Part shown: piece by piece, positions 1 to 64,000 of the stretch
How the letters are laid out: each line of letters opens with the position of its first letter
How positions within the stretch are numbered: position 1 is the stretch's first letter
NCBI GenBank assembly: GCA_947503285.1
Contig: CANNDD010000008.1
Coordinates: 1-64,000, forward strand
Length of the DNA: 64,000 bases
From: an uncultured Croceitalea sp.
GTDB taxonomy: Bacteria; Bacteroidota; Bacteroidia; Flavobacteriales; Flavobacteriaceae
Reading direction: 5' to 3'
The notes under the pieces: generated by a model
What the model was told of the DNA's origin: nothing
Databases searched by the model: none
Seen by the model: the letters and a program-made list of their open reading frames with translations, nothing else
Program-made: the position numbers and the translations under genes

Positions 1-58
1 AAGCCCGTTAGCGCCGATGGTACTGCTACACCAAGTGGGAGAGTAGGTCGCCGCCTCC
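1..58 (+). rRNA. rrf: 5S ribosomal RNA, 3' part
   Basis: The first bases match the conserved 3' half of bacterial 5S rRNA, including the GGGAGAGTAGGTCGCCGCC end that pairs with the missing 5' end. The gene is cut by the window edge, so an rRNA operon lies to the left. A rho-independent terminator follows within a few bases. The exact 3' end is uncertain by two or three bases. Confidence 0.9.
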
Positions 59-62
59 TTTG

Positions 63-94
63 AAACCCCCGTCTGAATAGATGGGGGTTTTTTT
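63..94 (+). terminator. Terminator of the rRNA operon
   Basis: The inverted repeat AAACCCCC / GGGGGTTT encloses a 12-nt loop and runs into seven T residues. It stands directly behind the 5S gene on the same strand. Confidence 0.85.
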
Positions 95-270
95 ATGGCT
101 AAATGTTAAAATATTTCAATATAATGGTAGGAAAAAGACTACATTTTTATATATTTACGAAGTCCTTAAGTCTCCTAAGCACGTTCCCCCTCCTATTTCT
201 TGAACAATTGTAAAATATGAACGGATATTTTGCTATGGTCTATCTGTTTGATAATTCATAAAATTAGACT

Positions 271-2001
271 ATGGTAAGAAAATTACACTTTACTTTTTTG
301 TTTTTTTTGGTATTACAAACTGTGCGCGCACAGTCTTGTAATTGTGATGTTACTTTGACAGGGTTGAAACAAAATTCGTTGAACATCATTTTGGCATCCC
401 AAGTAAATTATGCACCTGGTAATACTATCTGCATTCCGGCTGGTACCTATGCCGGTTTTAGGTTCTTTGATTTTGAGGGGACCGACACTGAGCCTGTAAC
501 CTTTACGAATTGTGGTGGAAAAGTTGAGATTGTAGAACAACAATACACCGGAATTGCCTTTAAGCGAAGTGAATTCATACGTATAACGGGTACTGGTGAT
601 CAAGCTTTTGAGTACGGTATACATATTAAGGAAGTTGCCAATGGGGGTTCTTCGGGTATAGGTATTGAAGATTTGAGCTCTGACTTTGAGATTGACCACA
701 TTGAAATCGAAAATACGGGTTTTGCGGGCATTATGGCCAAAACCGACCCTAGTTGTAGCAATCCTGATACTTGGCGTTCTAATGGGTATGTACTTAAAAA
801 TTTAGAGATACACCATAACTACATTCACCATACAGGGGCCGAGGGCATTTATATTGGTTATACCGGCGGTTACAAGATCAAGACCAACCGAAGTTGTAAT
901 GGCACCCCTATTTTTGGACATTGGTTGGAAAATGTCGATATCCATCACAATTTATTGGAACATATAGCTTGGGATGGTATACAGTTGAACTTGGTAAGGG
1001 AAAATGGATGGATTAGGGACAATACCATTATTGATTACGGAACGGATAACAGATATGCCCAAGATTTTGCTATGAGTATCGGTGGCGGGATTTATAGCAT
1101 ATATAATAATTATATGGAAAATGGGCCAGCGAATTTAGGTCAGGGAATGCAGTTTATCAGTGCCGAAAGCGGAACCAAGATTTATAATAACGTATTGGTA
1201 AAACCTGATTTTCACGGAATCTTTATGCATAATAGGCACGAATTTGATGATGCTAACGAGGGATATTATGTGGCGAACAATACAATTGTTGAACCTGGGG
1301 ATTCTGGGGTCTATTATAACACCGTTATTACACAAACCAATGACGCATCTTTAAAGTACAGTACACAAGAGAACGTACCCACTTATTTTGTAAACAACTT
1401 GATTGTTGACCCTGGTAATGATCACGCTTCGGGCAACACATGGAAAGGAGATCAAGAAAGTTATTTTGATTTTAATAAGAGGATTGAACGGGATAGTTCC
1501 TTAAGCAGGATTTACTCCAATATCATGACCCGTCAGATGGATACCTTGGGACTTACGGCTACGGCGACCAATGACTTTAGTCCCGCAGATTCAAGTTCTG
1601 ATTTGGTAGATGCGGGTTCAGACGTTTCCGCATGGGGGATCGTATCCGATATTACCAATTTGGCAAGACCCCAAGGAGGTGATTTTGATATAGGTGCCTA
1701 TGAGTTGTTTAGCAGTACTCCATTCTTAGCCGGTTTACCTGATGAAATCCAGTTATCAGATTTTGATAACGAATTAGAGGCATTTGTTTTTCCGAACCCT
1801 GCACATAGCAACATACAAGTTAAAAATGTAGTTGATTCTAAGGTAAATCTGAAATTGATTTCATTTGACGGGCGCACAGTATTGGATAAGACCTACAATT
1901 CAAATGAAACCATTCAAATAGAGGAATTTTCAAGTGGACTCTATTTTTTGAAAATAACTTCAAAAAACAAATCGGTAATCAAGAGATTGGTTATTAGATA
2001 A
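271..2001 (+). CDS. Secreted right-handed beta-helix protein with T9SS sorting domain
   Basis: The 576-residue protein starts with a signal peptide (about residues 1-20, ending VRAQ). A cysteine-containing N-terminal part is followed by a long body, about 50-480, rich in short Asn/Ile/Gly repeats of the kind that build right-handed parallel beta-helices (HHNYIHHTGAEGIYIG is typical). Residues 505-576 form a type A T9SS C-terminal domain: FPNPA motif, SGLYFLKI, basic end KRLVIR. The protein should be exported across the outer membrane by the type IX system, of which gldJ and porV are encoded in this window. Such folds are common in polysaccharide lyases and epimerases, but no catalytic site can be assigned here. 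It stands alone behind the rRNA operon. Confidence 0.85.
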   Translation: MVRKLHFTFLFFLVLQTVRAQSCNCDVTLTGLKQNSLNIILASQVNYAPGNTICIPAGTYAGFRFFDFEGTDTEPVTFTNCGGKVEIVEQQYTGIAFKRSEFIRITGTGDQAFEYGIHIKEVANGGSSGIGIEDLSSDFEIDHIEIENTGFAGIMAKTDPSCSNPDTWRSNGYVLKNLEIHHNYIHHTGAEGIYIGYTGGYKIKTNRSCNGTPIFGHWLENVDIHHNLLEHIAWDGIQLNLVRENGWIRDNTIIDYGTDNRYAQDFAMSIGGGIYSIYNNYMENGPANLGQGMQFISAESGTKIYNNVLVKPDFHGIFMHNRHEFDDANEGYYVANNTIVEPGDSGVYYNTVITQTNDASLKYSTQENVPTYFVNNLIVDPGNDHASGNTWKGDQESYFDFNKRIERDSSLSRIYSNIMTRQMDTLGLTATATNDFSPADSSSDLVDAGSDVSAWGIVSDITNLARPQGGDFDIGAYELFSSTPFLAGLPDEIQLSDFDNELEAFVFPNPAHSNIQVKNVVDSKVNLKLISFDGRTVLDKTYNSNETIQIEEFSSGLYFLKITSKNKSVIKRLVIR

Positions 2002-2026
2002 AGGGTCCGTTCCGTATGATTTCTGG

Positions 2027-3493
2027 TTAAATTCGCGGCAAATCACCTTCTCCTTTTAGGGGAAGGTTTGATTTACCCATTAAATAGGTGTCGATATGAT
2101 ATGCTGCTTGACGACCTTCAGAAATTGCCCATACGATCAATGACTGTCCACGACGCTGATCCCCCGCAACAAAAACACTGGGTATATTGGTCTTATAATT
2201 CGATTCTGAAGCTTTTATATTGGTTCTTTCATCGAACTCAAGTCCGAATTGATCGGCCAATGTTGTTTCCGAACCGGTAAAGCCTAAGGCCAATAGTGCG
2301 AGTTGACATTTCCATTCTTTCTCTGTGCCAGCAACTTCAGTCAACTTAGGGCGCTGTCCAGGTACGGGTTGCCATTTGACTTCTGATGTTATAAGTCCGG
2401 TAAGGTTGCCATTTTCATCACCAATAAACTTTTTTGTCGAGATGCTAAAAAAGCGTTCTGCACCTTCCTTGTGTGAAGAACTGGTGCGCAATCTCATGGG
2501 CCAAAATGGCCACGGTTGGCCAACAGGGCGCTCGGTACCTGCCATTGGCATAATTTCAAAATTAGAGACGGAATTGGCTCCATGACGAATGGATGTTCCA
2601 ATACAATCGGAACCTGTATCGCCACCACCGATAACAATGACATCTTTATCGGTTGCCACTAGTTCTTCGCCTAAGTCTTTTACCCCATCAACACGGCGAT
2701 TGTTCTGGGGTAAAAAATCCATAGCCTGTACTACACCTTTTAAATCTGATCCCGGTATCGGAAGGGTTCTTTTTATTGTTGCCCCACCGCATAGTACCAC
2801 TGCGTCAAATTCTTTTTTCAAATCATCGGCCTTGATATCCACACCTACGTGGACTCCTGTTTTGAAAATAATACCTTCTTCTTCTAAAATGGCCAACCTT
2901 CTGTCAATGACGTTCTTCTCCATTTTAAAATCAGGTATGCCATAGCGGAGCAATCCCCCTATTTTCTCATCACGTTCATAAACGGTCACCGTATGGCCGG
3001 CTCGGTTTAGTTGCTGTGCCGCTGCCAGACCTGCCGGCCCCGAACCAATAACGGCTACTTTTTTGTCGGTCCTTTTCGGCGGTGTATTCGCCGTTATCCA
3101 TCCGTTTTTAAAAGCCGTTTCCACAATGTTCTTTTCGATGTTTTCAATCGATACTGGGTCTTCATTGATACCTAAAACACATGCTTCTTCACAGGGTGCA
3201 GGACATAAGCGACCGGTAAATTCGGGAAAGTTATTGGTGGAATGTAAAATTTTTGTTGCTTTTTCCCATTTACCTTGATAAACGGCATCGTTGAAATCAG
3301 GAATCAAATTGCCTAACGGGCATCCGCTATGGCAAAAGGGAATGCCACAATCCATACACCGTGCCCCTTGATTCCGTAATTCCGTTTGATTAAGGGGTTT
3401 TGTAAACTCATTATAATTTTTGACACGTTCTTTTGCAGGAGCATAGGACTCATCTTTACGCTCAAATTCCAAAAACCCGGTTGTCTTTCCCAT
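2027..3493 (-). CDS. gltD: Glutamate synthase (NADPH) small subunit
   Basis: At 488 residues it has the usual length for the beta subunit. The N-terminal cysteine clusters (CMDCGIPFCHSGC near residue 46 and CPAPCEEAC near 97) hold the Fe-S centres. The FAD site VIGSGPAG lies near 150 and the NADPH site VIGGGDTG near 290. The subunit passes electrons from NAD(P)H to the FMN of GltB for reductive synthesis of glutamate from glutamine and 2-oxoglutarate. It lies 22 bp behind gltB on the same strand, so the two form a gltBD operon. Confidence 0.96.
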   Translation of the reverse strand: MGKTTGFLEFERKDESYAPAKERVKNYNEFTKPLNQTELRNQGARCMDCGIPFCHSGCPLGNLIPDFNDAVYQGKWEKATKILHSTNNFPEFTGRLCPAPCEEACVLGINEDPVSIENIEKNIVETAFKNGWITANTPPKRTDKKVAVIGSGPAGLAAAQQLNRAGHTVTVYERDEKIGGLLRYGIPDFKMEKNVIDRRLAILEEEGIIFKTGVHVGVDIKADDLKKEFDAVVLCGGATIKRTLPIPGSDLKGVVQAMDFLPQNNRRVDGVKDLGEELVATDKDVIVIGGGDTGSDCIGTSIRHGANSVSNFEIMPMAGTERPVGQPWPFWPMRLRTSSSHKEGAERFFSISTKKFIGDENGNLTGLITSEVKWQPVPGQRPKLTEVAGTEKEWKCQLALLALGFTGSETTLADQFGLEFDERTNIKASESNYKTNIPSVFVAGDQRRGQSLIVWAISEGRQAAYHIDTYLMGKSNLPLKGEGDLPRI

Positions 3494-3515
3494 GATTACT
3501 TTTTTAATTAAGTAC

Positions 3516-6500
3516 TTATTGTAATGCTAATTTTTCTTTTTCCAATCGAAGTAAGGCCTGTTTGTATTCTTCAGGTAGCACCTTTATGAACTTCGATAGG
3601 CATTGTTCCCAGTTCTCAAGAATATGTTGTGCCAGAGGGCTGATGGTGGCGTTATAATGATTCTCAATTAGCATTCTTAATTCCTCGATGTCGTTGTCTT
3701 CTTCTACAGCGAGTAAGTTCAATGATTCTGAATTGCATTTGTTCTTAAAGGTATCATTCTTGTCGAAGATGTATGCGATTCCGCCGCTCATTCCTGCCCC
3801 AAAGTTACGACCGACCTCGCCTAGAATAACCGCAACACCACCGGTCATATATTCACACCCATGGTCGCCTATACCCTCTACAACCGCTTTTGCCCCTGAA
3901 TTTCTCACACAGAAACGCTCGCCCGCTTTACCGTTAATATAGGCTTCACCCGAAGTGGCACCGTAAAGTGTCACGTTACCGGTAATTACATTTTCTTCTG
4001 GTTTTAAGGTAGCCCTATCAGGGACTTTTATGATCAATTTTGCACCTGAAAGCCCTTTACCAAGATAATCGTTGGTGTTTCCATTGACGATCATGGTCAG
4101 TCCCTTAGTTGCAAATGCACCAAAGCTTTGCCCTGCCGAACCTGAAAAATTAAGGCGCAATGTGTTTTCAGGTAATCCATCTGCTCCATAAATTTTTGAG
4201 ATTTCGTTACTGATTATCGCTCCTATCGCCCTATCGGTATTATAAATGGGAAAATCCAAGGTTGTTTTCTCTTTTCGGAACAATGCTGGATGGGCTTTCG
4301 CAATGATATCGAATTCTATGGATTTTTCAATATTATGAACTTGGGTTTCAGTGTTGTGGAATGCCGTGCCGTCAGGAACGTCTACTTGGTATAAAATAGG
4401 GCTAAGGTCAATACCGGCCGACTTGTAATGGTCTATCGCTTTTTTTCTGTCCAGCTTTTGCACTTGGCCTACCATTTCATCTACAGATCTAAAACCTAGT
4501 TTTGCCATAATCTCCCTTAATTCTTGAGCGACAAAATACATGTAGTTGACCACATGCTCTGGTTTGCCCTTGAATTTTTTGCGTAGTTCAGGATTTTGGG
4601 TCGCAATACCAACGGGGCACGTATTCAGATGACATACCCGCATCATCACACAGCCTGAAGCGACTAGTGGTGCCGTTGCGAAACCGAATTCCTCTGCACC
4701 CAACAAGCAAGCTATGGCTACATCGCGTCCGGTTTTTAATTGGCCATCACATTCGAGTACGATACGATTTCTTAAATCATTTAACACCAGCGTTTGCTGG
4801 GCTTCAGCGATGCCCAGCTCCCATGGTAGACCGGCATGTTTTAACGAGGTCAATGGTGATGCCCCCGTTCCGCCATCAAAACCGGAAATCAAAACTACAT
4901 CTGCCTTGGCCTTGGCGACACCGGCCGCCACAGTACCCACGCCAACCTCGGACACCAATTTTACATTGATGCGGGCTTCCCTATTGGCAGACTTTAAATC
5001 AAATATCAGTTGAGACAGGTCTTCGATGGAGTAGATGTCATGATGTGGTGGTGGCGAAATTAAACCTACATAGGGTGTCGAATTTCGGGTTTGTGCAATA
5101 TCAGGATTCACTTTTGGGCCGGGTAATTGACCACCTTCACCCGGTTTGGCGCCTTGGGCCATCTTTATCTGTATTTCTTGGGCATTGGTCAAATAATTGG
5201 AGGTCACCCCAAAACGGCCAGAGGCAACTTGTTTTATAGCACTGTTACGCCAGTCTCCCGATTGATTTTTATAAAAACGCTCGGCATTTTCACCACCTTC
5301 GCCAGAGTTGCTCTTACCCCCAATCCTGTTCATGGCAATTGCTAGGTTTTCATGCGCTTCTTTACTAATACTGCCGTATGACATTGCACCGGTTTTGAAA
5401 CGCTTTACGATTTCGGTCCATGGTTCGACTTCTTCAAGTGGAATAGGGTCGTAATTGGAAAACTCGAACAGGCCCCTTATGGTCATTAGGCGCTTTGACT
5501 GTTCGTTGACCAATTTTGAATATTCTTTATAGGTGCTAGGTTCATTGTTGCGAACGGCTTTTTGCAATTTGGCAATACTCAACGGATTGAACATATGTTT
5601 TTCACCATCGCGTCTCCAACGGTATTCGCCACCAATTTCCAATTCGAGATTTGCATCAATAACATCGCGGTTAAATGCTTTGCGGTGTCGTTTTGCGATT
5701 TCTTTTTCGATTTCATACAGCCCAATTCCCTCAATTCTTGTTGGAGTATTCGGAAAGTACGTATCGACCACTTTGGTGTTGATTCCTATACATTCGAATA
5801 ATTGTGAACCCCTATAAGAATTCAATGTCGAGATACCAATTTTGTTCATGACCTTTAGAATGCCCTTGCCAACTGCCTTATTGTAGTTTTTAATGGCTTC
5901 GTCGAAAGTGTATTCGGTGATTTGATTCTCTTCTATCTGCTGACCTATGATCTCATTGACCAGATAGGGGTTGATCGCACTGGCCCCAAAACCGAACAAT
6001 AAGGCGAAGTGATGTACCTCCCTAGGTTCTGCTGACTCAATAATGATGCTAAGCCTTGAACGTTTGCCCATTTTTCGAAGACCGCTGTTCACGTGGGAAC
6101 ATGCCAATAAAGCGGGAATCGCCGCCATTTCAGAGCTTACCATTCTATCAGATAGAATAATGATGTTGGCACCGGAATCAACGGCATCGGAAGCTTGCTT
6201 TAAAATAGCTTGCAAAGCTTCTTCAAGGCCATTATGGCCTTTTGCGATTTCATACAGGGTTGAAATCGAAGTGACTTTATAATCCTTACTGACATCATAG
6301 TTTTTGATTTTATCCAAGTCTTCTTTGGAAATGACCGGATTTTGAATCTTTAATTTTCTACAATGAAGTTCATTAATGTCAAATATGTTGTGATCACTTC
6401 CCAGGGTTAAGCTGATATCCGTTATCAATTCTTCCCGAATACCATCCAAGGGCGGGTTGGTCACTTGTGCAAATAATTGTTTGAAGTAGTTGTAGATTAG

Positions 6501-8021
6501 TTGTGGACGTTCTGATAACACCGCTATTGGGGTGTCAGAACCCATTGACCCAATCGGTTCTTTACCATTTTGTGCCATGGGCATGATAATGGTATTGATG
6601 TCTTCTTGGGTGTATCCAAATGCAGCACGTCTTGTAGCCAAAGGAAACTCACCGAAGAATACTGGGCAATCATTATATGGAATATCTTTTAAATGGACCA
6701 GATTATTTTTGAGCCATTTTTGATAGGGATGTTTTTTGGCGATGGTTTCCTTTACTTCCTCATCATTGACAATTCGCCCCTCTTCCATATTGACCAAGAA
6801 CATTTTTCCTGGTTCAAGACGGCCGTGATATTCGATGTCTTCAGGTTGTAGGTCCACTACACCCGTTTCAGATGACATGATGACATATCCTTGTTTAGTC
6901 ACCGAATAGCGTGAAGGCCTCAAGCCATTTCTGTCTAATACGGCCCCAATATAATTGCCATCTGTGAATGGGATTGATGCGGGACCATCCCAAGGTTCCA
7001 TTAAGCATGAATTGTATTCATAAAAGGCCCTTTTGCTCTTCGACATCTCCGTATTCTTCTCCCACGCTTCTGGTACGAGCATCATCATGACTTCCGGTAA
7101 TGAACGGCCGGTCATAAGCAACAGTTCGACAACCATATCCATACTGGCCGAATCCGATTTACCGGGTAGGACGGTCGGTAAGATATTCTTTATCTCTTCA
7201 CCGAACCAATCACTCTGCAGCAATTCTTCCCTTGAACGCATACGGGCAACATTGCCCCGAAGGGTGTTGATTTCACCATTGTGGCACATGTATCGAAACG
7301 GTTGTGCCAAATCCCATGTAGGAAAGGTATTGGTGGAAAACCGTTGGTGGACCAACGCCAATCTTGTAATTACCCTAGGGTCTAATAGATCTTCATAATA
7401 ACGGCTAATATCAACGGGAACAAGAAGCCCTTTAAATATGATGATTTTCTGCGATAAACTCGGTATATAAAAAAACTGACTTTGCGAAAGCTTTGAGGTA
7501 TTGATGGTATGCTCTGTTACCTTTCGCGCGATGAACAACTTCAAGTTAAATTGAAAAAAATCCTTCTCGCCATCAGGTGCTATAAAAACCTGCTTGACAA
7601 AAGGTTCCGTTTCCGCCGCTATTCGACCGGGTACGGCTTTGTTGACCGGTACATCCCTCCAGCCTAAAAGTCGCAATCCTTGTTTTTTGATGTTCCCTTC
7701 AAAAGTATTGATACAGAATTTTCGTTGATTTTCTTTTTGGGGCAGAAAAACATTGCCAACAGCGTAATTTCCAGCTTCTGGCAATTCAAAACTACAAACA
7801 CTTTTGAAAAAGTCGTGGGGGATATCTATTAGTATTCCAGCACCATCACCGGTCTTTCCATCTGCACTTACGGCACCTCGGTGCTCTAATTTGTCTAAAA
7901 TTTCAAGTGCCTTATGAATGATGTCATTTGATTTTTTTCCTTGAAGGCTGCAAATAAACCCTGCACCACAATTGTCATGTTCGAACTCGGGAAGGTATAG
8001 TCCTTGTTTTTCTGGCTTCAT
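3516..8021 (-). CDS. gltB: Glutamate synthase large subunit
   Basis: The 1501-residue protein is a full-length class II amidotransferase glutamate synthase. The catalytic cysteine is Cys18 in DNCGAGF, preceded by the short propeptide removed in this family. The amidotransferase domain covers about 18-430, a central domain follows, and the FMN-binding synthase domain lies about 800-1180. That domain carries the 3Fe-4S cysteines CVMMRVCHLNTC near 1125. The C-terminal GXGXG beta-helix covers about 1240-1430. It hydrolyses glutamine and channels ammonia to 2-oxoglutarate. First gene of the gltBD operon. Confidence 0.97.
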   Translation of the reverse strand: MKPEKQGLYLPEFEHDNCGAGFICSLQGKKSNDIIHKALEILDKLEHRGAVSADGKTGDGAGILIDIPHDFFKSVCSFELPEAGNYAVGNVFLPQKENQRKFCINTFEGNIKKQGLRLLGWRDVPVNKAVPGRIAAETEPFVKQVFIAPDGEKDFFQFNLKLFIARKVTEHTINTSKLSQSQFFYIPSLSQKIIIFKGLLVPVDISRYYEDLLDPRVITRLALVHQRFSTNTFPTWDLAQPFRYMCHNGEINTLRGNVARMRSREELLQSDWFGEEIKNILPTVLPGKSDSASMDMVVELLLMTGRSLPEVMMMLVPEAWEKNTEMSKSKRAFYEYNSCLMEPWDGPASIPFTDGNYIGAVLDRNGLRPSRYSVTKQGYVIMSSETGVVDLQPEDIEYHGRLEPGKMFLVNMEEGRIVNDEEVKETIAKKHPYQKWLKNNLVHLKDIPYNDCPVFFGEFPLATRRAAFGYTQEDINTIIMPMAQNGKEPIGSMGSDTPIAVLSERPQLIYNYFKQLFAQVTNPPLDGIREELITDISLTLGSDHNIFDINELHCRKLKIQNPVISKEDLDKIKNYDVSKDYKVTSISTLYEIAKGHNGLEEALQAILKQASDAVDSGANIIILSDRMVSSEMAAIPALLACSHVNSGLRKMGKRSRLSIIIESAEPREVHHFALLFGFGASAINPYLVNEIIGQQIEENQITEYTFDEAIKNYNKAVGKGILKVMNKIGISTLNSYRGSQLFECIGINTKVVDTYFPNTPTRIEGIGLYEIEKEIAKRHRKAFNRDVIDANLELEIGGEYRWRRDGEKHMFNPLSIAKLQKAVRNNEPSTYKEYSKLVNEQSKRLMTIRGLFEFSNYDPIPLEEVEPWTEIVKRFKTGAMSYGSISKEAHENLAIAMNRIGGKSNSGEGGENAERFYKNQSGDWRNSAIKQVASGRFGVTSNYLTNAQEIQIKMAQGAKPGEGGQLPGPKVNPDIAQTRNSTPYVGLISPPPHHDIYSIEDLSQLIFDLKSANREARINVKLVSEVGVGTVAAGVAKAKADVVLISGFDGGTGASPLTSLKHAGLPWELGIAEAQQTLVLNDLRNRIVLECDGQLKTGRDVAIACLLGAEEFGFATAPLVASGCVMMRVCHLNTCPVGIATQNPELRKKFKGKPEHVVNYMYFVAQELREIMAKLGFRSVDEMVGQVQKLDRKKAIDHYKSAGIDLSPILYQVDVPDGTAFHNTETQVHNIEKSIEFDIIAKAHPALFRKEKTTLDFPIYNTDRAIGAIISNEISKIYGADGLPENTLRLNFSGSAGQSFGAFATKGLTMIVNGNTNDYLGKGLSGAKLIIKVPDRATLKPEENVITGNVTLYGATSGEAYINGKAGERFCVRNSGAKAVVEGIGDHGCEYMTGGVAVILGEVGRNFGAGMSGGIAYIFDKNDTFKNKCNSESLNLLAVEEDNDIEELRMLIENHYNATISPLAQHILENWEQCLSKFIKVLPEEYKQALLRLEKEKLALQ

Positions 8022-8037
8022 TGTTATGGTATTTCTT

Positions 8038-8045
8038 CAAAAATA
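8038..8045 (-). promoter_or_regulatory. Possible -7 box for gltBD
   Basis: On the minus strand TATTTTTG fits the Bacteroidota -7 consensus TAnnTTTG, 16 bp before the gltB ATG. No convincing -33 TTG stands at the right distance, so this is tentative. Confidence 0.3.
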
Positions 8046-8297
8046 TCATAATCAATGAATAATAATCATGATTTTAAAACAAACACCATAAAAAAACCAA
8101 CAACCATGGGTAAATGTTAAATAATATCCATAATGGAAAAATAACCATGCCTAAATTAGGATGTTCGCAATTTAAAGGGAAAAATACCGATGGGATTGCT
8201 TTTGAAAAAGGGTTTTCAGGAAAATGTACCCTACAAAATGGAAATTACCATGTCAAAATGGTGTCCGCCTCAAAAAGAATTGGAATAATTCGATACA

Positions 8298-8316
8298 CCC
8301 CCTAAAATTTAGGGGG
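8298..8316 (-). terminator. Possible terminator of the acyl-CoA dehydrogenase gene
   Basis: CCCCCTAAA/TTTAGGGGG forms a near-perfect hairpin 9 bp behind the stop codon of the acyl-CoA dehydrogenase gene. The T-run that should follow on the minus strand is weak. Confidence 0.5.
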
Positions 8317-8324
8317 TTTAAAAA

Positions 8325-9467
8325 TTATCCTTTTAAGATACTTCTAGAGATAACGATTTTCTGAATCTCAGACGTGCCTTCATAAATTTGGGTGATTTTG
8401 GCATCACGCATTAATCGTTCTACATGATATTCTTTGACAAAACCATTTCCACCGTGTATTTGAACTGCTTCCGTGGCAACTTCCATTGCAGTCTCTGCGG
8501 CATATAACTTGGCCATTGCGCCTGATAGGTCATAGTTGTTGCCATTATCCTTATCCCAAGCTGCTTTGTAAACTAGGTGTCTCGCTGCTTGAATCTTGGT
8601 ATGCATGTCGGCCAACTTAAAGGCCACCGATTGATGGTTTGCGATTTCAGTACCAAATGCTTTACGCTCTTTTGAATACTTCAAGGCCAGTTCATATGCA
8701 CCGGCCGCAATGCCCAAAGCTTGGGCTGCAATGCCAATTCGGCCGCCAGCCAAGGTTTTCATTGCAAACTTAAATCCGAAACCATCCTCACCGATTCTAT
8801 TTTCCTTGGGTACTTTGACATCATTGAAAATCAAGGAATGTGTATCGCTGCTTCGAATACCCATCTTATTCTCCTTAGGTCCTATTTCAAAACCCTCCAT
8901 ACCTTTTTCTACGATAACGGCGTTGATTCCCTTATGTCCTTTTTCTATATCGGTTTGAGCGATGACCAAGTAAACTTCAGCTGAATTTCCGTTTGTAATC
9001 CAGTTTTTTGTACCATTTAAGATATAATGGTCTCCTTTATCCAATGCAGTTGTTTTTTGAGAGGTTGCGTCACTACCTGCTTCGGGTTCTGATAAGCAAA
9101 AAGCCCCAATGATCTCACCTGTTGCCAATTTGGTCAGATATTTTTCCTTTTGGGCTTCCGAACCGAACGCCTCCAACCCCCAGCATACCAAAGAGTTGTT
9201 CACTGAAACTATTACTGAAGAGGATGCATCGATTTTTGAGAGTTCTTCCATGACCAAAACATATGAGAGCGTATCTAAACCGCTTCCACCATATTTTGAA
9301 TCCACCATCATACCCAAAAATCCCAATTCTGCCATTTTTTTAACCTGTTCGGTCGGGAATTGTTGGGCGTCATCACGTTCAATTATTCCGGCTAATAATT
9401 CATTTTGTGCAAAGTCCCTAGCCGCTTGTTGGACCATTAATTGCTCTTCTGTAAGGGTGAAATCCAT
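8325..9467 (-). CDS. Acyl-CoA dehydrogenase (short-chain type)
   Basis: 380 residues, the standard length of butyryl/short-chain acyl-CoA dehydrogenases. The signature AFCLSEPEAGSDA near residue 130 contacts FAD and substrate. The C-terminal IYEGTSEIQ carries the catalytic base Glu363. The enzyme introduces the 2,3-double bond in acyl-CoA and passes electrons to ETF. Chain-length or branched-chain specificity cannot be read from the sequence. It appears monocistronic. Confidence 0.93.
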   Translation of the reverse strand: MDFTLTEEQLMVQQAARDFAQNELLAGIIERDDAQQFPTEQVKKMAELGFLGMMVDSKYGGSGLDTLSYVLVMEELSKIDASSSVIVSVNNSLVCWGLEAFGSEAQKEKYLTKLATGEIIGAFCLSEPEAGSDATSQKTTALDKGDHYILNGTKNWITNGNSAEVYLVIAQTDIEKGHKGINAVIVEKGMEGFEIGPKENKMGIRSSDTHSLIFNDVKVPKENRIGEDGFGFKFAMKTLAGGRIGIAAQALGIAAGAYELALKYSKERKAFGTEIANHQSVAFKLADMHTKIQAARHLVYKAAWDKDNGNNYDLSGAMAKLYAAETAMEVATEAVQIHGGNGFVKEYHVERLMRDAKITQIYEGTSEIQKIVISRSILKG

Positions 9468-9496
9468 AATATTGAGGAAAAAGTAAAAAATCTATA

Positions 9497-9504
9497 CAAA
9501 GATA
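9497..9504 (-). promoter_or_regulatory. Possible -7 box for the acyl-CoA dehydrogenase gene
   Basis: Minus-strand TATCTTTG is an exact TAnnTTTG match about 30 bp before the ATG. No clear -33 element is visible. Confidence 0.35.
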
Positions 9505-9690
9505 AGGTTTAGATAGGGAATTCATAATAATAATGGATGAAATGCGAGAATTGTTGAATACATAAAAAAGTTGCTGGCTGATTGGGAGTTCGTTTTTTCA
9601 ATCCTTATATTTAACTTATCTTGAACTACCGATTTAAGGAAGTCAAGATTTTAAACTGACTACAAATATTTCTTCTAAACCAACTGAATA

Positions 9691-11019
9691 ATGGAAACTA
9701 TAGTAATTATTGTCTTTTTGGCTGGATATTTGGCCATAACCTTAGAGCACAATCTAAAAATAGATAAGCTTATTCCAGCCTTGGCCATGATGGCTATTTT
9801 GTGGGCAATTATTGCCTTGACCCATATGGATGTTTTTGAGGTCAATGCGGAATTGAAAAAGTTGGAACCCACCCACATCGAGGAAATACTATTGCATCAT
9901 TTGGGCAAGACCGCTGAAATATTGGTCTTTCTGTTGGGTGCAATGACGATTGTAGAGATCATTGATTACTTTGATGGATTTGCAACGATTAAAGGTTATA
10001 TAAAAACCAGGAGCAAACGTCGACTACTTTGGATCTTTTCCATTTTAGCATTCATCCTTTCTGCGATTATCGATAACCTGACCGCCACTATTGTATTGAT
10101 TACCATATTACAAAAGGTAATCAAAGATCGTGAAACACGACTTTGGTTTGCGGGTCTGATTATTATCAATGCCAATGCGGGGGGGGCCTGGTCGCCAATT
10201 GGTGATGTTACTACCACGATGCTTTGGATAGCCGGAAAGGTCGAGGCCGGATCTTTGGTTTTGCGGGTTTTGGTACCTTCAATAGCCTGTATGGTGGTAC
10301 CAACGATCATTGCAAGTAGGTTTAAGGTTTTTAGTGGTGATGTGGATATTGATACAAATACGGAAGGTTCAAAATCAAAATATGGGCCTACCATGCTTTA
10401 CTTGGGTCTAGGGGCCATTGTTTTTGTTCCTTTTTTCAAAACGATTACACACTTGCCACCTTATGTGGGCATGATGCTTTCTTTGGCCATAGTAGCCACT
10501 TTTGCAGAAATCTATAGTAACGCCAAGTTTAACATTAGTTCTGCAATCGATGAAGACCATCACGAGTCTTCACACCATAGCCCCGTTCATTCGGCCTTGA
10601 CCAAAATTGAGCTCCCCAGCATCCTATTTTTCTTAGGGATCTTGCTGGCCGTTGCCGCCCTTGAGTCATTGGGGTTATTGTTCAACTATGCCGAAAGCTT
10701 GAACCAAGCCATACCGCAGACCGATATTGTGGTCATGTTATTGGGTATAGGTTCTGCGGTAATCGACAATGTACCATTGGTGGCCGCAAGTATCGGCATG
10801 TTTTCTGAAGGTGGGGATAATCCCCTTTGGCATTTTATCGCCTATTCGGCCGGTACAGGGGGTAGTATGTTGATTATTGGCTCTGCTGCCGGTGTGGTTG
10901 CCATGGGTATGGAGAAAATTGATTTTTTCTGGTATTTGAAGAAAATCGCTTGGCTGGCATTTATAGGTTTTGTAGCTGGCGCATTGGTATTTATTGCAAT
11001 GCGCGATTTTGTACTTTAA
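9691..11019 (+). CDS. nhaD: NhaD-type Na+/H+ antiporter
   Basis: 442 residues with about ten to twelve hydrophobic segments, of the ion transporter superfamily. The stretch GGAWSPIGDVTTTMLW near residue 165 is typical of NhaD, as is the later SAVIDNVPLVAAS. It should expel Na+ (or Li+) in exchange for protons at the inner membrane, which suits a marine bacterium. A His-rich loop (DEDHHESSHH, about residues 289-298) lies between two membrane segments. The gene stands 56 bp upstream of exbB but there is no functional reason to link them. Confidence 0.9.
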   Translation: METIVIIVFLAGYLAITLEHNLKIDKLIPALAMMAILWAIIALTHMDVFEVNAELKKLEPTHIEEILLHHLGKTAEILVFLLGAMTIVEIIDYFDGFATIKGYIKTRSKRRLLWIFSILAFILSAIIDNLTATIVLITILQKVIKDRETRLWFAGLIIINANAGGAWSPIGDVTTTMLWIAGKVEAGSLVLRVLVPSIACMVVPTIIASRFKVFSGDVDIDTNTEGSKSKYGPTMLYLGLGAIVFVPFFKTITHLPPYVGMMLSLAIVATFAEIYSNAKFNISSAIDEDHHESSHHSPVHSALTKIELPSILFFLGILLAVAALESLGLLFNYAESLNQAIPQTDIVVMLLGIGSAVIDNVPLVAASIGMFSEGGDNPLWHFIAYSAGTGGSMLIIGSAAGVVAMGMEKIDFFWYLKKIAWLAFIGFVAGALVFIAMRDFVL

Positions 11020-11075
11020 ACATAATTTTATGGAGAATTCCCCGTTATAAGGTCAATTAAAATTGGGGACAACTT

Positions 11076-11768
11076 ATGATATTATTCCAAGACCAGGCGT
11101 CTGATGAGAATTTAACAGATGCTATCTCAGAAGAAAAGACACTATCCGTAATTGATTTGATCTTAAATGGAGGTGCGGCCAGTACTATTATTGTTATCGT
11201 ACTTTTTGTACTTCTCTTTGTGGCACTCTATATCTATTTCGAAAGAACCTTTGCTATCAGTGCGGCTTCAAAAATCGATAAGAATTTTATGAATCAAATT
11301 CGTGACCATGTCATGAATGGTAAATTAGAAGCGGCCAAACTGCTATGTGCGCAAACAGATTCTCCGGTAGCGCGATTGACCGAAAAAGGTGTCTCTAGAA
11401 TCGGAAAGCCTTTAGATGATATCAATACTGCCATTGAAAACGCGGGTACCTTAGAGGTATACAAACTGGAAAAGAATGTCAATATCTTGGCAACCGTAGC
11501 TGGTGCTGCTCCCATGATAGGTTTTCTAGGGACTGTAATTGGTATGATTTTAGCCTTTCATCAAATGGCCAGTAGTGGTGGTCAAGCTGAAATGGGGTCA
11601 CTGGCCTCAGGTATTTACACTGCGATGACCACGACGGTAGCCGGTTTGATTGTTGGTATTATTGCTTATATCGGTTATAATCATTTGGTAAACAGAACGG
11701 ATAAGGTAGTCCATAAAATGGAGGCTAACGCGGTGGAATTTTTAGATTTGTTGAACGAGCCTATATAG
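11076..11768 (+). CDS. exbB: MotA/TolQ/ExbB proton channel protein
   Basis: 230 residues. A membrane segment (about 32-52) is followed by a cytoplasmic loop and two further segments (about 135-160 and 185-208). The region with GAAPMIGFLGTVIGMI is the family signature. It forms the proton channel that energises TonB together with ExbD. First gene of the exbB-exbD-tonB-folC group, 10 bp before exbD. TolQ is the alternative, but the following TonB-like gene favours ExbB. Confidence 0.9.
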   Translation: MILFQDQASDENLTDAISEEKTLSVIDLILNGGAASTIIVIVLFVLLFVALYIYFERTFAISAASKIDKNFMNQIRDHVMNGKLEAAKLLCAQTDSPVARLTEKGVSRIGKPLDDINTAIENAGTLEVYKLEKNVNILATVAGAAPMIGFLGTVIGMILAFHQMASSGGQAEMGSLASGIYTAMTTTVAGLIVGIIAYIGYNHLVNRTDKVVHKMEANAVEFLDLLNEPI

Positions 11769-11778
11769 ACTGACTAGA

Positions 11779-12165
11779 ATGAAATTGAAAGGAAGAAATA
11801 AGGTTAGTCCTGATTTTAGCATGTCTTCGATGACGGATATTGTTTTTCTGCTGTTGGTCTTTTTTATGTTGACGGCTAATGCACCTAATGCATTGGATTT
11901 GTTACTGCCTAAGGCGAAAGGGAAATCAACGAATACCCAAAACGTTTCGGTCACGATTGATAAAAACTTAAAATACTACGTTAATAATGAACAGATTAAC
12001 GGGGAATACATTGAAATTGAACTAAAAAAAGCACTTGAAGGTCAAGAAAAACCAACTATAATCCTGAGGGCGGAAGAAAGCGTTGCCATTAAAGAAGCGG
12101 TCAATGTTATGGATATCGCCAATCGAAATAATTATAAGGTAATTTTGGCCGTGCGACCGAAATAA
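11779..12165 (+). CDS. exbD: ExbD/TolR-type biopolymer transporter
   Basis: 128 residues with one N-terminal membrane segment (about 17-36). The conserved aspartate of ExbD/TolR stands at its start in SSMTDIVFLLLVFFML. A periplasmic domain follows. It partners ExbB in coupling the proton gradient to TonB. Its stop overlaps the start of the next gene by one base (TAATG). Confidence 0.9.
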   Translation: MKLKGRNKVSPDFSMSSMTDIVFLLLVFFMLTANAPNALDLLLPKAKGKSTNTQNVSVTIDKNLKYYVNNEQINGEYIEIELKKALEGQEKPTIILRAEESVAIKEAVNVMDIANRNNYKVILAVRPK

Positions 12166-13073
12166 TGTCGTTTTTAGATACGAGACACAAGAAAAAATCC
12201 TTCACACTAACAACAGTCTTGTTGAGTGTACTTCTGTTATTACTTTTTTACATTGGCTTGACCTATTTAGATCCTCCAGAAGAAAATGGTATTGCCGTTA
12301 ATTTTGGTACTATGGACTTTGGTAGTGGAAATCAACAGCCCAAGAAAGAAATAAGGTCAGAACCCTTGGATATTCCAAAACCTCCGGTTGAACCAGAAAA
12401 AGTTCAAGAAAAAGTTGAAGAAGTGACCGAAGCTGTTAAGGAGCAACAAGTCACGGAAGAAGAATTACCTACTGAAAAGGTACTTACCCAAGAAAGTGAG
12501 GAATCCATTCGTATAAAACAACAAAAGGAGGCTCGACGAAAAGCGGAAGCGGTGGCAAAAAAAGCGGAAGCTGAAGCAGCACAAAGAGCACGTGAAAAAC
12601 GGGAGGCCGAAGAAAGGCTAAGGCAAGAGCAAGAGGCCAAAAAGAAAAAATTGGATGCGCTCATGGGGGGCATCGGTAAATCTGATGGCGAGGATTCTGG
12701 TAGTGAGGGTGATGATAACAGACAGGGTGATAAAGGAAGGCCCGATGGAAACCCATATGCTACAAGTTACTATGGGGCTCCGGGCAGTGGTGCCGGAACC
12801 GGGGGTTATGGATTGAATGGAAGATCATTGGTCAGTAAGGGTAAGGTGCAACAAGAATGTAATGAAGATGGTAGGGTAGTGGTACGAATAGTGGTGGATA
12901 GAAATGGAAAGGTAATCAAAGCGGTACCTGGAGTGAAAGGCACGACCAATAATGCACCTTGTTTACTTGAACCCGCCAGAAAAACGGCGTTTATGCATAA
13001 ATGGAACCTAGATTCCAATGCTCCCTCCCAACAGACCGGTTTTGTGGTGGTGAACTTCAAACTGGGGCAATAG
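12165..13073 (+). CDS. TonB-like energy transducer
   Basis: 302 residues. One N-terminal membrane segment (about 16-33) is followed by a Pro/Glu/Lys-rich linker and a coiled-coil-like charged stretch (about 110-165), then a Gly/Ser/Asp-rich part. The C-terminal domain holds GRVVVRIVVDRNGKVIKA, a TonB C-terminal signature. It should span the periplasm and drive SusC-type receptors. It overlaps exbD by one base and folC by one base, so the genes are translationally coupled. Confidence 0.85.
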   Translation: MSFLDTRHKKKSFTLTTVLLSVLLLLLFYIGLTYLDPPEENGIAVNFGTMDFGSGNQQPKKEIRSEPLDIPKPPVEPEKVQEKVEEVTEAVKEQQVTEEELPTEKVLTQESEESIRIKQQKEARRKAEAVAKKAEAEAAQRAREKREAEERLRQEQEAKKKKLDALMGGIGKSDGEDSGSEGDDNRQGDKGRPDGNPYATSYYGAPGSGAGTGGYGLNGRSLVSKGKVQQECNEDGRVVVRIVVDRNGKVIKAVPGVKGTTNNAPCLLEPARKTAFMHKWNLDSNAPSQQTGFVVVNFKLGQ

Positions 13074-14284
13074 TGAACTATCAAGAGACTGTGGAATGGA
13101 TGTTTGCCCAACTTCCGATGTATCAGCAGAAAGGCCCTTCCGCTTTTAAAGATAAGCTTGATAACATTCAAGATTTCGCAAGGTATCTAGACCATCCTGA
13201 AAAGAAATTTAAAAGTATACATGTAGCAGGCACCAATGGCAAAGGTTCTAGTTGTCATATGTTGGCATCCGTATTACAGGAAGCCGGTTATAAAGTAGGC
13301 TTATATACTTCCCCACATTTGAAAGATTTTAGGGAACGTATTAAGATCAACGGAAAAAAAATCAAAAAGAAAGCCGTCACTTCGTTTGTTGGAAACCATA
13401 CGGGTTTTCTCGAACACCATCACCTTTCTTTTTTTGAAATGACGGTCGGTATGGCATTTGACCACTTTGCCAAAATGGAAGTAGATATTGCTGTAATTGA
13501 GGTCGGGCTTGGGGGAAGATTGGATTCTACGAATATTATCACCCCAGAAGTTTCATTGATAACCAATATTGGGTACGACCATATGCAAATGCTTGGTAAT
13601 ACCTTGGAAAAAATCGCTATGGAAAAGGCTGGAATCATTAAAAGGGGAGTCCCAGTAGTTATCAGTGAGCGACAATCAGAAACCGAGATGATATTCAAAC
13701 TGTTGGCACATCAAAAAAAGTCTAAAATTGTTTTTGCGAATGATTTTGAACATAAAGTCTACAAAACCGATTTGATCGGTAATTATCAAAAGAAAAATAT
13801 TAAAGGTGTACTAGGTTGTTTAAAGGAGCTTAAAGAGTTTGATATATCAGAAAAATCATTAAAAAAGGGCCTCAAGAATGTCGTCAAGAATACAGGTCTG
13901 TTGGGGAGATGGCAGGTATTGGAAACAAATCCCCTTACCGTATGTGATACCGCCCATAATAAAGAGGGCCTAACCCTAGTTCTAGATCAGTTGTCAAAAA
14001 AGAGGTATGCCAAATTACATATGGTGCTAGGTTTTGTAAATGACAAAGATTTAGGGAAGTTATTGCCGCTGTTCCCTAAGGATGCTCGGTATTATTTTGT
14101 GAAACCTAATGTTCCCCGTGGCTTTGATGCGAAAAAGCTACAGGTGTTGGCAGCAAATTACGGTTTAAAAGGAACCATACATGATACCGTAAAAAGAGGG
14201 TTTAAAAAGGCAAAACATGTTGCAAAAAAGGAAGACCTTATCTACGTGGGCGGTAGTACTTTTGTTGTTGCTGAAGTAGTTTAA
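13073..14284 (+). CDS. folC: Folylpolyglutamate synthase / dihydrofolate synthase
   Basis: The GTG at 13073 gives a 403-residue protein starting NYQETVEWMF, as in flavobacterial FolC. An in-frame ATG at 13001 lies inside tonB and adds only unrelated residues, so GTG is preferred. The P-loop GTNGKGS is at 53-59. The Mur-ligase-like central domain contains VIEVGLGGRLDSTN, and the C-terminal domain ends near VGGSTFVVAEV. It ligates glutamate to dihydropteroate and folates. Its start shares one base with the tonB stop (TAGTG). Confidence 0.93.
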   Translation: MNYQETVEWMFAQLPMYQQKGPSAFKDKLDNIQDFARYLDHPEKKFKSIHVAGTNGKGSSCHMLASVLQEAGYKVGLYTSPHLKDFRERIKINGKKIKKKAVTSFVGNHTGFLEHHHLSFFEMTVGMAFDHFAKMEVDIAVIEVGLGGRLDSTNIITPEVSLITNIGYDHMQMLGNTLEKIAMEKAGIIKRGVPVVISERQSETEMIFKLLAHQKKSKIVFANDFEHKVYKTDLIGNYQKKNIKGVLGCLKELKEFDISEKSLKKGLKNVVKNTGLLGRWQVLETNPLTVCDTAHNKEGLTLVLDQLSKKRYAKLHMVLGFVNDKDLGKLLPLFPKDARYYFVKPNVPRGFDAKKLQVLAANYGLKGTIHDTVKRGFKKAKHVAKKEDLIYVGGSTFVVAEVV

Positions 14285-14299
14285 TTTTTCTGATATTTA

Positions 14300-14332
14300 T
14301 TTGTGGGTAACGAAAAAATGATGCTATATTTG
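14300..14332 (+). promoter_or_regulatory. Promoter of tRNA-Val(TAC)
   Basis: TTTG (14300-14303) and TATATTTG (14325-14332) are separated by 21 bp. They match the Bacteroidota sigma-ABfr consensus TTTG and TAnnTTTG, and end 26 bp before the tRNA. Confidence 0.65.
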
Positions 14333-14358
14333 CACTCCTTATTTAAGATAAGGAATTA

Positions 14359-14433
14359 GGGCGCTTAGCTCAGTTGGTTCAGAGCACCTCGTTTACACCG
14401 AGGGGGTCGGGGGTTCGAATCCCTCAGCGCCCA
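14359..14433 (+). tRNA. tRNA-Val (anticodon TAC)
   Basis: A 75-nt cloverleaf: acceptor GGGCGCT/AGCGCCC, D-arm GCTCAGTTGGTTCAGAGC, anticodon stem CCTCG/CGAGG with loop TTTACAC, and T-arm GGGGGTTCGAATCCCTC. The discriminator is A and CCA is not encoded. The anticodon TAC reads valine codons. Confidence 0.95.
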
Positions 14434-15004
14434 CTTTTAGAGTTTAAAAACTAAGAAAACCCTATGCATTGTAAAGATGTGTAGGGTTCTTTGTTTTTTA
14501 GGATGTAGCACCAATAATTGAATTCGGTCTGTGGTGATTGGTAAGGTTTTTGTAAAATATTGACTGAATAAAAATAAAGTATACCGTGCTACAGTGATTT
14601 CGTATTTCACACTACGGGGTATTTCGGTCGATTTAGTATGAAAAACCATAAGGACTCGGTCGACATATTCCATAGGTTTCTGGATAGTGATGCTCAAAAG
14701 GGATGACAACACTACAAAAATCCATACTCGAATCACTCTTGATTGGTATAGGGCTTGCCTTTGAAAGACTTTATTGGGAATTGAAGCTAAATGAGAAATT
14801 ACTGAGAAGCATTTAGGGGAAATTACTTTTGGCGTCTAGCGAATTCCGTACTCATTTCAATTTAGATCATTAAACCTTGATATTCTTATTTTATGATGAG
14901 TGTGGCAAATAATAAAGCCCCATATCATTTAAGTATGCCCCATTTCGGTTTTATTGTAACAATGAATATATTAGAAGGTCTATTTAGTCAATATAAATGA
15001 TCAA
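14434..15004. other. Gene-poor stretch after tRNA-Val
   Basis: 571 bases without an intact gene. The only coding signal noticed is a probable decayed GIY-YIG nuclease at 14650-14820. A 99-codon minus-strand reading frame (14437-14736) has no convincing composition and is not called. The last 100 bp should contain the promoter of the following AraC-type gene, but no clear TAnnTTTG box was found. Confidence 0.5.
14650..14820 (+). pseudogene. Decayed GIY-YIG nuclease-like remnant
   Basis: In the frame starting at 14666 the translation reads YSIGFWIVMLKRDDN and then HTRITLDWY before a stop at 14762. This recalls the YYIGFT...RLKRHN...T...DW core of small GIY-YIG endonucleases. In the next frame, AFERLYWELKLNEKLL could be the worn C-terminal ALKREKEIK region. 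Small GIY-YIG genes often stand directly behind tRNA or rRNA genes in Flavobacteriaceae. The resemblance is judged by eye and the remnant is not functional. Confidence 0.33.
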
Positions 15005-15994
15005 ATGATAGAAGTATCTTATAAAATCAACCATACTGACATAATGGCCACGGATGTCGCAAATGCACTTGGACTAGAACCAACAAAACCAAAATTTGAA
15101 GCTGTTAATGAACACATAAATGCAAGTGTGGAATTTTACAAGCTGAACGAAAACTTATCAATTCAGCTTAGTAAATTTCAACAAAAGAAACCAATCAAGA
15201 TAAAACGGCTTGGCACTGACAATGACAATCTACTTATTCTGGACTTCCACCTATCGGGTACTGCAAAACTAAATGTGACGGATGATAGAATTGACGGGAT
15301 TACAAACGGCCTTACCCACGGTGCCTATTTTGCAAACGCTGGCGTTGAATCTTATGCGGTTTTCCCTTCTGGATTTTACAACCAACAGTTTCATATCGTT
15401 TTGGACAAAAAGTGGATGGCCGATTTCTTTTCAGATGAAATAAAGTATATCACTGAAATGATTGGAAAGGCCAGCCCATTTTTTATGTATGAACGATTGA
15501 ACAGCAGTATTACCGTTCTCTTACTATCCCTATTCAAATCTGATTTTGAAAATAGTTTCCGTAAATCATTCCTACACGGAAAGACACTACAATTATTGTC
15601 ATTGTTTTTTGGAAAACTGCAAAATCGGAGAGAGCATTTGCAACTAGGGGTTTCAAATTACGATGATGTATCGCGGCTGTTTGAACTAATGATTTATGTA
15701 GATGAACATTTAGGCGAAGATTTAAATGTATCCTTCCTGACTGAAAAAGTCGGGTTCAGTGAAAGCAAGTTGCAAACACTTTGCAAGGCGGTCTACGGTA
15801 AAAGTCTTTCAAAGGAAATTACCGAACGAAGGATGTTAAAGGCATTGGATTTATTTGAAAAGAATGAGAATTCGGTTTCTGCCGTTGGTTACAAATTGGG
15901 TTATACTAATCTAAGTCATTTTTCAAATGCTTTTAGGAAGGTACATGGGTTTCTTCCATCAGAATATATCTCGAAAAAAACGGACATGGAATGA
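15005..15994 (+). CDS. AraC-family transcriptional regulator (soluble)
   Basis: 329 residues. An N-terminal ligand- or dimer-type domain (about 1-215) has no recognised motif. The C-terminal double helix-turn-helix of the AraC family covers about 225-325, with VSFLTEKVGFSESKLQTLCKAVYG as first helix pair and VGYKLGYTNLSHFSNAFRKVHG as second. No membrane segment is present. Its stop overlaps the start of the next regulator gene (ATGA), so both are made together. Its likely targets are the hydrolase genes downstream, by position only. Confidence 0.85.
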   Translation: MIEVSYKINHTDIMATDVANALGLEPTKPKFEAVNEHINASVEFYKLNENLSIQLSKFQQKKPIKIKRLGTDNDNLLILDFHLSGTAKLNVTDDRIDGITNGLTHGAYFANAGVESYAVFPSGFYNQQFHIVLDKKWMADFFSDEIKYITEMIGKASPFFMYERLNSSITVLLLSLFKSDFENSFRKSFLHGKTLQLLSLFFGKLQNRREHLQLGVSNYDDVSRLFELMIYVDEHLGEDLNVSFLTEKVGFSESKLQTLCKAVYGKSLSKEITERRMLKALDLFEKNENSVSAVGYKLGYTNLSHFSNAFRKVHGFLPSEYISKKTDME

Positions 15995-17025
15995 ACGAAA
16001 CACTTCTTTTTATTTTCATGCTTATCGGTCTTGTCAACGGCCTATTAATAGGTTTCTTTCTGTTGTTAAAGAAAAAAAGTCCACTCAGTTTAAGATGGGT
16101 GGCCTTAGCAACTATTTTGTTTTGCTTGACTAAAGTAAAAGAGTTTTTATTCGTTTTCGGTGCAAGAATGAATGTTCGCACTTCAATTGAGGATTTTTTT
16201 CAATTTACTTTTTTGATCCCGCCACTATTGCTCTATTCCGTAAAAGGTATGACAGATCCTCCAGGCCGTCTAAATTATTGGTTACTTACGCCTGGTTTTG
16301 TGCTGTTATTCATCATTTTACCCTTGTTGGTATTGAGGGTCATTCCACAAAATGGATGGTTAAATGCATATTTACCCATAATCGTTGATACCATAACTTT
16401 CTTGTGGCTAATCTCGATTTATATCAAATATAAAAAAGAGGTAAGAGTAAAACTTGAAGTATACTTACCCCTATACATGTTTACAATCATATTTGGAATG
16501 TTATTTATATCAAGGATAGCTCAAATAATTTTCATGAATCTTCATGAATGGGGGGTAGCGGATAAATATCAATGGTGGTTTTATTTTAGGCTTATTCTAA
16601 CAAGCGTTTTGGTATATCTATTGTCAATAGCGTTGGTATTTGTTTTCTTTAAAAGGAAAAAAATACTTGCCGGTTCAACTAAAATATATGATTTACTGGA
16701 CGAAGTTATTTTAAGACAACTTGAAGACGATGAGTTCTATTTGAAAAATGATATAACACTTGAACATGTAGCCGTACGTTATGGGGTTAGTTCCAAAGCA
16801 CTTTCAATTGCAATAAAGCATTATAAGGGAATAGGGTATAATGATTATATGAATAACCTTAGAATTGATTATTTCGTACGAGCTCTTGATAGTGAAAAAT
16901 TACGGTCAATGACTATTTATGGTCTTGCTGAAGCCGCTGGTTTTAAATCTAAGGCAACCTTTATTAGAGCGTTTAAAAAGCGATTTAAGTCTACCCCATC
17001 AGAGTATATCAAAAAGCATATTTAA
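15991..17025 (+). CDS. Membrane-bound AraC-type regulator
   Basis: 344 residues. The first 220 hold about six or seven hydrophobic segments (about 4-24, 36-54, 68-84, 96-116, 125-143, 158-180, 197-222). They are followed by an AraC-type DNA-binding domain (about 245-344) with LEHVAVRYGVSSKALSIAIK and YGLAEAAGFKSKATFIRAFK. Such proteins couple a membrane sensor to a cytoplasmic HTH domain and are frequent in Flavobacteriaceae. The start overlaps the stop of the soluble AraC gene by four bases, suggesting a regulator pair. The sensed signal is unknown. Confidence 0.85.
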   Translation: MNETLLFIFMLIGLVNGLLIGFFLLLKKKSPLSLRWVALATILFCLTKVKEFLFVFGARMNVRTSIEDFFQFTFLIPPLLLYSVKGMTDPPGRLNYWLLTPGFVLLFIILPLLVLRVIPQNGWLNAYLPIIVDTITFLWLISIYIKYKKEVRVKLEVYLPLYMFTIIFGMLFISRIAQIIFMNLHEWGVADKYQWWFYFRLILTSVLVYLLSIALVFVFFKRKKILAGSTKIYDLLDEVILRQLEDDEFYLKNDITLEHVAVRYGVSSKALSIAIKHYKGIGYNDYMNNLRIDYFVRALDSEKLRSMTIYGLAEAAGFKSKATFIRAFKKRFKSTPSEYIKKHI

Positions 17026-17321
17026 GTAGCAAATTACGAATTTGAGACTAATTCGGAATATTTGAATAAGGTATTAAGGGATATTGTCGAAATATTTGTC
17101 AACGCAATACTATCAAAATAACAAGCATACGTATAAAAAGACCTTTTTATTTAAGCCTTAAGTAGTTTCATTCCATAACTCTAAGACCCTATCAATAGCG
17201 TTTTACGGTTTTGGGGTATTATATAACGTTTTTGGAATGTATTGATATCTAATCAAATTTTATTATTGTATTCCGTTTTCACCAAAAGAGCCATTGCAAA
17301 TAAGTAAGCGATAATCAGCGA
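17026..17321. other. AT-rich intergenic region
   Basis: Nearly 300 bases between the AraC pair and the SAP-domain gene. No open frame, hairpin terminator or clear promoter box could be supported. Confidence 0.4.
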
Positions 17322-17918
17322 ATGAGTAGACCAAATTTTGAAGACATAAAAACAGGAGCTGAATTTAAACGCTGGTACTGGCTCAAAGAAGAGTTGGTGG
17401 ATATTTGTAAACGTTCCAACCTTACATATTCAGGTGGCAAGTTTGACCTACAAGATAGAATTGCCCATGCGCTAGACAATAATGGGGAATTGCTTGAAAA
17501 ATCAACTACAAAGAAGACTTCAAAATTCAATTGGGCAAAAGCCAACCTAACCCCAGGGACTATCATAACTGATAATATCACCTTTGGTCCCAATTTCAGG
17601 AGATTTATGAAAGTTCATATCGGCAAGAGGTTTTCCTGTCACAGCGATTTTATGGATTGGGTCAAGGGAAATCCCGGTAAAACCTTACAAAATGCCGTTG
17701 AGCATTGGTATTTGCTAGAAGACAGAAAGAATGATCCTGATTTCAAGCGCAAAATAGCTGGTCATAATATGTATGCGCAATATACAAGGGATTTTTTGAA
17801 AGACAATCCAGGAAAAACTATTAAAGATGCCAAAGAATATTGGCTATTGAAACGAAGGCTACCTACTGAGACCGGGTTTGTAAAATATGAACCTAATGAC
17901 CTTAAAATTAAGCTTTAA
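17322..17918 (+). CDS. SAP-domain / DUF6434 protein
   Basis: 198 residues. The first 55 contain a SAP-like helix-extended loop-helix (WYWLKEELVDICKRSNLTYS and GGKFDLQDRI), a putative nucleic-acid-binding module. The central part with FNWAKANLTPGTIITDN and FGPNFRRFM fits DUF6434. The C-terminal half contains two similar units, NPGKTLQNAVEHWYLL and NPGKTIKDAKEYWLLK, an internal repeat. The protein appears cytoplasmic. Its cellular role is unknown. Confidence 0.75.
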   Translation: MSRPNFEDIKTGAEFKRWYWLKEELVDICKRSNLTYSGGKFDLQDRIAHALDNNGELLEKSTTKKTSKFNWAKANLTPGTIITDNITFGPNFRRFMKVHIGKRFSCHSDFMDWVKGNPGKTLQNAVEHWYLLEDRKNDPDFKRKIAGHNMYAQYTRDFLKDNPGKTIKDAKEYWLLKRRLPTETGFVKYEPNDLKIKL

Positions 17919-17944
17919 AACAACTAAATCATCAATCAAAATCA

Positions 17945-18160
17945 ATGAAAAAATTACCCTTCTCAAAAATCATAGTCTTTGCGCTGATGGAATCTATTAT
18001 CGCACAAGTCCCGAACATGGAGGAATACAATGACCATTTATAGTACTGCGAGATGGCTTATTTTGGCAAGTACAAGCTGAATAAATGAAACACTGAGGTA
18101 TGAAGTGTGATTGACCAGAAAACCATATAGCAAAAAAAGTATAGATGGGGCATAAAATGG
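17945..18160 (+). pseudogene. Decayed secreted-protein gene, family unknown
   Basis: A frame from ATG 17945 reads as a signal-peptide-like start (MKKLPFSKIIVFALMESIIA) followed by QVPNMEEYNDHL and a stop. The next frames continue with sensible fragments such as CEMAYFGKYKLN and SVIDQKTI, interrupted by stops. This looks like a small gene broken by several mutations. I could not assign a family. Confidence 0.3.
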
Positions 18161-18209
18161 TTTGCCCACCAGACATTTGAAAACAGATTTTAATGAAATT
18201 TTAAGGAAA

Positions 18210-18743
18210 ATGAAAAACACACTGATCATCTATTTATTAATAATTGGCTTAATGAGCTGCAATTCACAGAATAAACCCATAGAACAAAACATGGAAAGCT
18301 TTAAAATCATCGGGATTTCCCTAGAAACTACAAACCAAAATGGGCAATCCGTTGAGGATATGGGGCAGTTATGGCAACAATTTTTGTCGCAACAACTGGC
18401 AAACAAAATACCAAACGCACTTTCCCCAGAGATTTATGTACTTTATACTGATTATAAAAGTGATTACATGGGTAAGTATCGCGCGATCATTGGTTGTAAA
18501 GTGGCTACCCTAGATACAATACCTAAGGGTATGTTAGGAAGGGTAATTGAAGGCGGCACGTATACGAAATATACTGCTAAAGGTGAAGTGCCAGCTTCGG
18601 TGGTATCAACTTGGCAACAAATATGGAAAGCCGATGATAGTTTAAAAAGAAGCTATACCACTGACTTTGAAGTATATGGGGCAAAATCCCAACAAGGGAT
18701 TGAATCAGAGGTAGAAATTTTTATAGCAATCAATCAATACTAA
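18210..18743 (+). CDS. Lipoprotein with GyrI-like effector-binding domain
   Basis: From ATG 18210 the 177-residue product has a lipoprotein signal (LIIGLMSC, Cys about 16). An in-frame ATG at 18162 would add 16 residues that spoil the signal, so it is rejected. The rest resembles the GyrI-like/AraC effector-binding fold: YVLYTDYKSDYMGKYRAIIG, then VIEGGTYTKYTAKGEVP, then YTTDFEVYG and a closing EVEIFIAI. This fold usually binds small hydrophobic ligands and is found in the cytoplasm. A lipid-anchored copy is less usual. No DNA-binding domain is attached. Confidence 0.72.
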   Translation: MKNTLIIYLLIIGLMSCNSQNKPIEQNMESFKIIGISLETTNQNGQSVEDMGQLWQQFLSQQLANKIPNALSPEIYVLYTDYKSDYMGKYRAIIGCKVATLDTIPKGMLGRVIEGGTYTKYTAKGEVPASVVSTWQQIWKADDSLKRSYTTDFEVYGAKSQQGIESEVEIFIAINQY

Positions 18744-18900
18744 AAAAAAACGGTCTGTACTGCAAAATCGATTTTCCACTTGTGAAATACTATTACAGAT
18801 TTTACAGTAATACCAATTGGAGGGCAAATCCATCAACACCAATAGAAAAGTTCGTAAGGGCACGCTGAATTTACAGTGAAGTTTATGGAATAAAAATTAA

Positions 18901-19773
18901 ATGAATATGAATGCATCACGAATAGTTTTAAATCTATTACCAGTTCTGTTTTTCTGCTCGGCTCATGCCCAATCGGATGTAAAAGTCAAAATCGCGTTAT
19001 TGGGAACGTTTCACTTTAACCAATTTCACGATACTGAAAGTGAAACAAACAATTTTTTCGGAACCAAAAGACAACAGGAAATAGAAATGGTAATTGAAAA
19101 ATTAAAAGCCTTCAATCCGGACCAAATCTACATAGAGCGAGAACCTAAGTACCAGACTCAAATTGATAGTCTTTACGGTTTGTACAAAAGCGATAAGCTC
19201 AAATTAAATGAATTCGAAAATGGTGCTGGTGAAGTGTATCAATTGGCATTTCGCTTAGCAAAAGCACTTGACTTAGAAGGCCCAAAATGCGTGAATCATT
19301 ACGAAAGTACCTCGCAAAGTCTGCTAAGTTCAGGAAGCAATATCGAAAAGTACCAAAGTGCTTTAAAAAAATTTCAGAATCTGGGCAGAAGTGTTGTGGG
19401 TGCGTTTCTACAGGGTAAAGCTTCATTATTGGAAACCCTTTTAAAAATGAACCTACCCGAAAATATTGCGCTATCCCATCAACTGCTATTCAACATCCCT
19501 GCTTATGTGCAAGAAGGTGAATTCGTTTCCTATGAAAAAAATGATAAAGAGACCATTGACAAAAGATACATTGGCGCTGAGTTTATTTCTCTGTTTTATG
19601 AACGCAACCTTAAGATATATTCAAATATCCTAAATACCCAAATGGAAAGTAACGACCAGCGTATTTTATTCATTACCGGGCAAGTTCACGTTGGTGTGCT
19701 TCAAGAATTATTGGGGAAGAACGACCATTTTGATGTCATTGAATGTTCTGACCTATTAAAAACAAACTCATAA
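18901..19773 (+). CDS. DUF5694 protein (TraB/GumN-like), secreted
   Basis: 290 residues with a signal peptide (about 1-23, ending SAHA). Near residue 34 stands LLGTFHF and near the C-terminus ITGQVHVGVL. These are the paired motifs of DUF5694, distantly related to the TraB/GumN/TIKI group of putative metal-dependent proteases. The N-terminal FNPDQIYIEREP also fits. No activity is established. Its stop codon directly abuts the start of the first serine hydrolase gene, so it probably heads that operon. Confidence 0.72.
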   Translation: MNMNASRIVLNLLPVLFFCSAHAQSDVKVKIALLGTFHFNQFHDTESETNNFFGTKRQQEIEMVIEKLKAFNPDQIYIEREPKYQTQIDSLYGLYKSDKLKLNEFENGAGEVYQLAFRLAKALDLEGPKCVNHYESTSQSLLSSGSNIEKYQSALKKFQNLGRSVVGAFLQGKASLLETLLKMNLPENIALSHQLLFNIPAYVQEGEFVSYEKNDKETIDKRYIGAEFISLFYERNLKIYSNILNTQMESNDQRILFITGQVHVGVLQELLGKNDHFDVIECSDLLKTNS

Positions 19774-21285
19774 ATGAAAAGAAATCATATTTACCTTCTG
19801 GTTATTACGCTGTTTTTGATTTCCTGTTCGGAAAGTAAAAAAGAAACCAATCAGGATAGCAAACTTGCTATCTTCAAGAAAGAAATCATCAATTTAAAGA
19901 CCTATTTCCAGATTCCCGGTATGGCCGTTATCGTCAAGAAGGATAATGAAATCATTTATGAAGATTATTTAGGACATAGCGATATTGAGGCACAAACAAA
20001 AGTGGATAGCACAACGTTGTTCCCAATAGCTTCCCTTACTAAAGTGTTTTCTAGTATTACTATGATGTCCCTGGCCGAAGAAGGAAAGCTATCGTTGAAC
20101 CTTTCAGCCAATGACTTTTTTGAGGGTAATCCCTTTGAAAATGATATTCAAGTGGGGCATATCTTATCACATACCTCACAGGGAATACCACCAGGAGACA
20201 ACTTTTATTACAGCGGTAGATTTGGAGCTTTAACCAATATCATCGAAAAAACATCGGGCAACACCTTTGAAGCCGAAGTACAAAGAAGGGTTCTGAATCC
20301 CTTAAACCTTCAACATACATTTTTCTTAAAGGACTCTACTTATTTTGACTCACGAAAAGAGCCTTTTGCAAAGCCCTATCTTCTTGATGACGGTATCCAA
20401 GAGGGTTTCATGGATTTTGGTTTTTCTACTTCGGCGGGTTTGGTAGCTACTGCTCGTGATCTGATGAAAGTGGACAATGCTTTAGACAATGATAAATTGA
20501 TTTCTAAATCATCAAAAAACCAAATGTTCTCATCTTTTAAAGATGGATTGCCCTACGGCTACGGCATCTTTAGCGAAAGCTTTGAAGGTAAAAACATAGT
20601 TTGGGCTTATGGGCAGTACGATTGCTATTCAAACCTCTGGTTGAAAGTACCCTCTGAAGATATGACGCTAATTCTATTGGCAAATAACAACTTGATGAGC
20701 GACCCTGCCCGCTTGATTTATGGCAATGCGACTTCTTCTCTCTTTGTCATCAGCTTTCTAAAGAATTTAGTCTTTGACAGGGAGGGAATACCACTTTTTG
20801 AGCAAGCCGATTCCCTGTCTTCGGGGGCAGGCGCCAAAATAAATCCTTCATCCCTGCATAGGGAAAAATTAAGGGCACAGGCATTAACAGCTTCTTTTAT
20901 GGCGCGATACGATGTTAATGAATTTGAGGTAAGCAAAATAGTGTTGAATCACCTTTTTTCAACATATCCAGACTATCTCGAGTATGCCGACTTATCGCTG
21001 CTTCATAACCTTTCCTTTTTAAAGGAAGTGGCTTTTCACCGCGATTTAGGTGAGTTCAATGACTTCGACGCACAATTGGTTGCAATAGGCGAAAAACTTT
21101 TGGAACAAGATTCCAATAATCCCTATGCCAACTATTATTTGGGAGGATTCTATGATAAGGCTGATGAGCCTCAAAAAGCAGCTCGATATTTTCAAAAGAT
21201 CGTAGAGGCCAAAAACTTTTCAAAAAACTGGTACACCGTTGAAGCACAACACTGGTTGGACAGTCAATCCAAAAATGGAGATTAA
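19774..21285 (+). CDS. Serine hydrolase, class C beta-lactamase fold, lipoprotein (1 of 4)
   Basis: 503 residues. The lipoprotein signal ends LISC (Cys 18). The beta-lactamase/penicillin-binding-protein-like domain covers about 40-330. The nucleophile motif is intact as S87-L-T-K90. The tyrosine motif reads YYSG in place of YSN. The C-terminal 130 residues form a TPR-like helical part (PYANYYLGGFYDKADEPQKA). Likely a periplasmic or outer-membrane esterase or peptidase rather than a resistance enzyme. It starts one base after the DUF5694 stop and abuts the next hydrolase. Confidence 0.85.
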   Translation: MKRNHIYLLVITLFLISCSESKKETNQDSKLAIFKKEIINLKTYFQIPGMAVIVKKDNEIIYEDYLGHSDIEAQTKVDSTTLFPIASLTKVFSSITMMSLAEEGKLSLNLSANDFFEGNPFENDIQVGHILSHTSQGIPPGDNFYYSGRFGALTNIIEKTSGNTFEAEVQRRVLNPLNLQHTFFLKDSTYFDSRKEPFAKPYLLDDGIQEGFMDFGFSTSAGLVATARDLMKVDNALDNDKLISKSSKNQMFSSFKDGLPYGYGIFSESFEGKNIVWAYGQYDCYSNLWLKVPSEDMTLILLANNNLMSDPARLIYGNATSSLFVISFLKNLVFDREGIPLFEQADSLSSGAGAKINPSSLHREKLRAQALTASFMARYDVNEFEVSKIVLNHLFSTYPDYLEYADLSLLHNLSFLKEVAFHRDLGEFNDFDAQLVAIGEKLLEQDSNNPYANYYLGGFYDKADEPQKAARYFQKIVEAKNFSKNWYTVEAQHWLDSQSKNGD

Positions 21286-22995
21286 ATGATACGTATTCTA
21301 AACATACTGGGTATTCTGATTTTAACAATACCTGCTTTTGGTCAGCATACTTTTACCAAGGCGAAACAGAAAAAGATTGATTCATTACTTGGGCAATATG
21401 ATGGCAATCGACCAGGCTATGCCTTGGGTATTGTGCAAAACGGAAAATTAGTGTATTCCAAAGGCTACGGAAAGGCCAATCTTGATTATGGTGTTCCCAT
21501 TACCGATAGCACTACTTTCTATATTGGTAGTATGGCCAAGCAGTTCACGGCAGCGGCATTACTGATTTTAGAGTCTGAAAAAAAGTTGGATTTCAAAAAG
21601 CCAGTTACGGATTATCTGCCCGACTTTCCAATCTATGATTGGGAAATAACCATAGAACATCTTGTTCACCATACAAGTGGTATTCGAGAAACCAATTCAC
21701 TTCAGCTTTTTCAGGGAATCGACGGGAATTTTGAAGAGGTGTTTTCTACAGATGATTTATATAAGCTCATTAAAGCACAAAAAAGATTAAATTTTCAACC
21801 AGGCTCTGAGTACCGATACAGCAGTGGTGGTTATGCGGTTTTGGCTAAAATTATTGAAAAAGTTAGTGGGCAGTCTTTACGAACATTTTTAGACGAACGC
21901 GTCTTTGAACCACTGGCAATGTATGATACTTTCGTTTGTGATAACCATAATGAGGTCGTACCCAACCGTGCGGTCAGTTACTGGCCTCTTGATGATGGTA
22001 GGTTTGAACGAAGAGTGCAAGTATTTGATGCTTATGGTGACGGCGGTATCATTACCACGGTTCAGGATTTAGTAAAGTGGGACACTGCATTTTATAAGGA
22101 TATATTGGGGGTAGAAGACTTTGCTACAAAAATGTACCAAAAAGGAATTTTGAATGACGGTAGCAGAATAGACTATGCTCGTGCGCTCAATGTCTGGACA
22201 TATAAAGGACAAAGAGTAGTACAGCACAATGGTGGAATGCTAGGTTTTCGGGTTGATATGATCCGATTACCAAAGCATAAGACCAGCGTCATACTATTGG
22301 GCAATTCAGCTTATCTCTATTCCACTTGGGATGCTTTGACAACTGTGGAGATAGCTCTTGAAGATGTTTTCGAGGATGAAAGTAAGGAAGATGAAACAAT
22401 TCAAGAATACTCGGAAAATAGCTACGTACCGAAATTTATTTCTGAAGACCGCGCAGGCTACTATTGGACAGACCAAACAAATTACTATAGAAGGATTACT
22501 TTTGATAGTGACAGTCTTTTTCTGGATAGCGGAAACATTGAGCAAAGACAATATCTACAACCGGTTTCGCAAAACGAATATGTGTTACAAGGCTCTAATG
22601 GCAAGACTCGATTGTACTTCGATTCAAAAAATAATAAAACGCCGCTTCGAATAAACTTTGGAAATGTGCAGAGGGGTTTTAGAAAATTTGATGCTGCACC
22701 ACCCAAAAATACGAACGAACTGGAAAAGTATGTAGGCGTTTATCAAAGTGATGAACTAAATACGGAATATATCTTCCGTATTGTGGAAAGGAAACTGTAC
22801 CTGCAAATCGACAATAAAAAACCCCTACAGGTATATCCTATTGAAGCCAACAGCAACATGGTCTGGAATGGAAAGGAAATGCTTTGGATTGGTTTTGGCG
22901 AAATCAAATTTGACATTGATGGACAAGAAACCGTAAATGGATTTATCATAGGAGACCAGCGGGTAAGCGGGGTTCTGTTTAAAAAAGTCAAATGA
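21286..22995 (+). CDS. Serine hydrolase, class C beta-lactamase fold (2 of 4)
   Basis: 569 residues with a signal peptide (about 1-19, ending AFG). The catalytic domain covers about 30-350 with S82-M-A-K85, the tyrosine motif YSSGGYAVLAKIIEKVSG and the third motif HNGGMLGF. All three are in place, so this copy should be active. A C-terminal beta-rich domain of about 200 residues (LEKYVGVYQSDELN) is often found behind this fold in Bacteroidota. Its stop overlaps the next start by four bases. Substrate unknown. Confidence 0.87.
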   Translation: MIRILNILGILILTIPAFGQHTFTKAKQKKIDSLLGQYDGNRPGYALGIVQNGKLVYSKGYGKANLDYGVPITDSTTFYIGSMAKQFTAAALLILESEKKLDFKKPVTDYLPDFPIYDWEITIEHLVHHTSGIRETNSLQLFQGIDGNFEEVFSTDDLYKLIKAQKRLNFQPGSEYRYSSGGYAVLAKIIEKVSGQSLRTFLDERVFEPLAMYDTFVCDNHNEVVPNRAVSYWPLDDGRFERRVQVFDAYGDGGIITTVQDLVKWDTAFYKDILGVEDFATKMYQKGILNDGSRIDYARALNVWTYKGQRVVQHNGGMLGFRVDMIRLPKHKTSVILLGNSAYLYSTWDALTTVEIALEDVFEDESKEDETIQEYSENSYVPKFISEDRAGYYWTDQTNYYRRITFDSDSLFLDSGNIEQRQYLQPVSQNEYVLQGSNGKTRLYFDSKNNKTPLRINFGNVQRGFRKFDAAPPKNTNELEKYVGVYQSDELNTEYIFRIVERKLYLQIDNKKPLQVYPIEANSNMVWNGKEMLWIGFGEIKFDIDGQETVNGFIIGDQRVSGVLFKKVK

Positions 22996-24440
22996 AGATT
23001 TTGGGAATAAAAACAGTCTTATTTTACGCAGTTTTGTTAGTTGCATCTGCAAACCTCGTAGGGCAGACCTTTGTCGAAGAACAAGAACAAACCGGTCACA
23101 TTGACGATTTCATCACTGAAATGATGGAACTTCATGAAATTCCTGGTCTGGCTATTGCCATCATCAAAAAAGATAGTCTTCTCAGTGAAAAGTACTACGG
23201 CATGGCGAACATTGAGCATTCCGTTCCTGTAAATGAAAATACTTTATTCCGTATCTATAGCACAACAAAGTTGATTGTGAATACTGCGATTTTTCAATTG
23301 ATTGATCAAGGAAAGCTGTCTTTGAATGATCGAATATCAAAGTATTTAAAGCAAACACCACGGCAATGGCGAGAGATTCAAATTCGACACCTACTAGCAC
23401 ATACCTCGGGTATACCAGATTTTATTCAATTTAATGGCAAATTGACCAATGAGGCTATGTTGGAAAAATTAATCGGGCTCCCCTTAGAATTTGAGACAGG
23501 TGAAAAACACGTCTACAACCAAACCAACTATTGGTTATTTGCTAAAATCATTGAGACCATTTCTGAAAGGTCTTTAGAAGAATATGTGCAGACTAATTTA
23601 TTTCAAAGTGACAAAGGTGTTGTCTTTTCTTCCAATTCTTCTTTGGTCATCCCCAACAGAATATCCAAATACCGCTATGATTTTCAGCATGAAACCTATC
23701 GAACCTTTTCAGATGAACAGCCATCACGTGGATTTGCAGGCAATGGTTTGAACGTTACCTTGAAGAATTTGATCCATTGGTCGCAACAGCTCAATCAAGA
23801 CCAATATTTCTCACAAAAGATCAAAGAAGCCATGTGGCAGCCATTTCGATACTCGAAAAGCGATTATACGTTTCTTCACGGTTGGGCGGTATATCCCGTA
23901 AACGAAATCGAATCCTATGGCTTTACAGGGGGTGGCGTGAGTGCCATACGGTTTTTCCCAAAACAGGGCTTGACCATTATATTGATAACCAATGGCCATA
24001 AGTACTACCCCATACACAACGATATTATTGACCTCTTGGTGGGGGTGCTCGATAAAAATCTGTCGGATACCCCCAAAAAAGTGTCGGTACAACTCGCTGA
24101 CCGCTTTATAAAAGATGTCGATTTTGAGGCCAAAGCAGCTATTGATATTGCCAAGAACACGGTCAAAGCAGGGGCCCTGGAAGGGGTATTGAACAGTTTG
24201 GGCTACAAACTCATCAATCAAAGGCACCACCGGAAAGCTATCGCCATTTTTAAGGCCAATGTCGAGGCATTTCCAGAATCGGCCAACGTGTATGATAGCT
24301 TGGCCGAGGCCTATCTGTATATAGACCAATTTGATAACGCCTTGGAGAATTACAAAAAGTCCTTGAAACTTGATCCAAACAATGAAAACGCAAAAAACAT
24401 GATAGGGCGCATAGAGGAACGGATGAAGTCGTTAAAATGA
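22992..24440 (+). CDS. Serine hydrolase, class C beta-lactamase fold, with TPR (3 of 4)
   Basis: 482 residues with a signal peptide (about 1-25). The nucleophile motif is S90-T-T-K93. The tyrosine motif is Y175-N-Q where most relatives have YSN, and the third motif reads GFTGGG without the usual histidine. The C-terminal part, about 400-480, has TPR repeats (YDSLAEAYLYIDQFDNALEN). It is the closest relative of the following gene and the two look like a tandem duplication. Confidence 0.85.
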   Translation: MKILGIKTVLFYAVLLVASANLVGQTFVEEQEQTGHIDDFITEMMELHEIPGLAIAIIKKDSLLSEKYYGMANIEHSVPVNENTLFRIYSTTKLIVNTAIFQLIDQGKLSLNDRISKYLKQTPRQWREIQIRHLLAHTSGIPDFIQFNGKLTNEAMLEKLIGLPLEFETGEKHVYNQTNYWLFAKIIETISERSLEEYVQTNLFQSDKGVVFSSNSSLVIPNRISKYRYDFQHETYRTFSDEQPSRGFAGNGLNVTLKNLIHWSQQLNQDQYFSQKIKEAMWQPFRYSKSDYTFLHGWAVYPVNEIESYGFTGGGVSAIRFFPKQGLTIILITNGHKYYPIHNDIIDLLVGVLDKNLSDTPKKVSVQLADRFIKDVDFEAKAAIDIAKNTVKAGALEGVLNSLGYKLINQRHHRKAIAIFKANVEAFPESANVYDSLAEAYLYIDQFDNALENYKKSLKLDPNNENAKNMIGRIEERMKSLK

Positions 24441-24465
24441 TAAGGAACCCCCGAGTACTTCAAAA

Positions 24466-25866
24466 ATGAAAATACTTCCAAAACTCTTACTGTTACTTTT
24501 GCTTTTGCCCGCGCAAAACGTGGTGCTTGCACAAGATGGTGAAAGTCACGGCTCGAAGGCCATAGCGAAATATCTACGTGATAAAATGGAATTACACGGT
24601 ATTCCCGCATTGGCCTTGGGCATCTTAAAAAAAGATTCCATTGTATTCGAAGGCTATTATGGAAAGACAAGCAAAGGACTTCCCATCAGTAATCAAACTG
24701 TTTTCAAAACCTTTGGTATCACAAAATTGGTGGTTACAACGGCTATTTTTAAACTTATTAATGCTGGAAGGCTAAATTTAGATGATACGCTATCTAAGCA
24801 CTTAAAGGACATTCCCAATGCATGGAAAAAAATCCAACTAAAACAGGTGCTTGCCAATTCTTCTGGTATTCATAACGTATTGGGCTTTGGGGTCAATGAA
24901 TCCAACAGCCGGTTTTTTGAACGTATTGGGAAACTACCCTTAGACTTCGTTCCTGGTGACAGGTATGATTTAAATGCGGTCAACTATTGGTTGTTGGGCG
25001 AACTGATTGAAACAATTTCAGGCGAACCTCTTGAGCAATATGTTTGGAAGCATATGTTGGGGGGTAACGGGACAGACTTTTGGTTCACTACCTACTTATC
25101 CCCAAATGCGGCCCGCGCTGCCCGTTTGGAAGGGTACAATCCTTGGGAAAATGGCCATTTGAACGTTATCGATAGGGGCTATGCCCGTGACCGGGCAAGT
25201 AATGGATTGAACAGCTCATTGCCCCGACTTATGAACTGGACAAAGAAATTGTTGGCCAATCGCTACTTCCCTGAAAAGACAAAACTCAAAATGTGGACGC
25301 CGTTTGCCTATACCAACTATGATATGCCTTTTTCATATGGTTGGTACCACTACCCCGTCAACCAAAAAGACTCCTATGGAATCAACGGTTCAAGAACGAC
25401 ATTGCGCATATTTCCAGAGCAGAATCTTACCTTGATTCTGATGACCAATGGGTATGGGTACTATCCCGTTCAAAAGGAAATTGTGAATACCCTAGCAGGC
25501 ATGTTGGTTCCAGAATTGAAGAATACCCAAGAATTGTGGTTTTACGAAACGTGTGATGACTTGGTGCGTCACAAAGGTTCCAATGCTAGTGCCCTTTTCA
25601 AAAAGACCAAAGAAAAAATTCCTAAAAATGAATTGGAACCATACCTGATTTCTCTGGGCAATAAATCGTTGGATCTAAAAAATCCAGAGGCTGCCCGCCT
25701 ATTTTTTGAGGTAAACGGTCAAGAATTTCCAAATTCCGTAAAGGCGTTTGAGCGCCTGACACTATTCTATCGCAGTCAAGGGTTATCGGATGAGGCCCGT
25801 AAAAACCTGAAACGGGTATTGGAACTAGTTCCAGCCCATCAATGGGCACAAAAACCAAAAAGATAA
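24466..25866 (+). CDS. Inactive serine hydrolase homologue (4 of 4)
   Basis: 466 residues with a signal peptide (about 1-22, ending VLAQ). It is collinear with the preceding hydrolase, but the nucleophile serine is glycine (G84-I-T-K87, codon GGT at 24715). The tyrosine position carries leucine (L169 in YDLNAVNYWLLG). The lysine of the SxxK motif is kept. A TPR-like C-terminus is retained. The reading frame is intact over its full length, so it is a pseudoenzyme and not a broken gene. A ligand-binding or scaffold role is possible but not shown. Confidence 0.85.
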   Translation: MKILPKLLLLLLLLPAQNVVLAQDGESHGSKAIAKYLRDKMELHGIPALALGILKKDSIVFEGYYGKTSKGLPISNQTVFKTFGITKLVVTTAIFKLINAGRLNLDDTLSKHLKDIPNAWKKIQLKQVLANSSGIHNVLGFGVNESNSRFFERIGKLPLDFVPGDRYDLNAVNYWLLGELIETISGEPLEQYVWKHMLGGNGTDFWFTTYLSPNAARAARLEGYNPWENGHLNVIDRGYARDRASNGLNSSLPRLMNWTKKLLANRYFPEKTKLKMWTPFAYTNYDMPFSYGWYHYPVNQKDSYGINGSRTTLRIFPEQNLTLILMTNGYGYYPVQKEIVNTLAGMLVPELKNTQELWFYETCDDLVRHKGSNASALFKKTKEKIPKNELEPYLISLGNKSLDLKNPEAARLFFEVNGQEFPNSVKAFERLTLFYRSQGLSDEARKNLKRVLELVPAHQWAQKPKR

Positions 25867-25884
25867 ACCATAAATCAAACCAAA

Positions 25885-26313
25885 ATGAATTTGAAAAAGT
25901 ACATAGGGCATTTGATACTCTTTACACTAATCCTTTCCATAGCGAATTGTAAAACAGCGCAAGTTGTTCCCTTAGATGATTTCAGCTTTTTAAATGGCGA
26001 GTGGATTAAGCCTTGCGATTCACTATTAGCAGGGGCATACAAAGGTGAACTTGAATGTGTAATGCTCGAAGAAGATGCAATTCAACATACCATCAGCTTA
26101 AATGGAAACCAGGGATTCGTGGTTCGAGAATTGCCAAGTACCAAGGACACTACATATGTAGCATTCAAGTATGACAATGACGGCAGGTTGATGCTTGAAA
26201 ACAGATTCCAAAATAAAAGTTGGCTGCAGGGGGTGTATCAAGTTGACAGTACTACATTAAAGTTATACGCTAAAGACAGCAGCGCAATAAGACTCTTTAA
26301 ACGAAAAAGCTAG
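25885..26313 (+). CDS. Small lipoprotein, paralogue of the protein at 27608
   Basis: 142 residues. The lipoprotein signal ends SIANC (Cys 22). The body has LNGEWIKPCDSLLAG and YKGELEC near the start and a beta-rich pattern like lipocalin-type small domains (YVAFKYDNDGRLMLENRF). The same cysteine-bearing motif returns in the protein encoded at 27608, on the far side of the S41 peptidase gene. It lies 18 bp behind the inactive hydrolase and may belong to that operon. No known family was recognised. Confidence 0.7.
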   Translation: MNLKKYIGHLILFTLILSIANCKTAQVVPLDDFSFLNGEWIKPCDSLLAGAYKGELECVMLEEDAIQHTISLNGNQGFVVRELPSTKDTTYVAFKYDNDGRLMLENRFQNKSWLQGVYQVDSTTLKLYAKDSSAIRLFKRKS

Positions 26314-26652
26314 TTAATCATGAAAGTTAAAAAAAAACTACAGGGCTTATTTCAGTTTTTCAGCAAAAACCTGCTCTTAGGCTTATGTATACGTAGCATT
26401 TTTAGTTGCGGCCAGCTATCCATGAATAAAATAATAAGTGATGAAACCATTTGTTTTTCAAAACCTTTAACTGATATCAAGACTTGAATATGCGATACCT
26501 CGTCATGACAAACAGTAATACGGGCGACTTCATTTTGGAGGCAATTGAACCCTATTTATTTCATCTTGAACAAAATAGCTCAAGACCTTGATACGGTTTT
26601 TAGGAATGTACAGAATCAAATCCAAAAATAATTATCTGAATAAATTTTCGCC
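26314..26652. other. Gap with possible decayed coding sequence
   Basis: 339 bases between the small lipoprotein and the S41 peptidase. A 55-codon frame from 26320 starts MKVKKKLQGLFQFFSKN and stops at 26487. Further on, LEAIEPYLFHLEQNSSRP and, after a frame change, NKIAQDLDTVFRNVQNQIQK read like coding sequence. Together they suggest the remains of one or two small genes. No family was recognised. Confidence 0.3.
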
Positions 26653-27600
26653 ATGGAAAAAAGACTTTTCATCCTTTTAATTATTTTTTTGACTGCAAGT
26701 TGTAGTAATGAAGATGACTCTTCAACAGTCCGGAATTATTTAAATGGAGTTGTGGATATAATGCAAGCCAACTCAATTAATCGTAATTCTATAGATTGGC
26801 GGGATTTTAGAGATCAGGTCTTAATGACGGCCGATGGTATTACAGAAATTGAAGGTACCAATGGTGCCCTACGAATCGCCCTTGGCTTATTGGGAGATAA
26901 CCACAGTTTAATCAGAAGGAATAGTGGTGTGGTGTTATCGGCCTCAAATCTTCGTTGTCAGCTTGGTAGCACTATGGAATCCGTTTTACCAGATAGCATA
27001 GGATATATTAGAATTGGTCCCTTTTCGGGAACAGATAACAATAGGATGACCATGTTCGCTCAAAATTTACATGACCAGATTCAAGTTCAAGACAATGCCA
27101 ATATATCTGGTTGGATTGTTGATCTTCGAGGAAATACCGGAGGTAATATGTGGCCAATGTTGGCAGGGGTCGGACCAATCTTAGGAGAGGGCATAGCCGG
27201 TTATTTCATTGGTCCAAATGGATCACAGCAGTTTTGGGATTATTCCAATGGTGGTTCCCGACTAAATCAAAGCATTTTGGTCCAGGTTCCGAATCCGTAT
27301 ACCGTAATTTCTAGCGATACTAAAGTAGCCGTGCTTCTTGACCAATCCGTAATAAGTTCCGGTGAGGCAATTGCTGTTGCATTTATAGGAAGGCCTAATA
27401 CCCGAAGTTTTGGCTCGTCAACATGCGGACTATCCACCTCGAATTCAACTTTTGTTCTCCCCGATGGTTCGATACTTTTCCTAACAACCGCTTTTTTTGC
27501 AGATAGGAATAGAACACTTTATGGTGGTCCTCTTGCACCGGATGTAGTTACAGATGAAAATAATATTTTGGAAAGGGCTAGCGAATATCTCCTTAATTAA
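26653..27600 (+). CDS. S41-family peptidase, lipoprotein
   Basis: 315 residues. The lipoprotein signal ends LTASC (Cys 17). The core matches the S41 C-terminal-processing peptidase fold: GYIRIGPFSG, then WIVDLRGNTGGNMWPML, then the nucleophile region DQSVISSGEAIA (Ser235 or Ser236), FGSSTCGLS, and a final YGGPLAPDV. There is no PDZ domain, which is unusual for CtpA-type enzymes but known for the TSPc-only group. It lies between two paralogous small secreted proteins. Confidence 0.85.
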   Translation: MEKRLFILLIIFLTASCSNEDDSSTVRNYLNGVVDIMQANSINRNSIDWRDFRDQVLMTADGITEIEGTNGALRIALGLLGDNHSLIRRNSGVVLSASNLRCQLGSTMESVLPDSIGYIRIGPFSGTDNNRMTMFAQNLHDQIQVQDNANISGWIVDLRGNTGGNMWPMLAGVGPILGEGIAGYFIGPNGSQQFWDYSNGGSRLNQSILVQVPNPYTVISSDTKVAVLLDQSVISSGEAIAVAFIGRPNTRSFGSSTCGLSTSNSTFVLPDGSILFLTTAFFADRNRTLYGGPLAPDVVTDENNILERASEYLLN

Positions 27601-27607
27601 TGAGATC

Positions 27608-28003
27608 ATGGTGAACAAATTTCATATCCTTTTAGCGTTTATATTCTGCATTTCCCTTAATTCCCAATTCAGTGAAAATTACGAATCTCTAAATGGTGTT
27701 TGGTCACAATCCTGTGATTCAATTATATGCGGGAGGTTCAAGGGGGAATTGGAATGCAGCCCTGAAATGTGGGTTCAGGTTTCATTTGCCCTTGCAAAGA
27801 ACGAGGGGACAATGATTCGAGAAGATTTTATAGCCCGTGAAAAAGATACGTCCCAGATAGTGATGAAAAAAATTGCGGGCGAGCTTTATATGATAGGGGC
27901 TACATGCAACAAACCATGGTTACGCAAGGTTTACGAATTAAAAGATAACAAAATTGGTCTTTATTCCCATCACAACAACTTTATTACTTTTTATATCAGA
28001 TAA
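27608..28003 (+). CDS. Small secreted protein, paralogue of the lipoprotein at 25885
   Basis: The ATG at 27608 gives 131 residues with a clean signal peptide (about 1-18). An upstream in-frame ATG at 27554 lies inside the S41 gene and is not preferred. The motif LNGVWSQSCDSIICG plus FKGELEC matches LNGEWIKPCDSLLAG plus YKGELEC of the other protein, including the spacing of the cysteines. The rest is beta-rich. Function unknown. The gene starts 7 bp behind the S41 stop. Confidence 0.7.
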   Translation: MVNKFHILLAFIFCISLNSQFSENYESLNGVWSQSCDSIICGRFKGELECSPEMWVQVSFALAKNEGTMIREDFIAREKDTSQIVMKKIAGELYMIGATCNKPWLRKVYELKDNKIGLYSHHNNFITFYIR

Positions 28004-28025
28004 CTATTAACATCAATCATCAACA

Positions 28026-29288
28026 ATGAACCTAAAAAATACGCTATTTCGTTTTGTCGTTCTGGTCTTTACATTATGGCTTTTTCCTTTTCCGTTGGGG
28101 ACTATTCCTTTTTTGGATACGGTTGCAGAGTTTATCCAAAACGGAGCCAATGAACTGGTGCTTTGGTTTGGCAATGACCTCATACATTTTGAACAACAGG
28201 TAAACGCCCAAACCACGGGTAGTGGTGATAAACTCTATGATTATGTCAGGTTACTGATCATTTTGATATTGGCCGTTGTAGGGACGGTAATCTGGACACT
28301 GGTACAACGAAAACCGATGGGTTCGACCGCAAGGTCAAAAATTGAGTATTGGTTTTTGGTATACCTTCGCTATTATCTCGCGACCGTAATGTTGGGTTAT
28401 GGTCTAGCCAAGGTGTTTGTTTTACAATTTTCTGAGCCAAGCTTTGTTCGATTAGTTACGAATTTTGGAGATTTCTCGCCGATGGGTGTGGTCTGGACTT
28501 TTATGGGTCAATCTAAAGGATATACAATATTATCTGGTGCATTGGAGGTATTGGCAGGAATATTGTTATTTCATAAAAGAACCGTTAATCTCGGGTCTAT
28601 TTTAGTTTTGGTCGTTACAGCTAATATTATAGCCCTCAATTTTTTTTATGATGTACCCGTGAAACTTTATGCTATACGTTATGCCTCTATAGCCCTGTTA
28701 CTACTTTTGCCCGATAGTAGTACTATTTTTAAGGTAATCTTTGGATATGGGAATATTAAGGCAAAGACCTTTTTTGAACCATTTAAAGACAAGAAATGGT
28801 TTGTTTACACGAGAATTGGTAAATGGGTTCTGTTGACGGTGTTTGTCGGTTACAGCAGCTATACGACCTATGGACGGGTACGGGAATTTGGCTATTTAGC
28901 TCCCAAGCCTGACCTCTATGGGCTCTATGAGGTTCAAGAATATCAAAGAAATAGCATAGTTATACCTCCTTTATTGACCGATTCATTGAGGTTACGGTAT
29001 ATCGCGATTGACAGAAGCACTTTTGCTACTTTTTTGGATATGCAAAAAAAAAGATCCTATTATCGTATGGATAGTGATAGTATTTCAGGACAACTCTCAT
29101 TGGTGAATTATCGCGACTCCACAGATGTTTACACTTTAAAGGTAAAGCAAAAGGATAGTACTTTAATATTTGAGGGGTTTCACAGAAATGATACTTTACG
29201 CTTGAAAGTGAAACGCAAGGGTAAAGAAGATTTTTTGGTGAACCAACGTCCTTTTAAATGGATTCAAGAGAGGCCTTTTAATCGATAA
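28026..29288 (+). CDS. DoxX-like membrane protein with C-terminal soluble domain
   Basis: 420 residues. About seven hydrophobic segments fill the first 285 residues. The block YLRYYLATVMLGYGLAKVF and the later LSGALEVLAGILLFHKRT recall DoxX-type quinol-oxidase-associated membrane proteins. The last 120 residues form a soluble beta-rich domain (GLYEVQEYQRNS, YRMDSDSISGQLSLVNY), probably periplasmic. The exact role is unknown. It lies 22 bp behind the preceding small protein gene and may be co-transcribed. Confidence 0.7.
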   Translation: MNLKNTLFRFVVLVFTLWLFPFPLGTIPFLDTVAEFIQNGANELVLWFGNDLIHFEQQVNAQTTGSGDKLYDYVRLLIILILAVVGTVIWTLVQRKPMGSTARSKIEYWFLVYLRYYLATVMLGYGLAKVFVLQFSEPSFVRLVTNFGDFSPMGVVWTFMGQSKGYTILSGALEVLAGILLFHKRTVNLGSILVLVVTANIIALNFFYDVPVKLYAIRYASIALLLLLPDSSTIFKVIFGYGNIKAKTFFEPFKDKKWFVYTRIGKWVLLTVFVGYSSYTTYGRVREFGYLAPKPDLYGLYEVQEYQRNSIVIPPLLTDSLRLRYIAIDRSTFATFLDMQKKRSYYRMDSDSISGQLSLVNYRDSTDVYTLKVKQKDSTLIFEGFHRNDTLRLKVKRKGKEDFLVNQRPFKWIQERPFNR

Positions 29289-29372
29289 ATCTTGTGATGA
29301 ACGAAGAATATTGATGCCTTGCAACCCCAAAAATATGGTGATCTGGTTTTTATAATATTTTACTTTTCCAAG

Positions 29373-32300
29373 TCAATTCACTTGAATGAATTGCAGGTAA
29401 TCTGAGTTTTTGGCGGCAATCAAGTAATCGCTTCCCTGAATTTTGATTTTTACCATGTCTTTAACGTCCCCGGGAACGTAAAGGCCGCTTTCCATTGCGG
29501 TAATCGGTTCAAAACCACCCTTTCCATCACCTCTCAGAAAAAGTCCGTTGCTGGCATCGTTTCTAGGGGTTTCCACCTCTGAGCTATACAGATTGCCAAC
29601 AACAAGGGCATCGAGATTTCCATCGTTGTCATAGTCGTTCACAAGAATCTGGTTTATGGATGATAGCTGGGCCAAAGTTGGCAGCTTATGAAAAACATAT
29701 TTTCCATTTTTATTTTCTAGGTACACACTTGCAAATGATTTTATTTGATAATGTAATGACTCATTCAATTCTTTTTCTGTGTAAACATCTTCTAAGGTTG
29801 CCGTTGAAAATGATTCATAGTTTTTGAACTTTTTCTTGATAGCCGGCATTTGCTGTGACGTGCATTCACGACCGCGCACAGGGAATTTTTCACCTTCGTT
29901 GTAATAGCTCAAGACAATATCATTTGTGCTATTGTTATCAAAATCATTGAAGTAAATGTCGAAGGTCTCGTCTTCATTCGCCTTGTACTTGTAATTAAGA
30001 CCAAGATTACCAACGATATAGTCCATATCGCCATCGTTATCGAAATCCCCCTCATTAATACCAAACCACCAACCACGGGAATCTTCAATGCCCAAACTTG
30101 ATGAGACGTCCTTGAAATACCCTTCGTCATTTTTGAGGACCGTTATGGGCATCCATTCGCCTATAAGGATTAAATCGGTCCACCCATCTTGATCATAATC
30201 CGTCCAGAGGCCATCGGTTACCATACCAAGGTTCGTAAGAAAGGGAGCGATTTTTTGCGTGGCGTTTACAAATTGCACCTTGCTTTTTGTGCTTTTATTT
30301 TCCAATATGTAGCTATTGGCCGGTGATGGATAGTTTCCTGGAATCAATCTACCCCCGATGAACAGGTCTAAATCACCATCTTTATCAAAGTCATGACTGC
30401 GCACCCTTGACGAGCTGGTAATCATTTTGGGTAAAGCTGTGGTTGATTTTGAAAAGTTGCCCTTGCCATCATTCAGGTATAACCTGTCTTGAAGTTCCTT
30501 GGCATCCGGTGCAAACTCATTCCCACCGCTGGCAATATAAATATCATTATCCCCATCACCTTCGGCATCAAAGATATGTATGCCCATATCTTCAGAAATA
30601 AGGTCCTCACTGAAGACACTATTATCAGTTTGAACAAAGCCTGACGCCTTTTGTAGGTAAATCGAGGTAGGATGGTGTGAAGAACCGCCAACAACGATAT
30701 CATCGGTACCATTATTATCTAAGTCACCAACTGCTACATTTGGCCCAAACATAGAGGTGCTATGGGGAAGCAAGATTTCTTTGTAAAAATCATCATAACG
30801 ATTTTCTTTATGTAAGTGTTCCACTATACGATTTTTACTTTTTTCAGTTTGAAAGCGCTTTTTTGGTATTTTAGGCTTAACGAGGTCTATTGCCCCTGCA
30901 TTTTGATAGTTGACCAGTAGTTCTTGATTTGTATCAGGAGCGACTATTAATTCTTGTTTTCCATCAGGCCATACCACACTAATGGAATCAACGGTCTTTG
31001 TCTGTCCGAGACCAAAATGGACTTTTGGTGCAACTGATGATTGAAAGCCCCTGGTCATTGTGAGTTCTTGGTACTGCGTTGACCCATTTGAAAATAAGGT
31101 TGTTTTTACGCCGATTCCAAATGGATTCTTTTGGGTTCCTTTGAACTTCAATGTGATGGAATTATGCTTTGAAGAACTCTTGTTTTCGAAAATACTTGCA
31201 ACATCGTCGATATTATTGGTTACAATTTCAAGATCACCATCATTATCAAGATCCACATAAACACTACCGTTAGAAAAGCCTTTGAATTCAATACCCCACT
31301 CTTTATTTTTTTTGCTAAAGGTCAAATCCCCATTATTTTTGAAGGCATAGTTGTCAATTTTCTCTGAGGGGATGGCCAAGGTTTTTTGAAGTGTACTATC
31401 CTTAGGCAATCCTTTTTTCTCGATTTCCTTAAAGAAATCCCTGTTATTGATTTCGCGCCGGGTTCCATTCGAGATGAAAATGTCCTTCCAGCCATCATTA
31501 TCCAAATCAGCGATTAGGGGCCCCCAGCTCCAGTCCGTTGACGAAACCCCGGCTATTCTCGATATGTTACTGAAATCGGGAATGGAGTCCAATAAGTTGC
31601 CGTTATTCATCTGAAGGCTGTTCTGCATGTACTGGTAATGAAATCCATAATTGACGGTACTCCAGAACAAATCAGGATTCATACTGGCCATATTGGCTTT
31701 TGCCCTTCTATTGATTTGAGAGGTCATGTCTACTTGAAGGATATCTAAAAGTTTATCGTTGTTAAAATCGGCAATGTCGACGCCCATGCCATAAAATGAG
31801 GTGTTTTTCGTGGCAGAACGTACTTGCTCGGAGAATGTTCCGTCTTGGTTGTTGATAAACATATAGTCTGGTGTGCTAAAATCATTGGAGACATATAAAT
31901 CGGGCCAACCATCTTGATTTAGATCACCTACAGTGGCGCTAAGCGAAAGACCAAAGGTTTTCAAGCCGGCCTCTTCGGTAACCTCGGTAAAGGTGTCACC
32001 ATCATTTCTAAAAAGATGGTCAGATTCCAATGGTTTTTGGGATTTTTGTTTGAACGCATAAAAATAGTTTGGTGCGTTAAAGGGAGTAGGAGGGTAATTG
32101 GCGATATACAGGTCTAGGTCTCCATCACGGTCATAATCAAAGAATGTCGATTGTACACTGTTACTCACATCGGCAATACCATAATCCCTGGCCATTTCAG
32201 TGAAGGTATTATCGCCGTTATTGATAAAAAGTTGGTTCTCTTTGGGGCCAAATTTTCCTCCCACGGAACAATAAATATCCAGATAGCCATCATTGTTCAC

Positions 32301-32684
32301 GTCACTCATCGTGGTGCCTGTGTACCAACGCGAATCACCGGATACACCGGCCTTGGCCGAAATGTCCTCAAATTGTAGATTGCCCTTGTTCAAATAAAGC
32401 TTGTTGGGTACCATATTGCCCGTAAAATATAAATCGGTAAGGCCATCATTGTTGATATCACCGGCAGATATTCCGCCACCCATATAAATGTAGGCATAGG
32501 TGAAATAATTCAACGAATCGTTTTCGCGCAACGTATTTGAAAAATCAATGTTCGTTTGGTCCATAGCGAGTCTGTTGAAAATGGTCTGGGAAACCTGTTC
32601 TTTATCGTCGCTTTTATCAGCGCAGCTCGTTAGTACTATACATCCAAAAATGAACAGTAGGCTTAAGAAAAATCTAGAGATCAT
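29373..32684 (-). CDS. VCBS/FG-GAP repeat lipoprotein with ASPIC/UnbV domain
   Basis: 1103 residues. The lipoprotein signal ends VLTSC. Many Asp-rich calcium-binding-like repeats (DINNDGLTDLYFTGN, DLDNDGWKDIF and similar) form one or two beta-propellers. Between them, about 520-610, lies an ASPIC/UnbV region (GVKTTLFSNGS, HFGLGQTKTVDSISVVWPDG). In Flavobacteriaceae such proteins are often encoded next to SusC/SusD pairs and are thought to act at the cell surface, perhaps binding the glycan. It follows susD on the same strand behind a terminator. Confidence 0.87.
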   Translation of the reverse strand: MISRFFLSLLFIFGCIVLTSCADKSDDKEQVSQTIFNRLAMDQTNIDFSNTLRENDSLNYFTYAYIYMGGGISAGDINNDGLTDLYFTGNMVPNKLYLNKGNLQFEDISAKAGVSGDSRWYTGTTMSDVNNDGYLDIYCSVGGKFGPKENQLFINNGDNTFTEMARDYGIADVSNSVQSTFFDYDRDGDLDLYIANYPPTPFNAPNYFYAFKQKSQKPLESDHLFRNDGDTFTEVTEEAGLKTFGLSLSATVGDLNQDGWPDLYVSNDFSTPDYMFINNQDGTFSEQVRSATKNTSFYGMGVDIADFNNDKLLDILQVDMTSQINRRAKANMASMNPDLFWSTVNYGFHYQYMQNSLQMNNGNLLDSIPDFSNISRIAGVSSTDWSWGPLIADLDNDGWKDIFISNGTRREINNRDFFKEIEKKGLPKDSTLQKTLAIPSEKIDNYAFKNNGDLTFSKKNKEWGIEFKGFSNGSVYVDLDNDGDLEIVTNNIDDVASIFENKSSSKHNSITLKFKGTQKNPFGIGVKTTLFSNGSTQYQELTMTRGFQSSVAPKVHFGLGQTKTVDSISVVWPDGKQELIVAPDTNQELLVNYQNAGAIDLVKPKIPKKRFQTEKSKNRIVEHLHKENRYDDFYKEILLPHSTSMFGPNVAVGDLDNNGTDDIVVGGSSHHPTSIYLQKASGFVQTDNSVFSEDLISEDMGIHIFDAEGDGDNDIYIASGGNEFAPDAKELQDRLYLNDGKGNFSKSTTALPKMITSSSRVRSHDFDKDGDLDLFIGGRLIPGNYPSPANSYILENKSTKSKVQFVNATQKIAPFLTNLGMVTDGLWTDYDQDGWTDLILIGEWMPITVLKNDEGYFKDVSSSLGIEDSRGWWFGINEGDFDNDGDMDYIVGNLGLNYKYKANEDETFDIYFNDFDNNSTNDIVLSYYNEGEKFPVRGRECTSQQMPAIKKKFKNYESFSTATLEDVYTEKELNESLHYQIKSFASVYLENKNGKYVFHKLPTLAQLSSINQILVNDYDNDGNLDALVVGNLYSSEVETPRNDASNGLFLRGDGKGGFEPITAMESGLYVPGDVKDMVKIKIQGSDYLIAAKNSDYLQFIQVN

Positions 32685-32730
32685 AACAATTTTTTTCGGG
32701 TTACTAATTTAAACAGACCATGGGGATAAA

Positions 32731-32762
32731 CAAAAAACAGGGCATTTATATAAATGCCCTGT
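32731..32762 (-). terminator. Terminator behind susCD
   Basis: A perfect 26-bp palindrome (ACAGGGCATTTAT/ATAAATGCCCTGT, 32737-32762) is followed on the minus strand by a T-run. It stands 47 bp behind the susD stop and 53 bp before the VCBS gene start. The VCBS gene may be reached by read-through or by its own promoter. Confidence 0.8.
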
Positions 32763-32808
32763 CCGTTGCAGCTAAACTTAAACTAATAAAACTCAACTAA
32801 ACTTAAAT

Positions 32809-34578
32809 TTAATAACCGGGATTTTGTGTTAAAGTACCACCACTTAAACCTAAAGCATCAAGAGGAATTGGACACAAATCTTGTCTCGTGTCATAAGGAT
32901 TAACGGATGCTCCAAAAGGAGGTATTGCCCTACCTTCGTTAGAGTAGTATTCGGTTAATACTTGAGAAGACACCCCCCAACGTCTTAAATCGAAAAGGCG
33001 ATGTCCTTCCATACCCAATTCCACACGTCGCTCAAAACGAACCGCATCCCTAGCAAAATTGGCATCTGGAAAAGAACTATACTCTCCCACTTGATAATTC
33101 GCTGCAGGGCCACTACCATCTATGGCTTGAACTACTGGGGTGTTTGAAGCTCTTGCACGGACTTGGTTTACATAATTTAAAGCAGTAGCAAGGTCACCTG
33201 TTTCAACGGCAGCTTCAGCAGCCATTAACAACACATCTGCATAGCGGATAATATTGTAGTTGACACCGGAATGTTGTTGACCCCACGCTCCGGTTCCTTG
33301 ACTTGTACCTAATTCATTTGCTTGATACACATTTTTCTTTGGTAAATAAGGACCCGAAAAATCTGCAAAAGTCGCTCTTATCCAATCAGCACCTATATTC
33401 TCTCCGAAACCGTTGTAATCAATTCCCCTTCTTCCGACGGTATAATCGATTCTTGGATCTACCGGAGTGGTAGTGTCAGGTGTGAAGGCTGCATCTGAGG
33501 GAATACCATAATCACTGGAAAAATCAGAATCATTAAATGTATCGAAAAGAGGCAAGCCGTTAGCGTCAACTTGAAAAGCATTTGCTAAGTCTTGGGTTGG
33601 TTGGTAGAATCCGCAGCACGTTCCATTATCACCTATTGGGGGTCCGCCTGGAAAATTTAATGTACCACCCCTGTTTCCATTGAAAGATTGTCCTCCATCT
33701 GCGGCAAATTGAATGGCAAATACGGATTCAGCCCCATTTTCACCTGCAGCGGTGAAATTGTCCAAGTAATTTGGGTTAAGTGCAAATTCTCCACTATTGA
33801 TTACAGCAGTCAATTCAGTAAGCGCATTTGCCCAATCGGATTGATATAAATGGGCTTTGCCTAAATAAGCTCTCGCAACAATAGCGGTTGGCCTTCCAGC
33901 TTCTGGTTGATCTGCTCTAGTCGCAGGAAGGTTTTCTACGGCAAATTGAAAATCAGCCTCTACTTGAGCCCAAGCAGGACTATCGCCTATTGCACTTACG
34001 GGACTACCTTCGACATTGGGCTGATTGAATTCTTGTGCATCATAGTTTTCAACACTGACAATAGCCACATTTCCAAAGATTTTGATTAAGGAAAAATAAA
34101 AGTGTGCCCTTAAGAATCTAGCTTCTGCGGCTTGATTGCTTATAGCTTCGGCTTCACTTGGTTGAAGTGTAGTAAGGTCGATACCGTTTATTACTGAAAG
34201 GACTGCGTTTGCTCGATTTACCCCGGCATACAATGAAGTAAATTTTGCCCTGAAATAACCGTTGCTGGTTTGCCAGTCATTTTCTTCCACTAATTCTAGG
34301 TCACCTTGGTCACTATCGGTACTACCCTTATGGGCATCATCAGCGATAACGTCAAACCACCAGTTATCACCACTTACAGCGAATTGGTTACCTTGAATAC
34401 TATTTCGCCACCCGTCAAGAAGGGAATATGTGGCTGTTAATAAAAGGTCTACCCCCTGTGGATTTACCAAATTTTCTGGGCTCAATGCCCCAACCGCAGG
34501 GGTTTCGGCAAACTCATCACCACATGAGATGACAAATCCCATTAAAATTAAACTTAAGCAAATTAATTTCTTTTTCAT
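32809..34578 (-). CDS. SusD/RagB-type outer-membrane lipoprotein
   Basis: 589 residues. The lipoprotein signal ends GFVISC (Cys 19). The family pattern is clear: an N-terminal helical TPR-like part (EARFLRAHFYFSLIKIFG near residue 150) and a C-terminal part with NIIRYADVLLMAAEAAVETG and the closing FERRVELGMEGHRLFDLRRWG. It should cap the partner SusC channel and bind the incoming glycan or oligosaccharide. It lies 5 bp behind susC. The substrate cannot be read from the sequence. Confidence 0.93.
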   Translation of the reverse strand: MKKKLICLSLILMGFVISCGDEFAETPAVGALSPENLVNPQGVDLLLTATYSLLDGWRNSIQGNQFAVSGDNWWFDVIADDAHKGSTDSDQGDLELVEENDWQTSNGYFRAKFTSLYAGVNRANAVLSVINGIDLTTLQPSEAEAISNQAAEARFLRAHFYFSLIKIFGNVAIVSVENYDAQEFNQPNVEGSPVSAIGDSPAWAQVEADFQFAVENLPATRADQPEAGRPTAIVARAYLGKAHLYQSDWANALTELTAVINSGEFALNPNYLDNFTAAGENGAESVFAIQFAADGGQSFNGNRGGTLNFPGGPPIGDNGTCCGFYQPTQDLANAFQVDANGLPLFDTFNDSDFSSDYGIPSDAAFTPDTTTPVDPRIDYTVGRRGIDYNGFGENIGADWIRATFADFSGPYLPKKNVYQANELGTSQGTGAWGQQHSGVNYNIIRYADVLLMAAEAAVETGDLATALNYVNQVRARASNTPVVQAIDGSGPAANYQVGEYSSFPDANFARDAVRFERRVELGMEGHRLFDLRRWGVSSQVLTEYYSNEGRAIPPFGASVNPYDTRQDLCPIPLDALGLSGGTLTQNPGY

Positions 34579-34583
34579 TTTTT

Positions 34584-37500
34584 TTACATTTTTAAATTAA
34601 CTCCAAAAAGGAAAATTTGAGCTAGTGGAAAATTGTTGGTATCCACACCAATAGTCAAGGCTGAATTGGCACCACTAAATGGCGGTATCTCTGGATCTAT
34701 ACCGTCATAGCCCGTTATGGTAAACAAATTACTGGCATTTGCATAAATACGCAAACTAGAAATGCCCCATCTATCTGTCAATTGATTAGGTAATGTATAC
34801 CCTACTACCACATTTTTCAAACGAACGAAGGAACCATCCTCAACAAGAAAGGAGTTTGGATTTATTTCTCCGTTTCGAACACTGAAACTTAATGCAGGTT
34901 GTGACCCATCTGGGTTGGTAGTGGCATTGAAAGCATCTAATACCCTAGAGCTTCTATTCCCATTGGGAAAAGTTGCGAAGTCAGTGAAAATTTTATCATA
35001 GTTATAGATGTCATTTCCTATAGTTCCACTGAAAAAAGCAGAAAAGTCCCAGTTCTTATAGGTGGCGTTAAGGTTTAAACCTAGTATCACATCCGGATGT
35101 GGGTTTCCTATAAATGTCAAATCATCATCGTTGATGACTCCATCCCCGCTAATATCAACATATCGAAGTCTCCCAACTCCGTCAGCCGAAGTGGCAAATC
35201 CTTGGTCAGGTCCGGCATTTACTTCTGCTTCGCTCCTATATATACCGTCAACCACTCTTCCATAAAAAGAAGATATAGGTAGTCCTACTTCTGTTCTAGT
35301 GATAGCTCCGTTCCTGAAGGATGTATCTCCAATTAGCGGACTTAACAATTCGGTGACCTCATTGGTTAATGTTGAAACGTTTAAATCTGCCCCAAATGAG
35401 AAATCTTCGGAAAAATTCGTCTGAAAAGACGCGCTTATATCGAATCCACGATTTTCAACATTTCCTGAGTTTACGAACGGTGCGGTGGCATCTGCACCTG
35501 TATCACTACCAATGTTGGTGTTGGAAACAATTAAATCTTGAGTGGTAATTTGATAGTATTCTATACCGAGGGATAAGGCATTATCAAATAAGCCAAACTC
35601 GGCCCCAACATTAAAGGTTTCACTGGTTTCCCAAGTAAGGTCAGGATTTCCTAGAAGTGATAAAAATGCACCTGAAGATATAGTGCTGCCACCATCAAAT
35701 GCGTAATCTGCCACTTGATTGTTCAGGCTGAATATATTTGCTGAAGGATTACTTACAGGAAGTTCTTGATTACCCAATTGTCCCCATGAAGCCTTCACTT
35801 TCAGTCTGTTTATAAATCCATCTTGCGGAAAGAAGTCTTCGTTGCTAGCGACCCAGCCCCCACTAAAAGCGGGGAAGACGCCCGTACCATTATCTCCAAT
35901 GAATCTAGAAGAACGGTCCCTTCGTACCGTAGCACTGAACAAGTATTTATCCGCATAGGAATAATTTACCGAACCAAAAACGGAAGATAGTGTATTCTCA
36001 AAGTCGAAAGTGTTTCCAGGATCTACTATCGGACTTCCAGAAGCATTGCTCAGTAAATAAAAATCTGGGGTCTCATTTATAAAACCAGTAGCCGCAACCT
36101 GTAATCCTTTACCGGTATTTTGAAGTGCTTCTACACCGACGAGTACATTTACGGTATGCTCATCAAAATTTTTGACGTAATTTAAGGTATTGGTCCATAT
36201 CCAATTATAGGTCTGCTGATTTCTTTCAGTAAGTGTGTTGGTTCCCCTTGCTTCAGAATGTTCTGGATTTAAGGCCAGGAAAGTTCTGGTATTAAGTATA
36301 CTGATATCACCACCTATAGAGGTCTTAGCGGTTAAACCGTCCGCAATTTCAAGACTTGCATAAACGTCCCCAATTATCCTAGTTTGTTTTAGAAAATCAT
36401 CACTCGAGCGTATCAAGTCTGCAACCGGATTCGTAGCATTTGACAAACCTAGAGCATTCGAATAGGTTCCTGCAAAGAAACCGTTGTCATCACGCACAGG
36501 CACTAATGGGCTTAAACGCATGGCAAGTTGTGTTCTATTGCCTTGAAAATTTTGATTGTTATTGAAAGAAATATTGGCATGTTGCCCAATGGTTAGCCGA
36601 TTGCCTAACTTAAATTCTGAGTTTAGCCTCGCCTGTCCACGTTTAAAACCTGTTTCCAATTGAATACCTTGTCTATCAAGATAACCGAATGTTGCTGAAA
36701 ACTTCGATTTTTCCCCACCATCCGACATTGAGATACTTACATTTTGGGTGCTTGCCGATCTAAATATTTCGTCTAAAAAATTAGTACCAATTTGGCCATT
36801 TACAGTAGTCGGTACAGGAGCGCCCAATAAAGTCGAGGGAACTGTAGGGGAACCACCGGTCGGGAAAAATTGAGGGTGACTTATTGCCGCGGGATCGGTT
36901 CCATTTTGTATGGCATCGTTGGTCAAACTTTCAAATAAAACATCTCCCAATTGTTGTGCATTCAATATTTCAGGCAATCTGGTAGCTCTACTAAAACCGG
37001 TAGATATGTCAACATTCACGCTCAATTTGTTTTGGTTGTAGCTTCCACTCTTAGTAGTTATTATAATTACACCGTTTGAAGCCCTTGCACCATAAATAGA
37101 AGCCGCACCATCTTTCAATACATTTATCTGCGCTATATCTTGAGGATTGATGGTATTCAAGATACTTCCATCAGTTGTCTGTGCACCGTCAATTATATAG
37201 AGCGGGTTGTTATTGTTTGGGGTACCTAAGCCACGAATACGAACTACGGGCTGGCTTCCTGGTGCACCATTATTAGTAACGTTAACACCAGTAGCCCTTC
37301 CTTCTAGCGCCTCAGCAACGTTCACCAGTGGCTGTTTCGTCGCTTCTGAAACATCTACCGAAGCTACGGCGCCGGTCAAATCGCCCCTAGTCTGGGTCGT
37401 ATATCCAACCACTACCACTTCACTTAGATTGTTCATGTCTTCGGACATGGTCACATTAATGGTGCTTTGCCCATTGATTGCAATCTCTTGGGTTCCGAAA

Positions 37501-37826
37501 CCGATATAACTGAAAACCAAAGTATCATCTGAATCGGCATTGATGGTGTAGTTGCCATCAAAATCGGTCTGGGTACCGTTGGTTGTGCCTTTGACCAGAA
37601 CACTTGCGCCAGGTAGCGGAGCACCAGCGGCATCCGTTACAGTACCTGAAATCGTATTCTGTACATTCGGTAGTGCATCAAGTGTTAGGTTGTTGTTGGC
37701 TTGAGCTAGGTGGAGCCCAGAAACCAAAAAGACGACCAAAGCAAGTACTTGGGATGCTTTGAACAACCTTTTGGTCTTGTCCATCCATGTGAAAAAGCCA
37801 AAGTAAATTGATTGTTTCATAATCAT
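34584..37826 (-). CDS. SusC/RagA-type TonB-linked outer-membrane transporter
   Basis: 1080 residues, normal for the family. After a signal region (to about residue 43) comes a carboxypeptidase-regulatory-like domain (ISGTVTDAAGAPLPGASVLVKG), then the TonB box region SEVVVVGY, the plug (VNVAEALEGRATGVNV, VRIRGLGTPNNNNPLYIIDG) and a 22-strand barrel to the C-terminus. No STN domain is present, so no anti-sigma signalling is expected. It imports ligands delivered by the SusD protein, driven by TonB-ExbBD. A second ATG two codons inside could be the true start. Confidence 0.94.
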   Translation of the reverse strand: MIMKQSIYFGFFTWMDKTKRLFKASQVLALVVFLVSGLHLAQANNNLTLDALPNVQNTISGTVTDAAGAPLPGASVLVKGTTNGTQTDFDGNYTINADSDDTLVFSYIGFGTQEIAINGQSTINVTMSEDMNNLSEVVVVGYTTQTRGDLTGAVASVDVSEATKQPLVNVAEALEGRATGVNVTNNGAPGSQPVVRIRGLGTPNNNNPLYIIDGAQTTDGSILNTINPQDIAQINVLKDGAASIYGARASNGVIIITTKSGSYNQNKLSVNVDISTGFSRATRLPEILNAQQLGDVLFESLTNDAIQNGTDPAAISHPQFFPTGGSPTVPSTLLGAPVPTTVNGQIGTNFLDEIFRSASTQNVSISMSDGGEKSKFSATFGYLDRQGIQLETGFKRGQARLNSEFKLGNRLTIGQHANISFNNNQNFQGNRTQLAMRLSPLVPVRDDNGFFAGTYSNALGLSNATNPVADLIRSSDDFLKQTRIIGDVYASLEIADGLTAKTSIGGDISILNTRTFLALNPEHSEARGTNTLTERNQQTYNWIWTNTLNYVKNFDEHTVNVLVGVEALQNTGKGLQVAATGFINETPDFYLLSNASGSPIVDPGNTFDFENTLSSVFGSVNYSYADKYLFSATVRRDRSSRFIGDNGTGVFPAFSGGWVASNEDFFPQDGFINRLKVKASWGQLGNQELPVSNPSANIFSLNNQVADYAFDGGSTISSGAFLSLLGNPDLTWETSETFNVGAEFGLFDNALSLGIEYYQITTQDLIVSNTNIGSDTGADATAPFVNSGNVENRGFDISASFQTNFSEDFSFGADLNVSTLTNEVTELLSPLIGDTSFRNGAITRTEVGLPISSFYGRVVDGIYRSEAEVNAGPDQGFATSADGVGRLRYVDISGDGVINDDDLTFIGNPHPDVILGLNLNATYKNWDFSAFFSGTIGNDIYNYDKIFTDFATFPNGNRSSRVLDAFNATTNPDGSQPALSFSVRNGEINPNSFLVEDGSFVRLKNVVVGYTLPNQLTDRWGISSLRIYANASNLFTITGYDGIDPEIPPFSGANSALTIGVDTNNFPLAQIFLFGVNLKM

Positions 37827-38206
37827 GTGTTATTATTAGTTATGTTAAATAGTTTAGTTCATTCAGTAGCCAGAAACTTGGGAAATACTGAATAAGAGAT
37901 AAAATTATACAATCAATAGGCATGAAATATGTATTATATTATCATTCTCTTATACTATTTTTTAGAAATTGAAATTAACTGTTAAAACTTGCGCTGAGAC
38001 AGTGATATTGGCAGGGATATGGGGTATGGATGCATAAATTGTCTTGGTTGCCAATCAAAAAACGATAAATATCAGTAGCAAATCTTATTGCGCTGTTATT
38101 TTTTTAACATATTATTTAAGGTTTTCTGGTATTTTAAAGATTCAAAAAGGATTTAAAATAAGGTTAATGACAAAATAGTATTAACTTGCCCTAAAAACGA
38201 ATCCAA
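37827..38206. other. Divergent control region of susC and the AraC-type gene
   Basis: 380 AT-rich bases between the divergent susC and AraC-type genes. They must contain both promoters and probably the regulator binding site. A small inverted repeat TTGG-ttg-CCAA lies in the middle (near 38044-38054). No clear TAnnTTTG box with a fitting -33 element was found. Confidence 0.45.
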
Positions 38207-39076
38207 TTGTTAAAAACGTATCAAAGGGAAATCACCGCATTGTCTCCGCAAGACAGTTTTTTGGTCATGGATCGGTTTAGGGATACTTTTGATTATCCTA
38301 TTCATTTTCATCCTGAATTAGAGCTGAATTATATTCATAATGGTAGAGGGATGCAACGTACCGTCGGTTTTAGCATTGAGGAAATTGATGACCATGAATT
38401 GGTTTTGGTAGGCTCTAATGTGTACCATGGATGGAAAATGCACAACTGTACGAAAAGTGTTCACGAGGTGACCATTCAATTTCATAACGATCTTTTTACC
38501 GAGAACTTACTGCGAAGAAGTATCATGAAACCGTTTCGTGAAATGATGGAAAGGTCCGTACACGGTATTCTATTTGATAAAAATGAGTCAAGAAAAATAG
38601 CCTCAAGAATAACCCGGGTCTCTAAAATAGAGGGATTCGACTACTTTTTAGAGATGTTTTCCATTTTATACGATTTATCCCTAACTAAAAACCAGCGATT
38701 ACTTTCGGTATCACAGATGTCAAGGGACGATTTCGATAATAGTGACAAGGTGAAGCTCTTCTACAACTTTATACAAGAAAATTATGCCAATAAAATTACC
38801 CTAGACCAAGTGTCAAGCCTTTTGAATATGAGCAAGGTTTCGTTCAATAGGTTCATAAAGAAAAGTACCGAACGTACCTTTGTCGAATATCTGAATGACG
38901 TTCGTATTGAAAATGCCTCTCGCATGTTGGCAGAGGAGACCTTTGGGGTTTCTGAAATCGCATATAAATGTGGATTCTACAACATTGCAAATTTCAATAG
39001 GGTATTCAAAAAGGCAAAAGGGTGTACCCCGAGTCAATACCGTAAGGAATTCTACAAACTAACAAGGATACAATAA
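38207..39076 (+). CDS. AraC-family transcriptional regulator of the Sus-type locus
   Basis: 289 residues from a TTG start. The first in-frame ATG lies 21 codons inside and would remove conserved residues (TYQREITAL), so TTG is preferred. The N-terminal cupin-like sensor has FDYPIHFHPELELNYI. The C-terminal double HTH covers about 185-285 with LDQVSSLLNMSKVSFNRFIK and SEIAYKCGFYNIANFNRVFK. By position it should control susCD and the oxidoreductase genes that follow, which begin 21 bp behind it. Confidence 0.87.
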   Translation: MLKTYQREITALSPQDSFLVMDRFRDTFDYPIHFHPELELNYIHNGRGMQRTVGFSIEEIDDHELVLVGSNVYHGWKMHNCTKSVHEVTIQFHNDLFTENLLRRSIMKPFREMMERSVHGILFDKNESRKIASRITRVSKIEGFDYFLEMFSILYDLSLTKNQRLLSVSQMSRDDFDNSDKVKLFYNFIQENYANKITLDQVSSLLNMSKVSFNRFIKKSTERTFVEYLNDVRIENASRMLAEETFGVSEIAYKCGFYNIANFNRVFKKAKGCTPSQYRKEFYKLTRIQ

Positions 39077-39097
39077 CATAAAAACTACAATAAGAGC

Positions 39098-40819
39098 ATG
39101 CAGATCATTGAAACTCCGAAAACATACGATGTCATTATCGTAGGTTCAGGCGCCGGTGGTGGAATGGCAACAAAAATACTTGCTGACGCCGGCCTTAAAG
39201 TAGCCGTCGTTGAGGCGGGGCCGCATTTCGATCCCGCAAACCCTGACCAACAGACGCAACTGAAATGGCCTTACGAGTCTCCAAGAAGAGGTGCCAATAC
39301 GGTACGTCATTTTGGGGATTTTGATACGGCCTATGGAGGTTGGGAAATTGAAGGAGAACCCTATACCAATGAAGACGGGAGCGATTTCAAATGGTTTCGA
39401 TCTCGCATGTTGGGGGGTAGAACCAACCATTGGGGCCGTATCTCACTTCGATTCGGTCCGAAGGATTTTAAAAGAAAAGACCAAGATGGTCTTGGTGACA
39501 ATTGGCCCATCGGGTATGATGATGTGAAACCTTATTATGATAAGGTAGATAAATTGATTGGGGTATTCGGCACCAATGAAGGGTTGCCGAATGATCCCGA
39601 TGGTTTCTTCTTGCCGCCACCAAAACCGAGGTTGCACGAATTATTCTATATCAAAGGTGCCAAAGGTGCCAACGTTCCGGTAATACCTTCTAGAATGTCG
39701 ATGTTGACCAAGAAGATCAATAACGAAAGGGGAGTTTGTTTTTACTGTGGGCAGTGTTCAAGATCATGTTCCGTGTATGCGGATTTTTCATCGGGGAGCT
39801 GTTTGATATTTCCAGCCCAAAAAAATGGGGGGCAGGTCGATCTCTATGTAAATTGCATGGTGCGACAAGTCACGACCAATGAAGAAGGCAAGGCGACCGG
39901 GGTTTCTTATATCAATAAAGAAGATAGAAAAGAATATCAACTAAAAGGCAAGGTTGTGGTGCTTGCGGCATCGGCATGCAGCTCGGCCCGAATCCTGCTG
40001 AATTCAAAGAGCAGGCAACACCCTAATGGCCTTGGTAATTCGAGTGATGTTGTTGGAAGGTACCTTCATGATTCCACAGGTAGCAGCAGGGCCGCTTTCG
40101 TACCTGATTTGATGAATAGGGAAGTGTCGTATAATGAAGATGGTGTTGGCGGAATGCATGTGTATTCCCCATGGTGGTTAGACAATAAGAAATTGGATTT
40201 CCCTAGGGGCTATCATATTGAAGTCTGGGGTGGAATGGGTATGCCAAGCTATGGTTTTGGTTTCAACCCCAATGACTTCAACCGATTCTTTGGGTTGACG
40301 GTCGGGGGCTATGGCAATGGGCTACGAAAGGATGTAAAAAAGTATTATGGATCTGTATTAGGTTTTGGGGGAAGGGGGGAATCCATTCCCCAGAAAAGTA
40401 ATTACTGCGAGATCGACAACTCTAAAGTAGATGAATTCGGCATACCCGTGCTAAAGTTCCATTACAAATGGACGGACAATGAGATCAAACAGGTCAAACA
40501 TATGCACGATACGTTTGAAGAAATCATACACCATATGGGGGGTGAGGCCTTGGGTGACAAACCAACGGAGGCCCAAAATCACGGGATCGCCCCACCCGGA
40601 TGGATCATACATGAGGTAGGTACGACCCGTATGGGGGATGACAAAAAAACGTCTGTGGTAAACAAATATCAGCAATTGCATGATGTGGATAATGTTTTTA
40701 TTGTCGATGCCGGGCCTTTTGTATCACAGGCAGATAAGAACCCAACCTGGACTATTTTGGCGTTATCTTGGAGAACTTCCGACTATATTATTGAACAATT
40801 AAAGCAGCAAAACATTTGA
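39098..40819 (+). CDS. GMC-family FAD dehydrogenase with Fe-S cysteine motif
   Basis: 573 residues. The FAD site VGSGAGGG is near residue 17, with GGRTNHWGR near 107. A four-cysteine motif of the CxxCxxCxxxC type lies at Cys214, 217, 220 and 224. The C-terminal part has HEVGTTRMG and NPTWTILALSWRTSDY. Cysteine motifs in this place bind an Fe-S cluster in the catalytic subunit of FAD-dependent sugar dehydrogenases. The next gene encodes the matching small subunit, so the pair should oxidise a sugar or glycoside hydroxyl in the periplasm. Glucoside 3-dehydrogenase is a candidate activity. No cytochrome subunit is adjacent. Confidence 0.88.
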   Translation: MQIIETPKTYDVIIVGSGAGGGMATKILADAGLKVAVVEAGPHFDPANPDQQTQLKWPYESPRRGANTVRHFGDFDTAYGGWEIEGEPYTNEDGSDFKWFRSRMLGGRTNHWGRISLRFGPKDFKRKDQDGLGDNWPIGYDDVKPYYDKVDKLIGVFGTNEGLPNDPDGFFLPPPKPRLHELFYIKGAKGANVPVIPSRMSMLTKKINNERGVCFYCGQCSRSCSVYADFSSGSCLIFPAQKNGGQVDLYVNCMVRQVTTNEEGKATGVSYINKEDRKEYQLKGKVVVLAASACSSARILLNSKSRQHPNGLGNSSDVVGRYLHDSTGSSRAAFVPDLMNREVSYNEDGVGGMHVYSPWWLDNKKLDFPRGYHIEVWGGMGMPSYGFGFNPNDFNRFFGLTVGGYGNGLRKDVKKYYGSVLGFGGRGESIPQKSNYCEIDNSKVDEFGIPVLKFHYKWTDNEIKQVKHMHDTFEEIIHHMGGEALGDKPTEAQNHGIAPPGWIIHEVGTTRMGDDKKTSVVNKYQQLHDVDNVFIVDAGPFVSQADKNPTWTILALSWRTSDYIIEQLKQQNI

Positions 40820-40821
40820 TC

Positions 40822-41535
40822 ATGGACAGAAGAAAAAGTTTAAAATCAATAGTATTGGGTGGCGTTGCTGGCGGATTGGCCATTCATGGGTGTAAACCTC
40901 AAAGTGAGCAAAAGTTGGATGAGGCCGTAAAAATCAAAGAATATGATTATGGCCGCACTCCCGAGGAAAAGGAATACGATGAAGAACTGCTAACCGAACA
41001 GTTTTTCAATACACATGAAATGGAGACCATTGCCGTGTTATGCGATTTGATCTTGCCTTCAGATGAGACATACAAAGGGGCTTTGGATGCCGAAGTACCA
41101 GACTTTATAGAGTTTATGGCAAAAGATCATCCACCTTTTCAAACAGACCTTCGTGGAGGCTTGATGTGGATAGACCATAAAAGTAATACCGATTATGGTG
41201 CTGAGTTCAAAACCGCTACCAAAGACCAGCAAAAAGCCATATTAGATGAAATTGCCTACCCTGATATTGAGGTTCAAGAAGTGAAAAGGCCTTTAGAGGT
41301 CAATTTCTTTTCTTTGATGCGAAACCTGACTATGACCGGTTTTTATACCTCTAAAATAGGGATTGAAGAACTGGGGTACAAAGGTAATATGCCCAATGTA
41401 TGGGATGGGGTGCCTGAAGCTGTTTTGGCGCAACATGGGGTTTCGTATGATACCAAGTGGGTCGAAAAATGCGTGGACCAGTCAAAACGGGGTATTTTAG
41501 CACAATGGGATGAACAAGGAAATTTATTGACCTAA
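40822..41535 (+). CDS. Gluconate 2-dehydrogenase subunit 3-type small subunit
   Basis: The ATG at 40822 gives 237 residues beginning MDRRKSLKSIVLGG. The twin-arginine-like start is followed by a hydrophobic stretch and a cysteine (IHGC), suggesting export by Tat together with the GMC subunit. A TTG at 40816 would add two residues and overlap the GMC gene, and is less likely. The domain (ETIAVLCDLILPSDETYKGA through FYTSKIGIEELGYKGN) matches the subunit-3 family that helps mature the flavin subunit. It begins 2 bp behind the GMC stop. Confidence 0.87.
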   Translation: MDRRKSLKSIVLGGVAGGLAIHGCKPQSEQKLDEAVKIKEYDYGRTPEEKEYDEELLTEQFFNTHEMETIAVLCDLILPSDETYKGALDAEVPDFIEFMAKDHPPFQTDLRGGLMWIDHKSNTDYGAEFKTATKDQQKAILDEIAYPDIEVQEVKRPLEVNFFSLMRNLTMTGFYTSKIGIEELGYKGNMPNVWDGVPEAVLAQHGVSYDTKWVEKCVDQSKRGILAQWDEQGNLLT

Positions 41536-41542
41536 TAAAAAG

Positions 41543-42385
41543 ATGATGAAAATTAAGAATTCAATAGTATTTTTTCTAATTGCCATTACAATGAATTTTG
41601 AATCGGTCTCACAAGAAATAGGTTTGCAGCTTTACAGTCTCCGTAACGAGATGAAAGATGATGTTGAAGGTACTTTGCAAAAAATTCAATCTTGGGGTAT
41701 CTCAAACATAGAAGAAGGCAATGGAGGAACACACGGGTATTCCATACAAGACTATAAGGCCATGTTGAATAAAAATCAACTAAAGATTGTAAGTGTAAGT
41801 GGAAGTTATGAGGATTTTAGGGATAACCCTGAAAAAATCATTTCCAAGGCCAAGGCTTATGGGGCAAAATATGCAGTTTGTTTTTGGATACCGCATAACG
41901 ATACCATTTTCACCATTAAAGAAACCAAGGCGGCCATTAATGTGTTCAACAAAGCTGGCAAAAAGTTGAAAGACGCCGGAATCACTTTGGCATACCACCC
42001 CCACGGGTATGAGTTCAGACCCTATAAGAAAGGCCTGTTGATGGACCATATGATTGAAAGTGCACAGCATTTTGCTTTTGAGATGGATGTGTATTGGTTT
42101 GCGCATCCCGGTGAAAACCCCATTGAATGGTTAAGAAGGTACCCTGATAAGTTTAAATTGATGCACCTTAAAGATTGCAAGAAAGGTGTTAAGGGTAACT
42201 TGAATGGAACATCGGATGTAGAAACCAATGTAGTGTTGGGTATGGGGCAAATCAATATTGCTGCCATTGTAGCAGAGGCTGTTAAAATGCAAATCGATTA
42301 CCTTTTTATTGAGGACGAATCGTCAAAGGCCATGAAACAAATACCCCAAAGTCTCAAATTTCTTCAATCATCACTTGATAAATAA
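41543..42385 (+). CDS. Secreted sugar isomerase/epimerase-like TIM-barrel protein
   Basis: 280 residues with a signal peptide (about 1-22, ending SVSQ). The xylose-isomerase-like TIM-barrel fold is shown by GLQLYSLRNEM, the metal-site neighbourhood LAYHPHGYEFRP and FEMDVYWFAHPGENPIEWL, and KLMHLKDCKKG. The usual metal ligands (Glu/Asp/His) appear present. A periplasmic member next to a GMC dehydrogenase fits proteins that process oxidised sugars or glycosides, but the substrate is unknown. Its TAA stop codon is the first triplet of the inverted repeat that bounds a small element. Confidence 0.82.
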   Translation: MMKIKNSIVFFLIAITMNFESVSQEIGLQLYSLRNEMKDDVEGTLQKIQSWGISNIEEGNGGTHGYSIQDYKAMLNKNQLKIVSVSGSYEDFRDNPEKIISKAKAYGAKYAVCFWIPHNDTIFTIKETKAAINVFNKAGKKLKDAGITLAYHPHGYEFRPYKKGLLMDHMIESAQHFAFEMDVYWFAHPGENPIEWLRRYPDKFKLMHLKDCKKGVKGNLNGTSDVETNVVLGMGQINIAAIVAEAVKMQIDYLFIEDESSKAMKQIPQSLKFLQSSLDK

Positions 42386-42604
42386 CGTGAGTTCGACGTA
42401 AGAAACCTGTCACTTATTTGGTTTCTCACGATTTATAGACTTATGTCAGGTTGAGCCTTTCGACTTCGCTCAAGACAGGCGCAGTTGAAACCTCTCTTTA
42501 AATGTACATTCTTTCAAGCCCTCGACTGCGCTCGGGGTGACAACAGTCTATTATTGTTGATATTTGTTCTCTTTTGGATCTACTGTTAGGTCGAACTCAC
42601 GTTA
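42383..42604. repeat. 222-bp MITE-like element with 15-bp inverted ends
   Basis: TAACGTGAGTTCGAC (42383-42397) returns as its exact reverse complement at 42590-42604. The inside contains smaller hairpins: AGAAACC/GGTTTCT near 42401-42427, and two arms around CTTTCGACTTCGCTC and CCCTCGACTGCGCTCGGGG of the kind repeated between genes in many Flavobacteriaceae. There is no open frame. No clear target-site duplication is seen. The stop codon of the preceding gene lies in the left end. Confidence 0.6.
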
Positions 42605-42854
42605 ACTAGAATATCAGACAAAGCTTAGCGGTTTTTACTACGTTATATTGGTAATGGAATCCGTGTTTTAGATGGTATATGATCAAGAACAATACTACTT
42701 GGGCTGGCATTCAAAATGCGCGTTCGGCCCTGAAAGCAGTTCTAGGTATGGGGAAACTTGCAACGATGCTACCCGTCCCTACAATATTTTGCCCCATGAT
42801 GAGCACTTCTAGTTTTTCCTTGGCTTCAATTTGGAAAGAAAAAATACAAAGAAC
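42605..42854. other. Region behind the sulfatase gene
   Basis: 250 bases with no intact gene. On the minus strand one frame reads IEAKEKLEVLIMGQNIVGTG and SIVASFPIPRTAFRAERAF before a stop, which looks coding and may be a remnant. A plus-strand frame (42679-43095) overlaps the sulfatase gene and is taken as a shadow. Confidence 0.35.
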
Positions 42855-44612
42855 CTATTTCCGCTTCAAATTCAATAATCGAAAATCAATGACACTGTTT
42901 CCCGGCATAGTTATGGCGCTTAAACCTAACTGCCCAATCCCTTTGTTCAAAGAAATTTCGCCCAGTTTAATTGCTTTGAAGTCCTTAACAAGGGACTCCA
43001 TTCTTGGGCTTCTATCTTTATCTGCCCCGATTAAATCGGGGTCATGGAATTCGGAAATGACCTTGGTTATTTTTGAATTGTTCAGCCTTAATTGAAGTTT
43101 AGTGCCAACAGCGTCCTTTTTGCAGGTGTAATAAAGAAAAACCTCAAAAGTGCCTTCTTGAAGTATATCTACATTCCAGAAAATGGAATCATTCGTGCTG
43201 ACCCAATTGGTGTAAAAAGAATCATTAGGCCATCGATTGCTTCTTGTGATCGAACCGGTCGCTATGGCATCGCGAGCGGGTAGTTGTGTATAATAATAAT
43301 CCTTTGTGCCTATGGTAAAAGGTCTTTTCTTATCAATTTTCGAAGCTAGTATTTCTTGCTCCCATTTTTCTTTAATGCGAACTAAACTATCCTTTATAAT
43401 CGGTTTTTTTGAGCTTATATCGATGGTTTGACCGAGGTCATTGTCCATATCATAGAGTCTATTCTCCGCATCCAACCTGTATTTTTGGGTTCTTAAACTG
43501 GTTTCTCCATTCCAATGGTTATATACGACCCTAGCCGTTGTAGCAGGGTTTTGATTCAATACTTTCGAACTTAGGTCAAGCCCATCCATCCTCAATGTGT
43601 CAGGTAGTTTGATTTTTGCCAGACCCGTCAATGTAGGCAATAGGTCTATCGACGCCATAAGTTGTTTTGATTTGTGCCCGGCTTTTATATGCTTAGGCCA
43701 TTTTATAAAAAAGGGTGATTTTACCCCACCCTCGTCGGTACTGCCTTTTTTGCCGCGCATACCGCCATTCCACCGCCAACCATTAGGGCCATTGTCAGAC
43801 ATGAAAATGACGATGGTGTTTTCTTCTAGGCCATTCTTTTTTAAGATGGCATTCAATCGGCCTATATTCCAGTCTATATTTTCAACCATTGCCAATGCTG
43901 CCCGGGTAAACCGTTCATCTTCCATTCCGTCACCTTGATATTGCATGGTAAGCGGCTTGTCTTTGAACCTAGCCCAGTATTCATCGGGTGATTGCATTGG
44001 GCTATGGGGGGTATTTATAGGCAGGTACAAGAAAAAGGGCTTGTCACGATTTTCAGAAACAAAATCAATGCCGTAGTTGAACAAATCATCTACTAAAAAA
44101 CCGTTCCCCTTTACAATTTCACCATTGCGTTCTAACATAGGACTAAAATAATTTCCCCAATGCCCAGAACAGAATCCGTAAAAATCATCAAAACCCCTAG
44201 CGTTGGGGTGGTAGGGCGGTTGCATGCCATTGTGCCATTTACCGTATGCCGCGGTTTGGTATCCATTGCTTTTCAAAACATCGGCTATCGTAGGTACGTC
44301 AAAGTCCATCCGTTCCCCACCGGCTGAGGTAGCATACACCCCTAGTCTTGGGAAGTGCTGGCCGGTTAATAACTCCGCCCGGGTAGGTGAACAAACTGGT
44401 TGAACGAAAAAGTTTTCCAACACCATACCCTTATAGGCTATACTGTCAATATTTGGTGTGGAAAGATTGGTATTGCCATGATAACTTAAGTCACCCCAAC
44501 CTTGATCATCGGTTAAAATCAGTACGATATTGGGTTGTTTGAAGGGTGCTTCCCTTTTGGTGCAAGAACATATCGCCAAAATAGTAAAAAAGGTACTTAA
44601 AAAAATCCTCAT
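42855..44612 (-). CDS. Sulfatase (type I, formylglycine-dependent), lipoprotein
   Basis: 585 residues. The lipoprotein signal ends AICSC. The metal-binding start NIVLILTDDQGWGD carries Asp35 and Asp36. The maturation motif C74-S-P-T-R is intact, so Cys74 is converted to formylglycine by an FGE-type enzyme. GKWHNG and ADVLKSNGYQTAAYGKW are typical of S1-family arylsulfatases. A C-terminal extension of about 120 residues (from about 460) has a beta-rich pattern, perhaps a carbohydrate-binding part. It probably removes sulfate from a marine polysaccharide. It closes the Sus-type locus. Confidence 0.92.
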   Translation of the reverse strand: MRIFLSTFFTILAICSCTKREAPFKQPNIVLILTDDQGWGDLSYHGNTNLSTPNIDSIAYKGMVLENFFVQPVCSPTRAELLTGQHFPRLGVYATSAGGERMDFDVPTIADVLKSNGYQTAAYGKWHNGMQPPYHPNARGFDDFYGFCSGHWGNYFSPMLERNGEIVKGNGFLVDDLFNYGIDFVSENRDKPFFLYLPINTPHSPMQSPDEYWARFKDKPLTMQYQGDGMEDERFTRAALAMVENIDWNIGRLNAILKKNGLEENTIVIFMSDNGPNGWRWNGGMRGKKGSTDEGGVKSPFFIKWPKHIKAGHKSKQLMASIDLLPTLTGLAKIKLPDTLRMDGLDLSSKVLNQNPATTARVVYNHWNGETSLRTQKYRLDAENRLYDMDNDLGQTIDISSKKPIIKDSLVRIKEKWEQEILASKIDKKRPFTIGTKDYYYTQLPARDAIATGSITRSNRWPNDSFYTNWVSTNDSIFWNVDILQEGTFEVFLYYTCKKDAVGTKLQLRLNNSKITKVISEFHDPDLIGADKDRSPRMESLVKDFKAIKLGEISLNKGIGQLGLSAITMPGNSVIDFRLLNLKRK

Positions 44613-44719
44613 GGGTTATATTTCACGTTGAGGGTAATATAGGCACTCTCTTGCTTCCAATCAAGTGCCGGTCTCGAATTGTAATTCGACATTGTTAGGT
44701 TTAAAAATGAAATTTAAGC

Positions 44720-44727
44720 TAAATTTG
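44720..44727 (+). promoter_or_regulatory. Probable -7 box for queD
   Basis: TAAATTTG fits TAnnTTTG exactly, 17 bp before the queD ATG. A TTG at 44692-44694 is a possible -33 element with a rather long 25-bp spacer. Confidence 0.45.
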
Positions 44728-44744
44728 TACTCTTATTTTAAGCT

Positions 44745-45155
44745 ATGATTGCCACAATTTGTAGAAAAGCCCATTTCAATGCTGCGCATCGGTTGCATAA
44801 TCCGAAGTGGAGTGATGAGAAAAACCGAGCTGTATTTGGTAAATGCAATAGCCCTAATTACCATGGCCACAATTTTGATTTAGAAGTGCGTATACGTGGT
44901 GAAGTCAATCCAGATACGGGTTTTGTAATGGACCTAGCGGTTTTGGGAAAGGTAATCAAGGATGAAATCGAATCGCGTTTTGACCATAAGAACTTAAACG
45001 AGGACTGCCCTGAGTTTGAAGGTATTCTGCCGTCAACGGAGTATTTTGTTAAAATTATCTATGATATTTTAAAACCAAAGCTCGATTCCGGGCAAAAATT
45101 GCACATAACCTTATTCGAAACACAAAAGAATGCTGCGGAATATGGAGATTGGTAA
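44745..45155 (+). CDS. queD: 6-carboxytetrahydropterin synthase
   Basis: 136 residues, normal length. Zinc ligands are His15 (FNAAHRLHN) and His40/His42 (YHGHNF). The catalytic Cys34 stands in FGKCNSPN, and the C-terminal pattern FETQKNAAEYG closes the domain. It converts dihydroneopterin triphosphate to 6-carboxytetrahydropterin in queuosine synthesis. The close relative 6-pyruvoyl-tetrahydropterin synthase cannot be fully excluded. tRNA-Val(GAC) follows 28 bp downstream on the same strand. Confidence 0.88.
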   Translation: MIATICRKAHFNAAHRLHNPKWSDEKNRAVFGKCNSPNYHGHNFDLEVRIRGEVNPDTGFVMDLAVLGKVIKDEIESRFDHKNLNEDCPEFEGILPSTEYFVKIIYDILKPKLDSGQKLHITLFETQKNAAEYGDW

Positions 45156-45183
45156 CATTTTTACGATATTGCAGCGATTTTAA

Positions 45184-45258
45184 GGAGTATTAGCTCAGTT
45201 GGTTTAGAGCGCTGCCTTGACAGGGCAGAGGTCACTGGTTCGAATCCAGTATACTCCA
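45184..45258 (+). tRNA. tRNA-Val (anticodon GAC)
   Basis: A 75-nt cloverleaf with acceptor GGAGTAT/ATACTCC, anticodon stem CTGCC/GGCAG with loop TTGACAG, and T-arm ACTGGTTCGAATCCAGT. The discriminator is A and CCA is not encoded. No separate promoter was seen, so it may be read together with queD. Confidence 0.94.
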
Positions 45259-45260
45259 CT

Positions 45261-45632
45261 TTAAAAACTGACCGTACAGGTTTTAGACTTTCCAAACCAT
45301 TTGACCCGGTTTCTAGATGCAAGACGGTATATTGTATCCCTTATTATTCTGGGGATAAATGCCAACAATGTAGCTACTAATTTCCACTTCGGAATTTTTG
45401 AGACGATTTTTAAGAACCCGTCTGAGTGGGTATGGGGTCCATCTTCATCGAATAAAATCACCGTGGTCAGTTCTTTTGTGGGAAACCCATGTTGAGAAAG
45501 CATTCTTTGTCCTATCGGTGATTGAAATGGGACAAATTCAAAACTTTCAACTGGTACTAGTTTTAAAAGCCATCCAACAACACCGTTACAAAGGTTGCAC
45601 TCTCCATCAAATATGATAATATTGGTTTTCAT
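45261..45632 (-). CDS. DCC-family thiol-disulfide oxidoreductase
   Basis: 123 residues. The family motif DGECNLCN stands at 9-16, with Cys12 and Cys15 as the redox pair. FEFVPFQSPIGQRML and SDGFLKIVSKIPKWK follow in the usual order. These thioredoxin-like proteins are common but poorly characterised. The stop lies only 2 bp from the 3' end of the convergent tRNA-Val gene. Confidence 0.88.
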   Translation of the reverse strand: MKTNIIIFDGECNLCNGVVGWLLKLVPVESFEFVPFQSPIGQRMLSQHGFPTKELTTVILFDEDGPHTHSDGFLKIVSKIPKWKLVATLLAFIPRIIRDTIYRLASRNRVKWFGKSKTCTVSF

Positions 45633-45723
45633 GATTGCTTGTTTACCCTTTTAGTTCGAATAAAACAAAGAATCATTTCATCGGCCGGCACACATTAGAC
45701 CATTTTTTAGAAAGTTTTATGAT

Positions 45724-46998
45724 TTACAGGTATTCAAGGATACGCTCAAGGGCCATTCCACGCGAGCCTTTAATGAGAATGGAACCTGTTGGCAAGGGCT
45801 GGTTTTGAAGGTGTTCTTCAAGCGCCTCGAACGAACGGAACTTTTTGTAATCGGTTTTAGTACCGTAAAAGTTGTGTCCAATTAAAAACACTTCTTGAAA
45901 GTTCATTTTCTTCGCCAAATCAGCAATGTGTTGGTGTTCTGTGCTTGCAGCTTCCCCCAGCTCAAACATGTCGCCCAAGAAAAGTGTTTTGCGGGGTGCT
46001 GCCGTGGTTTCAAAACTTTCTAAAGCGGCTTTCATGCTGGTTGGGTTGGCATTGTAGGCGTCTAGAATAATATGATGTCCATTTTTTTTGATAATTTGAG
46101 AACGGTTGTTTTCTGGTTCATAACCTTCAATGGCATTTTTAATAGCTGAGGTAGGTACATTGAAATACTTTCCAATTAAAATGGCAATACAGCAATTGGT
46201 GAAATTATATGTTCCAATCAATTTGGTGTCAACCACCGTCTCTTCAAAAGATAAACGTATGAAAGGGTTGGCAGCTATAAATGAAATCGTATAGTAGTTG
46301 TGGTCCTTTTTGCTGAAGCCTATCTTTTTTATATAAGATGCCAATCTGTCTTTTTGGATGGGATCATCCGCATTCAGAAAAACATGTTTACCGTTACCCA
46401 GTAAATAGTCGTAAAGTTCGCTTTTGCCTTTAATGACCCCTTCAACACCGCCAAAACCTTCTAAATGTGCCTTTCCGAAATTGGTGATATACCCAAAATC
46501 CGGTTGGGCGATACGGGCTAAAAATGCAATCTCTTTTTGATGATTGGCCCCCATTTCTATGATGGCGAACTCCGTGTTTTCTTTTATACTTAGAAGTGTT
46601 AGGGGAACCCCAATATGATTATTGAGATTTCCTTTAGTTGCTACTGTATTGTATTTTTTTTCAAGTACCCGATGAATCAGTTCTTTGGTTGTTGTTTTTC
46701 CATTGCTGCCTGTCAGCGCGATAACCTGTGCGTTGCACTGTTTTCTGTGGTAGGCACTCAAGTCTTGAAGGGTTTGCAATACATTTTCAACCACGATGGT
46801 CTTATCGGCCACTTGGTATTCCGGTTCATCTATTACCGCCAATGCCGCTCCTTTTTTTAAAGCTTCCTCGGTAAATTCGTTACCGTTAAAGTTTGGCCCC
46901 TTCAAGGCAAAATAAATACAATTCGCGGTTATTTTTCGGGTATCGGTACAAACCGTTGGGTGTTCTAGAAACCGTTGGTGAAGTTCGTTCAATTTCAT
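45724..46998 (-). CDS. murF: UDP-N-acetylmuramoyl-tripeptide--D-alanyl-D-alanine ligase
   Basis: 424 residues. The ATP site is G97-S-N-G-K-T-T. The Mur-ligase central domain contains FAIIEMGANHQKEI and NFGKAHLEGFGG, and the C-terminal domain has LDAYNANPTSMKAALE and FLGDMFELG. It adds D-Ala-D-Ala to UDP-MurNAc-tripeptide in the cytoplasm. It lies behind gldJ on the same strand, an order known from other Flavobacteriaceae, but a terminator separates the two. Confidence 0.95.
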   Translation of the reverse strand: MKLNELHQRFLEHPTVCTDTRKITANCIYFALKGPNFNGNEFTEEALKKGAALAVIDEPEYQVADKTIVVENVLQTLQDLSAYHRKQCNAQVIALTGSNGKTTTKELIHRVLEKKYNTVATKGNLNNHIGVPLTLLSIKENTEFAIIEMGANHQKEIAFLARIAQPDFGYITNFGKAHLEGFGGVEGVIKGKSELYDYLLGNGKHVFLNADDPIQKDRLASYIKKIGFSKKDHNYYTISFIAANPFIRLSFEETVVDTKLIGTYNFTNCCIAILIGKYFNVPTSAIKNAIEGYEPENNRSQIIKKNGHHIILDAYNANPTSMKAALESFETTAAPRKTLFLGDMFELGEAASTEHQHIADLAKKMNFQEVFLIGHNFYGTKTDYKKFRSFEALEEHLQNQPLPTGSILIKGSRGMALERILEYL

Positions 46999-47008
46999 AG
47001 TCGAAGAT

Positions 47009-47040
47009 AAAAAAAGCCCTTAACAAAATTGCTAAGGGCC
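47009..47040 (-). terminator. Terminator behind gldJ
   Basis: The stem GCCCTTA/TAAGGGC (47016-47022 and 47033-47039) is followed on the minus strand by seven T residues. It stands between gldJ and murF. Confidence 0.8.
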
Positions 47041-47062
47041 CAATATCTTTCGTAAGCAATGC

Positions 47063-48721
47063 TTACCTTACTTTTTTATGTCGAACCGTTTTGTTCTTGG
47101 TTTTGGATTTTGATCCCACTCTTGACATCGCACATCTAAACCCTACATCATCCGTAGCCATATATTGTGGTAGGTAACGGCGTTGCGCTGGGTCTAACCA
47201 AAATGCCCTGTCCCTCCAAGAGCCACCTTTGTAAACCCTTACCTCGTCATTGATCAAAGACGTTCGGTAGTTTGAGGTGTCATATTGTCGAAGTAGTTTT
47301 CCGGTTGAATCACGTTCCACTTTGTGTTTGGGCGAATCGTACATTTTTCGAGCGTCTGATTCGTCATCGCTGAATCTTTGGAAAAACCTTGATGATCCTG
47401 GATCACCATCACGATATCCCCGGTTATCACTTTTTGAGAAGTTTGTCCTTAAATAGGTTTCTTCTTCACCTACAGGCACTTCTTTTATTTCACCAGGTAG
47501 GTTCAATGCAACCACTTTTCCGTTGGGTAAAGTATCAAAAACAACCGAATCTCGAAGAATCTGGACTTTTCCATCTTCACCAATGGCTTTTTTCAGATAA
47601 ATATTACCACGATAGTAGTTGAAATCACTGATTTCGTCGTCAACGATAGGTCTGTAGACATCGGCTACCCATTCTGAAACATTACCGGCCATATCATATA
47701 GTCCAAAATCATTTGGTTTGTATGATTTTACCTCTGCGGTAATATCGGCACCATCATCAGACCAACCTGCGATACCGCCATAATCACCTTTACCTTGTTT
47801 GAAGTTCGCCAATTGGTCACCACGACCCAGGCGTTGTCCATTTCGTGTGTAGTCACCTTCCCATGGATACTTCTTTCTACCTCTATAATTATTGTATTCC
47901 CGCGAACCTATCAAAGCCTGTGCGGCATATTCCCATTCCGTTTCGGTAGGCAATCGATACTCCGGACTGATAATTCCCGTACTTCTTTTTGCAAAAGAAT
48001 TAATAGAATCCTTTTTTTGCTTGCCCTGTAACGAATCTATTTGCCCCCCATAAACCGATTCTGGATTGTTCAAATAAGCTTCCGTACTAAACGTTCCTCC
48101 TATTTCACCGTTCAAGACCTTATATTTTGCATCTTTGGCCAAATAACCTTCCCTTTCTAAAGTGGCTTCATTTACCCTGTCCGTTCTCCATTCAGCATAT
48201 TGTGTCGCTTGAATCCAGTTTACACCAACTACGGGATATTCCCCATAAGCAGGATGGCGTAGATAGCTATTTGTCATGGTCTCGTTAAAGCCCAAACGAT
48301 TTCTCCATACCAAAGTATCTGGTAAAGCCCCTTTGTAAATATTTTCATACATGGGATTTTCAGGAGGATAGACCGCCTTCAGATAATCTAGGTATTCAAG
48401 GTACATCACATTGGTGACCTCGGTTTCATCCATATAAAATGACTGTACGTGTTGAGCTGTCGGGGAGTTGTTCCAATCGTGCATGATATCATCTTGCACC
48501 TGACCTTTGGTAAAGGTACCCCCTTCAATGAATACGGTTCCTGGTGGGGTTTCCTGTTCTTTAAAATTGGAATTGTATTGAAAACCGCCTTCTTTGGCAT
48601 TTATTTTCCATCCTGTTGCTCTCGAAACATTTTTAGATGACGAGGAAGAATTCTTGCAGCTCGAAAGTGTTCCGGCAACCACAAAACAAGAAAGTACAAC
48701 TTTAAAAAAGCTTTTTTTCAT
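47063..48721 (-). CDS. gldJ: Gliding motility lipoprotein GldJ
   Basis: 552 residues. The lipoprotein signal ends TLSSC (Cys 22), followed by a Ser-rich stretch. The body belongs to the formylglycine-generating-enzyme/sulfatase-modifying fold (PGTVFIEGGTFTKG, YRLPTETEWEYAAQA, GLYDMAGNVSEWVADVY, and a closing RVYKGGSWRDRAFWLDP). This matches GldJ, an outer-membrane lipoprotein needed for gliding and for stability of the type IX secretion motor parts. It is a structural homologue and not a sulfatase-maturing enzyme. Divergent from porV and followed by murF. Confidence 0.93.
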   Translation of the reverse strand: MKKSFFKVVLSCFVVAGTLSSCKNSSSSSKNVSRATGWKINAKEGGFQYNSNFKEQETPPGTVFIEGGTFTKGQVQDDIMHDWNNSPTAQHVQSFYMDETEVTNVMYLEYLDYLKAVYPPENPMYENIYKGALPDTLVWRNRLGFNETMTNSYLRHPAYGEYPVVGVNWIQATQYAEWRTDRVNEATLEREGYLAKDAKYKVLNGEIGGTFSTEAYLNNPESVYGGQIDSLQGKQKKDSINSFAKRSTGIISPEYRLPTETEWEYAAQALIGSREYNNYRGRKKYPWEGDYTRNGQRLGRGDQLANFKQGKGDYGGIAGWSDDGADITAEVKSYKPNDFGLYDMAGNVSEWVADVYRPIVDDEISDFNYYRGNIYLKKAIGEDGKVQILRDSVVFDTLPNGKVVALNLPGEIKEVPVGEEETYLRTNFSKSDNRGYRDGDPGSSRFFQRFSDDESDARKMYDSPKHKVERDSTGKLLRQYDTSNYRTSLINDEVRVYKGGSWRDRAFWLDPAQRRYLPQYMATDDVGFRCAMSRVGSKSKTKNKTVRHKKVR

Positions 48722-49083
48722 AATTAGGACTTGAGTTCAATAACCGATATTCTATTACAATCGGTACTTTGGTTTCATTTGATTTAAATCGCTATCGGCA
48801 TTAAAACGGAAAGAAGCCCATAATATTTTATCGATTAAAAATATTTATGTTCTATTTTTCGATTTGCCAAACTATAATAAGGAACGAAACAATTTCGGTT
48901 ATAGTATAGCTATTTAGGGAGTTTAACATGGTCGGGGTCAAAATAATTTTAACTTTTCATCGAAATAGCGCATTACGTATATAAGAATTCGCCAAAAAGC
49001 TCGTTTAATGGTAATACGTCTAAATATTTTGGTTTTTGTAGCCGTATTTTGGACTTTCGACCACTTTAATTTAAATGAAATAG
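48722..49083. other. Divergent region between gldJ and porV
   Basis: 362 AT-rich bases. A small inverted repeat ACCGAT/ATCGGT lies near 48741-48763. From ATG 49008 a short frame reads MVIRLNILVFVAVFWTFDHF, like a signal peptide, and runs into porV in another frame. In related genomes porU stands here, but no porU coding sequence is present. Confidence 0.5.
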
Positions 49084-50226
49084 ATGAAAAAGTTATTTTC
49101 CTTGTTGGCACTCTTCTGTGTCTTCAATGTTTTTGCCCAACAAGAACGGGCAATTACTACTGCAGTTCCTTTTTTGAATATCGCTGCTGATGCCAGGGCT
49201 TCTGGTATGGGGGATATGGGAGTTGCAACCCCAGTAGATGCCTTCTCACAACAATGGAACCCTGCGAAGTTCGCATTTGCAGAACAAAAATTGGGAATAG
49301 GGGTCAGTTACACCCCCTATCTGGAAAGTATTGTAACTGACATTTCACTTTTAAGCGCGAGCGTATACAACAAACTAGACGACCAAAGTGCCTTTGCCTT
49401 CAGTATAAGGTATTTTGGCCTCGGAGAGATAGAATTAAGACAGACCATAGATGAGACCCCAACTGTTGTTGAGCCCAATGAGTTTGCAATAGATGGTTCC
49501 TATTCCTTAAAATTGAGTCCGACGTTCTCGATGGCCGTTGGGGGCAGGTTCATAAGCTCTAACCTAAGATTTCAAGATGGGCAACAAGATTCACAGGCCG
49601 CGAATACTTTTGCGGTTGATATCGCCGGTTTTTATAGGTCACGTGAAATAGCCTACAATTCGTTTGATGGCCGATGGAGGGCAGGATTCAATGTTTCCAA
49701 TCTTGGAGGAAAAATTCAATATGATGAAGGGGGGCAAGAGAATTTTTTACCTACCAACCTAAGGTTTGGTGGTGGATTTGATTTTATTTTTGACCAAGAC
49801 AATGTTTTGGGTGTTTATTCAGAGTTCAATAAGTTGTTGGTGCCGACCCCAAGGGATTTTGATGGTGACGGTGATATCGATTCAGAGGATAATGACGAAT
49901 ACCAGAACATTAGTTTCTTTAATGGCGTATTTGAATCTTTTGGCGATGCCCCTGATGGCTTTAGTGAAGAATTACAAGAGGTTACATGGTCGCTTGGTGC
50001 CGAATACAGATATCAAGAGGCATTCATGTTGAGAACCGGTTATTTTAATGAGAATGAAGCAAAAGGAGCTAGACAGTTTTTTACCTTGGGTGCTGGATTC
50101 AAATTCAAGTCGGCCCAGATTGACTTATCTTATCTGTTCTCAACGTCACAGGTTAGAAACCCTTTGGAAAACACACTACGTTTTTCGCTTACCTTTAACT
50201 TTGGGCAAGAGTTTTACAACGATTAA
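49084..50226 (+). CDS. porV: Type IX secretion outer-membrane protein PorV
   Basis: 380 residues with a signal peptide (about 1-18, ending NVFA). The start of the mature protein, AVPFLNIAADARASGMGDMG, is the PorV/LptO signature. The rest is a FadL-like beta-barrel ending in an aromatic/hydrophobic strand (FSLTFNFGQEF). PorV delivers substrates from the translocon to the attachment complex, usually with PorU. Its gene is followed by cdd and pdhA as in other Flavobacteriaceae, and a terminator closes it. Confidence 0.93.
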   Translation: MKKLFSLLALFCVFNVFAQQERAITTAVPFLNIAADARASGMGDMGVATPVDAFSQQWNPAKFAFAEQKLGIGVSYTPYLESIVTDISLLSASVYNKLDDQSAFAFSIRYFGLGEIELRQTIDETPTVVEPNEFAIDGSYSLKLSPTFSMAVGGRFISSNLRFQDGQQDSQAANTFAVDIAGFYRSREIAYNSFDGRWRAGFNVSNLGGKIQYDEGGQENFLPTNLRFGGGFDFIFDQDNVLGVYSEFNKLLVPTPRDFDGDGDIDSEDNDEYQNISFFNGVFESFGDAPDGFSEELQEVTWSLGAEYRYQEAFMLRTGYFNENEAKGARQFFTLGAGFKFKSAQIDLSYLFSTSQVRNPLENTLRFSLTFNFGQEFYND

Positions 50227-50249
50227 GCTAAAAGCTTTGATTTTTATGG

Positions 50250-50285
50250 AAAACCCCGACAATACGTTGGGGTTTTCTTATTTTT
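50250..50285 (+). terminator. Terminator behind porV
   Basis: AAAACCCC/GGGGTTTT forms an 8-bp stem with an 11-nt loop, followed by a T-rich run (cttattttt). Confidence 0.8.
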
Positions 50286-50386
50286 AAACAATGAATTCGT
50301 TTGAACTTTCTCAATTGGGTAAAAGATGTCTGATTTTCGCTTCAATCCAAAAAGTCTAAACGAATTCAATACTTAAAAGTGTTTGT

Positions 50387-50875
50387 TTGAAAAAGAAAAT
50401 AAGTTTTGAGTTAAGTATTTACGATGCTATCGACGAATTACCAAGGGAATATCAAAAACTCTTGGATTCGGCAGTCAAATCAAGGGAAAAGGCCTACGCC
50501 CCATATTCCAATTTTCAAGTAGGGGCCGCCGTGCTTTTAGGGAACGGAGAAATAATACTTGGCAATAACCAAGAAAATGCCTCGTATCCCTCTGGGCTGT
50601 GTGCAGAACGTGTAGCTATCTTCTGTGCTGGTGCCAACCATCCTAATGAAGTCGTCAAGGCCATTGCCATAAGTGCCAATTCAAAAGACTATGAGATGAA
50701 AATCCCTGCCGGACCTTGTGGAAATTGTAGGCAGGCGATGATGGAGTATGAGCATAGGCAAAAAAGTCCGATAGCAATTTTAATGAGGGGCAAAAAAGGA
50801 CCGATTTATAAGTGCGATGCAGTGGTCGATTTATTGCCACTAACATTCAATAATTCTTTTTTAAGGGATTCTTAA
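50387..50875 (+). CDS. cdd: Cytidine deaminase
   Basis: 162 residues from a TTG start. The zinc-site motifs are in place: CAERVAIF with the catalytic glutamate, and PCGNCRQ. YAPYSNFQVGAAVLLGNG is the usual substrate-side segment. It deaminates cytidine and deoxycytidine in pyrimidine salvage. No ATG exists near the start of the conserved sequence, so TTG is accepted. It lies between porV and pdhA, the order known from relatives. Confidence 0.92.
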   Translation: MKKKISFELSIYDAIDELPREYQKLLDSAVKSREKAYAPYSNFQVGAAVLLGNGEIILGNNQENASYPSGLCAERVAIFCAGANHPNEVVKAIAISANSKDYEMKIPAGPCGNCRQAMMEYEHRQKSPIAILMRGKKGPIYKCDAVVDLLPLTFNNSFLRDS

Positions 50876-50905
50876 GTCAAATTTTCCACAAAACAGATAT
50901 ATACG

Positions 50906-50913
50906 TATTTTTG
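50906..50913 (+). promoter_or_regulatory. Possible -7 box for pdhAC
   Basis: TATTTTTG fits TAnnTTTG, 42 bp before the pdhA ATG. The -33 region (TTTTCC) is only a partial match. Confidence 0.4.
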
Positions 50914-50955
50914 TTTTTCCTTTAATCAGGGCATTAGTATTAAACATACCGATTG

Positions 50956-51954
50956 ATGAAAAAAATTACAAAAGAGGTTTACCTTAAATGGTACGAAGAC
51001 ATGTTTTTTTGGCGCAAGTTTGAAGACAAACTGGCGGCTGTTTATATTCAGCAAAAAGTAAGGGGATTCCTCCATTTGTATAACGGTCAAGAGGCAGTGC
51101 TTGCCGGTTCTTTGCATGCTATGGACCTCACTAAGGACCGAATGATTACGGCATATCGTAACCATGTTCAGCCGATTGGAATGGGCGTTGACCCCAAAAG
51201 GGTAATGGCCGAGTTGTATGGCAAAGTAACCGGTACCTCTCAAGGTATGGGTGGATCTATGCATATATTCTCAAAAGAACATCGATTTTATGGCGGACAT
51301 GGTATCGTAGGCGGCCAGATTCCCTTAGGTGCCGGATTGGCATTCGCCGATAAGTATTTTAAACGTGACAACGTTACCTTATGTTATATGGGTGATGGTG
51401 CCGTACGTCAAGGCTCATTACATGAAGCATTTAACTTGGCCATGTTGTGGCAATTGCCCGTAGTTTTCATCTGTGAGAATAACGGTTATGCCATGGGTAC
51501 TTCCGTGGCCAGAACATCATACTCTACGGATATTTACAAATTGGGCCTAGGCTATGAGATGCCCTGTGCGCCCGTAGATGGTATGGACCCCGTAACCGTT
51601 GCCAAAGAAGTTGATAAGGCCATAGAACGCGCAAGAACTGGGGGCGGCCCAACCTTTTTGGAAATGAAGACGTATCGCTATCGCGGACATTCCATGTCGG
51701 ACGCACAGCATTACCGAACCAAGGACGAAGTGGAGGAATACAAAAAAATAGACCCCATAACCCAGGTTAAGGATGTCATTCTAGAAAAGGACTATGCTAC
51801 CGAAGAAGAACTAAAGGCAATCGACAAACGTGTCAAAGACTTGGTGGTTGAGTGCGAGAAGTTTGCCGAGGAATCTGATTTTCCACCGGTACAGCAACTG
51901 TATGATATGGTTTACGAACAAGAAGATTATCCATTTTTAAAACATAAACTCTAG
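50956..51954 (+). CDS. pdhA: Pyruvate dehydrogenase E1 component, alpha subunit
   Basis: The ATG at 50956 gives 332 residues (a TTG one codon earlier is not needed). The thiamine-diphosphate motif GDGAVRQGSLHEAFNLA and the following FICENNGYAMGT are typical, as are GGSMHIFS and YRYRGHSMSDAQHYR, the phosphorylation-loop region. It decarboxylates pyruvate with an E1 beta subunit that is not encoded in this window. It stands 4 bp before pdhC and the two form an operon. Confidence 0.94.
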   Translation: MKKITKEVYLKWYEDMFFWRKFEDKLAAVYIQQKVRGFLHLYNGQEAVLAGSLHAMDLTKDRMITAYRNHVQPIGMGVDPKRVMAELYGKVTGTSQGMGGSMHIFSKEHRFYGGHGIVGGQIPLGAGLAFADKYFKRDNVTLCYMGDGAVRQGSLHEAFNLAMLWQLPVVFICENNGYAMGTSVARTSYSTDIYKLGLGYEMPCAPVDGMDPVTVAKEVDKAIERARTGGGPTFLEMKTYRYRGHSMSDAQHYRTKDEVEEYKKIDPITQVKDVILEKDYATEEELKAIDKRVKDLVVECEKFAEESDFPPVQQLYDMVYEQEDYPFLKHKL

Positions 51955-51958
51955 GTAC

Positions 51959-53608
51959 ATGGCAGAAGTTATTAATATGCCCCGATTGAGCGATACCATG
52001 GAAGAAGGTACCGTTGCAAAATGGCTGAAAAATGTGGGTGATAAAATAGAGGAGGGTGATATTTTGGCCGAAATCGAAACGGACAAGGCAACCATGGAGT
52101 TTGAGTCGTTCCATGAAGGTACCTTATTGCATATCGGCATTGCAGAAGGTGATGGGGCACCGGTCGACTCGCTATTGGCCATTATCGGTGAAGAGGGTGA
52201 GGATATTTCCAGTCTTTTAGAGGGAGGGGGTACGACAGCCCCTAAAGAAGAGCCTAGTGAGGCACCAACCGAAGATTCCAATTCAAGTGGGAGTGCCGAT
52301 GATAGCGCCCCGGTTGAGATACCAGAAGGGGTCGAGATTATCAAAATGCCCCGTTTGAGTGATACCATGGAAGAGGGAACCGTTGCAACCTGGTTGAAAA
52401 AGGTCGGTGATGCGGTTGAAGAGGGGGATATCTTGGCAGAAATCGAAACGGATAAGGCCACGATGGAATTCGAATCCTTTTATTCGGGAACACTTTTGCA
52501 TATTGGTATTGCTGAAGGTGAGGGGGCACCCGTCGATTCCCTATTGGCCGTTATAGGGCCAGAAGGTACCGATGTGGACGCCGTGCTAAAGGCGAAGCCC
52601 GGGTCGGAAGCTCAGCAGCCCACTTCTGAAGAAAATGCGAAAGTAGCTGCGGAACCTACCGAAAAAGAAACTTCCAATGATGTTACAACATCCTCTTCGG
52701 ATGGAAATCGAATTTTTGCCTCGCCATTGGCCAAAAAGATAGCTGCCGATAAAGGGGTAAACCTTGCCGATGTTTCGGGCAGTGGTGACGGGGGTCGCAT
52801 CATTAAGAGGGATATAGAGAATTATAAACCTTCCGCTGCCGCTACATCAGCTCCGGTCAAAGCAAGTTCAGATACTGTTTCTGCTGCTCCCGCAGCTGCC
52901 GCACCAATAAACCTTCCTGTGGGGGAAGAAGGTTCTGAAGAGGTCAAGAACTCGCAGATGCGCAAAGTGATCGCACGACGTTTGAGTGAATCAAAATTCT
53001 CCGCGCCACATTATTATTTGACCATTGAGGTCGATATGGACAATGCCAAGGCATCTCGTGCACAAATCAACGCACTTCCTGAAACCAAGGTTTCTTTTAA
53101 TGATATGGTACTCAAAGCATGTGCCATGGCACTGAAAAAGCATCCTCAAGTCAATACGACATGGAGTGATGATGTCACGAAGTACAACCATCATATTCAT
53201 ATTGGGGTGGCCGTTGCTGTTGATGATGGACTTGTGGTGCCGGTATTGAAATTTACCGATCAAATGAGTTTAACGCAAATAGGGGGCGCCGTAAAAGATA
53301 TGGCAGGTCGGGCACGAAGCAAAAAACTGACCCCTGCAGAAATGGACGGAAGTACATTTACGGTTTCCAATTTGGGGATGTTCGGAATACTTGAATTTAC
53401 CTCAATTATCAATCAACCCAACTCCGCAATTCTATCGGTTGGTGCCATTGTCGAAAAACCGGTGGTGAAAAATGGTGAAATAGTCGTGGGCAGCACCATG
53501 AAAGTGACATTGGCCTGTGATCATAGAACCGTTGATGGTGCTACCGGAGCACAGTTTTTACAAACCCTACGGGCGTATTTGGAAAACCCGGTAACGATGT
53601 TGGCGTAA
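51959..53608 (+). CDS. pdhC: Pyruvate dehydrogenase E2 (dihydrolipoamide acetyltransferase), two lipoyl domains
   Basis: 549 residues. Two nearly identical lipoyl domains (about 2-78 and 124-200) each carry the lipoyl lysine in ETDKATMEF (first one Lys43). They are joined by Ser/Glu-rich linkers. The peripheral-subunit-binding domain lies about 256-293 (ASPLAKKIAADKGVNLADV). The catalytic domain, about 325-549, ends with DHRTVDGATGAQFL, which holds the active-site histidine. It transfers the acetyl group to CoA. The two lipoyl stretches are also close at DNA level, suggesting internal duplication. Confidence 0.95.
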   Translation: MAEVINMPRLSDTMEEGTVAKWLKNVGDKIEEGDILAEIETDKATMEFESFHEGTLLHIGIAEGDGAPVDSLLAIIGEEGEDISSLLEGGGTTAPKEEPSEAPTEDSNSSGSADDSAPVEIPEGVEIIKMPRLSDTMEEGTVATWLKKVGDAVEEGDILAEIETDKATMEFESFYSGTLLHIGIAEGEGAPVDSLLAVIGPEGTDVDAVLKAKPGSEAQQPTSEENAKVAAEPTEKETSNDVTTSSSDGNRIFASPLAKKIAADKGVNLADVSGSGDGGRIIKRDIENYKPSAAATSAPVKASSDTVSAAPAAAAPINLPVGEEGSEEVKNSQMRKVIARRLSESKFSAPHYYLTIEVDMDNAKASRAQINALPETKVSFNDMVLKACAMALKKHPQVNTTWSDDVTKYNHHIHIGVAVAVDDGLVVPVLKFTDQMSLTQIGGAVKDMAGRARSKKLTPAEMDGSTFTVSNLGMFGILEFTSIINQPNSAILSVGAIVEKPVVKNGEIVVGSTMKVTLACDHRTVDGATGAQFLQTLRAYLENPVTMLA

Positions 53609-53633
53609 CTATTTTAAAACACGAGGTTTAAAT

Positions 53634-53666
53634 AAAAAAGCATCCTGGATAATAGGATGCTTTTTT
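53634..53666 (+). terminator. Terminator behind pdhAC
   Basis: AAAAAAGCATCCT/AGGATGCTTTTTT forms a 13-bp stem with a 7-nt loop and ends in six T residues. It could also act on the opposite strand. Confidence 0.85.
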
Positions 53667-53695
53667 ATCTTTAACACTAATATAATTTAGAACAC

Positions 53696-54712
53696 ATGAG
53701 AAATGTACTAGTACTTTGCACCATTGCCCTTATTTATGCTTGCGGAAGTACGCAAACAAAAGAAGCAAAAACAAATGGGGCCGGTATTGGAGGTCCGGAT
53801 GGCTTAAAGGCCAAAATAACCCAAGTTACTTCAAATGGTAATGGCGCATTTACCGATGCAACAAAAGTGGAAGCCATTATGAATTATTTGGCCTCTGATG
53901 AGCTTAAGGGGCGGGATTCTGGAAGCGAAGGTATTGAGATGGCCGCGGCATATATAGAAAAGCGATTTTCAAATCAAGGGGTAGTGCCTTATTTTGCCGC
54001 TTTTAAGGATACCTTATCCAATTTTGAAAGACCCGCTTATAATATCGTAGGTTTGGTTGAGGGTACGGATCCAAACCTAAGAAAAGAATATATCGTAATC
54101 GGGGCGCACTATGACCATATCGGTGTCATCAATGCTGAAAATGGTGATGCTATTGCCAATGGGGCCAATGACAATGCCTCAGGTACCACGACCGTTCTTG
54201 AGTTTGCACGCTATTTTTCTCAAAATAGGACGAATAAAAGAAGTTTGGTATTTGCCTTGTTCAGTGCTGAGGAGAAAGGATTGTTGGGGTCGAAACATCT
54301 TGCCAAAAAACTCAAGGAAGAAGAAATGAACCTGTATACTATGTTGAACTTTGAAATGACAGGTGTGCCCTTAAAGGGAAAGGATTATGAGATTTATATC
54401 ACGGGCTATAACAAGTCAAATCTGGCAATGGTGAGTAATACCTATGCAGAGGAAAAATTGGTAGGGTTTTTACCCACGGCCAAAGAATACAATCTGTTTC
54501 AACGGTCTGACAACTATCCGTTTCATCAAGAGTTTGAGGTGCCCTCACACACCTATTGTACCTTTGATTTCACCAATTTTGACCATTATCATAAAGTGGG
54601 CGACGAAGTCGATATTATGGATTTTGACCATATGGCTACGATCATCAACAAAATGATTCCGGTTGTAGCGGGAATCGCCAATGCCGAAACGAAAGAGATT
54701 AAATTGAACTAA
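53696..54712 (+). CDS. M28-family metallopeptidase, lipoprotein
   Basis: 338 residues. The lipoprotein signal ends IYAC (Cys 16). Zinc ligands of the M28 family are visible: His138 (GAHYDH), Asp159 (GANDNASG), the catalytic and ligand glutamates near 192-193 (SAEEKGLLGS), and a late His in FDHYHKVGD. Likely a periplasmic or surface aminopeptidase for peptide use. It stands alone between terminator and SDR gene. Confidence 0.88.
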   Translation: MRNVLVLCTIALIYACGSTQTKEAKTNGAGIGGPDGLKAKITQVTSNGNGAFTDATKVEAIMNYLASDELKGRDSGSEGIEMAAAYIEKRFSNQGVVPYFAAFKDTLSNFERPAYNIVGLVEGTDPNLRKEYIVIGAHYDHIGVINAENGDAIANGANDNASGTTTVLEFARYFSQNRTNKRSLVFALFSAEEKGLLGSKHLAKKLKEEEMNLYTMLNFEMTGVPLKGKDYEIYITGYNKSNLAMVSNTYAEEKLVGFLPTAKEYNLFQRSDNYPFHQEFEVPSHTYCTFDFTNFDHYHKVGDEVDIMDFDHMATIINKMIPVVAGIANAETKEIKLN

Positions 54713-54797
54713 AAACCATCGGTCACTTTAAACGTAGTCCAAAAAGGAAGTTTTTAGGATATGGGCTGCATTTCGGAGAAAGGCCTAACTATTTTTT

Positions 54798-55475
54798 ATG
54801 GCTAACATAGTAATTTCAGGGACCAGCAGGGGAATAGGTTTTGAATTGGCGAAGCTATTTGCCGATGATGGACATAAAGTATTGGCGCTTTCAAGAAATC
54901 CCAGACCGATTCTCGACCTGAACCATGCGAATATCGCAACCTTCCCCTTTGATTTGGGCGAAGCTGATGACTACAACAAGGTGTCCGATTTTATTGAAGA
55001 CTGGAAAACGGTCGATATTTTGATCAATAATGCAGGTCGTCTTCTGAACAAGCCATTCTTAGAGACCGAAATGGATGAATTTGAAGCGGTTTATAAGGTG
55101 AATGTCTTTGGTGTTTCAGCATTGACCAAGACAATGTTACCCAAAATGTCAAAAGAAGGCCATGTAGTGACCATAAGTTCTATGGGAGGTGTTCAAGGTA
55201 GTCTAAAATTCCCAGGGCTTTCAGCGTATAGTTCCAGTAAAGCTGCGGTGATTACCTTAACGGAACTTTGGGCAGAGGAATTCAAGGAAGCCGGCCCCTC
55301 ATTTAATGTATTGGCTATTGGTGCGGTACAGACCGAAATGTTGGCAGAAGCTTTTCCCGGTTATGAGGCTCCGGTGACTGCGTTGCAAATGGCCACATAC
55401 ATCAAAGACTTTGCATTGACCGGAAGTAAGCTTTATAATGGAAAATTGCTTCAGGTCAGTAATAGTACGCCTTAG
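54798..55475 (+). CDS. Short-chain dehydrogenase/reductase
   Basis: 225 residues. The cofactor motif GTSRGIG stands at 8-14, NNAG at 77-80, and the catalytic set is Ser127/128, Tyr144 and Lys148 (YSSSK). The fold is that of classical NAD(P)-dependent SDRs. The substrate cannot be inferred. It has no obvious partner gene. Confidence 0.88.
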   Translation: MANIVISGTSRGIGFELAKLFADDGHKVLALSRNPRPILDLNHANIATFPFDLGEADDYNKVSDFIEDWKTVDILINNAGRLLNKPFLETEMDEFEAVYKVNVFGVSALTKTMLPKMSKEGHVVTISSMGGVQGSLKFPGLSAYSSSKAAVITLTELWAEEFKEAGPSFNVLAIGAVQTEMLAEAFPGYEAPVTALQMATYIKDFALTGSKLYNGKLLQVSNSTP

Positions 55476-55554
55476 CATTGTAAACAAGCAAATTGGTTTT
55501 TCCGTTCGAAATCGGGCTTGCCCTACATAAAGATCATATGTCAAGGTTAGACTG

Positions 55555-55582
55555 AAAGAACTTGTTTTTAACTCAGTTCTTT
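55555..55582. repeat. Hairpin behind the UPF0158-like gene
   Basis: AAAGAACT and AGTTCTTT form a perfect 8-bp stem with a 12-nt loop between the convergent SDR and UPF0158-like genes. It may be a terminator without T-run, or the worn boundary of a cassette-like unit. Confidence 0.4.
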
Positions 55583-55583
55583 G

Positions 55584-56114
55584 TTATACCACGTTTTTTT
55601 CTTTTTCAAACCATTCAAGGGCAATGGTTCGTATCTTATTTCTATAAAATTTAGTCCATTTACTTTTGAGATTTTCATCTTCAAGTCCATTCGTTAAATA
55701 TTCCATTTCAACTCCAGCTTTTATACCTTTTTTATAGAATTCAATTCCATAGTTCTCGGTTGAGTCAACCAAGGATTTATAGTTCTTTTTAAGTTCATCT
55801 TTAAAGTCTAAATTATAATCAATAAATTCCAACATAATTTCAAATCGCAGTTCTTTTGTCAATCTTGGAATTAAAATATGAGTTTCATAGTTTTTTTCTT
55901 TTGCTATAATCGCCTCTTTTACATCCCTCTCTTCATTTTTAGATAGTCCCGAATCATAATCAAATTTGCATTCTGAAACCAAAGAGTGGTCAAAAATGTG
56001 TACTCCAATCACTCTCAAATCCCTCTTTCTTAAATAGAAAGATTCATTCATTGAGGCCAATGGGTAGGCGAAAGCCGAAATCAATACTTCTATATCCTTG
56101 TTTTGGTCTCCCAT
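55584..56114 (-). CDS. UPF0158-like protein
   Basis: 176 residues, cytoplasmic. The order of motifs resembles UPF0158: a start with SMNESFYLRKRDLRVIG, a middle part HILIPRLTKELRFEIMLEFI, and the end TKFYRNKIRTIALEWFEKE, comparable to the W..F....L..IA.EWLE close of that family. The function of the family is unknown. The gene is clearly more AT-rich than its core neighbours and lies next to an inverted-repeat boundary, which suggests transfer. Confidence 0.6.
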   Translation of the reverse strand: MGDQNKDIEVLISAFAYPLASMNESFYLRKRDLRVIGVHIFDHSLVSECKFDYDSGLSKNEERDVKEAIIAKEKNYETHILIPRLTKELRFEIMLEFIDYNLDFKDELKKNYKSLVDSTENYGIEFYKKGIKAGVEMEYLTNGLEDENLKSKWTKFYRNKIRTIALEWFEKEKNVV

Positions 56115-56120
56115 TTTAGC

Positions 56121-56194
56121 GTGTTCTAACGGTTCGTGTATGAAGTCTAGCCTGCCGATAGGCGGCTATGATTTCATATACCTTGTTGTAGCCA
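56121..56194. repeat. Cassette-boundary-like imperfect inverted repeat
   Basis: Between the two AT-rich genes, CTAACGGTTCGTGTATGAAGTC (in two parts: CTAACGGTTCG and TGTATGAAGTC) faces GATTTCATATAC and CTTGTTGTAGCC across a short GC-rich middle (GCCTGCCGATAGGCGGC). The arms pair as GTGTATGAAGTC against GTATATGAAATC with two mismatches. The shape recalls attC-type sites, but consensus core sequences are only partly met. Confidence 0.45.
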
Positions 56195-56223
56195 GTTTAT
56201 TTTATTTCATCAGTAAAATGTCC

Positions 56224-56754
56224 TTAGTGTTTTCCCTGAGAAAACTTTTTATCGTTAAAGCCTTTTGATTTTCCTTTTGGTATTGATAAACTCTTCCATT
56301 CTTTTCCTTTAATCATACGACCTACATATACTATTTGACCTATATGATAAGAATAATGCATCATTTGTCTGTTAACGGCCTCAACTATTGAATGACCTTG
56401 ATTTCTTATGAAAATTTCAGAATCAAAATTGGATTCATTTACAGAATTCAGAGCATCGAAAAGACAATTCCACCCATCATCCCATTTTTTAAGCATTTCA
56501 GTTCTTTTCATTATTATTGATTCAAATTCCAAATCTCGATTTCTCCATTTTTTTTCTCCGTCTGAAATCAAAAAATCTGTCCATCTTGATTTCATATTTC
56601 CCCAAAGGTGATTTATAGTAATCGCTATTGAATTTGATTCTTCATTGAATTGCCAAAACAATTTTTCTTCGTTTAATTGGTCAAACGTCTTTTCGCCGAG
56701 AATTTTATAATACTCAAATTGTTTTTTGACACTATTTATGTAATCTCTTTCCAT
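56224..56754 (-). CDS. DinB/DUF1572-like protein
   Basis: 176 residues, cytoplasmic. It fits the DUF1572 branch of the DinB/YfiT four-helix fold: ITINHLWGNMKSRWTDFL near residue 47, and MMHYSYHIGQIVYVGRMIKG near 135. The histidines of these two segments are the likely metal ligands. The enzymatic role of the family is not settled (thiol-dependent transferases are known relatives). It is AT-rich and enclosed by exact 12-bp inverted repeats at 56182-56193 and 56765-56776. Confidence 0.75.
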   Translation of the reverse strand: MERDYINSVKKQFEYYKILGEKTFDQLNEEKLFWQFNEESNSIAITINHLWGNMKSRWTDFLISDGEKKWRNRDLEFESIIMKRTEMLKKWDDGWNCLFDALNSVNESNFDSEIFIRNQGHSIVEAVNRQMMHYSYHIGQIVYVGRMIKGKEWKSLSIPKGKSKGFNDKKFSQGKH

Positions 56755-56764
56755 TAGTCCAATT

Positions 56765-56776
56765 GGCTACAACAAG
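56765..56776. repeat. 12-bp inverted repeat, outer copy
   Basis: GGCTACAACAAG is the exact reverse complement of CTTGTTGTAGCC at 56182-56193. The two bracket the DinB/DUF1572-like gene. Confidence 0.6.
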
Positions 56777-56852
56777 CATATATAATTATTGATTAAAGCT
56801 CCATGATACGCTCCATAAAAATAGAAAATTAAGACTCCGGTTAACCAAGCCT

Positions 56853-57473
56853 TTATTCAATGAATCTAACCCTATATATCGTATCAAGCTTTGGGTACTT
56901 CTTGATAAAAGTATCCAAATCGTTATACATTAAATCTAAATTGGTCATCGTACTATCGGCATAGTCATCGTACAGCGCTTCTAAAACATCCATGCCGCTG
57001 ATGACTTTTCCAAAAGTTGGGAATCCGGTCACGCCATTATAATTCAAGGTATCTAAGCGATGGTTGTCGCGTAGGTTAATGAACAAATCCGTTCCACGGG
57101 ATTCTTTGCCCCCACGTGCGAAACTCAAGGTGCCTTTGGCATTCCCTTGTAAAACAGGTTCATCGGGAATCTTATAGCGATTCCAACCGTTGTATATGAC
57201 ACTGTCATTGCCCCCGAACTGGGCCACAAACCCTGGGTTGACCCTATAAAATAAAATGTTGTCAAAATACTTGGTCTTGACCAATTGGTAAAAGCGGTCC
57301 ACTGCTTTAGGCGATAGTTTTCGTTCAACCTGTACCTCAAAATTCCCTTGTGAGGTTTCAAATCGGGTAAGGAACGTTTCCGGAGCAGTAGCTCTTGTCC
57401 AACTTGATTTAAATTTTGAAGATGAACACGATAGCGTAAGAACACTAAAGATAAGGAAGCTAATTTTTTTCAT
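56853..57473 (-). CDS. Cyclophilin-type peptidylprolyl isomerase, lipoprotein
   Basis: 206 residues. The lipoprotein signal ends VLTLSC (Cys 16). The cyclophilin core is shown by FETSQGNFEVQV, RVNPGFVAQFGG, GTLSFARGGKESRGTDLFIN and GVTGFPTFGKVISGMDVLE. It should assist folding of exported proteins in the periplasm. It lies 26 bp behind the glycosidase-like gene on the same strand and may be co-transcribed. Confidence 0.9.
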   Translation of the reverse strand: MKKISFLIFSVLTLSCSSSKFKSSWTRATAPETFLTRFETSQGNFEVQVERKLSPKAVDRFYQLVKTKYFDNILFYRVNPGFVAQFGGNDSVIYNGWNRYKIPDEPVLQGNAKGTLSFARGGKESRGTDLFINLRDNHRLDTLNYNGVTGFPTFGKVISGMDVLEALYDDYADSTMTNLDLMYNDLDTFIKKYPKLDTIYRVRFIE

Positions 57474-57499
57474 TTTGTAGTCATAAAATGCTTAATGAC

Positions 57500-59896
57500 T
57501 TATTCCATATACTTAAAAGTCAATTCAATTTCACCATTTTCTGAAAGTACCTCATTGTTGTTATCTGCGGAAAGCTGGCCTTTGCTAACAATAACCTCAG
57601 ATTTCCTTTTTACTTTTGGCAGCTTTAGTTTGACCAACCATGCTGCATTTGTCTGTTTGATTTTTAGTTCAAGTTTATCAGACGAATTGTTGTAGAATAC
57701 CGAAATCTCATTATCCCCAACCTTAACATTTTCCAATGAGGCTTCCTTCCATTTATCGGGCATTTGGGGGGCAATAACCACTTCTTTTGCTGCAGCATTG
57801 GGTTGCATGCCAAAAAACTGGTGTACGATGGGGTAGGCGTAGCTATAGATATTCCATGCCTGTGCCATCATGCCAAAATCGGGCGATACCTCGTACATGC
57901 TGCCCGGTAGGGCATAGCTGAACGAACGGGTCATACGTTCTAAATAGTCTAAAGCTTCATTTGGCCTGCCATAGTTGTTCTCGGCAATGGCTGAAACACC
58001 AGTCGGTAAGGTCATCACCGCTCCAGTATAAGTAAAGATAGGTGGGGCCTTATAGGTGTTTTCATTTGAGCCTGCCGATTCATCGCGATCAATCCCCGTA
58101 ACAAATACCCCGAACGGATTTACATAATTTTTGGCCGTTTCCAGCGCTTTTAGGGCTTTGTCGGTATCGGCGATACCCATTTCCATGGGAGTATTTACGA
58201 CCCAGTTATGATGCAGCACGAAAGGTCTCGGTTTGTTTGACGGATTATCTAAGATGAATTGCCTGGTCTGCTCTATTTCTTTTATAGACCAAGGTTTTTC
58301 AAGGGTGTCGGCACGTATAATGGCATCTTCGATTAGATGTAATGTCTGCTCATCGGTACCAATAAAATCCGCATAAGAGTTGAAATCCTCAGACCAGAAT
58401 TCCGTGTTGATTTTTGTCTTAAGATTTGCTGCTATGGCCTCATAGGTGTTCGCTAGGGCTTTTTGGCCTAAAACATCGGCTATTCGTGCGGCATCGGTAA
58501 AAGCTTGTTGGGTGTATACGGCAACATCGATCATTTCGCTATCAAGACCGTGAATTTCCATCATCCCGAATCCTTCGGGGAACCCATTTTTATCTAAATC
58601 GTTTTCATCCATTAACCACTGTAGTCCTTTCTTGATTGTTGGAAAGTATCTTGCTAAAAAGGATTCATCACCGTTCCACTGGTAAATACGCCAAATTAAA
58701 GTGGCGAATTGCGGGGTTTCATTGATATTGCCAGAATTGAATACAGCCCCATTGGTAGACATTTCATGAATGATCTTGCCATTGCCATTGACCGCTGCCG
58801 AGACACTATCCAAAAGCTTGATGGTATTGTAAACGGCATCTTCTTGCCCAACTGCCATATAACCTTGCAAGGCATATTCACTATCGACCCCAAACCACCA
58901 AGGGTAATCTGGGATGCCCGCCGTGATACCCGTTCCAATTTCTGGAACCGTCCGTACCAGCCAATCACAGTTGTATTTTAACCATTCGAAAGTCTGTTCC
59001 AGTTTTTTATCCGGTATCGTGAGTTTGGTTTGATCGGCCAATTGCATATAGCGCAATCTCTTTTCTTCAAATAACTTTGGCAGATTATCTTGGATTTCCT
59101 TTAACGTCGAAGTCGCGGCTTCCCTTGATCGGTATGAGCCGGCAATCGCGAAGGTTATTGTTTTAGATTCATGGGGTTTCAGGCTCATAGGATATCCCAG
59201 TACATTTGACACGCCATTGCCCTGATATTTCTTTTCGGTACCGGCCTTTTTATCTGGGGCTATTTGTGCATTATAGCAAACAAACCAAGGATTTTTTTGA
59301 TCCTTTACGACCCATCCGTTGATGTCATCGTTAAAAGTGGCAGAATCTTGCCCATCGATCATTTCAGTACGTTCGCCCAACCAAGTCGGCCTTAAATCAG
59401 CGTGGCCTACAAAATCCAATGAAAACGTTTGGGCCTCAGAACCTTCATTTGAAAGTAGCACTTGTATCGCAATACCTTCAATACCATCTGGCACAAATTG
59501 CCAGCGTTCTATCTTAAGGGATTTTTCGGGGATGCTGAATTTGTGTGTATTGGCAAATGGATAATTCACGAATGATTCGGCGTTTTCTAGGCTGTGGGTA
59601 AGGTCGGGCCAATTTAACCGAATATCAAAACCATCCATCAGTTTTATAGGATGATTCCAAATACCACCCATTTCACCTTTAATATGCCATCCCAATTCAG
59701 GGAAAGTCCCATCTTGATGCCCTACCATATATACCCTATTTCCAGCGGTCACGTAAGGAGAGGGTAGGTATTCAGCCTTCCCTTTGATTCCGTTTTCATC
59801 GGTAAGCCCATCGGCAAAAGAAAATGGTGTTTGTTCACCACAACCAATAAGAACGATCCCCAAAAGAAATAGCGGAACATAAAGAAGATATTTCAT
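57500..59896 (-). CDS. Six-hairpin glycosidase-like lipoprotein (glycogen-debranching type)
   Basis: 798 residues. The lipoprotein signal ends VLIGC (Cys 19). An N-terminal beta-rich domain (about 30-270) is followed by an (alpha/alpha)6-barrel, about 300-720. The barrel has KYNCDWLVRTVPEIGTGITA, PDYPWWFGVDSEYALQGYM and TGIDRDESAGSNENTYKAP. Relatives are named glycogen debranching proteins or GH63/GH15-like. Acid residues suited to catalysis (Asp in WWFGVDSEY) are present, but the substrate is unknown. The lipid anchor suggests periplasmic or surface action on oligosaccharides. Confidence 0.75.
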   Translation of the reverse strand: MKYLLYVPLFLLGIVLIGCGEQTPFSFADGLTDENGIKGKAEYLPSPYVTAGNRVYMVGHQDGTFPELGWHIKGEMGGIWNHPIKLMDGFDIRLNWPDLTHSLENAESFVNYPFANTHKFSIPEKSLKIERWQFVPDGIEGIAIQVLLSNEGSEAQTFSLDFVGHADLRPTWLGERTEMIDGQDSATFNDDINGWVVKDQKNPWFVCYNAQIAPDKKAGTEKKYQGNGVSNVLGYPMSLKPHESKTITFAIAGSYRSREAATSTLKEIQDNLPKLFEEKRLRYMQLADQTKLTIPDKKLEQTFEWLKYNCDWLVRTVPEIGTGITAGIPDYPWWFGVDSEYALQGYMAVGQEDAVYNTIKLLDSVSAAVNGNGKIIHEMSTNGAVFNSGNINETPQFATLIWRIYQWNGDESFLARYFPTIKKGLQWLMDENDLDKNGFPEGFGMMEIHGLDSEMIDVAVYTQQAFTDAARIADVLGQKALANTYEAIAANLKTKINTEFWSEDFNSYADFIGTDEQTLHLIEDAIIRADTLEKPWSIKEIEQTRQFILDNPSNKPRPFVLHHNWVVNTPMEMGIADTDKALKALETAKNYVNPFGVFVTGIDRDESAGSNENTYKAPPIFTYTGAVMTLPTGVSAIAENNYGRPNEALDYLERMTRSFSYALPGSMYEVSPDFGMMAQAWNIYSYAYPIVHQFFGMQPNAAAKEVVIAPQMPDKWKEASLENVKVGDNEISVFYNNSSDKLELKIKQTNAAWLVKLKLPKVKRKSEVIVSKGQLSADNNNEVLSENGEIELTFKYME

Positions 59897-59962
59897 ATAA
59901 AATTGTTTGATTTATAAAGATACCTAATATCGAGAATAGATAGAATCGTTATTTTTACCGCC

Positions 59963-60568
59963 GTGAGCGACGTATTGCAAAAGTACCTTCCAGAGCGGGC
60001 CGTTGAACCTTGCTTTGATTTGATAAGAACCCATGGGGTCAATCTTAAGATTGTAGACCATAGGGTTACCAGACATGGTGATTACCGCAGATTGTCCAAT
60101 GGGTTACATCAAATAACGGTAAACGCCTCATTGAATAAATATCGTTTTTTGATTACCTTAATACATGAGATCGCACACCTGGTAGCTTTTGAAGAGTTCG
60201 GAAAACGAATCAAGCCACATGGATTGGAGTGGAAACGTACTTTTCAGCGTCTAATGGTGCCATTTATAAGGCCAGAGATCTTTCCATCCAAATTGTTGCC
60301 CTTAATCGCGAAGCACTTTAGAAACCCAAAAGCGAGCAGTAGTACGGACGCCAATTTGTCCATTGCCTTAAAAGCGTATGACACGACGCAACAGAAAGAT
60401 AATTCCTACGTTTTTGAATTACCCTTGGGTAGTACCTTTCGTTTGTACAACGGTAAGCTTTTCAAAAAGGGTAAAAAACGTGTTAAAAGGTACGAATGTA
60501 TAGAATTGGCAACGGGTAGGTTGTATTTATTTCAGCCGAATGCCGAGGTCGAATTAATAAGAGACTAA
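59963..60568 (+). CDS. SprT-like zinc protein
   Basis: 201 residues from a GTG start. The zinc-peptidase motif HEIAH stands at 68-72, and a third ligand is likely in KPHGLEWK about 18 residues later. The C-terminal half contains YNGKLFKKGKKRVKRYECIE, a small zinc-ribbon-like part that here lacks most cysteines. Bacterial SprT-like proteins are poorly understood and are related to the eukaryotic DNA-protein-crosslink protease Spartan. It lies 10 bp before the mannose-1-phosphate gene. Confidence 0.83.
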   Translation: MSDVLQKYLPERAVEPCFDLIRTHGVNLKIVDHRVTRHGDYRRLSNGLHQITVNASLNKYRFLITLIHEIAHLVAFEEFGKRIKPHGLEWKRTFQRLMVPFIRPEIFPSKLLPLIAKHFRNPKASSSTDANLSIALKAYDTTQQKDNSYVFELPLGSTFRLYNGKLFKKGKKRVKRYECIELATGRLYLFQPNAEVELIRD

Positions 60569-60578
60569 ATAATTGACC

Positions 60579-61658
60579 ATGAATAAGAATTATTACGCCG
60601 TTTTAATGGCAGGTGGCGTTGGATCGCGATTTTGGCCTGTGAGCACTACGGATAATCCGAAGCAGTTCCATGATATGTTAGGTACAGGTGATACCTTGAT
60701 CCAAAAGACTTTTGCACGACTAAATCGATTCGTGCCTACCGAAAATATTTTGATACTTACCAATGAACGTTATAATGATTTGGTCTTAAAACAATTACCA
60801 GATGTCAAACAAGAACAGGTCGTTTTAGAACCGGCCATGAGAAATACGGCACCATGTATTTTATATGCCGCATTAAAGATTCAAAAAATGAACCCGAATG
60901 GGGTCATGATAGTAGCACCGAGTGACCATTGGATAGAAGATGAACAAGCATTTGAAAATGATGTAAAAACTTGTTTTGAGAAATGTGAAAAAGAAGAGGT
61001 TTTATGTACTTTGGGTATTCAACCGACCTACCCGAATACAGGTTTTGGTTATATCGAATATCAGAAGGAGGGAGGGGTGCCGCTAAAAAAAGTAGCCCAA
61101 TTCCGTGAAAAACCTGATTTGGAAACGGCCAAGGACTTTTTGGACCAAGGTAATTTTTTGTGGAACGCCGGTATTTTCATATGGAGCGTGCGTACCATTG
61201 TAAATGCCTTCAAAAAACATCAAGGATCACAGTTTGATTTGTTTGAGAGTGGGTTGTCTTGTTATAACACGAATGAAGAACAGGCTTTTATTGCCGAGAA
61301 TTATCCAAAGGCGGAAAACGTTTCGATAGATTATGCTATCTTGGAGAATTCCAAATCCATTTATACCTTACCCGCAACTTTCGATTGGAATGATCTAGGC
61401 ACTTGGGGGGCCCTTTATGAAAAATTGGATAAAGACGAAGCCGAAAACGCCGTGGTCAATGGTCAGCCCCTTCTAATTGATGCTAAAGGCAATATGATTC
61501 GTTCGGCAAAGAACAAGATCGTCGTTGTAGATGGTCTTGAAGACTATATTATCGTTGATAAAGATGATGTTTTATTGATATATCCAAAGTCGAAACAACA
61601 AGACATTAAAAAGGTGCGCGGTCAAGTACAAGAAAAATTCGGCGACCAATATGCTTAG
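60579..61658 (+). CDS. Mannose-1-phosphate guanylyltransferase
   Basis: The ATG at 60579 gives 359 residues (a TTG two codons earlier is less likely). The nucleotide-binding start MAGGVGSRFWPVS and NPKQF, the central VAPSDHWI and FREKPD, and the late FDWNDLGTWGALYE are typical of the single-domain GDP-mannose pyrophosphorylase. It makes GDP-mannose for glycan synthesis. The fused isomerase domain of ManC is absent. It lies 2 bp before the DUF389 gene. Confidence 0.93.
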   Translation: MNKNYYAVLMAGGVGSRFWPVSTTDNPKQFHDMLGTGDTLIQKTFARLNRFVPTENILILTNERYNDLVLKQLPDVKQEQVVLEPAMRNTAPCILYAALKIQKMNPNGVMIVAPSDHWIEDEQAFENDVKTCFEKCEKEEVLCTLGIQPTYPNTGFGYIEYQKEGGVPLKKVAQFREKPDLETAKDFLDQGNFLWNAGIFIWSVRTIVNAFKKHQGSQFDLFESGLSCYNTNEEQAFIAENYPKAENVSIDYAILENSKSIYTLPATFDWNDLGTWGALYEKLDKDEAENAVVNGQPLLIDAKGNMIRSAKNKIVVVDGLEDYIIVDKDDVLLIYPKSKQQDIKKVRGQVQEKFGDQYA

Positions 61659-61660
61659 CT

Positions 61661-63112
61661 ATGGGAGAAAATTTATTTGAGGAAAAGCCTTCAGCTGCGG
61701 ACAGCAGTGAAGAAATAAAAAAAGACTTTAAGGGTCTTTTGGGTAGTGCCCAAAAGTTTTTATTCGAACTTTTAGAGATTCGCAGCAATACGGACCCTGT
61801 TGCTACAAAAGAATCGATTATTGCCGATATCCCTTTCAAAGGACACACTTCTTGGATTCTTGTTTGTTCTATTTTTATTGCATCCATTGGTTTGAATGCC
61901 AACTCAACAGCCGTTGTCATAGGGGCAATGTTGATTTCTCCGTTGATGGGCCCTATATTGGGCATGGGCATGTCGTTGGCCATAAATGACATTGATATGT
62001 TACGCCGCTCCCTTAAAAACTTTGCCGTGATGGTGGTTTTAAGTGTGTTGACGGCGTTTTTGTTCTTTTACTTTTTTCCACTTCGTGACGAGTCTTCTGA
62101 GTTATTGGCTCGCACTGCACCAGATATTCGAGATGTTTTGATTGCCTTTTTCGGTGGCTTGGCACTGGTGGTGGCCAGGGCCAAAAAGGGAACCATTGCC
62201 AGTGTGATTTTCGGAGTGGCCATTGCTACTGCTTTGATGCCGCCGTTATGTACCGTAGGTTTTGGCTTGGCCATCGGCAAACCACTTTATGCTTTGGGTG
62301 CCATGTACCTGTTTACCATTAATACCATATTCATTGCCTTGGCCACCTTTTTGGTCATTAAGTACCTCCGTTTTCCAATGGTGCGTTATGCCAATTCAAA
62401 AAGGCGAAGATTGGTTGCGAGATTGGCTTCTGTGGTAGGCTTGGCGGTCATGATTCCCGCAGGGATAACTTTTTACAACGTTTTGCAGAAATCGTTGTTC
62501 TTAAAACAGGCCCAAGAATTTTTAGCGGACACTGTTGAGATCTATGAATTTAAAGACAATGGTCGTTATGAAAATGGTTTGACCGATATCCATTTTGACG
62601 AAAAGTTGGGATCTTACCTTGAAGTCGCCATTTTAGGTACGGAAGAAGTGCCAGAGAATATCGTTAACATGTGGCGCAATAAGAAGAATACCTATACCCG
62701 ATTGAAAGATGCCGATCTAAGGGTCTTGCAGGGTGGGCGCGATGATTCAGAACAGAAATTCAACTATGTCAATGAGCTTTACGAATCAAAAAAAGCAGAG
62801 CTGTTGACGAAAGAAGAACGTATAAGGGTCTTAGAGGAAGAAGTGGCAAATTTGGGTAAATATGCAGCGCAGAGCATTCCTTTTCAAGAAATAAGCGCAG
62901 AAGCCAAGATCAATTATGAGAATGTGGTCGGATTAGGATTTTCAAACCGAATCCAAACTGATTTTAATAAATTGGATACCGTGGCATTGTTTGAGCTGCA
63001 GCTCAAAAAGGGACTAACCTCGGATCAACGCCAAGGAGAACTAAAAAAAATGACCTCATGGCTTAGGGTGCGCCTAAAAGATAGTACGCTTCAAGTCAAA
63101 ATAGTGGAATGA
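61661..63112 (+). CDS. DUF389 membrane protein
   Basis: 483 residues. After a cytoplasmic N-terminus come about six membrane segments (about 65-270), including GAMLISPLMGPILGMGMSLA, the hallmark of DUF389. The C-terminal 200 residues are soluble, with a predicted coiled coil near 370-400 (KKAELLTKEERIRVLEEEVA). Its function is unknown. It follows the mannose-1-phosphate gene by 2 bp, so the two are likely co-transcribed. Confidence 0.88.
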   Translation: MGENLFEEKPSAADSSEEIKKDFKGLLGSAQKFLFELLEIRSNTDPVATKESIIADIPFKGHTSWILVCSIFIASIGLNANSTAVVIGAMLISPLMGPILGMGMSLAINDIDMLRRSLKNFAVMVVLSVLTAFLFFYFFPLRDESSELLARTAPDIRDVLIAFFGGLALVVARAKKGTIASVIFGVAIATALMPPLCTVGFGLAIGKPLYALGAMYLFTINTIFIALATFLVIKYLRFPMVRYANSKRRRLVARLASVVGLAVMIPAGITFYNVLQKSLFLKQAQEFLADTVEIYEFKDNGRYENGLTDIHFDEKLGSYLEVAILGTEEVPENIVNMWRNKKNTYTRLKDADLRVLQGGRDDSEQKFNYVNELYESKKAELLTKEERIRVLEEEVANLGKYAAQSIPFQEISAEAKINYENVVGLGFSNRIQTDFNKLDTVALFELQLKKGLTSDQRQGELKKMTSWLRVRLKDSTLQVKIVE

Positions 63113-63187
63113 TATTTCCTGCTATCACCAGAATTCAGTGAAGTTGTTTCAAGGATAATTGGAAGTATTAGAAGGTCGGGGTTTGGG

Positions 63188-63955
63188 TCAATTGCGTTCT
63201 TCAATATACATTTGCCGAACTTTTTTGAAAAGTTCTGAAGAATATACAAAGTCCGTAACGGCCTTGTTATCGGTTTTGAAAATTTCCTTATTGGTTCCTT
63301 CCCACTCCTTATAACCGTTTTTTAGGAATATGATTTTTTCCCCAATTTCCATTACGGAATTCATATCATGGGTGTTGATTATCGTAGTGATGTTATATTC
63401 TTGGGTTATCTCTTGAATCAGGTTGTCCATAAGGATGGCGGTCTTGGGGTCCAATCCGGAATTTGGCTCATCGCAAAAGAGGTATTTTGGGTTCATTACG
63501 ATTGCCCGGGCAATGGCGACCCTTTTTTGCATACCCCCGGATATTTCAGAAGGATATTTCTTATGGGCATCGATCAAGTTTACCCGTTGTAAGACCTCAT
63601 CGACCCTATCCCTTAATTCGCCCTTGCTTTTTTTGGTAAACATATCCATTGGAAACATTACATTTTCCTCAACCGTCATCGAATCGAACAGGGCGCTTCC
63701 TTGAAAGACCATTCCCATCTCTTGTCGTAAATCACGACGCTCACCTGATGATAATTCTGAATATACCTGTCCACTATAGCAAATACTGCCTTCTTCAAGT
63801 TCAAAAAGGCCCAATAGGCATTTTAGGAATACTGTTTTTCCGGATCCACTTTGTCCAATGATCAAGTTGGTCTTGCCTTGATCGAAACAAGTGGTTATAC
63901 CCTTAAGAACATGGGTGTCACCGAACGATTTATGTACATTGCTTACCTCGATCAT
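63188..63955 (-). CDS. mlaF: MlaF-type ABC transporter ATPase
   Basis: 255 residues. Walker A GQSGSGKT stands at 34-41, the signature SGGMQKR near 140 and Walker B YLFCDEPNSGLDP near 160. The PNSGLDP form and the IINTHDMNSVMEIGEKI end are typical of the Mla/Mce lipid-transport ATPases. It should drive phospholipid movement between the membranes. Its start overlaps the stop of the preceding gene (ATGA), which reads like the C-terminus of the MlaE permease. Confidence 0.9.
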   Translation of the reverse strand: MIEVSNVHKSFGDTHVLKGITTCFDQGKTNLIIGQSGSGKTVFLKCLLGLFELEEGSICYSGQVYSELSSGERRDLRQEMGMVFQGSALFDSMTVEENVMFPMDMFTKKSKGELRDRVDEVLQRVNLIDAHKKYPSEISGGMQKRVAIARAIVMNPKYLFCDEPNSGLDPKTAILMDNLIQEITQEYNITTIINTHDMNSVMEIGEKIIFLKNGYKEWEGTNKEIFKTDNKAVTDFVYSSELFKKVRQMYIEERN

Positions 63956-64000
63956 TGGCCTAATAAAAGTTGGGTTAATACGTAGTTCAAAATAATGATA
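63952..64000 (-). CDS. mlaE: MlaE-type permease, C-terminal end (partial)
   Basis: The last 15 codons before the TGA at 63952-63954 read IIILNYVLTQLLLGQ. This hydrophobic end resembles the C-terminus of MlaE permeases (LNYALTQ type). The ATGA overlap with mlaF supports a real gene. The rest lies beyond the window. Confidence 0.6.
   Translation of the reverse strand, partial: IIILNYVLTQLLLGQ

Follow-up and report, generated by a model that had tools for sequence, protein, structure and literature searches.

An operon for a GMC dehydrogenase pair and a TIM-barrel protein in an uncultured Croceitalea sp.: a likely periplasmic route of oxidation and elimination for glycosides

We analyzed a stretch of 64,000 nucleotides (the window) from an uncultured Croceitalea sp., a bacterium whose family is largely marine. 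Four ORFs on its forward strand encode an AraC-family regulator with a TTG start (38207..39076; PF12833/PF00165), a 573 amino acid GMC FAD dehydrogenase with Fe-S cysteines, the catalytic subunit (39098..40819; PF05199/PF00732), a small subunit of 237 amino acids counted from the ATG (40822..41535), and a 280 amino acid xylose-isomerase-like TIM-barrel protein, here called TIM, that is predicted to be secreted (41543..42385; PF01261). These ORFs are separated by gaps of 21, 2 and 7 bases and probably form one operon, whose first gene, the AraC regulator, probably controls it. Promoter-like sites (15 vs. 13.6 in shuffled sequence) and terminator-like sites (6 vs. 4.8) were found in roughly the numbers seen in shuffled sequence.

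Adjoining this operon, and divergent from it, are the reverse-strand genes for a SusC/RagA TonB-dependent transporter that likely serves uptake (34584..37826; TIGR04056, 813.6 bits) and a SusD-like lipoprotein (32809..34578; PF07980), next to which lies an FG-GAP/ASPIC-UnbV repeat protein (29373..32684, reverse strand; PF13517, PF07593). Positions and Pfam matches thus agree with the preliminary description of this DNA, which had placed the GMC genes after an AraC regulator next to susCD. Downstream, the reverse strand encodes a sulfatase with a Cys-type formylglycine motif, CSPTR (42855..44612; PF00884), which possibly belongs to the same pathway. No DUF1080 or Gfo gene was found within 6 kb of the GMC gene of the window.

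The catalytic subunit matches the GMC_oxred_N/C families and has no signal peptide, as judged by eye rather than with a predictor. It had been likened to Fe-S FAD sugar dehydrogenases, which are said to include the glucoside 3-dehydrogenase first described in Flavobacterium saccharophilum, and had been credited with a CxxCxxCxxxC motif at Cys214-224; the residues are exactly Cys214, Cys217, Cys220 and Cys224 (codons at 39737..39769, forward strand), the proposed Fe-S site. Since all four are kept in 80/80 clustered GMC ORFs, drawn from 79 relative loci, and in 130 of 131 loci, compared with 48% of the close set for Cys253, this motif is not due to chance. The protein also has the GMC fold, FAD-binding N-terminus and catalytic His/Asn of Fe-S GMC complexes, with the His505/Asn548 pair kept in 131/131 loci. 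Its predicted fold is closest to fructose dehydrogenase (FDH) entries (Z 37.2-47.5) and BcGDH (Z 39.0), with the FDH variant entry 8k6j as best match (Z 47.5, rmsd 2.8, 518 aligned) and the wild-type FDH 7w2j at Z 38.5. By sequence, the nearest solved relatives are the FDH large subunit and BcGDH, that is, fructose and glucose dehydrogenases.

Cys214, Cys220 and Cys224 have the spacing C-x5-C-x3-C expected of a 3Fe-4S cluster, whose ligands in BcGDH are Cys212, Cys218 and Cys222 (PMC6719666, in excerpt). Judging from the alignment, Cys217 may be a fourth cluster cysteine, compared with three in the solved enzyme of Burkholderia. In the same excerpt, Cys213 of BcGDH, a neighbor of the cluster cysteines, bonds the small subunit. 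A disulfide between Cys217 of the GMC protein and the invariant C-terminal Cys217 of the small subunit was considered and is weakened by the paralogues, because this column holds cysteine in three paralogous small subunits as well, even though Arg occupies the Cys217 position in the four paralogous GMC proteins. As the genome encodes at least four further GMC relatives, this operon is not its sole such system.

The small subunit belongs to the Gluconate_2-dh3 family (PF13618; 7.9e-36) and accompanies the GMC protein in 80/80 close loci. Its N-terminus, MDRRKSLKSI, has the twin-arginine MDRR that bears out the Tat-like start claimed for it, pointing to a small, Tat-exported partner of the kind found in Fe-S GMC complexes; TatC is encoded in the genome. 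Because the small subunit has this start and the GMC protein has no signal peptide, the two would be exported together in folded form. Cys24, which the preliminary description did not mention, occupies a lipobox-like position and is invariant in the alignment; at this residue the small subunit probably carries a lipid anchor. A literature search with the small-subunit name and GMC found no paper.

No cytochrome gene, including one for a multihaem cytochrome c, was found within the operon, in line with the earlier remark that the usual cytochrome subunit is missing. A search of the genome for a cytochrome c partner, as proposed at that time, gave eight PF13442 places, six of them above the cut-off; none lies on this contig. 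A scan of 131 stretches (the window counted twice, and 30 with flanks of about 1.5 kb) detected a nearby CxxCH protein in 11 by a crude filter, with those in L024, L027 and L081 looking credible; six of the 13 CxxCH matches belong to the DsbH-type family, as assigned by clustering with one member typed.

By eye, TIM (AP_endonuc_2) begins with a Sec-type signal after which comes Gln, a feature shared with its relatives; this is consistent with the signal peptide described earlier. Its best sequence matches are the solved chains 8tcd, 8tcs and 8tct, with 8tcd and 8tct carrying PDB titles of 3-keto-beta-glucopyranoside-1,2-lyases, and AtOGE (8bvk) was matched as well; looking up these lyases in the literature by PDB code and by name brought up no relevant paper. 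The structural model (pLDDT 91.8) matches 8tcd with Z 26.2. Its top structural match is 3obe, an isomerase without an assigned function (Z 27.3), with 8tcd and 8tct within 1.5 Z of it, and Art22, a named isomerase, ties with the lyases (Z 25.8); both isomerase matches count against a lyase.

The active site offers a closer comparison, as His152, His154, Asp182, His208 and Glu257 align with His132, His134, Asp163, His189 and Glu233 of AtOGE (residue roles in the excerpt of PMC10628242), placing metal ligands and a catalytic His at the AtOGE positions of the barrel. Both histidines of His152-Pro-His154 (codons at 41996..42004, forward strand; matching His132 and His134) are invariant in 26 aligned TIM proteins. 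From this we infer that TIM is a 3-keto-glycoside 1,2-lyase, with a lyase rather than a hydratase role. Seven relatives consist of two fused barrels. TIM groups with the second barrels in a clade of 8 rows (support 100/100), a subtype that, compared with first-type barrels, has an insertion after Glu57; it represents the second half of a tandem-duplicated enzyme as a protein on its own. Other PF01261 places in the genome were listed, and at L143 and L144, which lie outside GMC clusters and were inspected further, linked pathway genes were not seen by eye.

Among 247 genomes sampled from the phylum, comparative analysis identified GMC orthologs in 60, a figure that includes the genome of the window. 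A SusC match occurs in 23 of the 80 closest loci, some at about 30% identity (14 in the clustered family), so that the link to susCD holds in the window and is conserved only in part across relatives. Matches to the other neighbors are found in 19/80 loci for AraC (three near 30% identity; 16 by clustering), 17/80 for the sulfatase (four at 23-25% identity; 12 by clustering) and 16/80 for the FG-GAP/ASPIC-UnbV protein (12 by clustering). In Fisher tests, with p-values that ignore the kinship of the loci, the TIM gene is associated with genes for AraC, sulfatase, GH130 and Gfo proteins. Because the neighbors in close loci include GH130, GH26, GH1 and sulfatases, the substrate is not necessarily a glucoside. 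GH130 was rejected as a partner in this genome, where none was found at E 0.001.

Distant GMC orthologs cluster with genes for 3-keto-disaccharide hydrolase, Gfo/Idh/MocA and TIM proteins. Of 20 mostly distant GMC orthologs, 5 have a PF06439 gene no more than 6 kb away (0.36 expected, P 2e-5 under random placement), and so do 2 of 29 further loci with flanks of just about 1.5 kb (L103, L106). In Pseudoalteromonas, the row reads Gfo/Idh/MocA, TIM, MFS, DUF1080, GMC (45% identical), small subunit and TIM, this last protein being 18.5% identical to the window TIM (E 6.5e-12). In L127 and L129, the fullest two of the Bacteroidota clusters, the TIM genes fall into PF01261 subgroups distinct from that of the window TIM, and blastp at 1e-3 matched none of them to it; this counts against the reading of the operon given below. 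Also counting against it, none of the 80 closest loci has a PF06439 gene within 6 kb, and seven have a Gfo gene within that distance.

Taken together, the lyase relatives of TIM, the kinship of the GMC protein and the distant PF06439 contexts lead us to read the operon, from its families, predicted folds, residues and gene order, as a periplasmic oxidise-then-eliminate route for glycosides; we consider this likely, with the glycosidic bond probably cut by elimination instead of hydrolysis. The core of the earlier proposal, that glycosides are oxidised in the periplasm and TIM acts on the keto-sugar, is supported because lyases are among the nearest relatives of TIM, its active site fully matches that of AtOGE and the distant-ortholog clusters exceed random placement. 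In the proposed mechanism, SusCD would import a glycoside, and the GMC protein would oxidise a sugar hydroxyl with FAD, most likely at C3, from which electrons would pass by way of an Fe-S cluster at the protein surface to a quinone or to a cytochrome encoded elsewhere. TIM, with a metal presumably held by His152, Asp182, His208 and Glu257 and with His154 as base, would then take the proton beside the new ketone, and the aglycone would be expelled by beta-elimination.

Cleavage could also fall to another protein, for example a PF06439 protein, of which six places above the cut-off are found elsewhere in the genome, or another barrel. The pathway of A. tumefaciens uses two sugar-isomerase-like proteins, an eliminase and a hydratase, the latter on preliminary evidence (PMC10628242, in excerpt), and that of B. 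smithii likewise uses two proteins for these steps (excerpt of PMC7676230). The second-barrel clade to which TIM belongs could have another reaction, which counts against elimination by TIM itself, and the barrel types differ at positions 58-61, 86, 112, 114, 167, 189, 196 and 212; both types, however, keep all AtOGE catalytic residues, the essential His134 included, and we regard cleavage by another protein as rather unlikely.

Another possibility is that the GMC pair acts in respiration as a dehydrogenase of sugars or alcohols in general, with TIM as a loosely connected neighbor, since the GMC protein is 79-89% identical across the 80 loci while a TIM gene is near it in just 29, a count that also weighs against the oxidation-elimination reading, and a clustered TIM of the window type is absent in 52. 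In the window, however, TIM follows at a 7-base gap, and a TIM relative (E 1e-10) is encoded somewhere in 17 of the 20 other genomes with the GMC gene that were searched, reaching at least 37% identity in 13 of these and lying for the most part away from the GMC gene, making a general dehydrogenase quite unlikely. Very unlikely, too, is that the substrate of the pair is a cyclitol or free sugar, with TIM as an IolE-like periplasmic dehydratase of the resulting keto-cyclitol or keto-sugar. The best solved GMC relatives do oxidise fructose and glucose, counting against a glycoside substrate, and IolE structures appear among the TIM matches (Z 24.0); the match to the NCBIfam model of myo-inosose-2 dehydratase IolE is weak, however, at 30.9 bits against a cut-off of 290, the lyases score far better (8tcd, E 3e-47, vs. 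IolE 3cny, E 3e-10), and some distant GMC orthologs adjoin 3-keto-disaccharide hydrolases.

Oxidation followed by elimination breaks glycosidic bonds with no classical glycoside hydrolase involved, and its enzymes have been characterized in a few bacteria, such as A. tumefaciens, a strain from the human gut and B. smithii (excerpts of PMC10628242 and PMC7676230). The operon is apparently a common variant of this route, the predicted variations being a fourth cluster cysteine, a probable lipid anchor without a cytochrome gene in the operon and a free-standing second-half barrel. As a probable variant beside SusCD and sulfatase genes, it would be missed by a search for glycoside hydrolase families alone, and the fourth cysteine and absent cytochrome gene make it a clear test case for how such dehydrogenases deliver electrons. 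More speculatively, and with low probability, the Bacteroidota dehydrogenase might be a [4Fe-4S], lipid-anchored and cytochrome-free membrane enzyme feeding the quinone pool directly, and the barrel might have been duplicated into the two-domain protein of the seven relatives, one domain eliminating and the other hydrating; together they would amount to a complete oxidative glycosidase of the periplasm, acting on marine glycans that are sulfated or rich in mannose.

Among known systems, the Burkholderia glucose dehydrogenase (6a2u; PMC6719666, in excerpt) and the Gluconobacter fructose dehydrogenase (7w2j) share with the window proteins the GMC fold, the His/Asn pair, the C-x5-C-x3-C spacing and a separate small subunit; the window differs from both in the extra conserved Cys217, in an operon without a cytochrome gene and in a small subunit for which a sequence search of solved chains found none at 1e-3. 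The Caulobacter LacABC/DUF1080 3-ketoglycoside pathway and its Bacteroidetes relatives, compared by description only (PMC9007349, in excerpt), combine a periplasmic dehydrogenase with a 3-keto-disaccharide hydrolase, as found near some distant orthologs. LacABC has three components, whereas the window operon encodes two subunits, and the partner is TIM rather than a PF06439 protein. The lyases AL1 and BT1 (8tcd, 8tcr, 8tct) and AtOGE (8bvk) have the TIM-barrel fold in common with TIM, at 27% identity for AL1 and BT1 and 23% for AtOGE in structural alignments, and the metal and catalytic residues of AtOGE align with it; unlike them, TIM, whose activity is predicted, has a signal peptide, the second-barrel subtype and the insertion after Glu57. 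Finally, the GlycDH-OGE-HYD-Gfo operon of A. tumefaciens (PMC10628242) and the levoglucosan operon of B. smithii (PMC7676230), both as excerpted, encode 3-oxidation of a sugar with a beta-eliminating enzyme nearby, as proposed here; theirs are four-enzyme pathways, whereas the window encodes an oxidase pair and one barrel, with export signals.

The ORFs found in the window agree with the positions given in the preliminary description for the AraC regulator, the GMC dehydrogenase (39098-40819), the PF13618 small subunit (40822-41535, ATG start codon at 40822) and the TIM-barrel protein (41543-42385), all on the plus strand. These four genes carry AraC HTH, GMC_oxred_N/C, Gluconate_2-dh3 and AP_endonuc_2 Pfam domains, respectively, and are separated by gaps of 21, 2 and 7 bases, which are compatible with a single operon; the arrangement fits one transcriptional unit. 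Genes for SusC, SusD and an FG-GAP/UnbV protein lie upstream on the minus strand, and a sulfatase bearing a CSPTR motif lies downstream, also on the minus strand. The intergenic region 3' of the TIM gene (42385-42640) contains, by eye, similar short motifs on both strands that may correspond to a dispersed palindromic repeat. Elsewhere in the window, four genes encoding members of the serine beta-lactamase-like PF00144 family occur in succession (19774-25866).

We scanned GTDB genome contigs and matched at least 591 stretches, 577 of which encode relatives; the best 80 of these 577 (79-89% identical) were taken as close loci. Together with L092-L142 they form a set of 131 loci, in which two genomes are counted twice and further overlap between genomes is possible. 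Across the phylum, GMC matches at E 1e-130 or better and at least 55% identity are present in 60 of 247 genomes, including the window's own. The small subunit was found by tblastn in all 80 close loci, and in 79 of them by a profile search of the ORFs called up to 6 kb away. By tblastn, TIM, AraC, SusC and sulfatase genes were matched in 29, 19, 23 and 17 of these loci, some matches being distant homologues, and stricter clustering gave 28, 16, 14 and 12. In Arenibacter troitsensis (L082:6438-12445), the GMC/small-subunit pair occurs twice in tandem, with a TIM gene between the copies.

The proposed CxxCxxCxxxC motif of the GMC protein is present as cysteines 214, 217, 220 and 224. All four are conserved in each of the 80 GMC ORFs obtained by clustering, which come from 79 close loci, and in 130 of the 131 loci, the exception being a Pseudoalteromonas protein (45% identity) with Ala at 217; His505 and Asn548 are present in all 131. 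In Burkholderia glucose dehydrogenase (BcGDH), Cys212, Cys218 and Cys222 are described as binding a 3Fe-4S cluster (PMC6719666), and window Cys214, Cys220 and Cys224 share their C-x5-C-x3-C spacing. The same genome encodes four GMC paralogs that also have this spacing, but with Arg in place of Cys217. Compared with these proteins, the window family thus adds a fourth cysteine, which may bind a fourth iron. The predicted model (pLDDT 86.6, lower around the cysteines) most resembles in fold the structures of fructose dehydrogenase (Z 37.2-47.5, highest for the variant 8k6j with rmsd 2.8 and 518 aligned) and BcGDH (Z 39.0), followed by pyranose oxidases at Z 37.5 or below.

The small subunit begins MDRRKSLKSI, followed by Cys24 at a lipobox-like position. 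The Cys24 column and Cys217 of this subunit are invariant across the window and 79 clustered relatives, a stricter lipobox pattern being matched by only 61 of the 79, and TatC is encoded in the genome; the subunit is probably lipid-anchored. Among solved chains it had no match at 1e-3.

Solved relatives of the TIM protein at 1e-3 (phmmer) are 8tcd, 8tcs, 8tct, 3l23, 3obe and 8bvk, and a profile built from 26 relatives matched 8tcd at 3e-47 and 8bvk at 5e-37. By fold, the top match is the unassigned isomerase 3obe (Z 27.3), and 3l23 (Z 26.2) and Art22, called an isomerase (Z 25.8), tie with two entries titled 3-keto-beta-glucopyranoside-1,2-lyases, 8tcd from Alistipes (Z 26.2) and 8tct from B. 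thetaiotaomicron (Z 25.8); the A. tumefaciens eliminase AtOGE (8bvk) is matched at Z 22.9. In the hand-counted 8bvk alignment, AtOGE His132, His134, Asp163, His189 and Glu233 align with window His152, His154, Asp182, His208 and Glu257, which are invariant in the 26 aligned relatives; the AtOGE mutant H134A is reported as inactive and H189A as retaining <0.1% activity (PMC10628242). The best reading of these alignments is that the TIM protein would be a metal-dependent beta-eliminase of a keto-glycoside. Its sole other relative in its own genome at 1e-3 is 27% identical.

Seven relatives adjoining the GMC pair (L041, L045, L046, L057, L063, L069 and L073) are PF01261 proteins of ~530 aa composed of two fused barrels of ~250 residues each. 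In a 37-row tree, the window protein falls inside the second-barrel clade (8 rows, support 100/100) on a long branch of its own (0.32), and the 21 single barrels from other loci fall outside it. L049, L061 and L077 have genes downstream of the operon in common with the window; the first two encode first-type single barrels, and L077 has no TIM match. The two types keep the catalytic residues and differ at positions 58-61, 86, 112, 114, 167, 189, 196 and 212. The pathways of A. tumefaciens and B. smithii are described as having an eliminase step and a hydratase step (PMC10628242, PMC7676230), and the barrel types could possibly be divided into these two functions.

Longer stretches were taken for 20 of the 60 GMC-bearing phylum genomes, mostly distant ones. 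A gene for the 3-keto-disaccharide hydrolase family PF06439 lies within 6 kb of the GMC gene in five (G033, G214, G081, G061 and G147), against 0.36 of 20 expected from a total of 115 PF06439 genes at E 1e-10 (P 2e-5, positions taken as random); in G081 and G147 this is the only copy. A sixth genome, G126, has one at 9.1 kb, outside this count. In the same 20 genomes, Gfo genes are near GMC in three and TIM genes in six. PF06439 is also present in L103 and L106, among 29 loci with only ~1.5 kb flanks. GMC, small-subunit, PF06439, Gfo/Idh/MocA and TIM genes are clustered in L127 and L129, whose TIM proteins belong to subgroups other than the window's, and the Pseudoalteromonas relative carries the whole set; its TIM protein and those of L125 and L134 are linked to the window's by blastp, directly or via its homologues. 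In the 80 close loci, by contrast, the 6 kb around GMC never include a PF06439 gene, which counts against this link. Their neighbours include sulfatases, GH130 (two clusters, 18 and 9 loci), GH26 (8), GH1 (7) and a Gfo/Idh/MocA family (9). These neighbours point to a glycoside that is sulfated or contains mannose as a possible substrate in the close group; GH130 had no match in the window's own genome.

The operon indeed lacks a cytochrome subunit, as had been noticed, and a genome search gave eight PF13442 places, six above the cut-off and none on the window's contig. A CxxCH scan, a crude filter applied to 131 stretches (the window twice; 30 with ~1.5 kb flanks), found a nearby CxxCH protein in 11: L024, a cytochrome c; L027, an evident ortholog; L019; L081; L072, which looks unrelated; and six with DsbH-type proteins. 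In L081 (Saonia, 12582-13805), a 407-aa multihaem protein with seven CxxCH motifs directly 3' of the small subunit is a candidate electron acceptor.

PF13618 genes occur four times in the genome, once in the window operon, and the clusters around the other three contain an additional four GMC genes that share 29-32% identity with the window GMC. With these additional clusters, the window operon is probably one of several such systems in its genome. On contig C2 of this genome, L007 (G000:C2:112000-131500), with two genes each for GMC, PF06439 and TIM proteins, is probably a 3-ketoglycoside cluster.

The preliminary description proposed glycoside oxidation followed by action of the TIM protein on the keto-sugar. 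Our analysis supports this kind of pathway and refines its second step to beta-elimination of the keto-glycoside, with regiochemistry and substrate left general. Pathways of this kind are already known, and the window system is a variant, set apart by its four-cysteine site, probable lipid anchor and barrel duplication.
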